From Klebsiella electrica (GTDB lineage Bacteria > Pseudomonadota > Gammaproteobacteria > Enterobacterales > Enterobacteriaceae): a stretch of 64,000 nucleotides of DNA. Both the position numbers and the translations under genes were made by a program. Location of the stretch: contig NZ_CP041247.1 in the NCBI RefSeq assembly GCF_006711645.1, positions 4,092,001-4,156,000 of the forward strand. The letters run 5' to 3'. The notes beneath the pieces are model-generated. The model made no database searches, had not been told where the DNA came from, and worked only from the letters and a program-made list of their open reading frames with translations. Positions 1 to 64,000 of this stretch are shown here, piece after piece. Each line of letters opens with the position of its first letter. Positions within the stretch are counted from its first letter, which is position 1.

Positions 1-882
1 TCCAATGCAGGTAAAGCGCGCCCCAAGCTGGCCGATAGCCACGTCAAGCGCGCCGCGGTTAAGCTCCGGCACGGTAAAACACAGTTCGTAGTCTTCACCG
101 CCAGAGAGCGCCCAGCGCAGCGCCTGCTCCCTCTCTGCATGGCGCAGCAGCGCATCGGATAACGGCATTGCGTCAAGGTCGATCCGCGCGCCGCAGCCAC
201 TGGCCTTCAGAATGTGCCCCAGATCGGAGATCAGACCGTCGGACAGATCGATAGCCGAGCTGGCCAGATCGCGTAGCGCCTGCCCTTGCAGCACGCGCGG
301 CATCGGGCGCAGATGGCGCGCCAGCAGGTAGTCGGCGTCAGCGGCTGACTCCACCACCAGACGGTCCTGCAAAATAGCCAACCCTGCGGCGCTGTCGCCG
401 GGGGTGCCGGTGACATATACCCAGTCGCCGGGTTTCGCCCCGGAACGCTTCAGCGCGCGCCCCGGCGGGACAAAACCGTGAATACCCAGGGTCATCGACA
501 GCGGACCGCGAGTAGTATCACCGCCGATCAGCTGCATATCGTAATAGTTGAGCTGCATGAACAGGCTGTCGCTGAACGATTCCAGCCAGGCTTCATCCGC
601 TGCCGGCAGCGTTAACGCCAGCGTTAACCACGCCGGTTCAGCGCCCATCGCCGCGAGATCGCTCAAATTGACCGCCAGCGCCTTGTAAGCGAGATCGGCA
701 GGATCGATATCAGGTAAAAAATGGTTGCCCGCCACCAGGGTGTCGGTGCTGATTGCCAGCGTTTTTTTCTCGGGAATGTTCAGGAGAGCGCAGTCATCGC
801 CGATGCCGGTTTCCACATCGAGACGCCTGCTTTTTACGCGATCAAAATAACGGGCAATCAGGGAAAATTCGCCGCATGCCAT
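1..882 (-). CDS. thiL: Thiamine-monophosphate kinase ThiL (C-terminus cut by window edge)
   Basis: ThiL phosphorylates thiamine monophosphate to the cofactor thiamine diphosphate, using ATP, in the cytoplasm. The first 294 codons are present and open to the window edge; the family is about 325 residues, so roughly 30 residues are missing. The start ATG at 882 gives an N-terminus beginning [13 protein letters not shown], as in E. coli ThiL, and the Mg-ATP-binding region with the acidic GDD motif follows. It lies 76 bp downstream of nusB on the same strand, the usual nusB-thiL arrangement, and is probably cotranscribed with it. Confidence 0.95.
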
Positions 883-958
883 ACGTTATGCCTCAGCAAA
901 AGAAAAGAATAAGGCCGGACCTTGCGTGGATGACATCCCGCGAGACCCGGCCTGGAGT

Positions 959-1378
959 TTACTTTTTGTTGGGACGAATTGCCGGGGCTGCTTTGTCCAG
1001 CACGCCGTTAACAAACTTGTGGCTATCTTCGGCGCCGAAGGTTTTCGCCAGTTCGATAGCTTCGTTAATCGCAACTTTGTACGGCACATCGTCACGTTTA
1101 GACAACTCGAACAGGGCGATACGCAGTACCGCTTTCTCTACCTGACCCAGCTCTTCAAGCAGTCGGGACAGGTACGGCTTCATCAGGCCGTCGAGGTATG
1201 CGCTGTTAGTCGCCACTCCGGACAGCAGTTCGCGGAAATACAGAACGTCAACATCTTTGACATCCTGCTCCGCCAGGAACTGGTATTCAACATCAGCGAT
1301 GTCGTTCTGGGACAACTGCCAGGAGTAAAGCGCCTGGACAGCACACTCACGGGCGCGGCGACGAGCAGCAGGTTTCAC
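959..1378 (-). CDS. nusB: Transcription antitermination factor NusB
   Basis: NusB binds the boxA element of rRNA leader transcripts together with S10 (NusE) and helps assemble the antitermination complex on RNA polymerase. The 139-residue length and near-identity to the E. coli protein along the whole chain, including the arginine-rich N-terminus ([12 protein letters not shown]), make this a firm call. It sits 22 bp downstream of ribH and upstream of thiL, all on the minus strand, as in the conserved ribD-ribH-nusB-thiL block. Confidence 0.97.
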
Positions 1379-1400
1379 GGAATTCCCCTTACAAAAAAAT

Positions 1401-1871
1401 TCAGGCCTTGATGGCTTTCAATACGTTAATCATTTCCAGCGCGGTCAGCGCAGCTTCTGCGCCTTTGTTACCGGCTTTGGTACCAGCGCGTTCGATGGCT
1501 TGTTCAATGCTTTCTGTCGTCAGAACACCAAAGGCTACCGGGATTTCGCTGTCCTGCGCGACATGTGCGAGGCCATTGCTTGCTCCGCCAGCCACATATT
1601 CAAAGTGCGCGGTACCCCCACGAATCACCGTACCCAGAGCAATCACCGCGTCATATTTACCGGTTTTAGCCAGCACGCCAGCCGCCAGCGGCAGCTCATA
1701 CGCGCCTGGAACCCAAACAACGGTAATATTTTCATCTTTTACCTGACCGATGCGCTTGAGAGCGTCAATAGCGCCTTCCAGCAGGCTGTCATTGATAAAG
1801 TTGTTGAAACGCGCAATGGTGATGGCGACGCGAGCGTCCGGGGTAGCAACGTTAGCTTCAATAATGTTCAT
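1401..1871 (-). CDS. ribH: 6,7-dimethyl-8-ribityllumazine synthase
   Basis: This enzyme condenses 5-amino-6-ribitylaminouracil with dihydroxybutanone phosphate, the penultimate step of riboflavin synthesis; enteric homologues form 60-subunit capsids. At 156 residues it is full length. The substrate-binding segments typical of the family are visible: ARFN near residue 20, the VPGAYELP segment, and [14 protein letters not shown] near residue 85. It is called ribE in some E. coli annotations. It lies between ribD and nusB; the gap to ribD is widened to about 210 bp by a palindromic repeat. Confidence 0.96.
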
Positions 1872-1929
1872 ACTCTTCCTTCGGGTTCATATAGCCCCGC
1901 AAGGGGGGCGGATTCTATCATAATAATTT

Positions 1930-2045
1930 ATACACTTCATCCTTCAAACTGCCTGCGCGTTGGCAGCGCCTGTCGACCCCGGTCGCTTACCACCGTAAGC
2001 AAGCAGGATTCTCCGGTTGGCCGCCTCGACGCATCCTGAATGAAT
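1930..2045. repeat. Enterobacterial palindromic repeat, copy 1 (between ribD and ribH)
   Basis: This intergenic stretch has ends that are imperfect inverted copies of each other: CTTCATCCTTCAAACTGCC at the left and GCATCCTGAATG at the right. At its centre is a small hairpin, GCTTAC (1985-1990) paired with GTAAGC (1995-2000). A second copy with matching ends, in the opposite orientation, lies upstream of acpH (13868-14010). From memory it resembles the palindromic repeats described in Yersinia and related enterics; that family assignment is an inference. Confidence 0.6.
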
Positions 2046-2083
2046 GCGTGTAGCGATGCTGCCTTCCCTGTCGGTCAGGGAGA

Positions 2084-3187
2084 TTATGCGCCGACTAAAT
2101 GCAGGCAAAGATCGGGACCTGTCTGGCGTATCTCGTTGAATTTGAAATGGGGGACATCGGCCAGTTTCTCAAGCCCCGGTAGCACGCATAGCCCGCGCGC
2201 GTCGCTGCCTAACAGTTTAGGCGCAATATAGACGATAAGCTCGTCCACCAGCCCGGCCTGCAACAGCGCGCCGGCGAGCGTCGGGCCCGCTTCTACCCAA
2301 ATGCTGTTAATCTGCTGTTTGCCAAGCTGCATCATCAGCAACACCAGATCGAGATGGCCGTTGTGTTCCGGCACCATCAGCGTTCGCACGCTTTCCGGCC
2401 AGTTGCGGTCATCGGCCCGGGTGCGAGCGAACAGCGTCTCTCCGGGCTGCTGCACGATGCGGTGCTCAGGGGTAACGCGATTATGGCTATCGACAACAAT
2501 ACGCAGCGGCTGGCGCAGGTTTTCCTGCGGGTAGCGGGCGCGAATATCGGCACCGAGCTCTTCCCAGCGTACGGTTAATGCCGGATCGTCTGCCAGCACA
2601 GTCGCGCTGCTGGTCAGGATCGCATGGCTTTGCGCCCGCAGGCGCTGCACGTCGCGTCGCGCCTGCGGCGAGGTGATCCACTGGCTTTCTCCGCTGGCCA
2701 TCGCGGTGCGACCGTCCAGTGAAGCGCCCATTTTTAGCTGTACGTAGGGGAAACCGGTGCGCATCCGCTTGAGGAAACCTTTGTTCAGCGCTTCGGCTTC
2801 GCCGATCATCAGGCCATGGCTGACGTCAATACCGGCCTGCTGCAGGCGATACAGGCCGCGCCCCGCCACCTGCGGGTTGGGGTCCTGCATAGCGGCCACG
2901 ACGCGGGTCACGCCCGCGGCAATCAGCGCGTCGCAGCACGGCGGCGTGCGGCCATGATGACTACAGGGCTCCAGGGTCACATAGGCGGTGGCGCCCCGGG
3001 CTTTTTCGCCGGCCATACGCAGCGCATGCACTTCCGCATGCGGCTCGCCGGCGCGATAGTGAAAACCTTCGCCGACGATCTCAGCGTCCTTGACGATCAC
3101 ACAGCCGACATTCGGATTGGGATGGGTGGTGAAGCGCCCGCGCTGCGCCAGCTTAAGCGCTCGCGCCATGTACATTTCGTCATGCAT
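2084..3187 (-). CDS. ribD: Bifunctional riboflavin deaminase/reductase RibD
   Basis: RibD carries two successive early riboflavin steps: deamination of the pyrimidine by a cytidine-deaminase-like N-terminal domain (residues about 1-145) and side-chain reduction by a C-terminal NADPH domain. The zinc motifs HAEVHAL and PCSHHGRTPPCC are intact in the first domain. The length of 367 residues equals that of E. coli RibD. It starts only 3 bp after nrdR ends, so the two are very likely cotranscribed. Confidence 0.97.
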   Translation of the reverse strand: MHDEMYMARALKLAQRGRFTTHPNPNVGCVIVKDAEIVGEGFHYRAGEPHAEVHALRMAGEKARGATAYVTLEPCSHHGRTPPCCDALIAAGVTRVVAAMQDPNPQVAGRGLYRLQQAGIDVSHGLMIGEAEALNKGFLKRMRTGFPYVQLKMGASLDGRTAMASGESQWITSPQARRDVQRLRAQSHAILTSSATVLADDPALTVRWEELGADIRARYPQENLRQPLRIVVDSHNRVTPEHRIVQQPGETLFARTRADDRNWPESVRTLMVPEHNGHLDLVLLMMQLGKQQINSIWVEAGPTLAGALLQAGLVDELIVYIAPKLLGSDARGLCVLPGLEKLADVPHFKFNEIRQTGPDLCLHLVGA

Positions 3188-3190
3188 GGC

Positions 3191-3676
<486 letters not shown>

Positions 3677-3783
3677 TTACCGCGAAGTGCCGCGACAACA
3701 AAGAAAGAGCTTTTGAGACAAAGGATCTATGGCTCGTGGACGGAGACGATCTACCATGAAATATCCCCCTGAAAACGGAATCC

Positions 3784-4332
3784 ATGACCATGACAAGACG
3801 TTATTTGAAGCTGGCGATGCTGAGCACGCTGTTTACCCTCAGCGCCTGCGCACAGCAAAGTGAAGTCCGTCAGATGCATGAAAGCGTGAGCACATTGAGC
3901 AAAGAGATGACTCAGCTTAATCAGCAGACGGTGAAAATCACCCAGCAAAACGCACTGAATGCGAAATCGAGCAGCGGCGTTTATCTTTTGCCCGGCGCCA
4001 GGACCCCGGCGCGCCTCGAAAGCCAGATAGGCACACTGCGTATGTCGCTGCGTGATATCGCCGCCGACGCCGACGGTACCCGCCTGACGCTGCGTATTCA
4101 GGGGGAATCAAACGACCCGCTACCGGCGTTCAGCGCCACCGTCGCCTGGGGGCAACTCACCGGCACCACGCAGAATTACCGGGAGGTTAACGTGCGCGAT
4201 CGGCTGATTAGCGCCCCTGCCAGCATCCTGGCGCCGAGCGACGTCGATATTCCGCTCCGCCTGAACGGCGTCACGCCTCAGCAGCTTGGCTTCCTGCGTA
4301 TTCACGATATCCAGCCCGCAAGCGCACAATAA
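3784..4332 (+). CDS. yajI: Lipoprotein YajI (DUF3251)
   Basis: This is a probable outer-membrane lipoprotein of unknown function, conserved next to nrdR and tsx in enterics. A short signal peptide ends in the lipobox LSAC, with Cys at about residue 22. A polar, coiled-coil-like stretch follows (repeated TLSKEMTQLNQQTVKITQQN), then a small beta-rich domain. ATGs at 3784 and 3790 are both possible; the first has a weak GGA upstream. Resemblance to E. coli YajI runs along the whole chain. Confidence 0.88.
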   Translation: MTMTRRYLKLAMLSTLFTLSACAQQSEVRQMHESVSTLSKEMTQLNQQTVKITQQNALNAKSSSGVYLLPGARTPARLESQIGTLRMSLRDIAADADGTRLTLRIQGESNDPLPAFSATVAWGQLTGTTQNYREVNVRDRLISAPASILAPSDVDIPLRLNGVTPQQLGFLRIHDIQPASAQ

Positions 4333-4341
4333 TCGCCTTCG

Positions 4342-4362
4342 CCGGGTGTCGCCGATACCCGG
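4342..4362. repeat. REP-like hairpin after yajI
   Basis: CCGGGT (4342-4347) pairs with ACCCGG (4357-4362), giving a GC-rich stem like a single REP unit just beyond the yajI stop. There is no T-run, so it is more likely an mRNA 3'-end stabiliser or REP than an intrinsic terminator. Confidence 0.4.
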
Positions 4363-4465
4363 ATTCGACCGCCCCAAAATCCATTTACAGTTTTTCCAAA
4401 CAGTTCAGTAAAAATTGACCGTCTGGATCAATTTCAGTGGCATTCTGCCAGGAAATGCATAGAAT

Positions 4466-4540
4466 CGTGAACGCAATCGATTACGTATGTTTACGTTATG
4501 TGAAACAACACGTATTTTTGTGAGCAATGATTTCTATAAT
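4466..4540 (+). promoter_or_regulatory. tsx promoter with two CRP-like sites
   Basis: A perfect -10 hexamer TATAAT lies at 4535-4540, placing +1 near 4547. A CRP-like half-site TGTGA at 4499-4503 with ACGTA at 4510-4514 is centred about 40 bp upstream. A second, CGTGA-N6-TCGAT (4466-4481), is centred about 74 bp upstream. This matches the known architecture of the E. coli tsx P2 promoter, where CRP and CytR act together. The sites are degenerate and were read by eye. Confidence 0.6.
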
Positions 4541-4627
4541 AGACCCCCACAGAGATACGAAATATTTAGAAACGCTTCGGCAGCGTTCTTCACGCCTTTT
4601 GGCTTAATTCAAAACAGTGGCATCCTT

Positions 4628-5512
4628 ATGAAAAAAACATTACTGGCAGCAGGCGCCGTACTGGCGCTGTCCACATCGTTCACTGCTGGCGCGGCAGAAA
4701 ACGACAAACCGCAGTATCTGTCCGATTGGTGGCACCAGAGTGTGAACGTGGTGGGTAGCTACCACACCCGTTTTGGACCGCAAATTCGTAACGATACCTA
4801 TCTGGAATACGAAGCGTTTGCCAAAAAAGACTGGTTTGATTTCTACGGTTACATGGATGCGCCGGTATTCTTCGGCGGTAACAGCACGGCCAAAGGTATC
4901 TGGAACCACGGTTCCCCACTGTTTATGGAAATTGAGCCGCGTTTCTCTATCGACAAGCTGACCAATACCGATCTCAGCTTCGGCCCGTTCAAAGAGTGGT
5001 ATTTCGCCAACAACTATATCTACGACATGGGCCGCAACGCGTCCGGTCGTCAGAGCACCTGGTATATGGGTCTCGGTACCGATATCGATACCGGTCTGCC
5101 GATGAGCCTGTCTCTGAACGTCTATGCGAAATATCAGTGGCAGAACTACGGCGCATCCAACGAAAACGAATGGGATGGCTACCGTTTCAAAGTGAAATAC
5201 TTTGTCCCGCTGACCGACCTGTGGGGCGGTTCGCTGAGCTATATCGGCTTCACCAACTTTGACTGGGGTTCCGATCTGGGCAATGACAACTTCTATGACT
5301 TGAACGGCAAGCACGCGCGCACCGGCAACTCCATCGCCTCCAGCCATATCCTGGCGCTGAACTACGCGCACTGGCACTACTCGATCGTCGCTCGTTACTT
5401 CCATAACGGCGGCCAGTGGGCCGATGATGCGAAGCTGAACTTCGGCGATGGCGATTTCAACGTTCGCTCTACCGGCTGGGGTGGTTACTTCGTGGTGGGT
5501 TACAACTTCTAA
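4628..5512 (+). CDS. tsx: Nucleoside-specific outer-membrane channel Tsx
   Basis: Tsx is a 12-stranded outer-membrane channel for nucleosides and deoxynucleosides, and a receptor for phages and colicin K in E. coli. The start at 4628 gives [15 protein letters not shown], a typical signal peptide cleaved near AGA-AEN. The total of 294 residues equals the E. coli protein. The barrel is rich in alternating aromatic residues and ends in Phe (VGYNF), the outer-membrane sorting signal. The reading frame is open further upstream, but only this start gives a signal peptide. Confidence 0.96.
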
Positions 5513-5524
5513 TCCTGCCTGATG

Positions 5525-5548
5525 ATCCCCGGCCTCGGCGCCGGGGAT
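5525..5548. terminator. Hairpin between convergent tsx and WYL regulator
   Basis: ATCCCCGGC (5525-5533) pairs with GCCGGGGAT (5540-5548) 12 bp after the tsx stop, forming a strong 9-bp stem. The T-run is poor, so termination is plausible but not certain. It separates tsx from the oppositely oriented regulator gene. Confidence 0.5.
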
Positions 5549-5563
5549 ATCGATTGGCCCGCC

Positions 5564-6259
5564 TTATGGCTCACGCTCTTCACACCTCACCTTACGCAGA
5601 AAATCGCTCAATGACCGGTCGGCCCGCTCGCTGAAAAGGCGCCCGGTGGCAGCCACGTCCAGGCAGCGATCGAGACGAAAGCAGCGATAATCGTCGCGGA
5701 GCTCGCACCAGCTCACCAGCAGCCAGCGCTCCCCCCAGAAAAAGAGCCCCAGCGGCAGCACTTCGCGCTGCGACACCTTTCCCGCTTCATCGCGGTAATG
5801 CAGCGCCAGCACCCGCTGGCCGGAAACCGCCCGATGCACCAGATCAAACTGCGCTTTGCTGTACCCCTGGGCGCCAAAATCCGGCGCAAACAGCCGCGAT
5901 TGCTCGGCCTTACGCCGACTCTCTTCAGGTAAAATCGCGAGCACCTTTTCCCGAGCCGACTCCAGTGACTGGGACAGAGATTCGCCTCCCCAGGTTTGCA
6001 GTAGCCGAATGGCGGCCACCAGCGCTTCCGACTCCTCGGTCGTCAGCATCAGAGGCGGTAAACTGTAGCCTGCCAGCAGGCGATATCCGCTTCCGGCCTC
6101 GCCCTCCACCGGCACGCCGGAGAGCGACAGGTCGCGGATATCCCGGTAGATAGTGCGCTCCGATACGCCGAGCCGCTCCGCCAGCAGCCCGGCGGTGGTT
6201 AACCTTCTCCCCCGCAGGATCTGCACGATTTGAAAAAGGCGGTCGGCGCGTCGGCTCAT
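5564..6259 (-). CDS. YafY-type transcriptional regulator (HTH + WYL domain)
   Basis: The first 60 residues form an HTH_11 helix-turn-helix (RLFQIVQILRGRRLTTAGLL, then SERTIYRDIRDLS). A middle linker and a WYL-type ligand-binding domain follow from about residue 130 (LALHYRDEAGKVSQREVLPLGL, WLLVSWCELRDDYRCFRLDR). Proteins of this kind are usually ligand-responsive repressors of a neighbouring gene. It lies 47 bp downstream of a glyoxalase-fold gene on the same strand, so the two probably form an operon. A perfect palindrome upstream of that gene (6732-6755) is a candidate operator. Confidence 0.85.
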   Translation of the reverse strand: MSRRADRLFQIVQILRGRRLTTAGLLAERLGVSERTIYRDIRDLSLSGVPVEGEAGSGYRLLAGYSLPPLMLTTEESEALVAAIRLLQTWGGESLSQSLESAREKVLAILPEESRRKAEQSRLFAPDFGAQGYSKAQFDLVHRAVSGQRVLALHYRDEAGKVSQREVLPLGLFFWGERWLLVSWCELRDDYRCFRLDRCLDVAATGRLFSERADRSLSDFLRKVRCEEREP

Positions 6260-6306
6260 TTTTAACTTATCTCATGGTTTAAGCCTGCCCACTGGCGTCA
6301 AGAGCG

Positions 6307-6684
6307 TTAGTGAGACAGGTGTTTAGGTTGATGCAAGCCAATCCGGTTCCCTTCGCTATCCATAAACAGCGCGATGGTGCCAATATCGTCCGCCAGTTCA
6401 AGCGGGCCAAAGACGCAGCTCCCGCCAGCGGAATTCACGCGGTCGAGCGTGGCGGCCAGATTGTCAGTATGCAGATAGATAATACATCCCTGATCGGCAG
6501 GTTTAACCCCGTCAAACTTTGCCAGCGCGCCGCCGGGTGCCGGGTCCTGATACGGGAAAACGGCCATTTCAGCGCAATCCATATTTTCCCGACGCAGGGT
6601 CACCTGCAGCACCGGCTCGTAAAACGCCACGGCGCGATCCATATCGGCGACCGGAATTTCAAACCAGTTAATTACGTTGCTCAT
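6307..6684 (-). CDS. VOC (glyoxalase/bleomycin-resistance fold) family protein
   Basis: This is a 125-residue protein with the two beta-alpha-beta-beta-beta modules of the vicinal-oxygen-chelate superfamily: INWFEIPVADMDRAVAFYEPVL at the start and GCIIYLHTDNLAATLDRV in the second half, ending IALFMDSEGNRIGLH. The reaction cannot be told from sequence. The start at 6684 has an AGGAGA ribosome site 5 bases upstream; an upstream extension in frame lacks one. It precedes the WYL regulator, probably in one transcript, which suggests the regulator controls it. Confidence 0.85.
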   Translation of the reverse strand: MSNVINWFEIPVADMDRAVAFYEPVLQVTLRRENMDCAEMAVFPYQDPAPGGALAKFDGVKPADQGCIIYLHTDNLAATLDRVNSAGGSCVFGPLELADDIGTIALFMDSEGNRIGLHQPKHLSH

Positions 6685-6731
6685 ACATTCTCCTGTCCAT
6701 TGTTTGGGTTCAGGAGGAGTGTATGGCAGGG

Positions 6732-6755
6732 CTACTGACAGCGTACTGTCAGTAG
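6732..6755. promoter_or_regulatory. 24-bp perfect palindrome, candidate operator of the VOC/WYL operon
   Basis: CTACTGACAG (6732-6741) and CTGTCAGTAG (6746-6755) are exact inverted copies separated by CGTA. The palindrome lies about 48 bp upstream of the VOC start codon, where a promoter would be. Its size and position suit a dimeric repressor, most simply the WYL regulator encoded downstream. The DNA symmetry is seen; the partner is inferred. Confidence 0.6.
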
Positions 6756-6795
6756 GGATCGGCATCCCTGCGGCCACACCGTTTGCCGCTGGCGA

Positions 6796-8187
6796 TTAAC
6801 CCGCCGTGCAAACCAGAGCCCGCTGCTTATCAAGCAGCCAGGGGCGGAGATAGCCGACGGTGTTCGACAACGGCAGCACCTCCTCCGGTAGCGCAATCCC
6901 CAGTCGTTCCCGGATATAGCGATGTCGGGTGACGATACGCTGCCAGAGCTCCGGATACGCCTGCGCCAGCTCGTGGCGCAGAGACTCGTCCGCCAGCGCC
7001 ACGGTGTCTTCAATGCTGACACCGGCGTAACCCGCTCGCGAAGGAATAATGTCGATTTGCAGGATCATCCCGCTTCGCAAACAGGCGTCGGCGTTCGGCC
7101 CGATCGGCGAACAGAGCCACTCTTCATCAGCCACCAGATGCCCTGGATTAAGATGCCAATGATACTCCGCCTTCGGCAGAACCCGCTCGATCAGGGCGTA
7201 CATCTCGCCACCGGGCATACCGATACGCAGATGCTCCAGCCAGCTGACCACCGCCCGGAAATAGGGTTTCGCCACCACATCAAGGTAGTCCGCCACCTCC
7301 GGCGCCAGCTCCGTCTCATCGCTGACCACGTAGGCGGCCCGACTGCTTAAGCCGCCTTTAAACCCAGTGGTGAGCGAAAATTTATCGCCGCGACGGATAA
7401 CCTTATCGTCAGGATAGAGACGGGCATCGGCGAAGCGATCGCCGGTGGCGGCAATCATCACCACGCTGTTGGGCTGGCCATCTGCCGCCAGCAGCGCGCC
7501 GATCTGTTTTTCCGTTTTTCCCGGCTCGATGGCATTCAACGCCGTGAGGATCGCCGTCGACGCCAGGTTGGCGCCATATTCATAGTGGGCCAGCTCATTG
7601 GCAGAATTGACCGTTCTCACTCCGCCATCCGGAGCGATAAATAATGCCGTGGCATTGAGCACCACCGCCTGCTGTCCGGCGGCCTGGCGAATCGCGTCCA
7701 CGATAAAAGCGGGCAGATCGAACATCTGTGAACGGTCGTCAGCGCTGCCGGTAAACAGCTTCCAGCCCACCAGGCCCAGACTTTTCCCGCGGCTGATACC
7801 GGCATCCTGCAGCAGCTGCGGCAGACTTTTTTCATTGCTCATCGGCTGATTCGGCAACGAGAACCACGGCGCATGGATCGCCCGGTTTTCCAGGCGAGCA
7901 AAGGCCGCCAGCTTGAGATTTTCATTGCCCAGCACCAGCACCGCCTCCCCTTCGCGATGCAATACCAGCAAGGCTTCTTCAAACCGCGGGATAAAGCCGG
8001 TGAGATATTCGAAGTTTCCGCCGTGCTCTTTATCGGCATACACGATCAGCGTGTCGTAGCCATGCTGGCGCATTTGCGCAAGCACCCTGGCTTTACGCTG
8101 GCGTAGCGTTTCATCACTGAGCGTAGCGGAAGGCACATCGTGCCAGACGGTCGGTTGGGCGACGGCAGAAAGGACTATGGCGGCCAT
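6796..8187 (-). CDS. M24-family (Xaa-Pro peptidase-like) protein, metal site degenerate
   Basis: This two-domain protein has an N-terminal creatinase/prolidase-like domain (residues about 25-170) and a C-terminal pita-bread domain. Recognisable C-terminal landmarks are NSANELAHYEYGANLAS, the histidine segment HLNPGHLV, and GVSIEDTVAL near the end. In active M24 metallopeptidases two Asp lie in segments like LIDIGA and SDITR. Here the equivalent region reads KFSLTTGFKGGLSSRAAYVVSD, with neither Asp in place, and the usual IEPG Glu is replaced in LQIDIIP. It may therefore not be a metal peptidase. The start at 8187 has GGAGAT upstream; a start 18 bases earlier has none. It sits where E. coli has yajD. 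Confidence 0.8.
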   Translation of the reverse strand: MAAIVLSAVAQPTVWHDVPSATLSDETLRQRKARVLAQMRQHGYDTLIVYADKEHGGNFEYLTGFIPRFEEALLVLHREGEAVLVLGNENLKLAAFARLENRAIHAPWFSLPNQPMSNEKSLPQLLQDAGISRGKSLGLVGWKLFTGSADDRSQMFDLPAFIVDAIRQAAGQQAVVLNATALFIAPDGGVRTVNSANELAHYEYGANLASTAILTALNAIEPGKTEKQIGALLAADGQPNSVVMIAATGDRFADARLYPDDKVIRRGDKFSLTTGFKGGLSSRAAYVVSDETELAPEVADYLDVVAKPYFRAVVSWLEHLRIGMPGGEMYALIERVLPKAEYHWHLNPGHLVADEEWLCSPIGPNADACLRSGMILQIDIIPSRAGYAGVSIEDTVALADESLRHELAQAYPELWQRIVTRHRYIRERLGIALPEEVLPLSNTVGYLRPWLLDKQRALVCTAG

Positions 8188-8249
8188 GGGGGATCTCCAT
8201 CTCATTAAGCGCTAAGAGTGGAGAGTAGCGAAATTTGGCCGGGCTGTAA

Positions 8250-8279
8250 TAAAAAAATCCCGGCCTTGCGACCGGGATT
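8250..8279 (-). terminator. Intrinsic terminator after secF
   Basis: On the minus strand AATCCCGG (from 8279 down) pairs with CCGGGATT (down to 8256), with a short loop, followed by a run of T (8257-8250). It lies just downstream of the secF stop and probably ends the queA-tgt-yajC-secDF transcript. Confidence 0.8.
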
Positions 8280-8301
8280 GCGTTATCAGAACGGGACTGC
8301 C

Positions 8302-9273
8302 TTACGGCAGAATGGACGGCTGATCCGCCCCTTCTTTTTCTACTTTCTGCTGCAGCATATGCTCACGCTTCATGCCCAGCTTCAGCGCCAGTGCGGACGC
8401 AACGTAGATAGACGAGGCCGTACCGATAGAGACACCGATCAGCATGGTCAGCGAGAAGCCTTCCAGAACCGGGCCACCAAAGAGATACAGCATCAGGATC
8501 ACCACCAACGTGGTTCCGGAGGTGATCAAGGTACGATGCAGCGTCTGGGTCAACGACACGTTGAAGATCTCATACGGCGTACCGCGGCGGATCTTACGGA
8601 AGTTTTCACGGATACGGTCAGATACCACGATGCTGTCGTTCAGCGAGTAGCCGATAACCGACATCAGCGAAGCGACGATGGTCAGGTCAATCTCGATATG
8701 GAACAGCGAGAGGATGCCCATCGTAATGACCACGTCGTGCGCCAGCGCGATAACCACCCCGGCGGCAAGACGCCACTCGAAACGGAAACCAACGTACACC
8801 AGGATACAGATTAACGCCGCCAGCAGCGCCAGCGCGCCGCTTTGTGCCAGGTCAGCCCCGACGCTCGGCCCCACGAACTCGATACGCTTAACCGTCGCGT
8901 CCTGGCTGGTCGATGCGTTAATCACGCTAACGACCTTGCTGCCCAACTCCTGACTGACGTTGACATCATGCACCGGTGGCATACGCACCATGATGTCGCG
9001 GCTGCTGCCGAAGTTCTGCACCTGCGGCTCTTCAAAGCCCGCCTTCTGCAGCGCCTGACGCATCTGGTCCAGTTCGGCCGGTTTTTCGAGGGTGATTTCA
9101 ATCACCGTACCGCCGGTGAAATCCAGACCCCAGTTAAATCCGCGCACGCCCATCACGACAATGGCGGCAATCAGCAGAAAACCTGAAATGCCGAAAGCCC
9201 AGTAGTCCCAGCGCATAAAGTCATAGACTTTACGGCCGTGGTTCAATTGTTCAACAGTATATTCCTGTGCCAC
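8302..9273 (-). CDS. secF: Protein translocase subunit SecF
   Basis: SecF is an inner-membrane partner of SecD that uses the proton gradient to complete export through SecYEG. The 323 residues contain six expected membrane segments, the first near residue 25 ([19 protein letters not shown]), then a periplasmic domain and five clustered segments. The conserved GLDFTGGT motif follows the first segment. It lies 10 bp after secD in the same operon. Confidence 0.97.
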
Positions 9274-9283
9274 AACGCACTCC

Positions 9284-11131
9284 TCAGATAGACAGCTTTT
9301 TAACGCGCTTGCCGCCGTACAGCAGGTTCACGATGGCACGGGTGCCGACGATAGCGGTAAACATCGAGGTTGCCACACCGATACCGGTGGTAATCGCAAA
9401 CCCTTTAATTGCACCGGTACCGACCGCGTACAGGATGATAACTTTGATCAACGTCGTAATGTTCGCATCGAAGATCGAGCTGAATGCACCCCGGTAACCT
9501 TCATCAATCGCCTGCTGAACGGAACGTCCGTTGCTCAACTCTTCTTTAATACGTTCGTTGATCAGTACGTTAGCATCGACCGCTACCGCAAGGGTTAACA
9601 CGATACCCGCAATCCCCGGCATACTCAGCGTAGCCCCAGGCAGCAGGGACATGATACCGACGATCAGGACCAGGTTAGCCACCAGCGCAGAGGTCGCGAT
9701 CAGACCGAATTTCTTGTAGAAGAAAATCATGAACAGGATAGACACCACCAGACCGGCCAGACACGCTTCCAGACCCTGTTTGATGTTCTGCATACCCAGA
9801 GTCGGGCCGATAGTACGTTCTTCAACGATCTGAATCGGCGCAATCAGCGCCCCCGCACGCAGCAGCAGAGAGAGCTGACGCGCTTCATTCGGGTTGCTGA
9901 TACCGGTAATACGGAAGCTGTTGCCCAGGCGAGACTGGATATTGGCGATGTTAATCACCTCTTCCTCTTTCGCCAGAATCGCACGACCGTTGGCATCTTT
10001 CTTACCGCTGTCTTTGTACTCCACGAACAGGGTCGCCATCGGTTTGCCGATGTTGTCCTTGGTGAAGTTAGACATGATGTTACCACCGGCGCTGTCCAGC
10101 GAGATGTTAACCTGCGGCTGGTTGAACTCATCCATGCTGGAAGTGGAGTCGGTGATATGGTCACCGGTCAGAATCACGCGCTTGTACAGCACAACCGGCC
10201 GACCTTCGCGAGTATATTTCACTTCCGAGTCGCCAGGGACACGGCCAGAAGCGGCAGCGGCGCTGTCAACGTTGCTGTTCACCAGACGGAATTCCAGCGT
10301 CGCCGTGGCGCCCAGAATTTCTTTCGCCCGCGCGGTATCCTGAATACCCGGCAGTTCAACCACGATACGGTCGGCGCCCTGACGCTGTACCAGCGGCTCG
10401 GCAACACCCAGTTGGTTCACACGGTTACGCAGAATGTTGATGTTCTGCTGTACGGCGTATTCGCGAGCTTCTTTCAGGCGGTCATCGGTCATCACCGCTT
10501 TCAGGCCGGTAGCGCCCTGCGTGGAGATAACCAGATCGCGGTGACGCGGGCTCAGCCAGGAGATGGCCTGATCGCGCGCTGCGCTATCGCGAAAAGCGAT
10601 GCTCAGACCATAATTGTCTTCCTTACGCACGGTAGCGTAAGGGATGCCTTTTTCACGCAGTTCGCTGCGCAGGCTGTCGATATTTTGTTCCTGCAGTTTG
10701 CCCAGCGCGGTGTCCATATCCACTTCCATCAGGAAGTGTACGCCGCCGCGCAGGTCAAGACCCAGCTTCATCGGCTCGGCATGGATAGCCGCTAACCAGC
10801 GAGGCGTCGCCGGAGCTAAGTTCAGCGCCACGACGTATTTATCACCTAACGCGTCCACCAGCACTTCACGTGCGCGCAGCTGGACATCGGTGGTATCGAA
10901 GCGCGCAAGGATTGCGCCCTCTTCCAGTGCCACAGACTTAGCGGTAATTTTTTCTTCTTGTAACGTTTTCTGGACCTGGATCAGCGTTTGCTCACTGGCG
11001 GCGACACCGCGCGCGCCAGTGATTTGAACGGCCGGATCCTCACCATACAGGTTGGGGAGCGCATACATCAGGCCGACGATAATCACGACGACCAGCATGA
11101 TGTACTTCCACAAAGGATAACGGTTTAACAC
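9284..11131 (-). CDS. secD: Protein translocase subunit SecD
   Basis: SecD is the larger half of the SecDF export motor. At 615 residues it matches E. coli length. It has an N-terminal membrane segment ([21 protein letters not shown]), the [11 protein letters not shown] motif near residue 125, a large periplasmic domain and a C-terminal bundle containing [14 protein letters not shown], where the conserved Asp of the proton path lies. It sits between yajC and secF. Confidence 0.97.
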
Positions 11132-11156
11132 GGCAGTTCCCTTAGGGAAAAGTGGA

Positions 11157-11489
11157 TTACAGTGCCTTCATGGTGCCTTTCGGCAGAACGGCAGCTACGA
11201 AGTCACGTTTGATAACCACTTCAGTGGTGTCGTTCAGCGCGATAGCAATGTATCCGCTTTCAGCAACTTTCGTGACGCGACCCACCAGGCCGCCATTCGT
11301 CAGCACTTCATCGCCTTTGGCGATAGAGTTCATCAGGTTTTTATGTTCTTTGGTGCGCTTCTGCTGTGGGCGCAGGATCATGAAGTAGAAAATCAGACCG
11401 AACACCACCAGCATCAGAATCAGAGACATCGGGCTACCCTGCGCCGCGCCACCGGTTGCTGCTACCGCATCAGAAATAAAAAAGCTCAT
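11157..11489 (-). CDS. yajC: Sec translocon accessory subunit YajC
   Basis: YajC is a small inner-membrane protein that associates with SecDF and YidC. It is 110 residues with one membrane helix ([24 protein letters not shown]) followed by a conserved cytoplasmic beta domain ([17 protein letters not shown]). It lies between tgt and secD in the standard operon order. Confidence 0.96.
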
Positions 11490-11511
11490 TCAAATTCCCT
11501 CATTATTAAAA

Positions 11512-13763
<2,252 letters not shown>

Positions 13764-13867
13764 GACGATGGCTCAGACGAAATAAAGAGGCGGGTAGTCT
13801 AGTGCCGGGGCGTCCTCCCTGCAACCTTTACCCCTCTGGATGAATAACATAATCTATACACAAAACC

Positions 13868-14010
13868 ATTCAAGATGCATCGACGCGGCAGTTGAATGAC
13901 AAATTCGTCAGGAACAGATTTGAACGCTGCGGAGTGGCGGCCCGTGAGGGCGAGGCTCAAAGATGGGCCGGGTAGCTTAGCCAACAAAGAGGCAGTTTGA
14001 AGGATAAAAG
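13868..14010. repeat. Enterobacterial palindromic repeat, copy 2 (upstream of acpH)
   Basis: The left end CATTCAAGATGCATCGACG and the right end GCCAACAAAGAGGCAGTTTG correspond to the two ends of the ribD-ribH repeat in opposite orientation. The internal part differs, so this is a variant copy. Its right edge reaches to within 5 bases of the acpH start codon, so the repeat may supply the acpH leader and ribosome site (AAGGATAAAAGG). Confidence 0.55.
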
Positions 14011-14014
14011 GTCT

Positions 14015-14596
14015 ATGAATTTTCTCGCACACCTGCATTTAGCCCATCTCGCCGACAGTTCCCTGCCCGGCAATCTTCTGGCAGATTTCGTTCGCGGCAA
14101 TCCCCAGGCGGACTATCCGGCCGACATTGTCGACGGCATTTTTATGCACCGGCGTATCGACGTCATGACCGATAATCTGCCGGAGGTAAAAGAAGCGCGC
14201 GACTGGTTTCGCCCGCAGACCCGCCGCGTGGCGCCCATTACGCTGGATGTCATGTGGGATCACTTCCTGTCGCACCACTGGGCACGCATTTCACCCGATA
14301 TGCCGCTCAACGAGTTTGTCCGCTATGCCCAGGCACAGGTCACGCCGGTATTAGCCGATTCGCCGCCGCGCTTCGTCAATCTCAATGCCTATTTGTGGTC
14401 GGAGCGCTGGCTTGAACGCTATGAGGATATGGACTTTATTCAGAGCGTCCTCAACGGTATGGCCAGCCGTCGTCCGCGCCTTGATGCCCTGCGCGACTCC
14501 TGGCAGGATCTGGATACCCACTACGATAAACTCGAGCAGCAGTTCTGGCAGTTTTATCCGCGCATGATGGCGCAGGCCACCAGGCACGAACTATAA
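14015..14596 (+). CDS. acpH: Acyl carrier protein phosphodiesterase AcpH
   Basis: AcpH hydrolyses the 4'-phosphopantetheine group from acyl carrier protein. The start at 14015 ([20 protein letters not shown]) gives 193 residues, matching E. coli; the frame is open a few codons further up but without homology. The HD-like conserved segments [16 protein letters not shown] near residue 45 and [12 protein letters not shown] near residue 80 are present. It is divergent from queA and upstream of tsaA. Confidence 0.95.
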
Positions 14597-14652
14597 AGAT
14601 TGCGCTTTCTCACAGAAAGGCTATTCTGAACACCATTTCCCGACATAAATTG

Positions 14653-14689
14653 ATAGGCAAAACCTATCTCATTGATTGTCAACGTCACG
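14653..14689 (+). promoter_or_regulatory. OxyR-type binding site upstream of tsaA
   Basis: ATAG (14653-14656), 7 bases, CTAT (14664-14667), 7 bases, ATTG (14675-14678), 7 bases, CACG (14686-14689) follow the ATAG-N7-CTAT-N7-ATAG-N7-CTAT spacing of the OxyR consensus. The first half is perfect and the second degenerate. The site ends exactly at the -35 box, the position from which OxyR activates. Read by eye. Confidence 0.65.
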
Positions 14690-14718
14690 TTGAGTTCGCA
14701 TGAACCAGTCCCTATACT
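14690..14718 (+). promoter_or_regulatory. Sigma-70 promoter of tsaA
   Basis: The -35 TTGAGT (14690-14695) and -10 TATACT (14713-14718) are separated by exactly 17 bp, with the ribosome site AGGAGA about 40 bp further down. It directly abuts the OxyR-like site. Confidence 0.65.
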
Positions 14719-14765
14719 TGCCCGCGTTGCGTTCCAATTAACCTTATTATTAACAGGAGAATCAT

Positions 14766-15368
14766 ATGGTTCTGGTCACTCGTCAGGCTCCGGATTTTAC
14801 CGCTGCAGCTGTTTTAGGTAACGGTGAAATCGTTGAGAAATTCAACTTCAAACAACACACCAACGGTAAAGCGACCGTCCTGTTCTTCTGGCCGATGGAC
14901 TTCACCTTCGTGTGCCCGTCTGAGCTGATCGCTTTTGACAAACGTTACGAAGAATTCCAGAAGCGCGGCGTAGAAGTGGTTGGCGTCTCCTTCGACTCTG
15001 AATTCGTTCACAACGCATGGCGTAACACCCCGGTAGACCAGGGCGGTATCGGTCCGGTTAAATACGCGATGGTTGCTGACATCAAACGTGAAATCCAGAA
15101 AGCCTACGGTATCGAACACCCGGACGAAGGCGTGGCGCTGCGCGGCTCCTTCCTGATCGATGCTAACGGCGTGGTTCGCCACCAGGTGGTTAACGACCTG
15201 CCGCTGGGTCGTAACATCGACGAAATGCTGCGTATGGTTGACGCGCTGCAGTTCCACGAAGAGCACGGCGAAGTTTGCCCGGCGCAGTGGGAAAAAGGAA
15301 AAGAAGGTATGGCCGCTTCTCCGGAAGGCGTGGCTAAATACCTGACCGAGAACGTGTCCAGCCTGTAA
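14766..15368 (+). CDS. tsaA: Typical 2-Cys peroxiredoxin (AhpC/TsaA family)
   Basis: This thiol peroxidase reduces hydrogen and organic peroxides in the cytoplasm. Its 200 residues carry the peroxidatic Cys50 in FTFVCPSE and the resolving cysteine in GEVCPAQW about 120 residues on. The strong C-terminal match to the Prx1-like group separates it from AhpC proper. Salmonella has a homologue near malZ known as TsaA, the basis for the symbol. The upstream OxyR-like site suggests induction by peroxide. A good terminator follows, making it monocistronic. Confidence 0.9.
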   Translation: MVLVTRQAPDFTAAAVLGNGEIVEKFNFKQHTNGKATVLFFWPMDFTFVCPSELIAFDKRYEEFQKRGVEVVGVSFDSEFVHNAWRNTPVDQGGIGPVKYAMVADIKREIQKAYGIEHPDEGVALRGSFLIDANGVVRHQVVNDLPLGRNIDEMLRMVDALQFHEEHGEVCPAQWEKGKEGMAASPEGVAKYLTENVSSL

Positions 15369-15386
15369 TCGGCCCATGTTCAGAAG

Positions 15387-15413
15387 AAGGCTCGCGCATG
15401 CGGGCCTTTTTTG
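15387..15413 (+). terminator. Intrinsic terminator of tsaA
   Basis: AAGGCTCGC (15387-15395) pairs with GCGGGCCTT (15400-15408), one G-U pair, followed by TTTTTTG. It lies 19 bp after the tsaA stop and marks the left backbone edge of the accessory island. Confidence 0.85.
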
Positions 15414-15415
15414 TT

Positions 15416-15661
15416 TTCTTGACCCGTCAGACGCGTTTCTGACTTAAACCCGGGAAACGAACTGGAGGAGTGTCCTGTCGTTTTCTGTAACCGCTGATGT
15501 CGTCAGGAATGTCAGATAACCCATTGGAGCCAGAGCATTGGGTGAAGAAGATGGTAGTGATGAAGCATCAATAATGGCCAAATCCGCGAAGCCCAGAATG
15601 ATTGCGGACAGGCGGAGAACTTTATAACCGACAGATAAAAATAGCATGACGTAGGCTTCTC
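15416..15661. other. Non-coding stretch at left edge of island
   Basis: Between the tsaA terminator and the transposase scrap I see no convincing gene. A minus-strand frame (15444-15647, 67 codons) is open but has no recognisable family or ribosome site. Confidence 0.4.
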
Positions 15662-15781
15662 ATGGTCCGTAAACCAGCAGATAATGCCCCGTTCGGGTCG
15701 TTTAATGACCGTTTTCGCGACGCGTGTCTGAACGTTTACGGGTTCAAGTCACTGGCAGATGTGATACCGGGAATAGAGTGA
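15662..15781 (+). pseudogene. IS3-family transposase remnant (OrfB integrase core, C-terminal part)
   Basis: A 39-codon frame contains the stretch GSFNDRFRDACLNVYGFKSL, followed by ADVIPGIE and a stop. This closely resembles the ESFNGRFRDECLN...F.SLADA signature around the last catalytic Glu of IS3-family OrfB transposases. The catalytic Glu itself (ESFN) has become Gly. No inverted repeats or other transposase parts are visible, so this is a scar of an old insertion at the island edge. The family call rests on this motif alone. Confidence 0.6.
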
Positions 15782-15927
15782 GAGTATAGATAATGCTGGC
15801 AATAGATAAATACTCTCGATGAAGCATTCATATACTATTTGTCTGTTCACCGTAAACTTTCCGGCAAGGGATATATATCTTGTACCTGAGACTGGTATGT
15901 AATGCTTTTACATCGAGATAGACACTA

Positions 15928-16836
15928 ATGGATAAATCGATACCAAACCTACAGGATTTAATTTACTTTGTGATTACAGGGAGGTCATCAAGTATAACCG
16001 CAGCAAGTATTGAATCGGGTATTCCAGTTGCAACATTATCAAGAAGGATCTCAGCCCTGGAAAAAAGGGTTAATATCCAGCTATTCACCAGAACATCTCG
16101 AGGAATAGTTCTGACTGAAATTGGCAGACACTATCTTAAGTACGCGGATGCTATTATTAAAAACGCGACAGATCTGGAACGAGAGATGAAGGACTCACAC
16201 AATTCTCTTTCCGGGGTATTACGCGTTTCTTTACCGGTGGATTTTGGTATATATTTTATATCCCCGCTTATGAATAGATTTTCCACCTCCTATCCCAACA
16301 TCAGATTTATTTTCGACACCACCCCTGTCAAAGTCAATATCACTGAAAGGCAAATAGATATATGCATTCGCATCGGTGACATTAGTGATATGTCTCTTAT
16401 CGCCAGGCCTGTCGGTTTTCTATGTCGCAAACTATATGCCTCCCCTGCTTATCTGAGACAATATAAAACCCCTGAACATCCGGATGATCTTATTCACCAT
16501 CAATGCATTCTGCCTTCATACATGAAAGAGCCGGAAAAATGGGTTTTGTTCAGAGGAAATGATATTACCCGAATCAATGTCTCTGGCATTTACTCTGCAA
16601 ACAATATATCCATGATGCTAAAACTCTCGGAGAATAATGGCGGAATTGCTGTTTTGACGCCTGAAGTCATTCACCGAGAGCTGAGCTCCAGGGCTATCGT
16701 CCCCATTCTGGAAGAGTGGTCTTTTAAGCCTTTACCTGTATATATCATTACAGGAACCAGAAATATTTCAAAAAGCGCTCGTCTTTTCCTGGATTATATT
16801 AATAGCCAGCTTAGTGTAATCCTCAATAGTCACTGA
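15928..16836 (+). CDS. LysR-family transcriptional regulator
   Basis: The 302-residue protein has an N-terminal winged helix-turn-helix (residues about 8-65: LQDLIYFVITGRSSSITAAS, then ATLSRRISALEKRVNIQLFTRT) and a periplasmic-binding-like effector domain (about 90-295). It most resembles the GcvA/DsdC-like branch in general layout. Its DNA is clearly AT-richer than the backbone on either side, as is the adjoining recombinase gene, which points to acquisition. It converges on the recombinase, with 6 bp between stops. The target is unknown; the fimbrial genes are obvious candidates. Confidence 0.88.
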   Translation: MDKSIPNLQDLIYFVITGRSSSITAASIESGIPVATLSRRISALEKRVNIQLFTRTSRGIVLTEIGRHYLKYADAIIKNATDLEREMKDSHNSLSGVLRVSLPVDFGIYFISPLMNRFSTSYPNIRFIFDTTPVKVNITERQIDICIRIGDISDMSLIARPVGFLCRKLYASPAYLRQYKTPEHPDDLIHHQCILPSYMKEPEKWVLFRGNDITRINVSGIYSANNISMMLKLSENNGGIAVLTPEVIHRELSSRAIVPILEEWSFKPLPVYIITGTRNISKSARLFLDYINSQLSVILNSH

Positions 16837-16842
16837 GCCCTC

Positions 16843-17423
16843 TTACACAGCTATAGGGGGCGTGGTAGCACTCCCCCACAACCCGGTAAATCGATTAAAG
16901 TTGCTTTTAGTATAGAGTACCGTATGTCGAATATTCCGGTGCCCTAAATAATCCTGAATCAATCTGGTATCAGTTCCACGTTCAGCAAGTTTATATCCAC
17001 ATGAATGACGTAACATATGAGGATGAACTCTGAAACCTATGTTACTTTCAACGCCACATTTAGATATAATTTTCCAGGCCTGCGAACGCGAGATTGCTGC
17101 CCCTGAGGAAGTCGTAAATATGGCCTCAGATGTCACGCTGGTGGATGTCATTTTTTTCAAACTTAACCATTTACTTAAAGCATGACATTCATCTTCTGAC
17201 AACGGATGATATACTGAAAAACCATTTTTAAGTCTTTTTACATAAATAACTCCTGATTGTATATCAACATCCGCCATCGTGAGAGCAAGAAGTTCACTTA
17301 TTCTGAACCCATGGCGATATGCCATCAAAATCATACAGTAGTTCCTCTCTGCATTCATGCCCTTATTTGCAGAATCTAAAAGTAAGTTTATTTCATGCTC
17401 TGTGAGATATTTTCTTTTTTCAT
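16843..17423 (-). pseudogene. FimB/FimE-type tyrosine recombinase, frameshifted at codon 3
   Basis: From an internal ATG at 17358 the frame encodes 171 residues with the whole catalytic set: Arg in RHGFRISELL, HMLRH, LGHRNIRHTV and the Tyr in LYT. Upstream the homology continues in the same frame (KRKYLTEHEINLLLDSANKG), but that frame has no start codon. An ATG at 17423 followed by six A is in a different frame; seven A would join it to the gene. So either one A has been lost from the tract, or expression needs slippage. The internal start would drop about 22 residues. It lies at the opposite end of the fimbrial block from the intact recombinase. Confidence 0.75.
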
Positions 17424-17734
17424 ATTAATACCCGGCATTGATTTATTATTTTCTTAGTTCACTTCAAAATATAAGGGATTCTATTTTATGTAAGCAGCAA
17501 GGTAAGTAAATAGACATTATTGATAATAAGGATTCCATTTATGGAAACGTAATGACGACGAGACTACGACTCTCCCATTCGCGGCGTCTAGGCCATTGCC
17601 GTAATAACAGCGGGAGTGATCATCTATGTCTGCCCTCAGAGATAGCCAGCCACCGGCGCCAGCAGCCATCCCCGTCGCAATTTTTACCCGGATATTTATT
17701 TCCTGAGATTCCTTTCCCAGAACGATATGGCATC
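17424..17734. other. Intergenic region without recognisable gene
   Basis: About 310 bp between the frameshifted recombinase and the hha-like gene. The part nearest the recombinase is AT-rich. I looked for the switch repeat TTAGGACCA and did not find it. A plus-strand open frame (17552-17794) runs into the hha-like gene antisense and shows no family features. Confidence 0.5.
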
Positions 17735-17959
17735 TCAGCGCACATAGCGCCAGACATAAGACGGCACACGGTCAAAAAACTGCCCCGTGACTAACTCCGC
17801 CCGTCGGTGGTCGGCGGCCGATCGCAGGACCTCCCGCTGGCCCGACGGCAGTTTCTCTTCCATGTGTGCCACCACTAATTCCAGCGTTTCCTTACTGTGA
17901 ATACGCCGCAGTTTACGAACCAGCTCCATCCTGCCCGGTAATTCTGCCTTCTCTCTCAT
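17735..17959 (-). CDS. Hha/YmoA-family nucleoid modulator
   Basis: This small alpha-helical protein pairs with H-NS to silence acquired genes in enterics. The 74-residue chain shows the Hha signature throughout: LRRIHSKETLELVVAHMEEK, then SAADHRRAELV and PSYVWRYVR, corresponding to Hha LRRCQTIDTLERVI, SAADHRLAEL and PSSVWKFIR. It is the last gene of the tail following the fimbrial operon, 9 bp after a 39-residue membrane peptide, with GAGGT upstream. Carriage within a fimbrial island suggests it tunes silencing of that island. Confidence 0.88.
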   Translation of the reverse strand: MREKAELPGRMELVRKLRRIHSKETLELVVAHMEEKLPSGQREVLRSAADHRRAELVTGQFFDRVPSYVWRYVR

Positions 17960-17968
17960 ACGCTGACC

Positions 17969-18088
17969 TCACCCCCACAGCCGCCAGAAAAACCACACGG
18001 CAAAACCACACCACGCGCACCATATCGCCTTGTGCAGCAGCGCTAACCCCCATTCTGGAAAAGAGCCGGACTCATTTTCACTCTTCAC
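17969..18088 (-). CDS. Small membrane protein (39 aa)
   Basis: The frame begins with GTG at 18088 and has an AGGGGG ribosome-site-like run 6 bases upstream. The peptide has a polar head (KSENESGSFPEWG) and one Trp/Phe-rich membrane helix (AIWCAWCGFAVWFFWRLWG). The same frame is open further up to another GTG at 18205, but that extension is Cys-rich and covers another better-supported peptide. No family recognised. It lies between the 33-residue peptide and the hha-like gene. Confidence 0.5.
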   Translation of the reverse strand: MKSENESGSFPEWGLALLHKAIWCAWCGFAVWFFWRLWG

Positions 18089-18098
18089 CCCGGTCCCC

Positions 18099-18200
18099 CT
18101 ACAGCAACAACCGGTACAGTAAACATCCAACGCCATACCAGAACACCACGCAGAACATCGCGCACGCCAGCCACACTTTTCCCCTGAATGACAGTCCCAT
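18099..18200 (-). CDS. Small membrane protein (33 aa)
   Basis: ATG at 18200 is preceded by a strong AGGAGAGG site at good spacing. The peptide is one hydrophobic helix with a basic start (MGLSFRGKVW then LACAMFCVVFWYGVGCLLYR), ending TAG. It begins about 19 bp after the LuxR-type gene and ends 10 bp before the next peptide. The ribosome site and tight spacing are the main support; function unknown. Confidence 0.55.
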   Translation of the reverse strand: MGLSFRGKVWLACAMFCVVFWYGVGCLLYRLLL

Positions 18201-18219
18201 CCCACCTCTCCTCGCTCTT

Positions 18220-18951
18220 TTATCTTGTTCTTTCATCTTTGATCTTCTTTTTCAGATCCAGGATTTCATACCCGCAGCGGGGTCCCCCTGGTTTCTGCAT
18301 TTGCGCAATGCACCATGAAAACGTCATCTGCCGCCCCTGGTCTGACCGCTTCGACAGGTTTTGCCGGTAAGCCGCCACCGTCCTGTAACTGATATTCATC
18401 ACTTTCGCCGATGTCTTCAGTCCCAGACCGTCTGCCTGTGTCACCAGACACTCCAGCTCATGTGGCGTCAGATTCACCTCGCGGGTCAGCATCAGCCCCT
18501 CGGTCACGGCCGGACTCATGACGGTATCCGGCCACGCGCCCCCTGCCATCCGCAGAGCCTGCCGTAGTACGCCCAGCGATTCCTGGCGCAGAACCACGAC
18601 TGACGGACTGCGGTTCACGACCGCCTTCAGCAGAAGCGGGTCGGTCTGCGCCGTGCACACCATCACCCGACAGCGCCCCCCCTGGCACAGCCCCTGCAGT
18701 GCATCCAGCATCGCTATCCCTTCCTGCAGACTGCTCTGCTGATCCAGCAGTTCAGTGATAATCAGCACCCGGGCCTCCGGCTGACTGGCGCGCAACGCCA
18801 CCAGCCGTTCGTACAGGGCACTCAGACTGGGCAGCAGTTCGCTGCAGGGTCGTCCTGCCGCCTCGTCAGCCAGATCGCACAGCACCATTCCGGTCAGGGC
18901 CAGACTGTCCATCACCAGAGTCCGGTCAAAAGCCAGAAGAGGTTCAGGCAT
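18220..18951 (-). CDS. LuxR-type transcriptional regulator with degenerate receiver-like N-terminus
   Basis: The C-terminal part (about residues 165-225) is a LuxR helix-turn-helix: LTPHELECLVTQADGLGLKT, then ISYRTVAAYRQNLSKRS. The N-terminal 150 residues look like a response-regulator fold, but the usual phospho-accepting Asp segment is replaced by VLIITELLDQQ, so phosphorylation is unlikely. The start at 18951 overlaps the stop of the upstream 86-residue gene (ATGCCTGA) and has GGGGGA before it, implying translational coupling; an earlier in-frame ATG lies inside that gene. Regulators of similar layout (RcsA/MatA-like) control adhesins, so it may act on this fimbrial locus. Confidence 0.75.
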   Translation of the reverse strand: MPEPLLAFDRTLVMDSLALTGMVLCDLADEAAGRPCSELLPSLSALYERLVALRASQPEARVLIITELLDQQSSLQEGIAMLDALQGLCQGGRCRVMVCTAQTDPLLLKAVVNRSPSVVVLRQESLGVLRQALRMAGGAWPDTVMSPAVTEGLMLTREVNLTPHELECLVTQADGLGLKTSAKVMNISYRTVAAYRQNLSKRSDQGRQMTFSWCIAQMQKPGGPRCGYEILDLKKKIKDERTR

Positions 18952-19204
18952 GCCGTCCCCCATAGCCCGGTGGTTGCAGGGCATACCAGTCCAGCGGACT
19001 GTTTCCGTCCTTCGGATTAAGGGAATAGACCTGGTCCTGGGGGCCGGTACTGATCTGCACCAGAATGTGGCGGGCAGGCACCATGAACATCACCGTCAGC
19101 GGCCGGTCCGTACGCGGTGTCGGCCTGTTATACCCGCCCCCAGACTGGAGGATCGCCAGCAGTGGCAGCAAGAGAGGTATCAGCCAGATAAAAAAAGATC
19201 TCAT
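18944..19204 (-). CDS. Membrane-anchored protein of unknown function (86 aa)
   Basis: The N-terminus is a strong hydrophobic segment (FFIWLIPLLLPLLAILQ) that is either a signal peptide or an anchor. About 60 residues follow that should lie in the periplasm, with proline- and glycine-rich ends (PTPRTDRPLTVMFMVPARH, PPGYGG). I do not recognise a family. Its ATG overlaps the EAL-gene stop (ATGA) and its own stop overlaps the LuxR-gene start, so the three are coupled. It could pass an envelope signal to the LuxR protein, but that is a guess from position. Confidence 0.65.
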   Translation of the reverse strand: MRSFFIWLIPLLLPLLAILQSGGGYNRPTPRTDRPLTVMFMVPARHILVQISTGPQDQVYSLNPKDGNSPLDWYALQPPGYGGRHA

Positions 19205-20001
19205 CGGTTATGCTCCGTCAGTGAGGGCAGATGATCCGGCAGGTCGGCCAGCTGCGCCGCCGCCACCTCAGGCCACAGCCATCCCTGGCAGGCATCAAGT
19301 CCCGAGCAGGCCACAACCTCCAGCAGTTCCTGAGTCTCAACGCCCTCAGCGATAAGCTGTGCTCCCTGAGCACGCACAAGAGTGGCAAGTGAGCATAGAA
19401 ACGAGGGCCCCTCCGACAAGGCGGTCAGGTCCCGGAACAGGTGCCGGTCGAGCTTCACGCCCTCAAACACCCCGGACAACAGCCAGGTGAGTCCCGTGGT
19501 TCCAGCCCCAAAGTCATCCAGCCACAGCGGCGCCAGCGGCTGTAGGGCTGACAGAAGCGGGTCCTGCTCCGGCCGGTTATCCGGACTGAGGAAGCGTTCG
19601 CTGACCTCCAGGCGCAGCCAGGGCGCAAGCAGACTGGCCGACTCCGATACATCCGGATCGGCAAGGATCCGCAGAGCCAGAGTACGAGAGACATTAAGGC
19701 TGACCGACAGGCGTCGGGTGGCACACCAGGGGGCCAGCAGCGTCAGGACTTCAAGCTGCCAGACCAGGATGCGTCGTTGTTCCGTCAGGGGGATCTGGGC
19801 AAAAAACATCTCCGGGGAGGCCGCCACCCCGCTGTCACGATCGGCGATACGCGACAGCATCTCCAGGGCTATCAGGCTACCGTCAGGGGAAAAAATCGGT
19901 CCGAAGACCGGCGAAAGCTGCCAGACCCGGCCAAAGGCCGGAACGGTCAGCAGCAGTGATGACGTCACCATATCCGGTACCGGGATGCGGGTTATTACCA
20001 T
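19201..20001 (-). CDS. Stand-alone EAL-domain cyclic-di-GMP phosphodiesterase
   Basis: This 266-residue protein has no membrane segment and no GGDEF partner. All residues needed for phosphodiesterase activity appear present: E47 in EMLSR, N103 in SLNVS, E132 in LEVSER, the DDFG pair D162-D163, K183 in GVKLD, E219 and E222 in AEGVET, and Q239 in QGWLW. It should lower cyclic-di-GMP, the signal that promotes adhesion. FimK and MrkJ play comparable roles in other Klebsiella fimbrial operons. It starts about 210 bp after the beta-barrel gene, and its stop overlaps the next gene. Confidence 0.85.
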   Translation of the reverse strand: MVITRIPVPDMVTSSLLLTVPAFGRVWQLSPVFGPIFSPDGSLIALEMLSRIADRDSGVAASPEMFFAQIPLTEQRRILVWQLEVLTLLAPWCATRRLSVSLNVSRTLALRILADPDVSESASLLAPWLRLEVSERFLSPDNRPEQDPLLSALQPLAPLWLDDFGAGTTGLTWLLSGVFEGVKLDRHLFRDLTALSEGPSFLCSLATLVRAQGAQLIAEGVETQELLEVVACSGLDACQGWLWPEVAAAQLADLPDHLPSLTEHNR

Positions 20002-20211
20002 GTTGTTCTCTCCGCCGGTATTCTCCGGCGCTGGTGTATATACTGATATCAGCGATGTGGTCAGGTAGGGTTTCCCCCGGTGCCTGACCCGTTCTCTGGC
20101 TCCCTGGTGTGGCGCCGGAGAGATGGCGGTGACGGTTCCATCACCGCACTGTTGTTATTTTTTACGGCTCCGCTCTCCCGCCAGGAAAAATGAGACAGGA
20201 CAGCAGGAGCA

Positions 20212-20982
20212 TCAGAAGGTGTAGCGCAGGCCCAACTGAAGCGTGTGCAACTGAAGATGAGTGTGGCTTTTCCAGGTCGAGGTGATGATGCCGTTACTGG
20301 CCGTCCCCTCAGTGGTGACATCACCGGCGTTAGTGAACAGATATCCGGCATCAAGCGACAGAGCAGGCGTGAGAGCCCAGGCAACCCCGGCCCCCAAAGA
20401 CCAGGCCATCTGAGTGTTGTTCTGACTGAAGGTGTCAGAGCTAAAAGATAGCCCGGCAGACGACTGACTCAGCGAAGCGGCATTTTTCAGCAATGCCACA
20501 CCAACCCCGCCTGTGATATAGGGCGTGAATGGCGTCCCGGTGGTGTAATCGTAATAACCGTTCAGCATCAGTGTGCTGACCCGGGTCTTCTGTTGACGCT
20601 GTACTGATACGGGCAGGTTCTGAATGAATTTGCCACTATCGACCCAGCCACTGGTCATGGTAGTGTTCAGCGTGCTGTTCTGACTGACCTCTCCACCGGC
20701 AAGATATGCCAGTTCGAGGCGGACAGGCTGCTCCCAGTCGGTAGAAAACTCATACCCCATTGCAAAAGAAGGGGTAAAATTGGTTCTGTTGGCCGACGGA
20801 ACATCGATCTCCCCGACGGTATTATTCAGTCCCCCGGCCAGCATGGAGCTGGACAGAGTATTTTCCGTTGAGCGCACCTGCGTGGCCCCGGCTTTTGCAG
20901 CAACATAAAATCCGGATGCACTGGCCATTCCGGTATGCCCGGCCAGAATAACGGCAATCCCCAGTATTAATTTATTCATCAT
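20212..20982 (-). CDS. Outer-membrane beta-barrel protein (OmpA/opacity-like)
   Basis: A signal peptide (NKLILGIAVILAGHTGMASA) precedes a mature chain of about 235 residues. It has alternating hydrophobic strands, long Ser/Thr/Asn-rich loops and a C-terminal LGLRYTF, the sorting signal of outer-membrane barrels. Motifs such as PYITGGVGVALL and WSLGAGVAWALTPALSLDAGYLF are typical of eight-stranded opacity-type barrels, a group that includes adhesins and serum-resistance proteins. It follows the fimbrial adhesin gene on the same strand by about 200 AT-rich bases and may have its own promoter. The exact role cannot be told. Confidence 0.8.
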   Translation of the reverse strand: MMNKLILGIAVILAGHTGMASASGFYVAAKAGATQVRSTENTLSSSMLAGGLNNTVGEIDVPSANRTNFTPSFAMGYEFSTDWEQPVRLELAYLAGGEVSQNSTLNTTMTSGWVDSGKFIQNLPVSVQRQQKTRVSTLMLNGYYDYTTGTPFTPYITGGVGVALLKNAASLSQSSAGLSFSSDTFSQNNTQMAWSLGAGVAWALTPALSLDAGYLFTNAGDVTTEGTASNGIITSTWKSHTHLQLHTLQLGLRYTF

Positions 20983-21178
20983 TGAGTCCTCACAACCAGT
21001 TATTTCATTCCGTTCAGCATGCGGAGTCGGGGGTCGGTATTAAATTAATAACAACACAGACCATGACATAAAACCCCGTCAGAATAAGAATGCATTTAAA
21101 TTTTCTCATTAAACAGCTTTCAAAGAATGCACATTAAAAATGTGAAATATCATGATAATTTTAAGTTTTAAAAACGCA
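20983..21178. other. AT-rich spacer between adhesin and beta-barrel genes
   Basis: About 196 bp, strongly AT-rich next to the adhesin stop. It may hold a terminator or promoter, but I cannot point to a clear one. Confidence 0.35.
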
Positions 21179-22132
21179 TTACTGGTAAATAAATGTCACA
21201 CCAATAAGTGACTGCACATTACCAGCTATTACTTGCCCCCCGGTCAGGGCATAGTTTGCCTTTAACCCCAGGTCAACCGCAGATGCTCCGACAGTACCAA
21301 GGGATACATTACTGCCAGTAGAAAGCACCCCATTTGCATTGGAGATCTCTATTCCCACACCTTGAGCAGAAGACGAACTGGCTGTGTTTGAAAAAATATT
21401 ATTACCTGTATTCGCAACTGCACCTGAAATATAATAAGAAAGTTTCTGGCTTTGTAAACAACTAACAGTGAGAGGAACTGGTGTCATACTACCAGGATAA
21501 TCCGGCAAATTAACAATTACATTTCTGGATGAAACGTCACAACCACCAGTTGGCACGACTGTATTGTTATTTGCATATATATACCATGTCATAGAGGTAT
21601 TACCTGATGAATGACCAGCTCCACTCCCTGTGCTATAATATGCTTGCTTAAATAAATTTAACACAGTAATCAGATCACCCTGTTTAATTGACGTTCCGGA
21701 TACATTATTCCCGATCGGGGTTAAATACATCATTAGATTTAATGGTTGATACTGCCCCCAGGTATATTGAAAATAAGATGTGGGCGAAGAAAGTGGAAGA
21801 TTATATGAAGTACCATAGTAACTCAATGTGCCATGAAATGAATTCAAAACACCAGAATATGACGAACCTGCCTCAATTCTTGCATAATCCCAGAAGTTAG
21901 CTGGATCGTCATTTCTGCAACTTATACTATCCCCAAGATTAACAACCAAAACCTGACCAGATGATAATTGAGGCGACAGGTTAACATATACGTTAGCCGA
22001 TCCCCCACCATCATATATAGGCCCTGCCGATGTCATACAGGAAAATGCAAAGGTTTTCGCACTTAAAATAAATAAAAATATAAAAAAAAATAATTTCGAG
22101 CTTAATGTGATGTTTTTTATCAAATTCAACAT
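21179..22132 (-). CDS. FimH-like tip adhesin with altered binding pocket
   Basis: A long signal peptide ends TFA, giving a mature N-terminus F-S-C as in FimH. The lectin domain (GGGSANVYVNLSP, ISCRNDDPANFWDY) and pilin domain (VVPTGGCDVSSRNVIVNLPDYP, ending IGVTFIYQ) follow FimH in order. Of the FimH mannose-pocket residues, F1, N46, D47, D54 and Q133 have counterparts (precursor F30, N74, D75, D82 and the Q of FKQAYY). Y48 of the tyrosine gate is Asp76, N135 aligns with Tyr, and the D140 region is rebuilt as a Gly/Ser-rich loop. The gene is far more AT-rich than the pilus genes beside it. Last structural gene of the operon, with AGAGGTGG upstream. Confidence 0.85.
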   Translation of the reverse strand: MLNLIKNITLSSKLFFFIFLFILSAKTFAFSCMTSAGPIYDGGGSANVYVNLSPQLSSGQVLVVNLGDSISCRNDDPANFWDYARIEAGSSYSGVLNSFHGTLSYYGTSYNLPLSSPTSYFQYTWGQYQPLNLMMYLTPIGNNVSGTSIKQGDLITVLNLFKQAYYSTGSGAGHSSGNTSMTWYIYANNNTVVPTGGCDVSSRNVIVNLPDYPGSMTPVPLTVSCLQSQKLSYYISGAVANTGNNIFSNTASSSSAQGVGIEISNANGVLSTGSNVSLGTVGASAVDLGLKANYALTGGQVIAGNVQSLIGVTFIYQ

Positions 22133-22148
22133 TTATTCCACCTCTTCT

Positions 22149-22670
22149 TCAGGAATATGTATAGGTAACATTAACCACAGCCTGAATACTCCCCTGCGTG
22201 GCATTCCCGTTCACCGTAATCGCCCGTACCTGCAGCGGAAAACTCACTGTCTGCGCCGGATAGCTTACGGCCAGCTGCTTTGTCGCCCCATTCGGCAGGT
22301 TGGTTCCGGCATTGTCCGCCAGCTGCAGAGCGATGCTTCCCGCCCCGCCCTGGTTGGCATAGTAAAGTCCGGAGCTGTCCGCCGTCCCGCTGAACGTCGC
22401 TTTCACCTGCGAAGTCCCAACCGGACAGTTCGTCAGATCCAGACTGACCGACTGCCAGCCCGACGTCGAACCGGCAGAAACCAGATCAAAGGTAAATAAA
22501 TTTCCCAGATCCACCGTGGTGGACGTCGTCGATACCGTACACGGCCGGGCCACCACCTTTCCGTTCACAGTAATGGTCACGTCGGCAGCCCGGGCCGGCA
22601 CACCGCTGGCCAGCAGCAGGGCCGCCCCCAACAGACCACACCACCGGGATGCCGTTAAATTGTTCTTCAT
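22149..22670 (-). CDS. FimG-like minor fimbrial subunit
   Basis: A tip-fibrillum pilin of 173 residues with a signal peptide ending ARA, then ADVTITVNGKVVARPCTVS, the donor-strand and first-cysteine region of FimG. It ends in the penultimate-Tyr pattern VNVTYTYS, typical of chaperone-recognised pilins. The start at 22670 has GAGGAG upstream and lies 10 bp after the FimF-like gene. It should link the adhesin to the shaft. Confidence 0.85.
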   Translation of the reverse strand: MKNNLTASRWCGLLGAALLLASGVPARAADVTITVNGKVVARPCTVSTTSTTVDLGNLFTFDLVSAGSTSGWQSVSLDLTNCPVGTSQVKATFSGTADSSGLYYANQGGAGSIALQLADNAGTNLPNGATKQLAVSYPAQTVSFPLQVRAITVNGNATQGSIQAVVNVTYTYS

Positions 22671-22680
22671 CTGCCGCTCC

Positions 22681-23217
22681 TCACTGAAACTCCAGTGTAA
22701 AATTTGCCGTTGCACTGACCGCACCGGCCACCACCGACGTCTGCGTTGCCATCATCCGGGCATAAAAACTCAGCGTGTTGGCCTGCCCTCCGCTCAGCGC
22801 CGACCAGTTCAGGTTCTGGGAGCTGGCGTTAATCGCCAGCGGATTTTTACCCGCATCCAGTATCTGGATCCCCAGTCCCGCCGCCGCCCCGCTGCCGCCA
22901 TCAATTTTCAGCAGGGTCGCGTTATCCGGGTCCGCCGTCCCCGTAAACCCCACCTTCACCCCCGTGGCCGCCGCCCCGCAGGGTGACAGGGTGATACTGA
23001 ACGGTACCGGGTACCAGGTGGTCTCTCCGGGTTTAAATAGCTGCTTCGCAGAGTTCGTCATCAGGTCCACGGTCTGATTCTGGGAGCCTGCAGCAACGCG
23101 GCACATGTTGTCCCGGACATAACCGGTAATGGTGATGGTGCTGTCAGCCGCCTGCACCGGCAGCCCGACGGTAATGGGGGACAGCAGCATCAGCGCCATT
23201 ACTGTTCTTTTCATCAT
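22681..23217 (-). CDS. FimF-like minor fimbrial subunit
   Basis: A 178-residue pilin with a signal peptide ([23 protein letters not shown]) and mature start [19 protein letters not shown] as in FimF. It ends NFTLEFQ. The start at 23217 was chosen for its GAGGAG site; codons upstream are in frame but overlap the usher. It is expected at the tip, between shaft and FimG-like subunit. Confidence 0.85.
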
Positions 23218-23228
23218 TGATCTGCTCC

Positions 23229-25841
23229 TCACCGGCATTCCGCCGTGACATCACTCAGGGCCTGTTTCTGACTGTCCGCCGGCAGTTTGTAAGCGACATG
23301 GCACTGCCCGTCTGCACTGTCATTCCATTTCGCCGTCAGCGTTCCCTCCTGCGCCAGCCCTGTCAGGTACACCTGTCCGCCATCCGCCACGATGCTGCTG
23401 TTCTTCCCGTCCTCCGTGGACACCAGCGCACCAAACGGTACCGGTTTCCCGTTATGCATCAGCGTCATCAGCACCTTCATCCCCACCCGCGCCGTGAATT
23501 CCGCCCGCACTATCGCCCCGTGCGTCGGTACCACATTCGCCACGGCATCATCCAGGTCCACATTATCCGGCAGCGTGTTCGTATTCAGCGCAATCCGGTT
23601 CTCGCGATAATCCGAGGCATATGGCAGAACGGCATACCCCCGCCAGTCCGTTTTCACCCCGGACTGATTCTCCAGCGCCACATTCCCCGCCCCCGGCGCC
23701 TTCACCAGCACGGCGGTATCGTTCAGCGGCTGACTCAGCGTCACACCATCTGCGTGCGCCAACACCCCGCCACTCAGGCCATAGTAGAGCTGGTTAAAGC
23801 CGCTGCCCCGGCTGAAGCCCACATTACTGTTCGCCGACGCCCCGCGGTAACTTAGCGACGCTGACCCGGTACTGCCGCTGCTGCCGGCATTTCCCCCGCT
23901 CGCATACCCGCTCTGTACGCTGTAGCTCAGGTTGTTCCCCTCCAGCAGGGTGCCGTAAATCCCGGCCTGGTTGGTCATTCCACCTTTCAGGTCATCCGTC
24001 ATGCTGTAACTGGCACTGGCGTTACGGAAGACAGACCGGCTGTCAGAACGCATCCACAGACTGAACGGCACGTTCACGTTCAGCGACAGCGTCTGGTCGT
24101 AGCCCCCGTTCATCTGCCAGGCATACTTCGACACCCCGTAGCCCAGTGTGTAGTTCACCCCGTAGACATCGCCGCTGTAGCCCGCCTGCAGTTGCACATC
24201 GTTACGGTCCGTCGCCCAGTAACTCTGGTGACTTCCGGTCAGATACAAGGTTGCCGTACGTCCCACCTGTTGGGACAGCGTCAGCTGTAACCGCCCGCGT
24301 TTGTTGTAGCGCAGATTGTAATAATCGGTATATTTCGGCACTACCTGGATGGCCTGATCCTCAGTAACCACCGTATACCCGCTCATCCGGTTGTACGCCG
24401 TATCTGCCAGGGTAAAATACCCCTGGGTCGAATACCGGTAACCAACCAGCTGAATGTTGGTGCCCAGCTCAGTCAGCGACTTGCTGTACAGGAAACGCAG
24501 GGACTGCCCCTGGCGGGAGCTGTCATCCGGGAGTGTGGCATTCGCCTGCGTGATATCCGCTGACACGGCCCCGAACACCCCCATGTTCTTACCCACGCCC
24601 AGGTTAAATGCCCGGTAGTTATCCGATAACTGAGTGCCGCCATATGCCGTCCAGCCATCATTCAACCCCCACAGTACTGTCCCCTGAGCGAAAGTCGGTG
24701 TGTCCTGCTGCTGATTACCGCTGCGGAACTGTCCCACCGTGGCGGCGTATTTAACCCGTCCTTCACGCTGCAGGACCGGCACAGAAGACCACGGCACGCT
24801 GAACACCTGCGTGGAGCCATTGGCTTCCTGCACGGTCACCTGCAAATCACCGCTGTTCCCCGCCGCATAAAGATCACCGATAGTGAACGGACCCGGCGGT
24901 ACGGTGGTCTGGTAAATCTCATACCCGTTTTGTTTAATGCTGACCCGCGCCGTTCCCCTGGCGACACCATGAATAACCGGGGCGAACCCCCGCAGGCTGT
25001 CTGCCAGCATGTTATCGTCTGAAGCTATCTGCACACCGCGGAAGTTCAGCCCATCGAAAACATCTCCCGGGGTGTAGCTGTCCCCGAGCGTCAGCCGCGA
25101 GCGCCAGGACGCAATGTCACGCTCGGCATAAGTGTTCACATGCGTCCATTTATTCTGCGCCCCGGTGTTGCCACCGCTGCTGTAATTCCAGGTACTGTTG
25201 TCGCGAAACCGCCAGGCCCCAAGATTGAAACCACCATCCAGGCTCAGGTAGGCATAGTTGCTGTTTGTCCCCTGTGAGGTCACCGTGTTGCCATTGAAGC
25301 TGTAATTCAGCAGGGCGGCATTAATCCCGTTATCCCACAGTTCAGGCGGTACGGCGCCCCGCGCGCTGGCGGACATAAATGTCTGGGGAACGCTGACATA
25401 CAACCGTTGCCGGCCGACATCAAAGCGTGTCGATGCATCCGCTATCAGCGTCGTCAGCGGTACACAGGCATCCGCAGCCAGGGCAGCTATCCCCGGAACC
25501 GCCGCCGTTTTCACCCCCATCGCCATTATCTGGCCCCGCGTCAGGCACGGCTCCAGGTGGCCGCCTTTCGCCGGTGCGCTGAACGTCACATCCCGGGTAG
25601 TGAAGTAACCGTCATTGATGTAGATATCCACCCGGTAACGTCCCGGTGGAGCCTCCAGTCCTTTTTCAAATGCCGACAGGTCAGCCACCGCCGACGGGTC
25701 ATCAGACAGAAAGCGTGGGTTAAAATAACTGTCAGCGCGGACAGGCTCACAGCCTGCAGCCATCATCATCAGCACCAGAGGCGCTATCAGAAAACGAGGG
25801 GATCTCCCCGTCACTCCTGCGATTCTTCGTTGTTTTTTCAT
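23229..25841 (-). CDS. FimD-like outer-membrane usher
   Basis: The usher recruits chaperone-subunit complexes and secretes the growing pilus. With the start at 25841 ([10 protein letters not shown]) it has 870 residues, against about 878 for FimD. The order is visible: signal peptide ending VRA; N-terminal periplasmic domain ([20 protein letters not shown]); large 24-stranded barrel (ISTD-like [31 protein letters not shown]); and C-terminal domains with the paired cysteines near the end. A start 13 codons upstream (25880) is possible. Its stop lies 11 bp before the next gene. Confidence 0.9.
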
Positions 25842-25902
25842 TCTTTCGCCCTGCGTACCTGCTGACTGTGTAGAATTCATCTTTCATGCCGGCCGGACCG
25901 TC

Positions 25903-26592
25903 TTACTGCATGATGCCCCGGGTCTTCGGCGTCAGCGCACCGTAATCATTAATGGTCTGGAATGTGATGTCCTGCCCGGCATCCGCCGGCAGCTTCACCG
26001 TACTCTCCCCTTTCGGGGCGACCATGGTGTTTCCCAGGATGCGTGTGCCTGCATTCAACTGAACCACTGTCAGAAAATAGGGAGTGGGGTTGATCACCGT
26101 CAGCACGCCCGCACTGCGGCGAAAGCGTAGCTGTTCCCATGCTTTATCCGGTGCGGGGTTCAGCCCCAGCGGCCGGTAAAACAGCTTGATACGGCTGGTG
26201 ATAGCCAGTTGCAGGGTGTTAGCTTTCATCTGGCTTTTGTCCACAGATGGAATGGCTTTAACGTTGACCCAGAACAGGCTTTCCCGATCCGCAGGCAGAC
26301 TGTGGTTTGTCGCGTCAATAATCCGCAGGGTGTTCTCTTTTTTACCCTGCATCACGAACAGGGGTGGCGTTATCACAAACCGACCATCTTTCTTCCCGTC
26401 ACTGTTTTCCACCCATGACTGGATGAGAAAGGTGTTGCGGTCATCACTGTTGTTCACCCCCAGAGAAACCTGCTTCTGGTCTGCCTGATAAATCACCCGT
26501 GTTGCGCCCAACGCTACACCAGCCTGCGCCTGTGCCGAAACGGCCACCATCAGAGCGGCTGCGACTCCTGCCACTGTCCTGCGTATTGTCAT
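25903..26592 (-). CDS. FimC-like periplasmic pilus chaperone
   Basis: A 229-residue immunoglobulin-fold chaperone with signal peptide ending AQA. Subunit-binding features are present: GVALGATRVIYQADQKQVSL with the conserved Arg of the cleft, FLIQSWVEN, the G1 strand NTLQLAITSRIKLFYRP with the second cleft Lys, and NPTPYFLTVVQLN. The frame is open 26 codons further up, but the start at 26592 gives the proper signal peptide. Lies between the FimI-like pilin and the usher. Confidence 0.9.
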   Translation of the reverse strand: MTIRRTVAGVAAALMVAVSAQAQAGVALGATRVIYQADQKQVSLGVNNSDDRNTFLIQSWVENSDGKKDGRFVITPPLFVMQGKKENTLRIIDATNHSLPADRESLFWVNVKAIPSVDKSQMKANTLQLAITSRIKLFYRPLGLNPAPDKAWEQLRFRRSAGVLTVINPTPYFLTVVQLNAGTRILGNTMVAPKGESTVKLPADAGQDITFQTINDYGALTPKTRGIMQ

Positions 26593-26677
26593 TGTGATGT
26601 TCTCGTCCTGCTCTTTTAATCCGGACAGGCGGCGGCCCGAGCCATCCCCTGCGCCACTCACCGGTATCACCGGTCAT

Positions 26678-27232
26678 TTATTCATATGTGAGATAAAACC
26701 ATGCCTGGGCATTCGCCTGACCGCCGGTTACGACCCGCCCCGTCGCCCGGTATTTCGCCACCAGGTCAAGCGTCACGGGTCCCGCCTGTAGTTTCTGCCG
26801 GGTTGTTGGCACCGGACTGTTGACGGGAATAAGCACCCCCTGACGATCAAACAGCGCCACCCCCACGTTGGTGGCAATCCCCGGCCCCTCTCCGATGGAA
26901 AGCACATCCGGCTGTTTGCCATCACCCACGCCACGAAACTGAATAGCCACATAGCGGCTGACGTTCGTATTACAATTCAACAGCTGAATATGAAAAGGGA
27001 CCGGATCAGTATCCTCACCAACCCGATGAAAACGGTTGCTGCTGACCTGTCCCATTGAAACCGTCAAAGTCCGGTCACCGGCCTGTACCTCGCAAGCGTC
27101 AGCAATGACTTCCCCCTGAAAACGCATCTGCCCACCAGGCAGATAAACATGCCAGCCTCTGGACATGGCGGTGGAAGAAGCCAGCAGTAACAGCAGTGCC
27201 ATTCCGGCACTGTTTCGTAGCTTTAGCATCAT
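26678..27232 (-). CDS. FimI-like fimbrial subunit
   Basis: A 184-residue pilin with signal peptide ([20 protein letters not shown]), the conserved first-cysteine region [21 protein letters not shown] and the ending QAWFYLTYE. Its place between the major subunit and chaperone corresponds to FimI, thought to anchor or terminate the pilus base. Confidence 0.8.
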
Positions 27233-27295
27233 TCACTCCCCCGACGAGTTGCGAAACGGGCACTCCCTTGCCCGGCATATTTTTCGCTGGATAAA

Positions 27296-27844
27296 TTACT
27301 GGTACTGCACTTTGAAGTTTGCCTGGCCGTTGGCGTTACCTGCCGTCGCCGCGCCGGTCGCATAGTACTGGGCTTCAAACGGAATAAGGTTAGTGCCGGT
27401 GCTCAGCGTGGTGGTCGCGCTGAAGGTGTTACCGTCCAGCCCCAGAGCAGCGCCGGTACGGTCAAGGATCTGGATACCTACGTTGGTGGCATTACCCGCT
27501 GCAGAGCTGTCCAGCGACAGTACCGTCGGGTTGGCGCTGTTAATGGCCACGCCGCTGAAGCCGACGGATGCCAGAGTGGAAACAGTAAGGTCGCAGTCAT
27601 CCAGTTGGATATTGAACGGAACTTTGGAGCTGGTTTTACCGGCTGAGCCCAGAGTGCTGGATTTAACCTGTCCCATCTGGACGGTCTGGTTCACGGAGTT
27701 AGCGTCCACGGCACAGGCAGCGTTTACCACCGAACCAGTGAAGTGCACAGTACCGCCATTGACGATGTTTGTAGCCGCCTGCGCAGAAACTCCGGCGAAA
27801 GAAAGGGATGCCATCAGAGCGGAGAGCGCAATAATTTTTTTCAT
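27296..27844 (-). CDS. FimA-like major fimbrial subunit
   Basis: The 182-residue shaft pilin is very like FimA: signal peptide ending AQA, then [49 protein letters not shown] and the end ANFKVQYQ. The two pilin cysteines are present. First structural gene, 165 bp from the edge of the invertible segment, so its transcription should depend on switch orientation. A strong start context follows the leader at 27850. Confidence 0.92.
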
Positions 27845-28002
27845 ACTGTTTTCCTTGATTAAATTAACGTTTCATGAACATGAAATGCGTGACGGTCGCA
27901 CTTCGTCCTGACAGCCTGTCAGAGTCCCCCGGACTTTTTTCGCAGCCCGTTTTACCCCTTCAGCTGGACCGCCATATTCCGTTCAGTTTTCACCCAACAA
28001 TG

Positions 28003-28026
28003 AAACAGTTAGGACCAAACTGTTTA
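28003..28026. repeat. Left inverted repeat (recombination site) of the switch
   Basis: The 15-bp core TTAGGACCAAACTGT (28009-28023) is extended by matching flanks to 24 bp with two mismatches against the right repeat. Within the site AAACAGTT (28003-28010) and AACTGTTT (28018-28025) are themselves inverted around a 7-bp spacer, the layout of paired tyrosine-recombinase half-sites. Confidence 0.85.
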
Positions 28027-28328
28027 CTGTTATTCCATGCTAAGGAATAGAAAAATTTAAAAATTAAATACTATTAAAAAGATAAAAATTTATTATTTAA
28101 GGAATAAAATGCTGACAAAATGGAATGAAATGGAAATGGACGGAGGTGCGATGATTTAAAGTCCGGAAAAACATGGCGAGATGTGGCTGAAATGTAAGGT
28201 CTGTGTAAATTCAGTGGAAATTTAATTTGTTAACATTCATATAGTTAAAGTTAGTTTCTGAAGAAATACTGAAATGACTATTGCAAAATTTTACAGTTCA
28301 ATCCAGACTGTAGACAGTTTGGTCCTAA
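28009..28328. promoter_or_regulatory. Invertible phase-switch element upstream of the fimA-like gene
   Basis: A 320-bp AT-rich non-coding segment is bounded by exact 15-bp inverted repeats (28009-28023 and 28314-28328). Their first nine bases, TTAGGACCA, differ at two positions from the E. coli fimS repeat TTGGGGCCA, and the segment is close to the 314 bp of fimS. It lies between an intact FimB/E-type recombinase and the major pilin gene. A weak promoter pointing at the pilin (TTGTCA at 28118-28113, 17 bp, TAATAA at 28095-28090, minus strand) hints that the sequenced orientation is ON, but I cannot be sure. Confidence 0.85.
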
Positions 28329-28334
28329 TTGTTT
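28311..28334. repeat. Right inverted repeat (recombination site) of the switch
   Basis: ACAGTTTGGTCCTAA (28314-28328) is the exact reverse complement of the left core, and the flanks match except at two bases. It lies 38 bp beyond the 3' end of the recombinase gene. Confidence 0.85.
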
Positions 28335-28366
28335 ACACCTCGCCTTTTTTTTATACGAAATATCAA

Positions 28367-28972
28367 TCACTTATTCCTCCTTTTTTTCTTGTGTAAATCA
28401 ATGTCAAGACGGTTTTCTCGCTCCCATAATCCGGTAAAACGCGCAGCATTGCTGGCCGTATAGCGGACCGTGTGGCGTATATTTCTGTGCCCGAGATAGT
28501 CCTGAATCAGCCGGGTATCAGTGCCCCGCTCTGCCAGTTCGTAACCACAGGCATGTCGCAGCATATGCGGGTGAGTGGCGGTATTCAGCCCGCTACGCTC
28601 GCCGCTATTGCGGACAATGCGCCACGCCTGCTGGCGCGACAGCGGCGTTCCACGAGTGGAGATAAACACGATTTCCGGCAGGATCGGCTTCTGCCAGGTC
28701 TCCCTGACCCGCATCCAGGCCTCCAGAGCCCGTCGTTCATCGGGCATCAGCGGGTGAACAGTGGAAAAGCCTTGTTTGAGGCGGCTCACGATAATGCGAC
28801 CTCCCTGCAGATCAAGATCCCGGAACCGTAGTCCAAGAAGTTCACTGATGCGCAGACCATGACGGAAGGCCAGCAGTATAAGGCAGCAATCGCGGGCACC
28901 GGTTTGCCCGCCGGAGACGGCCTGCATCATGTGGCTGACTTCACGCCAGGTTAGAAATTTACGTTTGCTCAT
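28367..28972 (-). CDS. FimB/FimE-family tyrosine recombinase of the fimbrial switch
   Basis: This 201-residue protein is the size of FimB/FimE, with an intact catalytic set: R41 (HGLRISEL), H136-R139 (HPHMLRH), H162 (LGHRNIRH) and nucleophile Y171. It is transcribed towards the switch and ends 38 bp before the right repeat, as fimE does in E. coli, so inversion could change the 3' end of its own mRNA. The KpcI recombinase of Klebsiella is a known parallel. It ends in a lysine/arginine-rich tail (KKKRRNK). Confidence 0.92.
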   Translation of the reverse strand: MSKRKFLTWREVSHMMQAVSGGQTGARDCCLILLAFRHGLRISELLGLRFRDLDLQGGRIIVSRLKQGFSTVHPLMPDERRALEAWMRVRETWQKPILPEIVFISTRGTPLSRQQAWRIVRNSGERSGLNTATHPHMLRHACGYELAERGTDTRLIQDYLGHRNIRHTVRYTASNAARFTGLWERENRLDIDLHKKKRRNK

Positions 28973-29381
28973 GGAGCACCTCCGTGACGGTCGCTGACCG
29001 TCAGATAAAAAACATTAATAAAAACATGGAAATATCCATTCTGATACTGGACGGGGCGCATAATACACCAGACGGCGTATTTTTCAGGAAAGTATCCAGG
29101 CGCGGAGAACGGGTCAATGACCAGGACAGAAGAAAGGTCAGGCAGCAGGAGAAATTAGTCAGTAAAATGCTATTCCGTTTATTCAAGTATTTCGAACAAT
29201 GCTCCCCAGGGACAAGCAAACTTGATACGCCCCCTTAAGGAGCGAATTTTTCTCTCCATGTCATGTCAATCCTGGCTTTTTCCAGGAGGTATTTTTGAGC
29301 GTTTCCGGTGTGAGATGAAATGCACTGAAATCCCGCGATGCTATTAACCGCATCCGGTCTGAGCATCTGCCCCTGAAATAC
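28973..29381. other. Intergenic region beyond recombinase
   Basis: About 410 bp holding the recombinase promoter region. A plus-strand frame (28984-29238, 84 codons) and a minus-strand frame (29235-29456, 73 codons) are open, but neither shows a family motif or strong ribosome site. I leave them uncalled. Confidence 0.4.
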
Positions 29382-29412
29382 AAAACGCCTGATGATATTC
29401 ATCAGGCGTTTT
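29382..29412. terminator. Strong bidirectional hairpin
   Basis: AAAACGCCTGATGA (29382-29395) and TCATCAGGCGTTTT (29399-29412) are perfect inverted copies with a 3-base loop; A and T runs at both ends allow termination in both directions. It probably marks the right end of the fimbrial module. Confidence 0.8.
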
Positions 29413-29478
29413 ACAGGCAGAAAACTGTCAACCGATATCAGGACTAGCCACGGCAAAAATTAACATCAACACGGAAAT

Positions 29479-29634
29479 ATGTACGCCAGGTACGGGACCG
29501 TGAAGGCGCCGTTCTCCGCCGATAACGGTCACGATATTAACGATCCGCGCAAAGTTATCCGGCAAGGCTTGCTGCCCGTGCGCGAGATGGTCGCCCGCCG
29601 GATCCCGCTATTTGGCTCTCAGAACCGGGGCTAA
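29479..29634 (+). CDS. Short open frame of unknown function (51 aa), possibly a gene remnant
   Basis: ATG at 29479 opens 51 codons with a backbone-like composition (KAPFSADNGHDINDPRKV, then IRQGLLPVREMVARRIPLFG). It looks like true coding sequence, perhaps the C-terminal end of a larger protein cut by the island junction. A hairpin follows at 29675. No family recognised. Confidence 0.3.
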   Translation: MYARYGTVKAPFSADNGHDINDPRKVIRQGLLPVREMVARRIPLFGSQNRG

Positions 29635-29674
29635 GCCCGGCATATCGTTGATGCGTCATCAGATGGTCGCGCTA

Positions 29675-29707
29675 CGCACTCCCCCGGAGTCTCGCCGGGG
29701 GAGTGCG
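29675..29707. terminator. GC-rich hairpin between remnants
   Basis: CGCACTCCCCCGG (29675-29687) pairs perfectly with CCGGGGGAGTGCG (29695-29707). No T-run follows. It sits between the 51-codon frame and the amidohydrolase remnant and could be a relic terminator. Confidence 0.5.
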
Positions 29708-29722
29708 CTAACCTGTCAGAGG

Positions 29723-30891
29723 CTAAAACGCGAAGCAGGAGCAGCCCATCACGCCCCGGAACGCCTGCTCGTCCGACACCGGCAGCGACGACTGACGGGC
29801 AATATCATGCTGATGACCGTGCACGCCGCAGCTGCCGCAGCACTGGTGCATCTGGGCTATCGCCCCGACTTTCGCCGCCGCAGTGTCCCCAGTCCCACCG
29901 GCACCTCCAGCGCCAGCATTTTCGCCACCGGTGGCGTATGCTTAAGCGCCTCTTTGCCATAGCGATCGACAAAATATTCGCCCTGGAAAGCCATTCGGTG
30001 CTGCACCGCGATACCGCCGCCGAGCGCCTTCACGCGCACAATATTCCGCTCGGTAATGGTCTCCGCATGGTCAAAGAACCAGTGCAGGCCGTTAAACGGA
30101 ATATCGCGGTTCACCTTCTCAAAAACATCCAGCATCCGGCTGATGGATTCATCATAGGTGGCATGCAGGTGCTCATCTTCCATCCCTTCCGGCAGGTCAG
30201 GGCGCGATTGCAGGAAATCTTCAAAATCCGCCGCCGGGAAGACCAGCATTTCACCAGCGCCGTTGGCGCGGAAAAAGTCGGTCCCCTGCCCCGGTTTCAG
30301 CATATCGGTCCAGCGTTCGAAATCATCCAGCTCCTGTTTTGGCCGCTGGGTAAACAGGTTATAGGCAATACGCACGGTCATCTGCTGTTGCGCATGCAGC
30401 TGTTCAATAATTTCATAATCTTTCGGATAGTTCTGGAAACCACCCCCGGCATCAATCGCGCTGGTAAGGCCAAGCCGGTTCAGCTCACGCATAAACTGGC
30501 GCGTCGAATTGACCTGCTGCTCCAGCGGCAGTTTCGGCCCTTTCGCCAGGGTCGCGTAGAGGATCATCGCGTTAGGTTTAGCGATCAGCATCCCGGTGGG
30601 GTTACCGCGGCCATCGCGCACCCACTGCGGAGACGGCGTGCGATCGGCCTGATCTTTCAGCGTCCACAGCGCGTCCGCCAGCGACGGAACCCCCTCACAG
30701 CTCAGCTCGAGATTATAATTCAGCCCGCCGCGGATCAGGTGCAGGTGGGAATCGTTGAGACCGGGGATCACCATATGGCCTTGCAGATCGACTATCTGCG
30801 TCCCCTGGGCAGCAAAACTCATGATCCGATCGCTGCTGCCGGTAGCGAGGATCTTGCCGTAGGCGATCGGCCTCATTGAGCAACGCCGCAA
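29723..30891 (-). pseudogene. YtcJ-like amidohydrolase, multiply deleted
   Basis: A long frame (30891-29857) carries recognisable amidohydrolase parts: GKILATGSSDRI, the metal motif in PGLNDSHLHLIRGG, GNPTGMLIAKPNAMIL, and the His segments HWFFDHAE and GGGIAVQHRMAFQG. The usual stretch between QWVR and GNPTG is missing (join near 30618). After VPVGLGT the frame breaks, and a second frame resumes with a Cys/His-rich tail (QMHQCCGSCGVHGHQHD ... GCSCFAF, stop at 29723). From memory that tail matches the ends of full-length relatives. The N-terminus is also short. The gene is therefore dead and lies between the fimbrial island and malZ. Confidence 0.75.
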
Positions 30892-31106
30892 AAGATCTGG
30901 AAAAACAGTCCGTACAGCTGGGAGCTGGCTGGAGCCAGGAAAGAGCTGACCGGCGCAGATATGATTCTCGGCGCCATCAACAAACCACCATCTACGCCCT
31001 ACGGTCGTTGAATATCGCCTGGCGTAGCGATAACGACGGCCTCGCCCAGCGCTGGTGACGGGAGGCGATTCTCCACGACCCGTTTCTGAACCAGCTCTAC
31101 GCCTGA
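30876..31106 (+). pseudogene. Degenerate coding remnant next to malZ
   Basis: One frame reads as protein-like sequence (KDLEKQSVQLGAGWSQERAD, IYALRSLNIAWRSDNDGLAQ), is broken by an in-frame TGA, then resumes [15 protein letters not shown] before a second stop at 31104-31106. The continued coding character after the first stop suggests a decayed gene end. It overlaps the malZ stop by about 10 bases. Family not recognised. Confidence 0.35.
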
Positions 31107-32920
31107 CGGCTAAACCAGACGCAGGCGGAAATAGCGGCCAGGCTCAGGACGCCATCATGCAACGCGCCGACGCCCTCTTTCACCTGCCACTCGCCAACGT
31201 CCAGCAGCGGCGAATCCTCGACAACCACTTCGCAGGCTTCGCCGCGGTTGATGGCGACCAGCACGCGAAGCTGCTTATACACGCGAACAAAGACCACCAC
31301 GTTATCTTCGGCATAAATCACCTGGCAGCCGCCGTATCGCAATGCCTTACTGGCTTTGCGCAGCTTCGCCATTCGCTGATACAGCCCCAGCAGCGCGGTA
31401 TCCTGCAGGGCGGGATCCCACGGGAAGGGTTTACGACAGAAGGGATCGTTGTTGCCATCGACGCCCACTTCATCGCCGTAGTAGATGCACGGTACGCCCG
31501 GCCAGCAAAACAGCCACACGACCGCCAGCGGCAGGCGGGCGATATCTTTGCCCAGCAGCGACTTAAAGCGTGCGGTATCGTGGCTGTCGAGCTGGTTAAA
31601 CATCCGCAGCTGCTGTTGATGCGACAGCCCGGCGCGGTAGTTATCCATCCAGGCGACGCAGGTCTGCGCATCAATCTTCTGCGGGTCGTAAGAGATATCG
31701 GTATTAGCGAGGAACCCCCACAGCGGGAAGGTAAAACCGCGGTAGTTCATGGCGGCATCTTCAGCGTCCGCCTGGAGCCACTGGCGGGCGTCGCCAAAAT
31801 GTTCGCCAAAGACAAAGGCGTCGGGCTGGGCCTGCTTCGCCGCCGCGGTAATACCGGCAATATGGCGCAGGTTGTTGCGCGCCCCGCCGCCTTCGCCCAG
31901 CATATGCACCACGTCCAGCCGCCAGCCGTCCATGCTCCACGGCGCCTTCAACCAGTGGCGGACAATGCTGTCTTCTCCGGCGTAGATTTCATTCACCAGG
32001 CTCGCGGACTGGTAATCCAGCTTAGGCAGACTGGCGTAGCCCAGCCAGCTATGCGCTTCACCTTCTGGCGAGAGGGTAAACCAGTCGCGCCACGGCGAAT
32101 CGGCATGGTGACACGCCCCGCTGCTGCTGCGCTGGTGGCGGTCGAACCAGGCGTGCGAATCGCCGGTATGGTTAAACACGCCGTCGAGGATCAGACGCAT
32201 CCCTTCCCGCTGCGTATTGTGGCGCAGACGCAGCAGCGCGCCATCGCCGCCGAATTGCGGATCGACGCGGCGGTAATCTTCGGTATCGTATTTATGCACG
32301 CTGGGGGCGACAAATACCGGGTTCAGATAGAGCGCGGTCACGCCAAGCTGTTTGAGATACGGCAGCTTCTCGCTGATCCCATCCAGGTCGCCGCCGTAGA
32401 ATGTCGACCCGCCCGCTTCGCCGGTTAACGGCTCATCCCACGATTTCCGCACGATGTCGTGCCCGGCGGCGTGATGATAATAGACCCGATCCTGCTCCGC
32501 TTCTCGCGGCTCGCTGCGCGCAAAACGGTCAGGGAAAATTTGATAAAAGACCTGATCGGCCACCCACTGCGGGCCGCTATCCGGTAGATCGACGGCGAAC
32601 TGTTCCAGTCGCGCCGGCGGGAAACGGTTAAAGCCCTGCGGCGTAAACCAGCGCTGACGATCGGCCCACAGCAGCTTAAAACTGTAGCGCCGACGCGGCT
32701 GACCGCCGGCAAGATTGAGTTCGCCCCGCCACGCCACAACGCCCGGATACGGCTCCTGGCGCAGTCGGCGCATCGGCAGCGAGAGCTCTTCATTGTCTTC
32801 TTCCGCACGCAACGTCACCCGCTGCGGCAGATTATCGCCGCTGAGCCATAAAGTGATAAAGAGTCGTTCCTGCTGCTCCTTGATAAACGGAGCCACAGGC
32901 AGGTGCCATGCCTTCAACAT
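31097..32920 (-). CDS. malZ: Maltodextrin glucosidase MalZ
   Basis: MalZ removes glucose from the reducing end of maltodextrins in the cytoplasm. The start at 32920 (MLKAWHLPV) was chosen for AGAGAGGA at 6-base spacing. The GH13 catalytic motifs are present: [10 protein letters not shown], the nucleophile Asp in [12 protein letters not shown], the acid Glu in VFGEHFGD and [10 protein letters not shown]. It matches E. coli MalZ throughout at 607 residues. It normally belongs to the MalT regulon; I did not identify a MalT box. Confidence 0.96.
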
Positions 32921-33056
32921 CGTCATTCCTCTCTCTTTAGAATGGGCACACCTTGCCACAGCCCACAGGCGTATGACTCATCATCACAGGAATTATTGGG
33001 GGAGGATAACGGGGGTGGAGAACGCGCCTGCCAAATCCGGCAGGCGCGGGGACACG

Positions 33057-34430
33057 TTACTGCGCCTGCGCCAGCTGACGGTCGCGGCGGGTTTTCAACT
33101 GCCAGCCAGCCAGCAGCAGCACAATCCAGGCGAAACCGACGTACAGCGAGATACGGGTATCCGGATGGTAGCCAATCAGCGCAATAATAAAGACGAGGAA
33201 CACCAGGCCCACGGCGGTGGTGGTTATGCCGCCCGGCACTTTAAACTTCAGCGCTTTCGCCTCTTCCGGCGACAGACGACGGCGGAAAGCAATCTGCGAC
33301 AGCAGGATCATTATCCACACCCAGACGGTGGCGAAAGTGGCCAGCGACGCAATCACCAGGAAGACGTTTTCCGGCATGATGTAGTTAAGATAGACCGCAA
33401 ACAGCAGCGCAACGGTCATCACCATCACCGTCACCCACGGGATCCCGCGACGCGAGGTTTTGGCGAAAATCTTCGGCGCGCTGCCCTGCTCGGCCATCCC
33501 GTGCAGCATACGCCCGACGCCGAATACGTCGCTGTTAATCGCCGACAGCGAGGCGGTCAACACCACAAAGTTAAGGATACTGGCAGCAAACGCGATACCC
33601 ATATGCTGGAAAGTCAGAACGAACGGGCTGCCGTCAGTACCCACCTGATTCCACGGATAAATGGACATAATCACGAACAGCGTGCCCACATAGAACACCA
33701 GGATGCGCATCGGAACCGAATTAATCGCGCGCGGAATGGATTTCTCCGGGTCTTTCGCCTCGCCGGCGGTGATGCCGATAATCTCTATCCCGCCGTAGGC
33801 GAACATCACCATCTGCAGCGACATGACCATTCCCAGCCAGCCGTTGCTGAAGAAGCCGCCATTGCTCCACAGATTATGGATGCCGGTAGGCTGCCCGCCG
33901 TTACCGATACCCCAGATAATGATGCCGAAACCGGCAATAATCATGATGATGATGGTGGCGACTTTAAAGAACGAGAACCAGAACTCCAGCTCGCCGAAGA
34001 CCTTAACGCTCATCAGATTGACGGCGCAGATAACCAGCACCACGCTGAGCACCCAGATCCAGTGCGGGACCGTCGGAAACCAGACGCCCATATAAATCCC
34101 GAACGCCGTCACGTCGGCAATCGCCACAATCAGAATTTCAAAACAGTAGGTCCAGCCGGTGATATAGCCCGCCAGCGGGCCGAGATAATCCTGCGCATAG
34201 CGCGAAAATGAGCTGGCGGCAGGGTTATGTACCGACATTTCGCCCAGCGCGCGCATAATGATATACGCGGCCACCCCGCCGATAATATAGGCCAGCAGGA
34301 CGCTCGGGCCGGCCATTTTAATGGCGTCGGCTGAACCATAGAACAGGCCGGTACCAATCGCGGATCCCAGCGCCATAAAGCGGATATGCCGGGTACTTAG
34401 CCCGCGCTTAAGTTTGTTACTACTTTCCAT
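33057..34430 (-). CDS. proY: Amino-acid permease ProY
   Basis: A 457-residue APC-superfamily transporter with 12 predicted membrane helices, close to E. coli ProY in length and sequence ([20 protein letters not shown], the substrate-binding loop region of helix 1). It is annotated as a proline-specific permease; evidence for its substrate in E. coli is limited. It lies downstream of brnQ on the same strand, separated by a terminator. Confidence 0.92.
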
Positions 34431-34494
34431 CGTATTCCATGCCGTTTTTCTCTTCAGGTCTTCAGCGGAGCAAGCCCTAAAAGAGGATTACCTG

Positions 34495-34529
34495 AAAAAC
34501 AAAAAACCACGGGACCCAAAGCCCCGTGG
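34495..34529 (-). terminator. Intrinsic terminator after brnQ
   Basis: On the minus strand CCACGGGG pairs with CCCGTGG around a short loop (34529-34507), followed by TTTTTTG. It lies between brnQ and proY. Confidence 0.8.
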
Positions 34530-34553
34530 CTTAACACTGATTAAAACCGCCGC

Positions 34554-35873
34554 TTAATGCGCGCTGGAGGTCACCTGCCGTCCTGCCGCGCGGTCCCAGA
34601 TCGCCGCCAGAACCATCATCACCGCGGTAGGCATCAGCCAGGCCAGACCCTGTTCAGCCAGCGGCAGACGCGAGGTCCAGGCCGGTAACATGTCGGCGAA
34701 CGCCGACGATTTAATGCCGTCGATGATACCAAACATCAGGCTGATAAACATGGCCGGCGCAATGACGCGGGACGAATTATGCCACCAGTTGCGGGTAAAG
34801 CTTAAGACCACCAGGGCGATACAAGGCGGATAGATAGCCGTCAATACCGGAATCGAAATCTGAATCAGATGGCTCAGACCGAGATTGGAGACCGCCATCG
34901 AGAAAATACCGAGGATAAACACCAGCGTACGATAGGATAACGGCAGGTACTGCGCAAAGAACTCTGCGCAAGCGCAGGTCAGGCCCACCGCGGTCACCAG
35001 ACAAGCGATGAAAATCAGCGCCGCCAGCATAAAGCTCCCCGCGCCACCGAAGGTGTGCTGGACATAGGCATGCAGAATCGCCGCGCCGTTGGCGGATTGC
35101 TCCACCAGCGTTGCGCTATCAGACCCGAGGCGGAACAGCGCCAGATACAGCAGCGTCAGCCCCACACCGGCCATCAGCCCGGCCCAGACGGTGTAGCGAG
35201 TCAGCAGGCGCGCTTCACTTACGCCGCGGGAACGCGCGGCGTTAACAATGACGATACCGAAGACCATTGCGCCAAGCGTATCCATGGTCAGATAGCCGTT
35301 GACGAAGCCGTTAGAGAACGGCGCGGTGCGGTAAGCTTCCAGCGCATTGCTGATTGGGCCAGCCGGCCAGATCATTGCCGCCACGGACAAAATGATCAGG
35401 GCGATAATTTTCAACGGAGCAAGGAAATTGCCCACCGTATCCAGCAGTTTGCCCGGATAGAGCGAGACGAGGATCACCAGCGCGAAGTAGATCACGCTGT
35501 AAATCATCAGCGGCATCTCGCCATCGCCGGTCAGCGGGGCAATCCCGACTTCAAAAGAGACCGTTGCGGTACGCGGCGTCGCAAACAGCGGGCCAACGGC
35601 CAGATAGCAGACCACGGCCAGCAGGATGCCGGCCACTTTGCCGATCGGCGTACTCAGGCTTTCCACGCCACCGCCGACTTTCGCCAGCGCCACCACCGTC
35701 AGCACCGGTAAACCCACGGCGGTAATCAGAAAGCCAATAGCGGCGGTCCAGACGTGTTCACCAGCCTGTAAACCGACCATCGGAGGGAAGATAATGTTGC
35801 CTGCGCCAACGAACAACGCGAAGGTCATAAAGCCCAACGCGATAATGTCGCGAGATTTTAACTGATGGGTCAT
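34554..35873 (-). CDS. brnQ: Branched-chain amino-acid transporter BrnQ
   Basis: A sodium- or proton-coupled carrier for leucine, isoleucine and valine (LIVCS family). Its 439 residues contain about 12 membrane helices; the N-terminal region [20 protein letters not shown] is the family hallmark. Length and order phoR-brnQ-proY agree with E. coli. Confidence 0.95.
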
Positions 35874-36232
35874 AAATTCATTACTGCCTGTGGATGTGGT
35901 GTTGTTAACAAACGGAAAAAAACCGTGTCTTCCCCTGAGGGAGGATACCGCGGTGGTTGCCGGAAAAATCAGCGGGATATGCTCCCGAATACGCGTGGGA
36001 AAGAATTGTTTTTTGAATTACCACGCAAAAACAGTCTGTCTGCGACAGCATGGGGGGCAATTTAAACGCTTATAACGTTTTAATGCAAGGCGGGATCGCA
36101 AAAGCAGATGATTATGCTAAGTCTACTTTAAGGAGTGGGATTATTGACCATATCATAGGAAAACCTCCGGCTAATCATGCGAACAAAAAAGCAGCGGACG
36201 TTCATTAATTACGCGGCTAAAAAGTGACGACA
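35874..36232. other. Intergenic region upstream of brnQ
   Basis: About 360 bp between brnQ and the phoR terminator. It must contain the brnQ promoter and includes AT-rich stretches near 36060-36090, but no gene or clear operator is recognised. Confidence 0.5.
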
Positions 36233-36262
36233 AACGAAAATGACCAGCCGAAGCTGGTCATT
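36233..36262 (-). terminator. Intrinsic terminator after phoR
   Basis: On the minus strand AATGACCAGC and GCTGGTCATT (36262-36239) form a 10-bp stem with a 4-base loop, followed by a short T-rich run. It lies about 27 bp after the phoR stop. Confidence 0.7.
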
Positions 36263-36288
36263 GGCAAGTCATGTTGACAACGGCGCGC

Positions 36289-37584
36289 TCAGGCGCTTTT
36301 TTTGGCAATTAAACGTTCCGGGAGTAAGAAGCTAAACCGCGTCCCCTGGCCTACCGTACTCTCAATTTCCAGGCGACTATCGTGATGATTCACCGCATGT
36401 TTCACGATGGCCAGCCCAAGGCCGCTGCCGCCGGTTTGCCGCGAACGCGCCTTATCCACGCGATAAAATCGCTCGGTCAGACGCGGAATATGCTCAGGCG
36501 CAATCCCCGGACCATTATCCTCAACGCTGAACAACGCGCCATGCGGCGCCCGCTGCCAACTGACGGTAATCTCCGTCCCCGCAGGCGTATGGTTGATCGC
36601 GTTATACACCAGATTGGACACCGCGCTGCGCAGCTGCTCTTCGTTACCCAGTACCAGCAACGTCTCATCGACGTGGAAGTGGATCGTCTGCTTCTGCTGG
36701 CTGAGCGTCTGCGCTTCTCGCTCCACCACCCGCAGCATCATCGGCACGTCGATTTTGTCATTCATGACCAGCGTCGGCGCCGCTTCAATCCGCGACAGCG
36801 TCAGCAGCTGTTTGACTAAACCCTCCATGCGCTGGGTTTGTTCGCGCATCGTATGCAGCGCTTTTTCGCGCGTCGTCCCTTCCAGCTCCTGCTCCTGCAT
36901 CATCTCCAGATAACCCTGCAGCACCGTTAACGGCGTGCGCAGCTCGTGGCTGACGTTGGCAAAAAAGTTGCGCCGCGCGCCTTCCAGCTGATGCATCTGC
37001 GTCACATCGCGCGCCACCATCAGCCACTGTTTGTCGCTGTAGGACATCACGCGGATCTCCAGATGACGGGAAGTATTGAGGATCAGATTGAGCGGTTTTG
37101 AGAAATTCCTGTTTTTGAGGTAGTTAGCAAATTCAGGATAGCGCAGGAGATTGAGAATATTTTGGCCGCTGTCGTCCGGCCAGCGCAGATTCAGGATCTG
37201 CTGAGCCAGGCCATTACACCAGAAAATAGCCCCCTCTTCCGTCGTCAGCACCACCGCATCGGGCAAAGATTCCGCCCCGCTACGAAAGCGTTTGATCAGA
37301 TTGCCCAGCTCGCGTCGGCGCTTTTTATTGCGCATCTGCATCTGGTGAAGGCCGTAGAGCAGCGGTTCCCAGCTGCCTCGCCCCGGCGGCGGCGTCATGC
37401 TACGGTCGACCCATAGCCACCATGAAAGACGTAATAAATTCCAGAAATGCCAGATGAGAAGTCCGGTGACTGCCGCCAGCAAAAACCACGGCAGATAACC
37501 CACTACCGCCCCGAGAATCAGGGCCGGGATACAACATAAGAAAAGCTCAAGCGCCAGCCTTTTCCATGACAGCCGTTCCAGCAC
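36289..37584 (-). CDS. phoR: Phosphate-sensing histidine kinase PhoR
   Basis: PhoR phosphorylates PhoB under phosphate starvation. The 431-residue chain has two N-terminal membrane helices (about 10-50), a PAS domain (about 105-190), the H-box with His213 in [11 protein letters not shown], and an ATPase domain with [18 protein letters not shown] and [12 protein letters not shown]. It follows phoB by 21 bp in the usual operon. Confidence 0.97.
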
Positions 37585-37605
37585 GGTTCACACTCCTGTC
37601 GAGAT

Positions 37606-38295
37606 TCAGAAACGGGCGGAGAAACGATATCCCGTGCCGCGGACCGTCTGTACCATCCGGTCATGTCCGCTATGTTCCAGCGCTTTGCGCAGACGACGAA
37701 TATGCACATCCACCGTTCTGTCTTCTACATACACATTGGTCCCCCAGACGTGATTCAGCAGCTGTTCGCGGCTGTAGACGCGTTCCGGGTGAGTCATAAA
37801 GAAGTGTAATAATTTAAACTCCGTCGGCCCCATGTCCAGCGGACTTTCACCGGTCATCACGCGGTGGGAGGAAGGATCAAGGCTAAGCCCTTGCATTTCA
37901 ATCACTTCTTCCACTGCCATCGGCGAAATACGGCGCATCACCGCTTTGATTCGCGCCACCAGCTCTTTCGGTGAAAAAGGCTTGGTGATGTAATCATCGG
38001 CGCCGGTTTCCAGACCACGCACGCGATCCTCTTCTTCGCCGCGCGCGGTGAGCATGACCACCGGAATATCGCGGGTCATCGCCTCACGCTTCAGCAGCTT
38101 GATAAACTGCAGACCCGATCCGCCCGGCAGCATCCAGTCGAGGAGAATCAAATCAGGCCAGGGTTCATTGAGTTGACTCACCGCACTGTCATAATCTTCC
38201 GCCTCGACGGGCTGAAAGCCGTTTTGCTCCAGAACAAAGCAGACCATTTCGCGGATCGGAGCTTCATCTTCAACGACCAGAATTCTTCTCGCCAT
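37606..38295 (-). CDS. phoB: Phosphate-regulon response regulator PhoB
   Basis: PhoB activates the Pho regulon. Its 229 residues comprise a receiver domain with phospho-acceptor Asp53 in [10 protein letters not shown] and the conserved Lys in ITKPFSP, and an OmpR-type winged helix at the C-terminus ([18 protein letters not shown]). A Pho box upstream indicates autoregulation, and phoA in this window is another target. Confidence 0.98.
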
Positions 38296-38339
38296 TATTT
38301 ACCCTGTATTTTTTAGCCATCAGTATAGAGTGCGGCGCC

Positions 38340-38373
38340 ATTATGCGTCAGTTTTGTGACAGATTTATGAAGA
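38340..38373 (-). promoter_or_regulatory. Pho box and -10 of the phoBR promoter
   Basis: On the minus strand TCTTCAT-AAAT-CTGTCAC (38373-38356) matches the two 7-bp PhoB direct repeats with a 4-bp spacer. A -10-like CATAAT (38345-38340) follows at 10 bp, the expected spacing for PhoB-dependent promoters. Confidence 0.8.
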
Positions 38374-38504
38374 AAATGACCGTCATATGATAGCGGATTT
38401 TGAATAATGACAAGGAGTAACAATCGATCCTGCCGGTGTTTAGAGGGCAACCTGCGGGATGACAGGTATATAATGCGCCAATGCTTTTTCGCCAGGGAAT
38501 ACTT

Positions 38505-39707
38505 ATGCGCATCATCCACACCTCTGACTGGCATCTTGGCCAGAACTTTTACAGCAAGAGTCGCGCCGCCGAACACTCGGCCTTTCTCGACTGGCTGTTG
38601 ACCAGCGCGCAGGCGCACGAGGTCGATGCCATTATTGTCGCCGGCGACATCTTTGATACCGGCTCGCCGCCAAGCTACGCCCGCGAGCTGTATAACCGCT
38701 TTGTGGTTCAGCTACAGCAGACCGGCTGCCAGCTGGTGGTACTGGCGGGCAACCACGATTCGGTGGCGACGCTGAATGAATCCCGCGATATTCTGGCCTT
38801 TCTGAAAACCACGGTGGTGGCCAGCGCCGGCCATGCCCCCTTTATTCTGCCGCAGCGCGACGGCACGCCCGGCGCCATATTTTGCCCGGTCCCCTTCCTG
38901 CGCCCGCGTGAGCTGGTCACCAGCCAGGCCGGCCACTCCAGCGGCGAAAAGCAGCAACTGCTGTTAAGCGCCATCAGCGACTATTATCAGCAGCAGTATG
39001 AAGCGGCCTGCGCCCTGCGCGGCGATCGTCCGCTGCCGATCGTCGCCAGCGGCCACCTGACCACCGTCGGCGCCAGCAAAAGCGATGCGGTGCGCGATAT
39101 CTACATCGGCACGCTGGAGGCGTTTCCCGCCAGCCATTTCCCGCCCGTTGATTATATTGCCCTCGGCCATATTCACCGGGCGCAGAAAATCGGCGGCAGC
39201 GAACATATTCGCTACAGCGGCTCGCCTATCGCCCTCAGCTTTGACGAGACGGGAAAAAGCAAAAGCGTCAATCTGGTGACCTTCAGCGACGGGCATCTGA
39301 GCGAGGTCCATCCTCTGACGGTGCCGGTAACGCAGCCGCTGGCGGTGCTGAAAGGCGATTTCGCCAGCATCAGCGAACAGCTCACCCAGTGGCGGGATGC
39401 GCCGCAAGAGCCGGTCGTCTGGCTGGACATCGAAATTACCAGTGACGAATATCTCCATGATATTCAGCGCAAAATTCAGGCTCAGACCGAAGATCTGCCG
39501 GTGGAAGTGCTGCTGGTTCGCCGTAGCCGCGCCCAACGTGAACGCATCCTGGCGGGAGAGCGGCGGGAAACGCTGAGCGAACTGCAGGTCGAGGAAGTGT
39601 TTGCACGCCGTCTGGCGCAGGAAACGCTGGAAGAGGCGCAGCAACTGCGTTTGAAGCAGTTGTTCAACGAAACGCTGCATAGTCTGAATGGTGAGGAGCA
39701 CCTGTGA
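38505..39707 (+). CDS. sbcD: Nuclease subunit SbcD (Mre11-like)
   Basis: SbcD is the nuclease of the SbcCD complex that cleaves DNA hairpins and palindromes. The start at 38505 ([15 protein letters not shown]) gives 400 residues as in E. coli. Phosphoesterase motifs are visible: [26 protein letters not shown], and the His pair in ASGHLTT and ALGHIHRAQ. Its stop overlaps the sbcC GTG start (GTGA), showing coupling. Divergent from phoB. Confidence 0.97.
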
Positions 39708-42700
39708 AAATTCTGAGTTTGCGCCTGAAAAATATCAACTCGTTAAAAGGCGAATGGAAAATCGACTTCACCGCCGAACCGTTCGCCAGCAACGGGCTGT
39801 TTGCCATCACCGGCCCCACCGGCGCCGGGAAAACCACGCTGCTGGACGCTATCTGCCTCGCGCTGTATCACGAAACGCCCCGTCTGAGCAGCGTATCGCA
39901 ATCGCAAAACGATCTGATGACCCGCGATACCGCCGAGTGTCTGGCGGAAGTGGAATTCGAGGTCAAAGGGACGGCCTATCGCGCCTTCTGGAGCCAGAAC
40001 CGCGCCCGCAATCAGCCGGAGGGCAACCTGCAGGCCCCGCGCGTTGAGCTGGCCCGCTGCGACGACGGGCAGATCCTCGCCGATAAAGTCAAAGATAAGC
40101 TCGAACTTACCGCCTCGCTCACTGGACTGGATTACGGCCGCTTTACCCGCTCAATGCTGCTTTCCCAGGGTCAGTTCGCCGCGTTCCTCAACGCCAAACC
40201 GAAAGAACGCGCTGAGCTACTGGAAGAGCTGACCGGCACCGAAATCTACGGCCAGATATCCGCACAGGTGTTTGAAAAACATAAGCTCGCCCGCAACGAA
40301 CTGGAGAAACTTCAGGCCCAGTCCTCCGGCGTTGTGCTGCTGAGCGATGAGCAGCAGCAGGCCCTACAGCAAAGTTTGCAAGCGCTTACTGATGAAGAAC
40401 GCCTACAGCTTACGGAGCAAGCCCGCCTGCAGGCGACGCAGCAGTGGCTGCTGCGTCAGCAAGAGCTGAGCGCGGAATCCTCGCAATCTCAGGTCCGGTT
40501 ACAGGACGCACAGCAGGCGCTGGAACAGGCCCAGCCGCAGCTTGCCGCGCTGCTCAACGCCCAGCCGGCAGAGCAGCTTCGCCCGCTGTGGACCCGACAG
40601 CAGGAGCAAACCGCCGCGCTGGCGCAAACCCACCGCCAGGTGGAGGAAGTAAATACTCGCTTACAGGACAGACTGCGGCTGCGCGCCGGGATACGTCTTG
40701 CCGCCAGCCAGCAGATGGCGCGCTTACAGGATGCCCATCACGCCCTCAACCTGTGGCTTAAAGAGCACGATCGCTATCGCCAGTGGGGCAACGCGCTGGC
40801 GGGCTGGCGGGCCGCTTTCCAGCAGCAGGCGCGCGATGAACAGCAGCACAACGTCGTACAACAGAGCCTGACGGAAACCATCCGCCAGCTGGCGGAGCTG
40901 CCGCCTGCAACGCTGATGCTGGATGCCGACCAGGTCGCCGCCAGCCTGGCACAACATACCGCCGCCCGTCCGCTGCGCCAGCAGCTTTCGACGCTGCATA
41001 GCCGCCTGTTGCCGCTTCGCCAGCGCCAGCAGCAGCTGCAAACCACGGAGCAGGCCCATCGCGAGGAACAGGAAAAGCTGGAAACAACCCTGGCCCAGCG
41101 CCGCCTGGCATACAAAGAAAAACATCAGCAATTCAGCGATGTGAAGGCTATTTGTGAGCTGGAAGCGCGCATTGTCGGGCTGGAAGAAGAGCGCGCTCGC
41201 CTGCAGCCCGGCGCCCCTTGTCCGCTCTGTGGTTCCAGCGAACACCCGGCCGTCGCACAATACCGGGCGCTGGAGCCCGGCGTGAATCAGGCCCGCCGGG
41301 ATAGTCTGGAACGTGAAGTCAAACAGCTGGCGGAAGAAGGCGCCCAGCTACGCGGCCAGCTTGAGGCGCTGCTTAAACAACAGGTTAAAGAGAAAGAGGA
41401 GCTGGACTCACTCCTCCAGCAGGAGCAAGCGCTCACCTCGCAGTGGCAGACAACCGTCAGCGGACTGCATTGCGACCTGCAGCCGCAGGATGATATTCCC
41501 GGCTGGCTGGCGTCCCAGCAAGAGAACGAACAGCAGTTGTACCAGCACCAGCAGCGGCTGGCCTGGCAGGCCCAGCAGCAGGCGGGCGAGCAACAGCTGC
41601 GGCAACTCCGACAGGAACAGGAACAGCGTCGCACGCAGCTGGAGGCGGAACTCTCGCCCTTCGCGCTCAGCGTTCCGCAGGCCGATCGGACGGCGGAGTG
41701 GCTGGAGCAGCGGGAAGCGGAAACCCGCTTGTGGCAGGAAAAGCAGAACCAATTCGTCGCCCTTCAGGAGCCGTTGCAACAGCTGACGCCGCTGCTGGAA
41801 ACGCTTCCGGAGACAGCACCGGAACTCCTGCCGACGGACGAGGTAGACTCCCCGGCGCCGCTGGCGGGCTGGCGTCAGGTGCATGACGACTGCCTGGCAC
41901 TGCACAGCCAGTGGCGGACGCTGAGCCAACAGGAAAGCCAGCAGCAGGAAGCGCTGCACGAGACGCACGCTCAGTTCGCTGGCGCACTCTCCCGCAGTCC
42001 GTTTGCCGACCAGCAGGCCTTTCTCGCCGCTCTGCTCGATGAAGAGACGCGCCAGCGGCTGGAGCAGCTCAAACAGACGCTGGAAAATGCCTTACAGCAA
42101 AATAATGCCCTGGCGCTGCGCGCCCGCGATGCGCTCACCCGGCATCAACAACAGCCGCCGGCCGATGTCGACCTCACCCTCCCGCTGGAACAGGTCCAGG
42201 CTCGTCTGCTCCAGCTGGCGCCGCAGCTGCGAGAAAACAGCGCCCGCCAGGGAGAACTCCACCAGCAGCTGAAACACAACGCCGTGAACCAACAACGCCA
42301 GCAAACATTGCAGCAGGAGATCGCGCTTGCCGGGCAGCAGCTCGAAGACTGGGCATGGCTTAATGCGCTGATCGGTTCTAAAGAAGGGGATAAGTTCCGT
42401 AAATTCGCCCAGGGGCTAACGCTGGATAACCTGGTCTGGCTGGCGAACCATCAGCTGAATCGCCTGCACGGGCGCTATCAACTCCAGCGCAAGGCCAGCG
42501 AAGCGCTGGAGCTGGAAGTGGTTGATACCTGGCAGGCGGATGCGGTACGCGATACCCGCACCCTCTCCGGCGGTGAAAGCTTCCTGGTCAGTCTCGCGCT
42601 GGCGCTGGCGCTGTCCGATCTGGTGAGCCACAAAACGCGCATTGATTCGCTGTTCCTTGATGAAGGGTTCGGCACGCTCGATAGCGAAACGCTGGATACG

Positions 42701-42859
42701 GCGCTGGATGCGCTCGACGCTCTCAATGCCAGCGGTAAGGTGATCGGCGTGATAAGCCACGTTGAAGCCATGAAAGAGCGCATTCCGGTGCAGATCAAAG
42801 TTAAGAAAATCAACGGGCTTGGCTACAGCCGGCTGGATAAAATGTTTTCCGTCGAGTAA
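39704..42859 (+). CDS. sbcC: Nuclease subunit SbcC (Rad50-like ATPase)
   Basis: SbcC is an SMC-like ATPase. Its 1051 residues have Walker [13 protein letters not shown] (about 37-48), two long Gln/Leu-rich coiled coils, and the zinc-hook CPLCG near residue 506. The C-terminal ABC signature [19 protein letters not shown] and Walker [12 protein letters not shown] follow. The GTG start at 39704 overlaps sbcD by 4 bases. Confidence 0.97.
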
Positions 42860-42883
42860 CCCCCGAGTATTTCCCTCGCGACA

Positions 42884-42907
42884 GACCTTTCCTTTCGAGG
42901 AAAGGTC
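42884..42907 (+). terminator. Hairpin after sbcC
   Basis: GACCTTTCCT (42884-42893), loop TTCG, AGGAAAGGTC (42898-42907): a perfect 10-bp stem with a stable UUCG tetraloop 25 bp after the sbcC stop. No T-run follows, so it may protect the 3' end rather than terminate. Confidence 0.6.
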
Positions 42908-43185
42908 GCACTTCTCCGGTGCATTATCCTTGCCGTAATTTCACGAATTATCTTGATATCGCACGAACATGCATGATAATTTCATTTTAATTTCTATAAT
43001 GCGAATAAACAGGCACAAACATGACGTTTCAGGCACTAAAGGCGGAAAAAATCTATTATCACCGCCATTCGTGCACAAACGTGCAGATGCAATGTCCCCG
43101 ACAGGTGTGCGCCAGGTAAAAACGCCTTTGCGGATATCCATCGGGTTTCCCGTCTTCCCGCTCACATATTAAGAAGGTCTGAGAG
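42908..43185. other. Intergenic region in place of araJ
   Basis: About 280 bp leading to the next gene. A possible promoter is TTGATA followed 16 bp later by GATAAT around 42952-42979. E. coli has araJ here; no remnant of it is visible. Confidence 0.4.
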
Positions 43186-43548
43186 ATGAAAAGTTGTCTT
43201 ATCCTGGTTGCGGGTCCCGTCCGCAGCGGCACCAATGATCGCCCGGAACTGATTGCTGCCAACCTGAACGTCATGGCACAGGTTGCGCTGAATATTTATC
43301 GTAAAGGGCATATTCCCGTTATTGGCGAGTGGCTCGCTTTACCTCTGGCCAAAGCCGCTGGTTCAAAGGAAACAGGCGATCCGATCAGCGAAGAGTTTTT
43401 ATATCCCGTCGCCCATCGTTTGATTAGCCGCTGCGACGCGATTTTGCGTATACCGGGGGAGTCCCGGGGCGCCGATCTTGATGTCGAGGAAGGGAAAAAA
43501 AGGGGGCTGACGATTTACTCTCACCTGGATGAGATCCCCGATCTGTGA
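43186..43548 (+). CDS. DUF4406-like (nucleoside deoxyribosyltransferase-fold) protein
   Basis: A 120-residue cytoplasmic protein with a Rossmann-like start (CLILVAGPVRSGTNDRPELI), a helix with NLNVMAQVALNIYRKGHIPV, and SRCDAILRIPGESRGADLDV near the end. The pattern of a leading Gly-Pro loop, then RCDAxLR and a Gly-x-Asp segment, resembles DUF4406 and nucleoside 2-deoxyribosyltransferases. Whether it is catalytic is unknown. AGAAGG lies upstream of the start, and the gene stands alone. Confidence 0.6.
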   Translation: MKSCLILVAGPVRSGTNDRPELIAANLNVMAQVALNIYRKGHIPVIGEWLALPLAKAAGSKETGDPISEEFLYPVAHRLISRCDAILRIPGESRGADLDVEEGKKRGLTIYSHLDEIPDL

Positions 43549-43596
43549 TTCCCCCCCCGTTGCCCCTGCTGACCAGGGCAACGGGGTCACGCTGAT

Positions 43597-44502
43597 TTAC
43601 AGCGGCCACAGCCAGGCCGCGCCGCGCACGCCGCTGGAGTCGCCGTGTACGGCTTTTCGAATCGGCGTCTCGCACTCCCCGCCGAATACCCATGATTTCA
43701 CCAGCTCAGGCACCGTCTGGTAGAGACGTTCGACGTTGCTCATCCCACCGCCGAGGACAATCACATCCGGATCGAGGATGTTGACCACGTGGGCCAACGA
43801 CTTTGCCAGACGCCTCTCATAACGCTTTAACGCCTGCTCGGCCAGCGGGTCCTGCGCGCCGACCCGCTGCATAATCGCATTGCCCGTTAGCGACTGGCCG
43901 CTCAAACGCTGGTAATCGGTGGCAAAACCGGTCCCGGAGATAAAGGTTTCAATACATCCCTGCTTACCGCAATAGCACGGCACTGCGGCGCGATAGCGCA
44001 GTTCATCATCATCCATCCACGGTAGCGGGTTGTGACCCCACTCCCCCGCGGTGCCGTTGCCGCCAATATGGGAACGCCCCTGTATCGCCACGCCGGCCCC
44101 GCATCCGGTACCGATAATCACCGCAAACACGGTCTGCGCCCCGGCGGCGGCACCGTCTACCGCTTCGGAAACCGCCAGGCAGTTGGCATCATTTGCCAGG
44201 CGTACTTCGCGGTTTAAGCGCTGGCTCAGGTCTTTGTCAAACGGCTGACCGTTGAGCCAGGTGGAGTTGGCATTTTTCACGACCCCGGTATAGGGCGAAA
44301 TCGAGCCGGGGATCCCGACGCCGACGCTGCCGCGCTGCCCGGTCGCCTGCTCGGCCATCTCCACCAGCGTGGCGATATTCTCGATCGTTTGCCGATAATC
44401 CTCGCGTGGAGTCGGCAAACGGTGGCGAAATAACTGTTCTCCATGGTCACTCAGGGCAATGACTTCCGTTTTCGTGCCGCCCAAATCGATACCAATACGC
44501 AC
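43597..44502 (-). CDS. mak: Fructokinase Mak (ROK family)
   Basis: Mak phosphorylates fructose and, weakly, mannose. The GTG start at 44502 ([17 protein letters not shown]) has AGGAG 7 bases upstream and gives 301 residues, against 302 in E. coli; the frame is open upstream without homology. ROK features are [23 protein letters not shown], and the zinc motif GHNPLPW...[10 protein letters not shown]. Divergent from rdgC. Confidence 0.95.
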
Positions 44503-44593
44503 TGTAAGCTCCTCTCCCCGATTAACAATGCAAGCATAGCGACAATTCGCTATTATGCCCGCTGGATTTAACGATAACGCCGTGGAAATTATC

Positions 44594-45505
44594 ATGCTGT
44601 GGTTCAAAAATTTAATGGTTTACCGTCTCAGCCGCGACATTTCATTGCGTGCCGAGGAGATGGAAAAACAGCTGGCCGGGCTGACATTTACCCCTTGCGG
44701 TAGCCAGGATATGGCGAAGACCGGCTGGGTATCGCCAATGGGATCGCACAGCGATGCGCTGACGCATACCGCAAATGGCCAGATCGTTATCTGCGCACGC
44801 AAAGAAGAGAAGATCCTGCCGTCACCGGTTATCAAACAGGCGCTGGAAGCCAAGATCCTCAAGCTGGAAGCCGATCAGGGCCGTAAGCTGAAAAAAACGG
44901 AAAAAGATTCGCTGAAAGACGAAGTGCTGCATTCTCTGCTGCCCCGTGCTTTTAGCCGCTTCAGCCAGACCATGATGTGGATCGATACCGTCAACGGGCT
45001 GATCATGGTGGATTGTGCCAGCGCGAAGAAAGCGGAAGATACGCTGGCGCTGCTGCGTAAAACGTTAGGATCGCTGCCGGTCGTTCCGCTGGCGCTGGAA
45101 AACCCGATCGAGCTGACGCTCACCGAATGGGTCCGCTCCGGGTCCGTCGCTCAGGGCTTCCAGCTGCTGGATGAAGCCGAACTGAAGGCCATGCTGGAAG
45201 ATGGCGGCGTCATTCGGGCGAAGAAACAGGATCTGGTCAGCGATGAAATCGCCGTACATATTGAAGCGGGCAAAGTGGTCACTAAGCTGGCCCTCGACTG
45301 GCAGCAGCGTATTCAGTTCCTGATGTGCGACGATGGTTCGATCAAGCGCCTGAAGTTCTGCGACGAACTGCGTGACCAGAATGAAGATATTGACCGGGAA
45401 GATTTCGCTCAGCGTTTTGACGCCGACTTTATTCTGATGACCGGCGAACTGGCGGCGTTGATTCAGAATCTGGTAGAAGCTCTGGGTGGCGAAGCGCAGC
45501 GCTAA
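44594..45505 (+). CDS. rdgC: Recombination-associated protein RdgC
   Basis: RdgC forms a ring-shaped dimer on double-stranded DNA and limits RecA activity. The start at 44594 ([15 protein letters not shown]) gives 303 residues, the E. coli length. The sequence agrees throughout, including [18 protein letters not shown] and [21 protein letters not shown] bidirectional terminator separates it from ppnP. Confidence 0.97.
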
Positions 45506-45535
45506 TCAGCGCCGGGCGCGCCCGACAAAGCGGGC

Positions 45536-45567
45536 AAAACGCCTTCCTGCCGCGGCAGGAAGGCGTT
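45536..45567. terminator. Bidirectional terminator between rdgC and ppnP
   Basis: AACGCCTTCCTGC (45538-45550) pairs perfectly with GCAGGAAGGCGTT (45555-45567) around CGCG, with an A-run on the left that gives U for the minus strand. Confidence 0.8.
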
Positions 45568-45570
45568 GAA

Positions 45571-45924
<354 letters not shown>

Positions 45925-45942
45925 TTACGCTATCGGACCATG

Positions 45943-46620
45943 TTAAACTAATAGTTCTGCAGCCAGCCGGGAAACCAGCACATTTGACAGCAGAACCGGC
46001 ACATCCAGCGCTTTTTGCAATACGTCGCGATGATGCTGGTGGTAACCCAGGCAGTCCAGCACCAGCACATCGGCGCCCTGCTCCAGCAGCGCCCGTCCGG
46101 CGCGTAATAAATCGCTATCGCTGCCGCTGATCGGGTTGGCTAACGCATAGTAAGGCGCGTGTTCTAACGACAGCCATTTTTGCTGCTGCATGGGCAGCAC
46201 CTCCTCAACGGGAACGATAACCCCGACCTGATGCCCGTCTACAATCGACGCCACCAGCGGCGGAATAATCCGCTGTGGTTCCAGTAAAATAGCCTTGCGC
46301 GCCGTGAGGCCGCTGAGCATTTCGGAACTCAAAAACAGAATGACATCATATTCTTGCCTGTCGAGCATCGCGATAATATGCTTTAAATCACGCTCGACCT
46401 TCTGGCGCGAAACCTCGACCGGCAGGTTATCATTCAATAACGTCAGCAGGCATTCATCGCCGGAATCAAGGGCATAATCTTCCATAACGTCTTCACGCGT
46501 CATTTTGCCTAACAGGCTAATATGAGTGATCTGCTCTTCCCTGATATGTTCGGTTAAAAGCGGCAAAACTTCCGCCACCGGTACCACGCCAACGGTTAAA
46601 ATCGCCATCGTTGTACTCAT
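45943..46620 (-). CDS. aroM: AroM protein
   Basis: A 225-residue protein of unknown function in the TyrR-controlled aroL-yaiA-aroM group. It resembles Asp/Glu-racemase-like folds: [19 protein letters not shown] at the start, a Cys in LVLDCLGYH near residue 195 and a Gly-rich connecting region. Length equals E. coli AroM. Confidence 0.92.
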
Positions 46621-46871
46621 ATCACGTACCTTTTCACTACCACTGCTTCAGCACAGGCTTACTACATACGACATCCGCCCCCCTGTTGACTAAAAATCAA
46701 CCGTCCAGAAGCGTAGCAGCTTAGCGCCGCCGTTGAATGTAAAGATTAATATAGCCTCAAGCACTGCCTGAAAAATCCGTACGTTAGGGAATCATCAGCA
46801 GCGCTGATGAATGAAAAATGTGATGGAGGCCCGGTATTCCTCTGCGCAAAGGGCATTCCGGGCGGGCGAGA

Positions 46872-47063
46872 TTATGATTTATCCGGGTCTTCGTAGCGCT
46901 GTTTAGCATCCAGCGCTTCCTGTTCCGTAGGGTGTTCACTGATCAGTGAATCGGCAGTCGGGAAATCGGCGCGCAGCTGGTACCAGGTCTCCCCCTGGCC
47001 TGCGGGACCTTTCACAACGGCAACGATACGCGCTTCTCTCGGATAGGGAGGTTGGGTGGGCAT
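46872..47063 (-). CDS. yaiA: Small conserved protein YaiA
   Basis: The start at 47063 ([19 protein letters not shown]) gives 63 residues, identical in length to E. coli YaiA, and the C-terminus [16 protein letters not shown] is conserved. GGAAG precedes the start. Function unknown; it lies between aroL and aroM and is probably cotranscribed with aroL. Confidence 0.9.
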
Positions 47064-47161
47064 AGCTCTTCCTTCTTCGGCCATCAGAGCTATTAAGTAT
47101 AGGAGCCCCTGCGCCCTTTACCGTCAATAAAGTCTTAACTCGCAGCGCGGGACAGCGTCCC

Positions 47162-47719
47162 TTACTCTCTTGCAGCCTCAGCGCACTGCGCTTCTTGCGG
47201 CGCGAAGGCATTCTGCAACGTCGCCAGAATTTGCCCGACGACGTCATCCGGCGTCGCAGTGGCATCGATAATATGATGCGCGGTGGCGCGATACAGCGCT
47301 TCTCGCTGCGCCAGCACTTCGCCGACTTCATCGCGCACCGGTTTGCCGGTCAGCGTCGGACGCTGCTCGGTTTTCGGATACGCTTCAAGACGGTCAATCA
47401 GGGCCGCAACCGGCACCTGCAGGTAAATCACCACGCCGTTTTCGCGCATGAACTGGCGGTTACCTTCAGCCAGAATAATACCGCCGCCGGTCGCCACCAC
47501 CGTTTGCGGCAGCGTGGCCGCTTCCAGCGCCTCTGACTCCAGCTCGCGAAAACGCGCCCAGCCCTCCTGCTCAACAATGGTCGCGACCGTACGCTGCTCA
47601 CGCTCCTGCAGCGCATGATCGGTATCGGTGAACTGGTAATGACGCGCCCGCGCCAGCGCATGGCCGATTGTCGTTTTACCGCAGCCGCGCGGCCCGATGA
47701 GAAAGATTGGCAATGTCAT
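47162..47719 (-). CDS. aroL: Shikimate kinase II AroL
   Basis: AroL phosphorylates shikimate in the common aromatic pathway. The start at 47719 ([17 protein letters not shown]) puts the Walker A loop at residues 9-16. It continues with [26 protein letters not shown] and the lid [13 protein letters not shown]. At 185 residues it is about ten longer than the E. coli enzyme because of a C-terminal extension ([13 protein letters not shown]). A TyrR-like box lies upstream. Confidence 0.95.
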
Positions 47720-47804
47720 TACCGAAGACCCCCTGGTTCCGCATATCGCGGGAAAATGAATACGAATAGTAAGCAATGGTGCCTGCAAAATCGCCGGCAA
47801 TAAT

Positions 47805-47822
47805 CGTAAAAAAAACGTTACA
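47805..47822 (-). promoter_or_regulatory. TyrR box upstream of aroL
   Basis: On the minus strand TGTAAC-N6-TTTACG differs from the TyrR consensus TGTAAA-N6-TTTACA at one base per half. It is about 90 bp upstream of the aroL start. E. coli aroL is TyrR- and TrpR-repressed; I located only this box. Confidence 0.65.
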
Positions 47823-48053
47823 TTAATATGAAAAATCCACTCCGCTACAGATAGCAAAAGGATTTATCGCGTAAACCTATCATTGCATTAAGTGTTATTC
47901 CAGATTTACTTATTCAACAAGGTTATTTTTCAGCCGCCGGCTGGCGTAAACGGTAACACATTTATGCATAGCTTTACGCATCAACATATTTACAACATGG
48001 TACGTTCAGCCGCACTCTGACGTTAAACGACCAGTATGACAGAGGAAAGTACC

Positions 48054-48755
48054 ATGCAATCTGAAGAACAACGCCTTATTGATGGACTGTTTTCCCGCCT
48101 GAAAGAGGCCGGAACGCAGAGCGCTTCGCGCGATGCCAGCGCCGAGGAGCGGATTGCGCAACACATGAAAGAGCAGCCCGCCGCGCCCTATTATATGGCG
48201 CAAACGATACTGATCCAGGAAGCCGCCATCAAGCAGCTCAACGATCGTATCCAGGCGCTGGAAAGCCAGGTGACGCAGCTCCAGGCGGCAAAACCGAGCA
48301 GCGGCGGATTCCTCTCCGGCCTGTTTGGCGGCGGTCAGACCCGCGGCTCCGACCCCATTCCCGGGGCCGAACAATATGGCCGCCCGCAGGCCAGCGCGCA
48401 ACCGCAGTATGCGCCGCAAGCGCCGCAGCAGAACTATGCGCCACAGGCGGCGCGCAGCGGCGGCGGCTTTATGGCCGGGGCGCTACAAACGGCGGCAGGC
48501 GTGGCAGGCGGCGTGGTGCTGGGCAATATGCTGACCAATATGTTCAGCGGCTCGCATCCGCAGGAGATCGTCAATATTATTGAAGAAAAACCGCAGCCCG
48601 ACCTCAGTCAGACGCAGGAGTTGTCCGGCGCCGACGATCCGTTCCGTCAGGACGATAATCAGTTCCTCGCGGATAACAACACCTGGAACTCTGACTTCGA
48701 CGCCGGTATGGGTAACGACGACGATTTCGGCGGCGATGACGACAGCTGGGTTTAA
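48054..48755 (+). CDS. DUF2076 domain protein
   Basis: A 233-residue protein with three parts. The helical N-terminus ([20 protein letters not shown] ... [18 protein letters not shown]) forms a coiled coil up to about residue 80. A Gly/Gln/Pro-rich middle ([26 protein letters not shown]) contains a hydrophobic glycine-rich segment ([20 protein letters not shown]). The C-terminus is very acidic ([14 protein letters not shown]). This is the DUF2076 layout; function unknown. The start at 48054 has GAGGAAAG before it. Divergent from aroL. Confidence 0.8.
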
Positions 48756-49210
48756 CCCTGCTGGCGTTTCGTCTCTGACAGCCACTTCTCCAGCGCGGCG
48801 GCAAATTGTTGCCGGTCGCGCTGCGACAAACTATCCGGGCCGCCGGTTTGTACGCCGCTGGCCCGCATCGTTTCCATAAAATCGCGCATCGTCAGACGTT
48901 CGCGAATGGTCGCCTCGCTGTAGCGCTCGCCGCGCGGATTTAAGGCTGCGCCGCCCTTGGCCAGCACTTCCGCCGCCAGCGGAATATCGGCGGTAATCAC
49001 CAGGTCGCCCGGTTGACACAAGCGGACGATTTCGTTATCGGCCACATCAAACCCCTGCGGCACGCGCAGCGTGCGGATCACCCGTGACGGTGGTACCCGC
49101 AGCGGCTGGTTGGCAACCAGCGTCAGCGAGGTCTGCGTACGCTCGGCGGCGCGGAATAAAATCTCTTTAATGACGTTCGGACACGCGTCCGCATCAACCC
49201 AAATAGCCAT
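48752..49210 (-). CDS. yaiI: UPF0178/DUF188 family protein YaiI
   Basis: A 152-residue conserved protein with a NYN/PIN-like acidic start ([20 protein letters not shown]) and [24 protein letters not shown], suggesting a nuclease fold; no activity can be claimed. Its stop overlaps the DUF2076 stop by 4 bases, and it is divergent from proC. Confidence 0.92.
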
Positions 49211-49326
49211 TCCGGCTCCTGTCGACGAAAAAGGGAGGCGTCATTGTCACCTGCTTTTGTCCCCCGGGGAAGCGCTGGAGTGATAAGCTAGATAACTCAC
49301 GACAAAATAAGCAAAGGGGAACGGTG

Positions 49327-50136
49327 ATGGAGAAGAAAATTGGCTTTATCGGCTGCGGGAATATGGGTAAGGCCATTCTGGGCGGTCTGATCGCCAGCGG
49401 ACAGGTGCAGCCTGGGCAAATTTGGGTCTACACCCCGTCGCCGGAAAAAGTGGCGGCCCTGCACGACCAGTACGGCATTAATGCCGCGCAGAGCGCGCAG
49501 GAAGTCGCTCAGATCGCCGATATCATCTTCGGCGCGGTTAAGCCGGGGATCATGATTAAAGTGCTCAGTGAAATCGCCTCCAGCCTGAATAAAGACTCGC
49601 TGGTTATCTCAATTGCCGCTGGCGTCACGCTCGATCAGCTGGCGCGGGCGCTGGGCCACGATCGCAAGATCGTCCGCGCGATGCCGAACACCCCATCGCT
49701 GGTTAACGCCGGGATGACCTCTGTGACGCCTAACGCGCTGGTCACCAGCGAAGAGGTCGCCGAAACGCTGACGATTTTCCGCTGCTTCGGCCAGGCCGAA
49801 ATTATCGCCGAGCCGATGATCCACCCGGTGGTGGGCGTGAGCGGTTCCGCGCCAGCCTATGTCTTCATGTTTATTGAAGCGATGGCGGATGCCGCCGTTC
49901 TCGGCGGTATGCCGCGCGCTCAGGCGTACAAATTTGCCGCTCAGGCGGTGATGGGGTCGGCCAAAATGGTGCTCGAAAGCGGAGAACATCCGGGAACGCT
50001 GAAAGACAGGGTCTGCTCGCCAGGCGGGACCACCATCGAAGCCGTGCGGGTACTGGAAGAGAAAGGGTTCCGCTCTGCGGTCATCGAGGCCATGGTCAAA
50101 TGCATGGAAAAATCAGAGAAGCTCAGCCGCTCCTGA
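49327..50136 (+). CDS. proC: Pyrroline-5-carboxylate reductase ProC
   Basis: ProC makes proline by NADPH reduction of pyrroline-5-carboxylate. The ATG at 49327 gives MEKKIGFIGCGNMGKAILGG with the Rossmann GxGxxG at the start, and 269 residues as in E. coli. The C-terminal signature VCSPGGTTIEAVRVLEEKGFR is present. A GTG one codon earlier is less likely. AGGGGA lies upstream and a strong terminator follows. Confidence 0.97.
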   Translation: MEKKIGFIGCGNMGKAILGGLIASGQVQPGQIWVYTPSPEKVAALHDQYGINAAQSAQEVAQIADIIFGAVKPGIMIKVLSEIASSLNKDSLVISIAAGVTLDQLARALGHDRKIVRAMPNTPSLVNAGMTSVTPNALVTSEEVAETLTIFRCFGQAEIIAEPMIHPVVGVSGSAPAYVFMFIEAMADAAVLGGMPRAQAYKFAAQAVMGSAKMVLESGEHPGTLKDRVCSPGGTTIEAVRVLEEKGFRSAVIEAMVKCMEKSEKLSRS

Positions 50137-50151
50137 TCCCCTCCTGTTGAG

Positions 50152-50182
50152 AACGGGTGAGGAGACTCCTCACCCGTTTTTA
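50152..50182 (+). terminator. Intrinsic terminator after proC
   Basis: AACGGGTGAGGAG (50152-50164) pairs with CTCCTCACCCGTT (50166-50178) and is followed by TTTT. It may also stop convergent psiF transcripts. Confidence 0.85.
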
Positions 50183-50208
50183 CCGCGTCAGTTTCGACAC
50201 CCGCGCCG

Positions 50209-50532
50209 TTAACCCTGTTTCTTCAGGCAGGCACTCATAAACTTGTTACGATCGTCCCCTTTCAGAGACTGCTGGGTCGCCTGACCGTTACACTCGCGCA
50301 TTTTTTGCTGCTGAGGCGTCAGACCCTTACTTTCCGGCGCTGGCGCTTCTTTCTTGAGACACTGACTCATAAACGCTTTACGCTCGTCCCCTTTCAGCGT
50401 TTTCGACGAGGCCTCTTTGTTGCAGGTCGCCATTTTTTGCTGCTGGGGCGTTAACGTTTTTTCCGCAGCATTCACCGCCGTCATGAAGATAAGACCAAAA
50501 AGCAGGGTCACCAACATTGTTATTTTCATCAC
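50209..50532 (-). CDS. psiF: Phosphate-starvation-inducible protein PsiF
   Basis: A small periplasmic protein with signal peptide (LVTLLFGLIFMTAVNA) and two copies of a repeat: TPQQQKMATCNKEASSKTL and TPQQQKMRECNGQATQQSL, each followed by KGDxRxxFMSxCLKK. The 107 residues compare with 106 in E. coli. It lies downstream of phoA, in the usual Pho-controlled pair, although a terminator-like hairpin lies between. Function unknown. Confidence 0.92.
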   Translation of the reverse strand: MMKITMLVTLLFGLIFMTAVNAAEKTLTPQQQKMATCNKEASSKTLKGDERKAFMSQCLKKEAPAPESKGLTPQQQKMRECNGQATQQSLKGDDRNKFMSACLKKQG

Positions 50533-50578
50533 ACCATCCTTTTGTCAGTCAATCACTGTAAGCCTGGTCACTGGCGGG

Positions 50579-50615
50579 AAAAAAAACCAGCCGATGGCAA
50601 TAATTCACCATCGGC
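50579..50615 (-). terminator. Intrinsic terminator after phoA
   Basis: On the minus strand GCCGATGG (50615-50608) pairs with CCATCGGC (50597-50590) and is followed by TTTTTTTT at 50586-50579. It should reduce read-through from phoA into psiF. Confidence 0.75.
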
Positions 50616-50621
50616 AGCGGC

Positions 50622-52037
50622 TTATTTCAGGCCCAGTGCGGCTTTCATAGTGTAAAACAGATCGGTCTGATCGGTTAAGCCCACAACGTTAGCGGCATGC
50701 GGACCATAAGCGGCAATACGCAGCTGCGTGCCGGTATGTTCCATCGACTCCTCTTCCGAGTTGCCGTAGCTGATGACCATCACCGAACCGTCTTTGGTCG
50801 TCAGCGCCTGAGTCAGGCCCGGAGCTTTGGAATCGGCCGGAATAATCTGGCTGGCGTGCGCGTGGTCAGCGGTGACCACAACCAGCGTATTCCCCTCTTT
50901 TTTGGCAAACTCCAGCGCTTTTTGCACCGCTTCATCAAGGTCGACGGTTTCGCCAATCTGACCGCACGGGTTCGCCGCGTGATCCTGTTTATCGATGGAG
51001 GCGCCCTCAACCTGCAGGAAGAATCCTTTCTCGTTGCTGCTCAGAAGACCGATCGCTTTCTCGGTCATCTGCGCCAGCGTCGGCACCGAAGCGTCACGTT
51101 TGCTGTTCGGGGTACAGGTTATCGCCGGCTTATCGATATTGCCGTGGTAAGACGCTTTCGGTCCTTCCCAGCGAACCGGCATGTTGCCGTCGGCGAAAAG
51201 ACCCAGCAGCGGTTTGCCCTGGTTGGCTTCGCTGACCGCGGCCAGCGAGCTGGCATCGGTGACAATCTGGTAGCCGCGGGCAATAGCCTGCTCATGCAGC
51301 GTTTTGCCCTGCCATTCACCGGCCGTCGCGGTTTCGGCGAATGTTTTTGCCCCGCCGCCTAAGGTCACATCAGCGCGGGCATTCAGCAACTGCTCGGTAA
51401 TCGAGCCTTTACCGCCCTTCTCCAGCGCGTTGCCAGGACATTTTTCGCTGGTGACGCTCGGACCGTAGCATTTACGTGAAGTCACATGTGCGACCTGAGC
51501 TGCTGGCGTGGCATCCTGCAGTTCTGCCGTAGAGACGTTGCCGGTGGCAAACCCTGCGGCTTTCGCCAGTTCGAGGATGGTCTGATGATCTTTTTCATGA
51601 ATATCGACCCCCAGCGCGCCGTTATAGCTTTTTACGCCGGTCGTCCAGGCGGTGGCGGACGCGGCGGAATCGGTCACGTAATCCGGTTTGCCGGTTTTTT
51701 TATCCAGAGAATAATGCGTGTACTGACCGGTCAGCGGCAGCGCATCAATGCCCTTAAAGAAACCGCCGGCGCCTTCGGCATAATTGCGCGCCGCCGTAAT
51801 TTCAGAATCGCCCATCCCGTCGCCAATCAGCAGAATAATATTTTTGGCGGGTTTGTTGATTAACGAAGCCTGCAGCAGGGCCGTTTGATCGCCGGTTAAA
51901 CGACGCGCGCCGCCGGGCGTCGTGATATCGCCCTGAGCGGCACGATTTTCCAGAAGCGGGGCAGTCGTGGTTTCAGCATGAATAACCGGGGAGCCCAGCA
52001 GAGGTAACAGGGCAATAAAGAGGGCGTTGAATTTCAC
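50622..52037 (-). CDS. phoA: Alkaline phosphatase PhoA
   Basis: A periplasmic zinc/magnesium alkaline phosphatase. The GTG start at 52037 with GGAG upstream matches the E. coli arrangement and gives a 471-residue precursor; an in-frame ATG 15 bases earlier has no ribosome site. The signal peptide ends IHA. The nucleophile Ser lies in [12 protein letters not shown]. The metal ligands [21 protein letters not shown] and [10 protein letters not shown] and the two disulfide cysteine pairs are kept. A Pho box lies upstream. Confidence 0.97.
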
Positions 52038-52086
52038 TTTTGTCGTCTCCATGTAAAAAATACTTAAAAAACAAAACGAGGGAGAC

Positions 52087-52118
52087 TTTATAAAAGCGAG
52101 ATGACAGTAAAATGACAG
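52087..52118 (-). promoter_or_regulatory. Pho box and -10 of phoA
   Basis: On the minus strand CTGTCAT-TTTA-CTGTCAT (52118-52101) is a near-perfect Pho box: two 7-bp direct repeats with a 4-bp spacer. A -10-like TATAAA (52092-52087) follows. Confidence 0.9.
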
Positions 52119-52140
52119 CATCCATATCCTGTCAAAAGAA

Positions 52141-52401
52141 CTAATTACGCGGATGCCGTAACAGCTTTTTTATATATTGCTGCAGCAGTTGGGCGTCGCG
52201 ATCGTCCACCAGCGGGCCGGGACTTGCCTGCTCAATAGCGTGCTCAATATCGTTAATTAATGCCTGCTGCGCATCCTGCGCCATATGGCGAAGCAGCGCC
52301 GTCACGACAACTTCCAGCGCCTCAACCTGCACCGTCAGCTCCTTTGCTTCTTCCTCCTTTTGCGCCAGCTTTACCAGTAATTCAGCAATGAGATTCTTCA
52401 C
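52141..52401 (-). CDS. iraP: Anti-adaptor protein IraP
   Basis: IraP binds RssB and so stabilises sigma-S during phosphate starvation. The 86-residue chain begins [20 protein letters not shown], a coiled-coil start as in E. coli IraP, and ends [12 protein letters not shown]. Length identical to E. coli. It is upstream of phoA on the same strand, the conserved arrangement. Confidence 0.92.
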
Positions 52402-52630
52402 AGCACTGTATCCTTATGCAGGTTCCATTATTTGCTAGTTATGTCATACATTAGCCATCAGATACCAGTATTATTTTTTAAAAATGATCGCTTATCTCGC
52501 AATATAATAAGCGAAACGTTTTGCTCATTCGCCGACCGCCACCAGGAATAAACTTAAGGCAGGCATAATACGTTGCATAACTAAATTCAATAGATAATCA
52601 TAAAAAAGAATATTGCTATTGCGGTAATAA

Positions 52631-53623
52631 TTATAACGTATCGCCATAATAGATCTGATAGGCCAAATCCACGCTATCTGGCGCATCTTTACCCACCAGA
52701 CGGGCTATCAGGATTTCACTCGCCGTTTTACCGATGTCATAACGAGGAGTAATGACGCTGGCGATTTTTTGCAGCCGCGCGCGGCCAATCTCCAGCCCGT
52801 GGAAGCCGGCAATCGCTATCTCCTGCGGCACCGCAATCCCCTGCGCCTGACACTCCAGCAGCACGCCGACCGCCAGATCGTCATTGGTACAAAAAATCGC
52901 GTCAATATCCGGGTGCGACTGCTGCATTTGCAGGAACATCTGGCGGCCCAGCGCCACCGAGGAGATGGTGCGCGGCGTGATGTGATACGCCTTCAGGCCA
53001 CAGGCCGCCACCGCTTGCTCTGTCCCGCGGAAACGGCTCAAATCGCGGGGATCGTCCATTGAACCAAAAAAGGCGATTTTTCGTTTGCCGCTTTCGAGAA
53101 ACGCATGGGCCATATCCCAGCCGGCTTTCTCGTTATCAAACCCCACCTGGATATCGAGCGGCTGCCCGCCGATATCCATCAGCTCCGCCACCGGGATCCC
53201 GCTGGCGCGGACATACTGGATCATGCGGTCGGTGTGCTGCTTACCGGTCAGAATCAGCCCGTCGATGTTGTAGGAGAGCAAATTGAGCACTTCGCGCTCT
53301 TCACGCTGCGGATCGTAGCCGTAGTTGGCGATCAGGGTCTGATACTGGTGCGCGGAAGTGACGGATTCAATGCCAGCGAGCACATCGGCGAAAATCTGGT
53401 TACGGAAGGAGGGAATCAGCACGCCAATGGTTTTGCTGCGGGCATTGAGCAGGATTTCCGGCGCCCGGTTAGGAATATAGTTGTTCTCTTCCATGACCTT
53501 AGCGATCAATTCACGGCTGCGCTGCGATACCTGGCCCGGGTCTCGTAAATAACGGCTGACCGTCATTTTATTAAGACCGGCCAGGTTCGCGATATCCTGT
53601 AATGTCATCCGGTTGTTTTTCAT
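52631..53623 (-). CDS. LacI-family repressor, IdnR/GntR-like
   Basis: The 330-residue chain has a LacI helix-turn-helix and hinge (MTLQDIANLAGLNKMTVSRY) and a sugar-binding domain ending in VDLAYQIYYGDTL. It resembles E. coli IdnR across the whole length (NYIPNRAPEILLNARS, LIPSFRNQIFADVLAGIE, IAIAGFHGLEIGR). Such proteins respond to gluconate or idonate-type sugar acids. It lies after the MFS carrier and IdnO-like dehydrogenase on the same strand and probably controls them through the sites at 55867-55896. Confidence 0.88.
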   Translation of the reverse strand: MKNNRMTLQDIANLAGLNKMTVSRYLRDPGQVSQRSRELIAKVMEENNYIPNRAPEILLNARSKTIGVLIPSFRNQIFADVLAGIESVTSAHQYQTLIANYGYDPQREEREVLNLLSYNIDGLILTGKQHTDRMIQYVRASGIPVAELMDIGGQPLDIQVGFDNEKAGWDMAHAFLESGKRKIAFFGSMDDPRDLSRFRGTEQAVAACGLKAYHITPRTISSVALGRQMFLQMQQSHPDIDAIFCTNDDLAVGVLLECQAQGIAVPQEIAIAGFHGLEIGRARLQKIASVITPRYDIGKTASEILIARLVGKDAPDSVDLAYQIYYGDTL

Positions 53624-53688
53624 CGGGTTCTCTGCGACAAACGACTCATATGCTCGCAGAGAACCTTACCACAGCCGCTTCTATTCTG

Positions 53689-54978
53689 TTAACCCGCAAG
53701 CTTTTTTGTCGTCGTCAGCGCGGCACTGCTGGCGTCGTTGGCCCGCACGTTGTACATCAGCACCACCGATGCCAACAGCGCGATGGCCATAAAGGTGTAC
53801 GACGCGCCAGGCCCGCCCATGATGCCATTGAGATACCCCACCAGCCAGGCGCCAAGGAAAGCGCCGAGCGCGCCAAAGCTATTAATTAACCCCATCGACA
53901 CCCCCGATACGTTGCGCGGCAGCAGCTCCGGGATCAGCGCGAAGAAGGGACCATAGGGCGCATACATACAGGCGGCGGCAATAACCAGCAGCCCGTAGGA
54001 GGACCAGAAAGACTGATTGCCTGTCATCCAGGAACCGAAGAACGCCACGGCGGCAATCAGCAACAGCGGCCAGATGAACAGTTTACGATTCTGGAATTTA
54101 TCCGACAGCCAGGAGACCGTCAGCATCAGACAAATCGCCGCCAGATACGGCACCGCCGCCAGCCAGCCTACCGCCACGATATCCATCTGCGCCGCATTTT
54201 TCAGAATCGACGGCATCCACATCATGAAGCCATAAACCACGATACTCCACAGCGCATGGACGGCGCACAGCATAATCACATTTCGTGAACGCAGCGCCTC
54301 GCCATAGTTACGCACCGGTTTGATATGGCTCTGTTCGCTATCCATCGCCTGTTGCAGAACCTGCTTCTCCTGCGCAGTCAGCCAGGAGACTTCCGACGGT
54401 TTATCGCGCACCAGAATCCACCAGCAGATAGCCCATAGCACCGCCGGAATGCCTTCGATAATAAACATTTCCCGCCAGCCCCAGGACTGAATCAGGTAGC
54501 CGGAGACAATCGACATCCACAATACCGTCACCGGGTTGCCAAGAATCAGGAAGGTATTAGCGCGTGAACGCTCGGTTTTGGTAAACCAGTTGCTGATGTA
54601 AATCAGCATCGCCGGCATCACCGCCGCCTCGACTACCCCGAGAGTAAAGCGAATAACCATTAACATCGGAATATTGCTGACAAACCCGGTGGCCGCCGCG
54701 CAAAAGCCCCATAATACCAGGCTGAAGAAAATCATTTTTCGCACGCTGCGTTTTACGGCGTACATCGCACCGGGAACCTGAAAAAAGAAATACCCCAGGA
54801 AGAACAGAGCGCCAATAAGCGATGATGTCCCTTTAGTTATTCCTAAATCACTTTCAATACCGGCAGCGGCGGCAAAACCATAATTCGCACGATCGAGATA
54901 CGCCAGACTATAGGTAATAAAAATCACCGGCATTAAATACCACCAGCGACGCGCTGGTAATTTCGCGAGCATTTGCAT
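53689..54978 (-). CDS. MFS transporter, anion:cation symporter family (sugar-acid carrier)
   Basis: A 429-residue, 12-helix carrier of the phthalate/hexuronate type: YLDRANYGFAAAAGIESDLG in helix 1, FFLGYFFFQVPGAMYA in helix 2 and WFTKTERSRANTFLILGNP between helices 4 and 5. Relatives import galactonate, glucarate and similar acids. The placement between an IdnO-like oxidoreductase and IdnR-like repressor suggests a sugar-acid substrate; which one is not readable. Confidence 0.88.
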   Translation of the reverse strand: MQMLAKLPARRWWYLMPVIFITYSLAYLDRANYGFAAAAGIESDLGITKGTSSLIGALFFLGYFFFQVPGAMYAVKRSVRKMIFFSLVLWGFCAAATGFVSNIPMLMVIRFTLGVVEAAVMPAMLIYISNWFTKTERSRANTFLILGNPVTVLWMSIVSGYLIQSWGWREMFIIEGIPAVLWAICWWILVRDKPSEVSWLTAQEKQVLQQAMDSEQSHIKPVRNYGEALRSRNVIMLCAVHALWSIVVYGFMMWMPSILKNAAQMDIVAVGWLAAVPYLAAICLMLTVSWLSDKFQNRKLFIWPLLLIAAVAFFGSWMTGNQSFWSSYGLLVIAAACMYAPYGPFFALIPELLPRNVSGVSMGLINSFGALGAFLGAWLVGYLNGIMGGPGASYTFMAIALLASVVLMYNVRANDASSAALTTTKKLAG

Positions 54979-55081
54979 ATGCCATCCTCAGATAAAGTGC
55001 ATAATCAAACGGGGGTCATTATTTTATCTATTCGTCAGCTTTCTGGCGGCCGGACCCGGCCGCTAAAAGGCGACGCACGGC

Positions 55082-55846
55082 TCAAACAGCGGCGAGCATC
55101 CCGCCATCAACAAACAACAGATGTCCATTGACAAAACTGGCCGCCGGGGAGGCCAGATAGACCGCGGCGCCAATTAATTCTTCCGGTTTTCCCCAGCGCG
55201 CGGCCGGGGTCCTTTGATAAAGCCAGGCAGAAAAATCCCGATCGTTAACTAATGCCGCGGTCATTTCTGTGGCAAAATAACCCGGCGCAATACCATTAAC
55301 CTGAATATTATATTCTGCCAGCTCCACACACATGCCACGCGTCAGCATTTTGACCGCCCCTTTCGACGCGGCATACGGTGTAATCGTCTTACGACCTAAT
55401 TCACTCTGCATTGAACAAATATTAATTATTTTCCCCGAGCGGCGCGTCATCATATATTTAGCCACCTGCTGTGAAACAAGGAAAACCCCTTTCTGATTAA
55501 CCTCAATCACCTGGTCCCACTCTTCCTCTGGAAACTCGGTGAAGGGATAACGACGCTGGATCCCGGCGTTGTTAATCAAAATATCAATCGCCCCAATCTG
55601 CGCCTCAATCCGCGCAATGGCCTGTTCAACCTCAACGCTGCGGGTGACATCAAAAGCCACGCCCGTCGCACGATAGCCCTGCGCACGCAGCGCCTGCGCC
55701 GCGTCATCTGCTTTCTGCTGCGTGCGGTCATTGATAATAATCTCCGCCCCATACGCAGCCAGGCCTTCCGCCAGCAGATAGCCAATCCCCCTGGCTGATC
55801 CGGTGATCAGCGCGCGTTTGCCGGATAAATCGAATAAATTTTTCAT
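55082..55846 (-). CDS. Short-chain dehydrogenase, gluconate 5-dehydrogenase (IdnO)-like
   Basis: A 254-residue NAD(P)-dependent SDR. The cofactor loop TGSARGIG and NNAG motif are intact, with the catalytic Ser in ICSMQSELG and the Tyr-x-x-x-Lys in PYAASKGAV. It resembles E. coli IdnO from end to end (INNAGIQRRYPFTEFPEEEW, GHLLFVDGGMLAAV), so interconversion of a 5-keto sugar acid and its alcohol is likely. Its start lies about 20 bp from paired LacI-type operators. Confidence 0.85.
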   Translation of the reverse strand: MKNLFDLSGKRALITGSARGIGYLLAEGLAAYGAEIIINDRTQQKADDAAQALRAQGYRATGVAFDVTRSVEVEQAIARIEAQIGAIDILINNAGIQRRYPFTEFPEEEWDQVIEVNQKGVFLVSQQVAKYMMTRRSGKIINICSMQSELGRKTITPYAASKGAVKMLTRGMCVELAEYNIQVNGIAPGYFATEMTAALVNDRDFSAWLYQRTPAARWGKPEELIGAAVYLASPAASFVNGHLLFVDGGMLAAV

Positions 55847-55866
55847 AAAAAACTCTTTCCCATGTA

Positions 55867-55896
55867 CTGTTATGCGTAACTGTATACGCGTAACAG
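55867..55896. promoter_or_regulatory. Paired LacI-type operators upstream of the IdnO-like gene
   Basis: CTGTTATGCGTA (55867-55878) and TACGCGTAACAG (55885-55896) form an inverted repeat with one mismatch and a 6-bp spacer. Each part contains its own near-palindrome with a central CG (GTTATGCGTAAC at 55869-55880, TATACGCGTAAC at 55883-55894), as LacI-family operators do. The centres are 14 bp apart. The IdnR-like protein is the natural candidate. Confidence 0.65.
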
Positions 55897-56015
55897 TTGT
55901 ATTTTAAAGAGGGAAAAGAAGAGAAATGATTAATTTGTGATCAGGACGACATTTGTAGGAAGCGGAGATCTGAGGGCGGCATTCACGCTCGGGCGTCAAT
56001 GCCGGGGGAAAGAGG

Positions 56016-57215
56016 CTAGGCGGCGGTACGGCGACTGCGTTGCAGCATCACGGCCAGTTGCCAAAGGTTAATCAGCACGATAACCGCGGTGGCAATAAAG
56101 ACCCAGCGAAAACCGGCCATTGCCGATACCGACGCGCCAATCAGCGGCCCGACCACATTGCCCAGGTACATAAACGACTGGTTATAACCGAAAATACGTC
56201 CGGTCACCTTATCACTGCTGTATTTGAGCAGCAGAGTCTGCACCGCTGGCAGCATTGCGCCGTCGGCAAAGCCCAGCAGGAAACGCAAAATGCCCAGCTG
56301 CAGCGGGGTGGTGACGAACGACATGGCGAAGAACATCACCACCGCGCAACACAAGGTGGCCAGCAAGATGCGCGAGGTGCCGATGCGATCGCCAAGTTTG
56401 CCTAAACGCGGCGCGGAGATCAGCGCGGAAACCCCGGGCACGGCGGCAATCATCCCGGCGAGAAAGGCGATATTGCTGCTGTCCGGCGCCATTGATTTGA
56501 TAAACAACGCCAGTATGGGACCGATAGAGCCATTGCACAATTGAATGACCAGGGTTGTGAAAAACAGGCTAATCACCAGCCCCGGATAAGGCAGCGACGC
56601 CAGCACTTCCCTGCCGCTTAAGCGTAAGGCCTTGCCGGTTTGCGGCCTTACGCCCTCTTTAATCAGAAATAGCGTGACGAGAAAACTGACCGTCAGCAAA
56701 ATCGCGGTGATAAAAAAGACCGCCCGCAGCCCGACATGGTCGGCCAGAAAACCGCCCAGCAGCGGTCCGCCAATAACCCCGCTGATTTGCGCCGTCGAAA
56801 GCGTACTGAGCGCCCAGCCGCTGCGTTCCCGTGGCACCTGGGAGGCCACCAGCGCCATCGCGTTGGGAATATAGCCTGAGGTCAACCCCATCACCGCACG
56901 CAGGATAAACAGTTGCCAGACGTTAGTGGCGAAGGCCTGAAGCAGAATGGCAATCGCCATGCCCAGGGAGGCGCGCAGCAGCATCAGCTTACGCCCTTTA
57001 CGATCGGCCAGACTGCCCCACATGGGTGAGACAATAGCCGACACCAGGAAGGTGACGCTGAACGTCAGCCCCGACCACATCGATAGCGCCTCGTGAGACG
57101 TCACGCCGAGCTGGGAAACATAAAGCGGCAAAAAAGGCAGAATTTGACTGATAGCCAGGCCGGTGAAAAAACAACCAAACCAGACGGAGATGAGATTGAC
57201 CTTCCAGGATTCCAT
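56016..57215 (-). CDS. MFS drug-efflux transporter, MdtG-like
   Basis: A 399-residue, 12-helix antiporter. It shares the MdtG hallmarks: [20 protein letters not shown] at the start, [20 protein letters not shown] (motif A after helix 2), [20 protein letters not shown] (motif C) and [20 protein letters not shown]. MdtG proteins export drugs such as fosfomycin and deoxycholate; the true substrate here is not known. It stands alone between the sugar-acid locus and divergent ddlA. Confidence 0.85.
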
Positions 57216-57518
57216 AACTACACGTATTCATTAATTTTTTGTGAATTATTACCTAGCTTAGCAATTTCCACTCATCGACGTATTACCAGAGATGCGCTGA
57301 TGCTGAGTTTAGTGTTTTATCGCTCGATAACACTTTTTGTCGAACATTATCAGGACTAACCGCCGCCCCCTCAGCGCGTTCTGCTGACGCGCCGGGCACC
57401 GGGGACGGCAATCGAACAGCTTTTAGCCTGCCGTTTTCCGCATTCAACATTCTGGCAGCCATGCGTGCATTGCACATGCTATGTTATGTGTTTTGTTGTC
57501 ATCAGGATGGAAGTTGAA

Positions 57519-58616
57519 ATGGCTAAGCTGAGGGTTGGGATCGTTTTTGGCGGTAAGTCGGCAGAACATGAAGTGTCGCTGCAGTCGGCGAAAAATATCG
57601 TTGAAGCAATTGATAAAACACGCTTTGATGTCGTTCTGCTCGGCATTGATAAACAGGGGCTCTGGCATATCAACGATGCTGGTAACTATCTGTTAAACCC
57701 GCAGGATCCTGCCCGTATCGCGCTGCGCCCTTCCGACATCACGCTGGCGCAAATTCCCGGTCGTGACGCGCAGCAGTTGATTAACGCCGACAGCGGCCAA
57801 CCGCTGGCCGCCATCGACGTGATTTTCCCGATTGTCCACGGTACCCTCGGGGAAGACGGCTCGCTACAGGGCATGCTGCGGATGGCTAATCTGCCCTTCG
57901 TCGGTTCCGACGTCCTCGGCTCCGCCGCCTGCATGGACAAAGACGTCACTAAGCGCCTGCTGCGCGATGCCGGACTGGCGATTGCCCCATTCATCACTCT
58001 GACCCGCGCCAACCGCCAGCAGTTCAGCTTTACGCAGGTGAAAGACAAGCTTGGCCTGCCGCTGTTTGTCAAACCGGCCAACCAGGGCTCTTCGGTCGGC
58101 GTCAGCAAGGTCAACAGCGAAGAGCAGTACCAGCAGGCGGTCGCGTTGGCCTTTGAATTCGACCATAAAGTGGTGGTGGAACAAGGAATTAAAGGACGGG
58201 AAATTGAGTGTGCGGTGCTGGGGAACGATCATCCTCAGGCCAGTACCTGCGGCGAAATCGTCCTTAACAGCGAGTTCTACGCCTACGATACCAAGTATAT
58301 CGACGATCAGGGGGCGAAAGTGGTGGTTCCTGCGGCCATTGCCAGCGATATCAACGATAAAATCCGCGATATTGCCGTTCGGGCCTACCAGACGCTGGGA
58401 TGCAGCGGCATGGCGCGCGTTGATGTTTTCCTGACGGAAGAAAACGCGGTCATTATCAACGAAATCAATACGCTGCCAGGTTTTACCAACATCAGTATGT
58501 ATCCGAAGCTGTGGCAGGCCAGCGGCCTGGACTACACCAGCCTGATCAGCCGGCTGATTGAACTGGCGCTGGAGCGCCATGCGGCAGACCGTGCGCTGAA
58601 GACATCGATGAACTGA
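57519..58616 (+). CDS. ddlA: D-alanine--D-alanine ligase A
   Basis: DdlA joins two D-alanines for peptidoglycan precursors. The ATG at 57519 with GGAAG 5 bases upstream gives 365 residues against 364 in E. coli; an in-frame ATG four codons earlier lacks a site. ATP-grasp features: [44 protein letters not shown] and [17 protein letters not shown]. Confidence 0.96.
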
Positions 58617-58715
58617 TTGTCTTCCCGGGTGACGGCGCGTGGCGCCTTACCCGGGTTATCTGAGGCGCTGCGCCTCAGTCCCGGCACAGCTCCCGCCACG
58701 GCGGGCGTGTCCGGC
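58617..58715. repeat. REP/BIME-like pair between ddlA and yaiZ
   Basis: Two GC-rich stem-loops lie back to back. CCCGGGTGACGGCGC pairs with GCGCCTTACCCGGG (about 58626-58657); a second unit follows (CCCGCCACGGCGGG ... CCGGCCTACG). The ends resemble Klebsiella REP units (GCCGGRTGNCG ... TTAYCCGGCCTAC). The position between convergent genes is typical. Confidence 0.7.
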
Positions 58716-58922
58716 CTACGCTTCCTCAACCCCGGTCTGGCGGCGGATAATCTTTCCGGCAATCCAGAAGCTAATCACCCAGGTCACCAGCCCGACGGCA
58801 TAGGATTGCCAGCCTTGCGTTTCAAAGCCCAACAGCCCCACCACGCCGTTCAGTATAAAAATTAATCCCAGCGCAAACGCGTAGTAATGCCAGTCACGGC
58901 GGATTTTTTCAGTGAGTTTCAT
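58716..58922 (-). CDS. yaiZ: Small inner-membrane protein YaiZ (DUF2754)
   Basis: The start at 58922 (MKLTEKIRRDWHYYAFALG) gives 68 residues with two membrane helices (YAFALGLIFILNGVVGLLGF and YAVGLVTWVISFWIAGKII), matching E. coli YaiZ. The frame is open upstream but without homology. Function unknown. Confidence 0.9.
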   Translation of the reverse strand: MKLTEKIRRDWHYYAFALGLIFILNGVVGLLGFETQGWQSYAVGLVTWVISFWIAGKIIRRQTGVEEA

Positions 58923-59176
58923 AACCCCTCCGACAACAAAAAAGGCATCTTCGCACAGCCGGAATCCGCGGTCTGTAGCCCCGGAGAGAATTATCACACA
59001 TTGGGATATCGCTCTAAGTTCCGCAAAATGATCCGCCCACCCGCTCCCGGCCAGAAAACAGGAATATTCCTGGTCGTAAATTACCAGCAATCTGATACTG
59101 AGAACCCCTTCCCGCTGCCAGAATCATCGCTATGCCACGATGCAAACCAGCAGATCAGTCAAGTTCGGAGGGGAAG

Positions 59177-59479
59177 ATGGCTGAGTTCGCCTTTTCAAAA
59201 TCACTTATTGCCGCGAAAAAAAGAAGCGCCATCACCCGCAGCAATATTGCCTATGCCCTGTTTGTGCTGTTCTGTTTCTGGGCCGGCGCGCAGATGTTAA
59301 GCATGCTGGTACATGCCCCCGGTGTTTTCGAGCACCTGATGCAAATCGAAGACAGCAGCTCGCCGCGAATTAAGATTGGGCTGGCGGTGGGGACCCTGTT
59401 TGGCCTGATCCCCTTCCTGTTCGGCGGCCTGTTGATCGGCATGTTGGGGCTTATCCTGCGCTGGAGCGATAACCGCTAG
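59177..59479 (+). CDS. yaiY: Inner-membrane protein YaiY (DUF2755)
   Basis: The start at 59177 with GGAGGGGAAG upstream gives 100 residues with two membrane helices ([20 protein letters not shown] and [20 protein letters not shown]), like E. coli YaiY. Its stop overlaps the convergent yaiW stop by 4 bases. Function unknown. Confidence 0.9.
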
Positions 59480-60606
59480 CGACGCGCCATACAGCTGGCC
59501 CGCCTTTCATCGACCCGTTTCGCAAACCAGGCCGTGGTCAGATTACGCGTAATCTTAGGGCTCTCAAGCTGAATCCCCGGCAGTATCTCTCGCGGTAGCG
59601 CTTTGCCTGCTTTCTTATCCGCCAGACGGAAAACCTGCTGATACAGCTCGGTTTTCTCAAACGCCAGGCTGTCGCCTTTTTTCAACTGCCGGTGGATGTC
59701 ATCATCGCTCATCGCCAGCTGCCCGGCTAAACGGCGTACCGCCAGCTCCGTCGTCCCTGCGTCATCGCTATCATAACGAATTAAATCACCGTCCAGCGCC
59801 AGCTTCACGCCGCTCGCTTTACTGACGGCATTCTGAAACGCCGCATTGCGGCTGGCATACCAGCCCGCGTTAAAGTCGGCAAAACGATACAGCGGCGCGC
59901 TGTAATTCGCCGGATAGTTGAGCAGGTGCCAGGTACCAAACCACAGGCCGCCGCGCAGGCTGAACACTTCCTGGCGCACGGTGCCGCTGATTTTCCACGG
60001 ATAGCCATCGGTATGCTGTTCGGCAAACGCAATGCTCACCTGCATCGGGCCGCCGGTATGCACCGGGTTAAGTGAGCCGAACAGTTTCTGCCCCATGGGC
60101 ACCATGCCGATAAAATCGTCAAACACAGCGCTAAGCTGCTTTTCCGTTTTCACGTTATCCAGCCGCTCGCTGTAGCTTTTGCCGTTGGGTGACGGAATTT
60201 TCAGCGCCGTGTGCACAAGGAAAACCGGGATGTGCATCTTCCCGGCCCGGCGGTCTATCTCTTGCCAGGCGATTCTGCTCAGCCCCGGCACTACCGGATC
60301 GGCTTGATAGTTGGACTCCTGCTGCGCGACGGCCAGCACCGAACAGACGTTCTCCTCCGTCGGCGCCAGCTTCTGGCTGGCGAAGGTTTTGGCAATCGCC
60401 TGCGCCCACTCGTCCCTGTCCTTCACGCTGGCGGGCATCTTTTGCCGCACCACGGCGGCCACGTCAACGGCCTTTTCGCCCTCTTTCAGCGCCGGCGCTG
60501 TGTTGCTGGTACAGGCACTCAGAATCCCCCCAGCCAACAGCGTCAGAGCGCAGGAAACCCGACGTGGTACCGCGGTTGTTCTGCACTGTCCTTGTCTCTG
60601 TATCAT
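59476..60606 (-). CDS. yaiW: Outer-membrane lipoprotein YaiW (DUF1615)
   Basis: A 376-residue lipoprotein with lipobox LSAC (Cys at about residue 32) and a DUF1615 domain. YaiW is reported to cooperate with SbmA in uptake of proline-rich peptides in E. coli. It follows sbmA by 38 bp on the same strand. Features include [20 protein letters not shown], a lytic-transglycosylase-like segment; activity is not established. Confidence 0.9.
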
Positions 60607-60644
60607 CCTTCAATCTGCCTCTGCTATGGGTAGGGTTCGCTAAA

Positions 60645-61865
60645 TCAGTTCAACGTCTGGGTGACGGGCTGCAGCTCTTTACCATCGAGTTCGTGTTCAA
60701 AACTACGCAGACGTTTGTAGATGGACATCAGTTCCACCAGCGTCGTCCACGAGCTAATCAGATACTGGAACGAGCCGCGTACCTGGCCGAACACGTTGGT
60801 AATCTGCGTCATCAGGCCCAGCGTAATCGTACCGGCAACGATCGACGGAAACAGCAGGAACAAACCGAAAACATTATCCACCTGCAGATAAAGAATGCGG
60901 GCGATGTTGAAATACATGTAGTGGAAATAGAGGCGGAAATAGTTGCGACGAACGGCGCTAAACAGCTCGCGCACCGTCGGCGGCGTGGCGCGGGATTCAT
61001 CATCTTCGCCGTACACCAGCTCTTTACGATACGCCGCTTCCACGCGTTGGTTTTTAAATTCCAGTCCCGGCAGTTTGATCCCCACAACCGCCAGCATACC
61101 GGTACCCATCAGTGACCACACCACCGCAGCAATCACCAGGCCATACGGCAGATGACCCACAATCGGTAGATCCGGCACATGTTCAGACAGCGTAACCAGC
61201 ACCGGCAGGAAGGCAATCAACGTCATCACGGCGTTGATAAAGCTCACCCCCATATCCTCGAGAGTGGAAGCAAAGCGCATGGTATCTTCCTGCACACGCT
61301 GAGCGGCACCTTCGATGTGGCGCAGGTGATGCCAGTGGGCCATATAGTGTTCGTTCATCGCCGTACGCCAGCGGAAAACGTAGTGGCTGACGAAGAAGTT
61401 GTTCATCACGCCGATAATCACCGCGATCACCGCGATCCCGAGGAACACGCCGGTTTCCTGGTAAAACTGGTTAATGCTGACTTTATGCGGCGTCGCCAGC
61501 GCGGACTGAATCAGATCGTAGAACGGCGCGTACCAGGCGTTGATCGCCACCCCGACTTCCACCAGAAACCAGGTTACGAAGATGATCAACGAGGTGCCAA
61601 GAATTGACCAGTATTGCCAGCGGTGTGGACAGAAGGTAAACCAGAACAGCGCAAAAACGCCCACGCAGAAAACGTAGTAGGCGTAAAACACCAGATAGTT
61701 CAGCGACCAGAATCGCGCAGCGCTGATGGCAACATTTTGTGATGCCCCGGTTAAACGCAGCAGCCAGTCGCCACCGCCCGCCTGCCAAAAGATCACTGCA
61801 AGCAGCGACCAGACAAAGGCAGAGAGAAAAAACGGCCCCGGTTTGGGGAAAAAAGATTTAAACAT
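60645..61865 (-). CDS. sbmA: Peptide antibiotic transporter SbmA
   Basis: SbmA is a proton-driven inner-membrane importer of microcins, bleomycin and proline-rich peptides, related to the membrane part of BacA/ABC transporters but without an ATPase domain. The second of two adjacent ATGs (61865) has AGGAG at 6 bases and gives 406 residues as in E. coli. Membrane segments and the conserved [20 protein letters not shown] and [15 protein letters not shown] stretches are present. Confidence 0.95.
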
Positions 61866-61984
61866 CATGTACTCCTGCTAACTTCTTTATCGTTCTGGCT
61901 ATGCTGTGTGCCACGAGAGCGCCCGCCGCATTGCTGTAGCAGTCTGGGGAGGACGGTCGGATGATGAGACCAAATATCAGCAGC

Positions 61985-62518
61985 TTAGTTCGTCTGCCAT
62001 TCGGCCAGAATTGTTTCTATGGATTTCACGCGGACAGGATTGCCGGGTACGGTAAGCGTACGCCAGACATCGTTGTAGTGATCGATAAGCGTTGTGGCCT
62101 GCGCAGCCGGACGGTTGGCAGTGGTATGCGCATCTTCGGCAACGGTAATTGCATAGCCGCGGCTGGCGCCGTTTTTGATGGTGGTATCGACACAATAATC
62201 GGTCGCACAGCCGCAAACCACGAACTGCTGGATCTGCTGCTCGCTCAGAACCTGCGCAAGACGTGTTTTATAGAACGCATCGCAGGCGGTTTTGGTGACA
62301 TAGAGGGCGTCTGCGGGTTGTTCCAGCTCCGCCAGCAGCGCAAAACCTTCACTCCCCTCTTCCAGACCATCGTCCTCGGCATGCTGGATAAAAATCACGC
62401 GATCCGCGGCGCGAATCAGACGGTTAATATGCGCGACGCAGCGTTCGCGCTCAATACGCGGCGTCGCAAAGACGCCATTTTGCATATCTACTACCATCAC
62501 TACTCGTTGAGCCGCCAT
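61985..62518 (-). CDS. Isochorismatase-family cysteine hydrolase
   Basis: A 177-residue hydrolase with the family triad D11 (VVDMQNG), K76 (YVTKTACDAF) and C109 (GCATDYCVDTT). Members act on isochorismate, nicotinamide or similar amides; the true substrate cannot be read. It lies between sbmA and divergent ampH with its own start context and is not in the E. coli layout at this place. Confidence 0.88.
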   Translation of the reverse strand: MAAQRVVMVVDMQNGVFATPRIERERCVAHINRLIRAADRVIFIQHAEDDGLEEGSEGFALLAELEQPADALYVTKTACDAFYKTRLAQVLSEQQIQQFVVCGCATDYCVDTTIKNGASRGYAITVAEDAHTTANRPAAQATTLIDHYNDVWRTLTVPGNPVRVKSIETILAEWQTN

Positions 62519-62718
62519 ATTTCTCTCTCGTCACCCGATAAATCAAACGCTCATCATACCCGCCCGCCGGGGAAAGAGGATGTCCGAAAGCATAAAAAAG
62601 TCCTTTTTACGCACGGTTACGTTTTTATGCTAAATATTGCCGTTATTCCACTTCGTTCAGCCGCGCTTCGTAGTATAAATATGCCCTATATATTTTCTTA
62701 TGATTATGGATACCCCAG

Positions 62719-63876
62719 TTGAAACGTAGTCTGCTTATTTTTGCTGCGCTGTGTGCGGCGTCATGGACATCGGTCCAGGCAGCTCAACCGATCGTTGACC
62801 CGGAATTTGCCGCTAATGTTGTCGATCGTTACGCAAACCATATCTATTATGGTAGCGGCGCCACCGGCATGGCACTGGTGGTGATCGACGGCAATCAGCG
62901 TGTGTTTCGCAGCTTCGGTGAAACGCGTCCGGGCAATAATGAGCATCCGCAGCTGGATTCGGTTATCCGCATTGCTTCGCTGAGTAAACTGATGACCAGC
63001 GAGATGCTGGTAAAAATGCTCGATCAGGGCGTCGTGAAGCTCAACGACCCGCTCAGCAAATACGCGCCGCCGGGTGCCCGGGTGCCGACGTATCAGGGCA
63101 CGCCGATTACGCTGGTCAATCTGGCGACTCACACCAGCGCGCTGCCGCGCGAACAGCCCGGTGGTGCTGCCCATCGTCCGGTCTTCGTCTGGCCAACGCG
63201 CCAGGATCGCTGGTCGTGGTTGTCGACTGCCTCGCTGAAAGCCGCCCCGGGTTCGCAGGCCGCCTACTCCAATCTCGCGTTTGATCTGCTGGCAGACGCC
63301 CTTTCCACCGCGGCGGGAAAACCTTATCCGCAGTTGTTTGAAGAACAAATTACCCGGCCGCTGGGTATGAAAGACACCACCTTTACGCCCTCACCGGATC
63401 AGTGCCGCCGGCTGATGGTCGCCGAGAAAGGCGCCAGCCCGTGCAACAATACGCTGGCGGCGATCGGCAGCGGCGGCGTCTACTCGACGCCAGGCGATAT
63501 GATGCGCTGGATGCAGCAGTTCCTTTCCTCCGATTTCTATACCCGCGGGCAGCAGGCTGACCGTATGCAGACATTGATTTATCAACGTAGTCAGCTAACA
63601 CGGGTTATCGGTATGGATGTGCCGGGCAAAGCCGACGCTCTGGGACTTGGCTGGGTCTATATGAAACCGAAAGATGGCCATCCGGGGATTATTCAAAAAA
63701 CCGGCGGCGGCGGTGGATTCATTACCTATATGGCGATGAATCCGCAGGCGAACGTCGGCGCGTTCGTGGTGGTCACCCGTTCATCGCTGACCCGCTTTAG
63801 CAATATGAGCGACGGTATTAACGATCTGGTCAGCGAACTCAGCGGCGGGCAACCGGCGCCGATCCCGGAATCCTGA
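62719..63876 (+). CDS. ampH: D-alanyl-D-alanine carboxypeptidase/endopeptidase AmpH
   Basis: AmpH is a periplasmic class-C penicillin-binding protein that trims and recycles peptidoglycan. It starts with TTG at 62719 (MKRSLLIFAA), as the E. coli gene may, and has 385 residues. The signal peptide ends VQA. Class-C motifs are S87-L-S-K90, Y183-S-N185 and KTGGGGG near residue 330. Confidence 0.95.
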   Translation: MKRSLLIFAALCAASWTSVQAAQPIVDPEFAANVVDRYANHIYYGSGATGMALVVIDGNQRVFRSFGETRPGNNEHPQLDSVIRIASLSKLMTSEMLVKMLDQGVVKLNDPLSKYAPPGARVPTYQGTPITLVNLATHTSALPREQPGGAAHRPVFVWPTRQDRWSWLSTASLKAAPGSQAAYSNLAFDLLADALSTAAGKPYPQLFEEQITRPLGMKDTTFTPSPDQCRRLMVAEKGASPCNNTLAAIGSGGVYSTPGDMMRWMQQFLSSDFYTRGQQADRMQTLIYQRSQLTRVIGMDVPGKADALGLGWVYMKPKDGHPGIIQKTGGGGGFITYMAMNPQANVGAFVVVTRSSLTRFSNMSDGINDLVSELSGGQPAPIPES

Positions 63877-63894
63877 TTTAGTCTCGCGACCAAA

Positions 63895-64000
63895 TTAATA
63901 ATCTGCAGGCAAATGGTTGATGCTAATCAGTTTGCCTTTATCCATCTCGATATATCCGCCCTTGCGCAGGGCGGCAAGTACCTCGGCAACAACAGAGCGT
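63895..64000 (-). CDS. iprA: Crp-like regulator IprA/YaiV (C-terminal end only)
   Basis: Only the last 34 residues lie in the window (SVVAEVLAALRKGGYIEMDK, GKLISINHLPADY), ending at TAA 63897-63895. They match the end of E. coli YaiV/IprA, a Crp-family protein linked to oxidative-stress regulation, including the recognition-helix region. It is convergent with ampH, as expected next to sbmA-ampH. Confidence 0.85.
   Translation of the reverse strand, partial: RSVVAEVLAALRKGGYIEMDKGKLISINHLPADY

Follow-up and report, generated by a model that had tools for sequence, protein, structure and literature searches.

The window analysed here, a 64,000 bp stretch of the Klebsiella electrica chromosome (contig NZ_CP041247.1, positions 4,092,001 to 4,156,000), carries an acquired island between 15.4 and 29.45 kb (insert 15,420–29,449) that arrived by horizontal transfer and is missing from the same site in all four sister genomes opened. 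Its genes run in the order FimB-type invertase, repeat-bounded element, fimAICDFGH, outer membrane β-barrel, EAL-P86-LuxR-two tiny ORFs-Hha (the "tail"), and an N-terminally incomplete FimE-type gene, with a LysR-family gene on the opposite strand (Table 1); every gene named in the original prediction is open where it was placed. The curated models recognise both FimA and FimD and the gene order is A-I-C-D-F-G-H, so the operon is of the type 1 (fim) chaperone-usher kind. The FimE-type reading frame opens at the first start codon past an upstream stop, and the gene is probably defective. Base composition is mosaic, with 38.7% GC in fimH, 40.1% in the FimE-type gene and 40.6% in the LysR gene versus 50.7–62.9% across the EAL-to-Hha tail. 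A DNA search of E. coli genomes with positions 17700–21000 gave no match.

Table 1. Features of the K. electrica fimbrial island, in window coordinates
Feature	Position	Strand	Basis
FimB/FimE-type tyrosine DNA invertase, 201 aa	28367..28972	-	NCBIfam NF007371 323.7 bits (cut-off 222)
Putative invertible element	28003..28334		inverted repeats 28003-28030 / 28307-28334; core TTAGGACCAAACTGT
FimA major pilin	27296..27844	-	NF011741 151.6 bits (cut-off 140); PF00419
FimI-like pilin	26678..27232	-	PF00419 3.6e-27; the gene after fimA in L141-L144 has it as best match
FimC-like chaperone	25903..26670	-	PapD_N 4e-41; NF011742 1.2e-81, 273 bits (below cut-off 327)
FimD usher	23229..25880	-	NF011740 1067.4 bits (cut-off 995)
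FimF-like minor pilin	22681..23238	-	PF00419 3.5e-26; matches host fim locus
FimG-like minor pilin	22149..22670	-	PF00419 2.8e-13; matches host fim locus
FimH-like tip adhesin	21179..22132	-	mannose-binding domain PF09160 2.7e-35; GC far below neighbours
Outer membrane β-barrel (OMP_b-brl), 256 aa	20212..20982	-	PF13505 3.3e-11
EAL-domain protein, 266 aa	19201..20001	-	PF00563 2.2e-24; catalytic residues intact
P86, small protein	18944..19204	-	N-terminal hydrophobic helix and VYSLxP motif; no Pfam or NCBIfam model matched
LuxR-type regulator, RcsB-like degenerate receiver	18220..18951	-	GerE 6.1e-6; RcsB 1.5e-5 over 170 positions
45-aa ORF, hypothetical, one predicted membrane helix	18099..18236	-	hydropathy maximum 2.06
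39-aa ORF, hypothetical, possible membrane helix	17969..18088	-	GTG start
Hha/YmoA-family protein, 74 aa	17735..17959	-	PF05321 8e-15
FimE/FimB-type invertase without N-terminus	16843..17358	-	NF007371 from profile position 25, 218.5 bits (cut-off 222)
LysR-family regulator	15928..16836	+	HTH_1 and LysR_substrate above cut-off

The arms of the putative invertible element are 89% complementary across 28 nt, with a perfect 15-bp core and 290 bp between them; by a rough hand estimate, chance alone would give about 1e-4 such repeat pairs in a stretch of 522 bp. Upstream of fimA, a FimB-type recombinase gene accompanies inverted repeats spaced about 300 bp apart, which points to a fimS-type switch. 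Repeats lie at the same position in four of the six plasmid loci tested (L134, L135, L137 and L140), and the fim locus resident in the host has them too. The E. coli fimS half-site is given as TTGGGGCCA in PMC9820224; the island half-sites differ from it, both arms reading TTAGGACCA and so being altered alike at two positions. Promoter motifs, tried as a guide to the orientation of the switch, gave no clear match on either strand.

The tail genes had been described as mostly overlapping, which is true of EAL/P86 (4 nt), P86/LuxR (8 nt) and LuxR/45-aa ORF (17 nt) and not of the 39-aa ORF and Hha, which follow at gaps of 10 and 9 nt. The barrel gene is separated from fimH by 196 nt and from the EAL gene by 210 nt, giving barrel and EAL leaders of about 200 nt each. 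Where fimH ends, a minus-strand terminator-like site (21212–21195) could block readthrough into the barrel gene; such sites are above chance (19 found, 10.6 expected), and a promoter scan was at chance level (12 found, 9.5 expected).

The EAL protein has E47, N103, E132, E135, D162, D163, K183 and E219, which we take to be its catalytic residues, and these are invariant in all 35 rows of alignment A1, in keeping with the earlier suggestion of an apparently active enzyme. The closest solved structures by profile search are YdiV/CdgR (1.4e-26) and STM1697 (2.1e-26), with the next EAL domains at 1.2e-21. YdiV/CdgR and STM1697 are known as non-catalytic EAL proteins. Where YdiV lacks acidic residues (LGNLG in place of LDDFG in the structure-search alignment), the island protein keeps them, as do all of those 35 rows. 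We therefore do not class it as a degenerate anti-FlhDC adaptor of the YdiV/STM1697 type, near as these are by profile. Nor does it appear to be a copy of MrkJ or FimK, since it lies outside both groups in a tree whose long branches leave the deep joins unsure.

Related arrangements are found on plasmids of other gut bacteria. All nine plasmid places with an EAL protein of at least 39% identity (six distinct proteins; place H15, at 29%, is excluded) adjoin fimbrial genes, although the L165 record begins ahead of the usher and shows the first fimbrial gene alone. Among lower-scoring EAL loci used as a control, 2 of 77 have an usher within 10 kb, a count that remote ushers may escape because one FimD query was used. 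These are 80 loci minus three with high-scoring EALs, L007 and L009, which have an usher, and L008, which has none and ends within the gene. The comparison of six of six distinct EAL proteins with 2 of 77 control loci gives p = 7e-8, the six not being phylogenetically independent. The linkage recurs with different fimbriae, and the EAL gene may stand after or before the fimbrial genes. An E. soli species genome carries an outlier EAL (L007). The genome search scored 6–12 candidates per genome, so its counts of 1 of 392 and 1 of 394 should be read as minimum values. Tail gene order and content differ among plasmids. In pENTAS01, EAL, a CaiF/GrlA-like gene, P86 and a LuxR-like ORF stand in that order, in two identical copies, and a K. 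variicola plasmid has tail remnants without EAL. The original prediction would lose ground if the tail genes occurred mostly elsewhere without fimbriae. This is not so for EAL, P86 and the close barrel relatives, which recur beside fimbrial operons; it is so for Hha, matched by at least 5000 plasmid records, and LuxR relatives are also found without fimbriae.

P86 follows the EAL gene in six of these nine places, directly 3' and overlapping in L134–L137 and with one CaiF/GrlA-like gene between in L140 and L164; the other three places lack it. We propose a P86 family defined by an N-terminal hydrophobic helix, a VYSLxP motif and a position immediately 3' of an EAL gene, all of which the window copy has. 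Its members were collected with profile A3, built with both the window copy and an outlier chosen by eye; a profile retrained without the window copy, and keeping those members, gave 7.4e-8. Alignment A4 omits P0135, P0136, P0144 and P0145 as near-copies or fragments, and near-identical P86 is present on further contigs (P0136, for example, is 99% identical and occurs on 6 contigs). In the structure model, with a mean pLDDT of 56, the predicted N-terminal helix alone is usable.

Barrel relatives of at least 38% identity follow a fim operon in all four plasmid cases (L141, L142, L143 and L182). The LuxR start was set at 18951, in a frame open to 18984, and in its receiver a Glu aligns with what we take to be the phospho-acceptor Asp of RcsB; it is invariant in all seven rows of alignment A5 (which omits P0001, the window's own, and P0003 and P0009, frameshifted in appearance), so the Asp of NarL/FixJ-type receivers is lacking. 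No usher was found near four LuxR relatives in other genera within the stretches examined, and the LuxR-like ORF of pENTAS01 is below the Pfam cut-off (GerE 0.21). We do not identify the LuxR protein with MrkI (weak similarity in the HTH region, 87 columns, probability 49%) or with the FimK N-terminus (probability 0.5%). The tiny ORFs fared poorly as conserved proteins: the sole possible comparison, of the 45-aa ORF with the K. variicola plasmid remnant, has 2 silent and 11 replacement codon changes and gave no sign of purifying selection. For the second, the simplest start is the GTG giving 39 aa, and the ORF list gives 78 aa from an earlier GTG. Its abundance makes Hha generic rather than a specific part of the module; two (H45 and H47) of the best 10 places listed were opened.

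The original prediction did not recognise this combination of tail genes beside a fim operon, and this stands for the exact combination and not for its general kind, since FimK, Fim2K, MrkJ/MrkI and STM0551 already put an EAL gene, and a LuxR-type gene, with fimbriae, as described in PMC9487511, PMC5023117, PMC3487979 and PMC3419637. The Klebsiella-type fim operon resident in the host (L144) also combines two FimB/FimE-type genes and fimS-type repeats with an EAL gene, which there stands directly 3' of fimH; the island adds to this the barrel, P86, the tiny ORFs and Hha. FimK of K. pneumoniae is described as an HTH and an EAL domain in one protein (PMC9487511), whereas the island has an EAL-only protein and a separate LuxR-type gene, and the host FimK-type EAL and the island EAL fall in separate parts of the tree, where branches are long. 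The 14.0-kb island KpGI-5, as described in PMC3419637, likewise combines a second fim-like operon (fim2) with a stand-alone EAL protein without HTH (Fim2K), along with other putative regulators. By that description fim2 is without fimB/fimE homologues or a fimS switch, whereas the present island has an invertase and repeats; Table 1 of that source lists neither a barrel nor an Hha or LuxR protein, and Fim2K and the island EAL are compared by description. In MrkHIJ (host copy L162) an EAL phosphodiesterase and a LuxR-type regulator also adjoin a chaperone-usher operon, according to PMC5023117 and PMC9487511. It differs in its PilZ activator MrkH, a PilZ match being absent among the island proteins scanned, and MrkJ falls outside the clade of the island EAL. 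The Salmonella FimZ/FimY/STM0551/FimW cluster, likened here by description, has a stand-alone EAL phosphodiesterase among type 1 fimbrial regulators; its other regulators are different, and the account in PMC3487979 that we drew on mentions no invertible switch.

The Enterobacter-type plasmid fimbrial loci (L134–L140, L164 and L165, most of them on blaIMI plasmids) carry either the EAL subfamily of the island or the E. soli outlier to it. Six of them share P86 with the island, L134, L135, L137 and L140 share invertases and fimS-type repeats, and L134–L136 share LuxR-type genes. They differ in that no barrel match was found in those scanned and that Hha is replaced by a CaiF/GrlA-like gene or by a conserved ORF of 61 aa. 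A literature search on these loci listed no paper title describing such a module.

We consider it marginally more probable than otherwise that this is a type-1-like acquired fimbrial island with a fimS-type switch and a 3' control module, built round a phosphodiesterase, that favours its own adhesin over resident ones. By homology, the invertase would flip the element upstream of fimA. The EAL protein would act either when expression extends into the tail or when a promoter belonging to the tail is active, and its intact catalytic set suggests that it degrades c-di-GMP. Loss of c-di-GMP would lower dependent outputs, for example the host's MrkH-dependent type 3 fimbriae, and we propose that the acquired adhesin would therefore be made instead of resident ones. 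The host genome encodes MrkH (5.7e-41), MrkI-type and MrkJ-type proteins and a 497-aa FimK-type protein, and with 17 EAL genes in all the net effect of the island EAL on c-di-GMP may be small. The LuxR-type pseudo-receiver protein could be the DNA-binding arm, probably targeting the island's own promoters without phosphorylation, P86 would serve as the EAL gene's small partner anchored in the membrane, and Hha may tune H-NS silencing of the AT-rich switch. Envelope sensing, which the original prediction had suggested, gained no support. A more far-reaching version, which we advance tentatively and regard as rather doubtful, is that of a mobile family of self-contained cassettes, each uniting an invertible promoter with fimbriae and a module that erases c-di-GMP. 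P86 would then be a small protein family with no known counterpart and a membrane-anchored partner gating the EAL protein, and the cassette when on would silence c-di-GMP-dependent rivals. The matched half-site change would insulate the switch from resident fim, and a cell could therefore have two independent fim-type switches.

The tail might instead be a passenger under its own regulation in a mobile region rich in fimbriae, tied to the operon by shared transfer and not by function. The mosaic GC, the two long leaders, the terminator-like site at the fimH end, the variable tails of the plasmids and the K. variicola remnants without EAL are all consistent with this; but repeated linkage with six distinct EAL proteins, different fimbriae and either side of the operon, together with the rarity of ushers at control loci, argues for more than shared transfer, and we think the passenger reading unlikely, if not greatly so. 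Less probable still is that the EAL protein is chiefly a YdiV/STM1697-like protein-binding adaptor, acting for example against FlhDC, and that the tail represses motility during fimbriation. Motility repressors at the ends of fimbrial operons are a known theme (MrpJ, PapX) and the profile search ranks the adaptors above other EAL domains, yet the acidic residues lost by YdiV are invariant in the island protein's alignment. We give a similarly low rating to a decaying, largely silent island, in which the FimE-type defect and a possible exchange of fimH would leave the switch locked and the tail vestigial. The truncated FimE-type match fits such decay, as does the absence, among the matches listed, of a near-identical island from 19 other genus representatives; against it, the FimB-type gene, the repeats and the other ORFs are open, and near-identical P86 persists on further contigs.

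If the control module does favour its own adhesin, the island bears on the question of how Klebsiella-type cells with several fimbrial systems avoid producing all of them together. A switchable acquired fimbria with its own predicted c-di-GMP phosphodiesterase would be a simple, testable route to mutually exclusive adhesins, and the related loci lie on plasmids, mostly conjugative ones with the carbapenemase gene blaIMI, which allows the module to pass from one species to another. P86 belongs to no described family and accompanies a single EAL subfamily and that subfamily's E. soli outlier; we regard it as a concrete candidate in the search for local regulators of c-di-GMP enzymes.

The fimbrial genes and their tail occupy an insert of ~14 kb (15.42–29.45 kb) in the main contig of the 5.79-Mb host genome. 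In a genus sample of 20 genomes, host included, a DNA search recovered the flanks of window 14000–31000 in the genus, and the matches listed from other genomes for its middle are fim-type DNA located elsewhere (65–72% identity). Four sister sites were compared. The left flank (to 15413–15418) abuts the right flank (from about 29720) in G018 and G004. In the two closest sisters, G011 and G017, the gap between 15412–15419 and 29450 is filled by genes that, judged by eye, form a PTS/sugar operon; the region is therefore an insert. A tRNA scan of the window came up empty, and comparison of the two island edges showed no shared direct repeat of at least 10 bp.

The minus strand carries, in order, a FimB-type invertase, a 522-bp repeat region, fimA-I-C-D-F-G-H, a beta-barrel gene, the EAL gene, the gene for an 86-residue protein (P86), a LuxR-type gene, two tiny ORFs (45 and 39 aa), an Hha gene and a FimE-type gene; the plus strand of the island has one LysR gene. 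The original prediction described the tail as mostly overlapping, and this holds from EAL to the 45-aa ORF (overlaps of 4, 8 and 17 nt at EAL/P86, P86/LuxR and LuxR/45-aa ORF) and fails for the 39-aa ORF and Hha, which follow gaps of 10 and 9 nt, respectively. The barrel gene has 196 nt before it and 210 nt after it, and the whole divides most readily into three blocks, namely the fim operon, the barrel and the six-gene tail. The fimH lectin-domain loop is unlike that of host FimH in an alignment; the gene may have been exchanged, giving a tip adhesin for a different receptor.

Features of the island and its surroundings (window positions)
Feature	Position	Strand	Remark
LysR-family regulator	15928-16836	+	island edge; closest model YafC, far below cut-off; GC 40.6%
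FimE-type invertase	16843-17358	-	N-terminal part absent; intact relatives elsewhere, e.g. plasmid locus L134, 3109-3675
Hha	17735-17959	-	
LuxR-type regulator	18220-18951	-	
P86	18944-19204	-	
EAL	19201-20001	-	
Beta-barrel	20212-20982	-	
Terminator-like site	21212-21195	-	fimH end
fimH	21179-22132	-	GC 38.7% vs 54-60% in neighbouring fim genes and barrel
Amidohydrolase-like gene	29857-30891		344-aa ORF vs 622 aa in loci L178-L180, relative to which about 400 bp is absent near 29884

The region between the FimB-type invertase gene and fimA is AT-rich (35% GC) with inverted repeats, whose core TTAGGACCAAACTGT is perfect across 15 bp and whose arms are 290 bp apart; from these a fimS-type switch is predicted. 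Compared with the E. coli fimS half-site given in a review (PMC9820224), the window half-site differs at two positions, alike in both arms. That both arms changed alike suggests a functional repeat, and the change would give the island switch a specificity distinct from that of the resident fim switch. The TTGGGGCCA repeats occur between the invertase and first pilin genes, 288–307 bp apart, in the host fim locus and in four of the six plasmid loci tested (L134, L135, L137 and L140), and that of L137 runs on as AACTGTT, as in the window. Exact 9-base seeds found no such repeats in L142 and L143, two plasmid loci with barrel relatives.

The island EAL protein consists of an EAL domain only. Residues E47, N103, E132, E135, D162, D163, K183 and E219 are invariant in all 35 rows of its alignment with the best 34 of 137 database matches, and D185 and Q239 nearly so. 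Its nearest solved relatives in a profile search are YdiV/CdgR and STM1697, followed by other EAL domains. A tree of 55 sequences groups it with plasmid EALs L134, L135, L137, L138 and L139 in a clade of 37 rows (100/100); host MrkJ, the host FimK-type EAL, nine sequences that we labelled PdeH-type, the high-scoring L009 and plasmid L140 fall outside. Few candidates were scored per genome, so genome counts are lower bounds: at least 96 of 392 family genomes match at 1e-40, where among the candidates scored the host alone gives 9e-117 (next 1.1e-47), and among those scored in 394 order genomes the host alone passes 1e-55. We note that the host has 17 EAL-domain genes, including the FimK-type gene of its fim locus and one in its mrkHIJ locus.

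A gene-order search mostly favoured the proposed association of EAL with fimbriae. EAL relatives occupy ten places in nine plasmid records, nine after exclusion of H15 (29% identity), and a fimbrial gene lies within about 1.2 kb of EAL in all nine; an usher is visible in eight (the L165 record begins before the usher position), versus an usher within 10 kb at 2 of 77 lower-scoring control EAL loci. The EAL proteins of L135/L136, L138/L165 and L140/L164 are identical, leaving six distinct ones, for which 6/6 against 2/77 gives p 7e-8, the six being related, the controls coming from species genomes and the cases from plasmids, and remote ushers perhaps escaping detection. By name or annotation, the plasmids of L134–L138 and L165 are blaIMI carbapenemase plasmids. 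E. soli pENTAS01 (L140 and L164) has two copies of an invertase-fim-EAL-CaiF/GrlA-like-P86-LuxR-like array, identical from EAL to LuxR. A conserved 61-aa ORF (MNELNDVITKRIERC...) lies shortly 3' of EAL in six of the nine places (L134–L138, L165; about 12.8–13.4 kb), the single copy scanned having no Pfam/NCBIfam match, and L137 encodes a 2076-aa Ig-like-domain surface protein (13718–19948) 3' of its EAL-P86 genes.

P86 has no Pfam or NCBIfam match. A profile from its alignment with small ORFs that follow plasmid EAL genes retrieved 17 proteins from the database at E 0.01, and V-Y-S-L-x-P and an N-terminal hydrophobic stretch are common to 14 alignment rows. A 12-row model without window P86 and its near-copy recovers window P86 at 7.4e-8 (next of 465 window ORFs 0.069, best of 500 shuffles 2.7), and models lacking the E. 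soli or the Kosakonia type still recover those types. P86 is found 3' of EAL in six of nine plasmid places, overlapping it in L134–L137 and separated from it in L140 and L164 by a CaiF/GrlA-like gene (match at 5.4e-4, short of the cut-off); among 24 loci scanned it occurs beyond these only in L007, an E. soli species genome, as the same E. soli sequence. At least one of 392 family genomes has it. In Kosakonia radicincitans, going by database names alone, the locus tags of a P86 and a LuxR relative, A3780_20355 and A3780_20340 respectively, are neighbours.

The LuxR profile aligns with RcsB along 170 positions (1.5e-5), and all seven LuxR rows have Glu at the phospho-acceptor position, so the island protein is a putative RcsB-like pseudo-receiver regulator. 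At least five of 392 family genomes, the host's own included, have relatives at 1e-15 or better, and no usher was found in 20-kb stretches at the four others (L122–L125). In L122 and L123 the neighbours of the relative include a full-length EAL gene (about 520 aa), a giant autotransporter and a LysR-type HTH fragment, a predicted adhesin-regulator-PDE cluster of another kind; neither autotransporter nor EAL was seen in the part of L124 and L125 examined. Plasmid relative L006 is part of a fimbrial locus of Afa type, whose EAL is a different one. The LuxR-type genes scanned from L134 and L135 pass the GerE cut-off; the pENTAS01 ORF falls under it (0.21) and matches the host FimK-type protein at 36% over 55 residues. 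Hha, originally counted as part of the tail, cannot be kept as specific to it, matching at least 5000 plasmid records, with no fimbriae at the two high-ranked places examined. A K. variicola plasmid has two degraded copies of the LuxR-end/45-aa/39-aa tail (6479–6937 and 15043–15343 of locus L001), one of them immediately 5' of a pilin gene.

Barrel relatives at 38% identity or more occur in 4 of 24 plasmid records, whose neighbourhoods were examined, and all four (L141, L142, L143 and L182) have the barrel directly 3' of a fim operon; an EAL gene encoding about 510 aa lies no more than 2 kb away in L142 and, on the opposite strand, in L141. The other 20 records, PagN among them, are at about 32% or less. 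Nine of 246 family genomes, including the host's, match at 1e-20. Instead of sensing, the barrel may serve as a second adhesin.

The host carries MrkH-, MrkI-, MrkJ- and FimK-type genes, which would place it in the Klebsiella group. FimK, MrkHIJ, STM0551 and Fim2K were compared through the descriptions in parts of PMC9487511, PMC5023117, PMC3487979 and PMC3419637. The main text of PMC9820224 mentions neither EAL nor c-di-GMP, Hha or LuxR, and a title-level literature search, with subscription papers mostly beyond reach, gave none on EAL-P86-LuxR modules. The island is real, acquired and in part recurrent, an already known fimbria-plus-EAL theme in new form, and what is newest and best supported in it is the P86 family, the altered repeat of the switch, and the way in which switch, fimbria and EAL recur together on plasmids.

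In a motif scan promoter-like sites were at chance level (12 vs 9.5 expected) and terminator-like sites above it (19 vs 10.6), two of the latter within the EAL gene, one near the 39-aa ORF end and one, a putative terminator, at the fimH end, where it would speak against free readthrough. On account of that site we slightly lowered our confidence in the mechanism given below and slightly raised that in the tail being a passenger, which we nevertheless consider rather unlikely. The best inference, to which we lean only slightly, is that the tail would remove c-di-GMP in link with the island fimbriae, and would thereby make the adhesins mutually exclusive.
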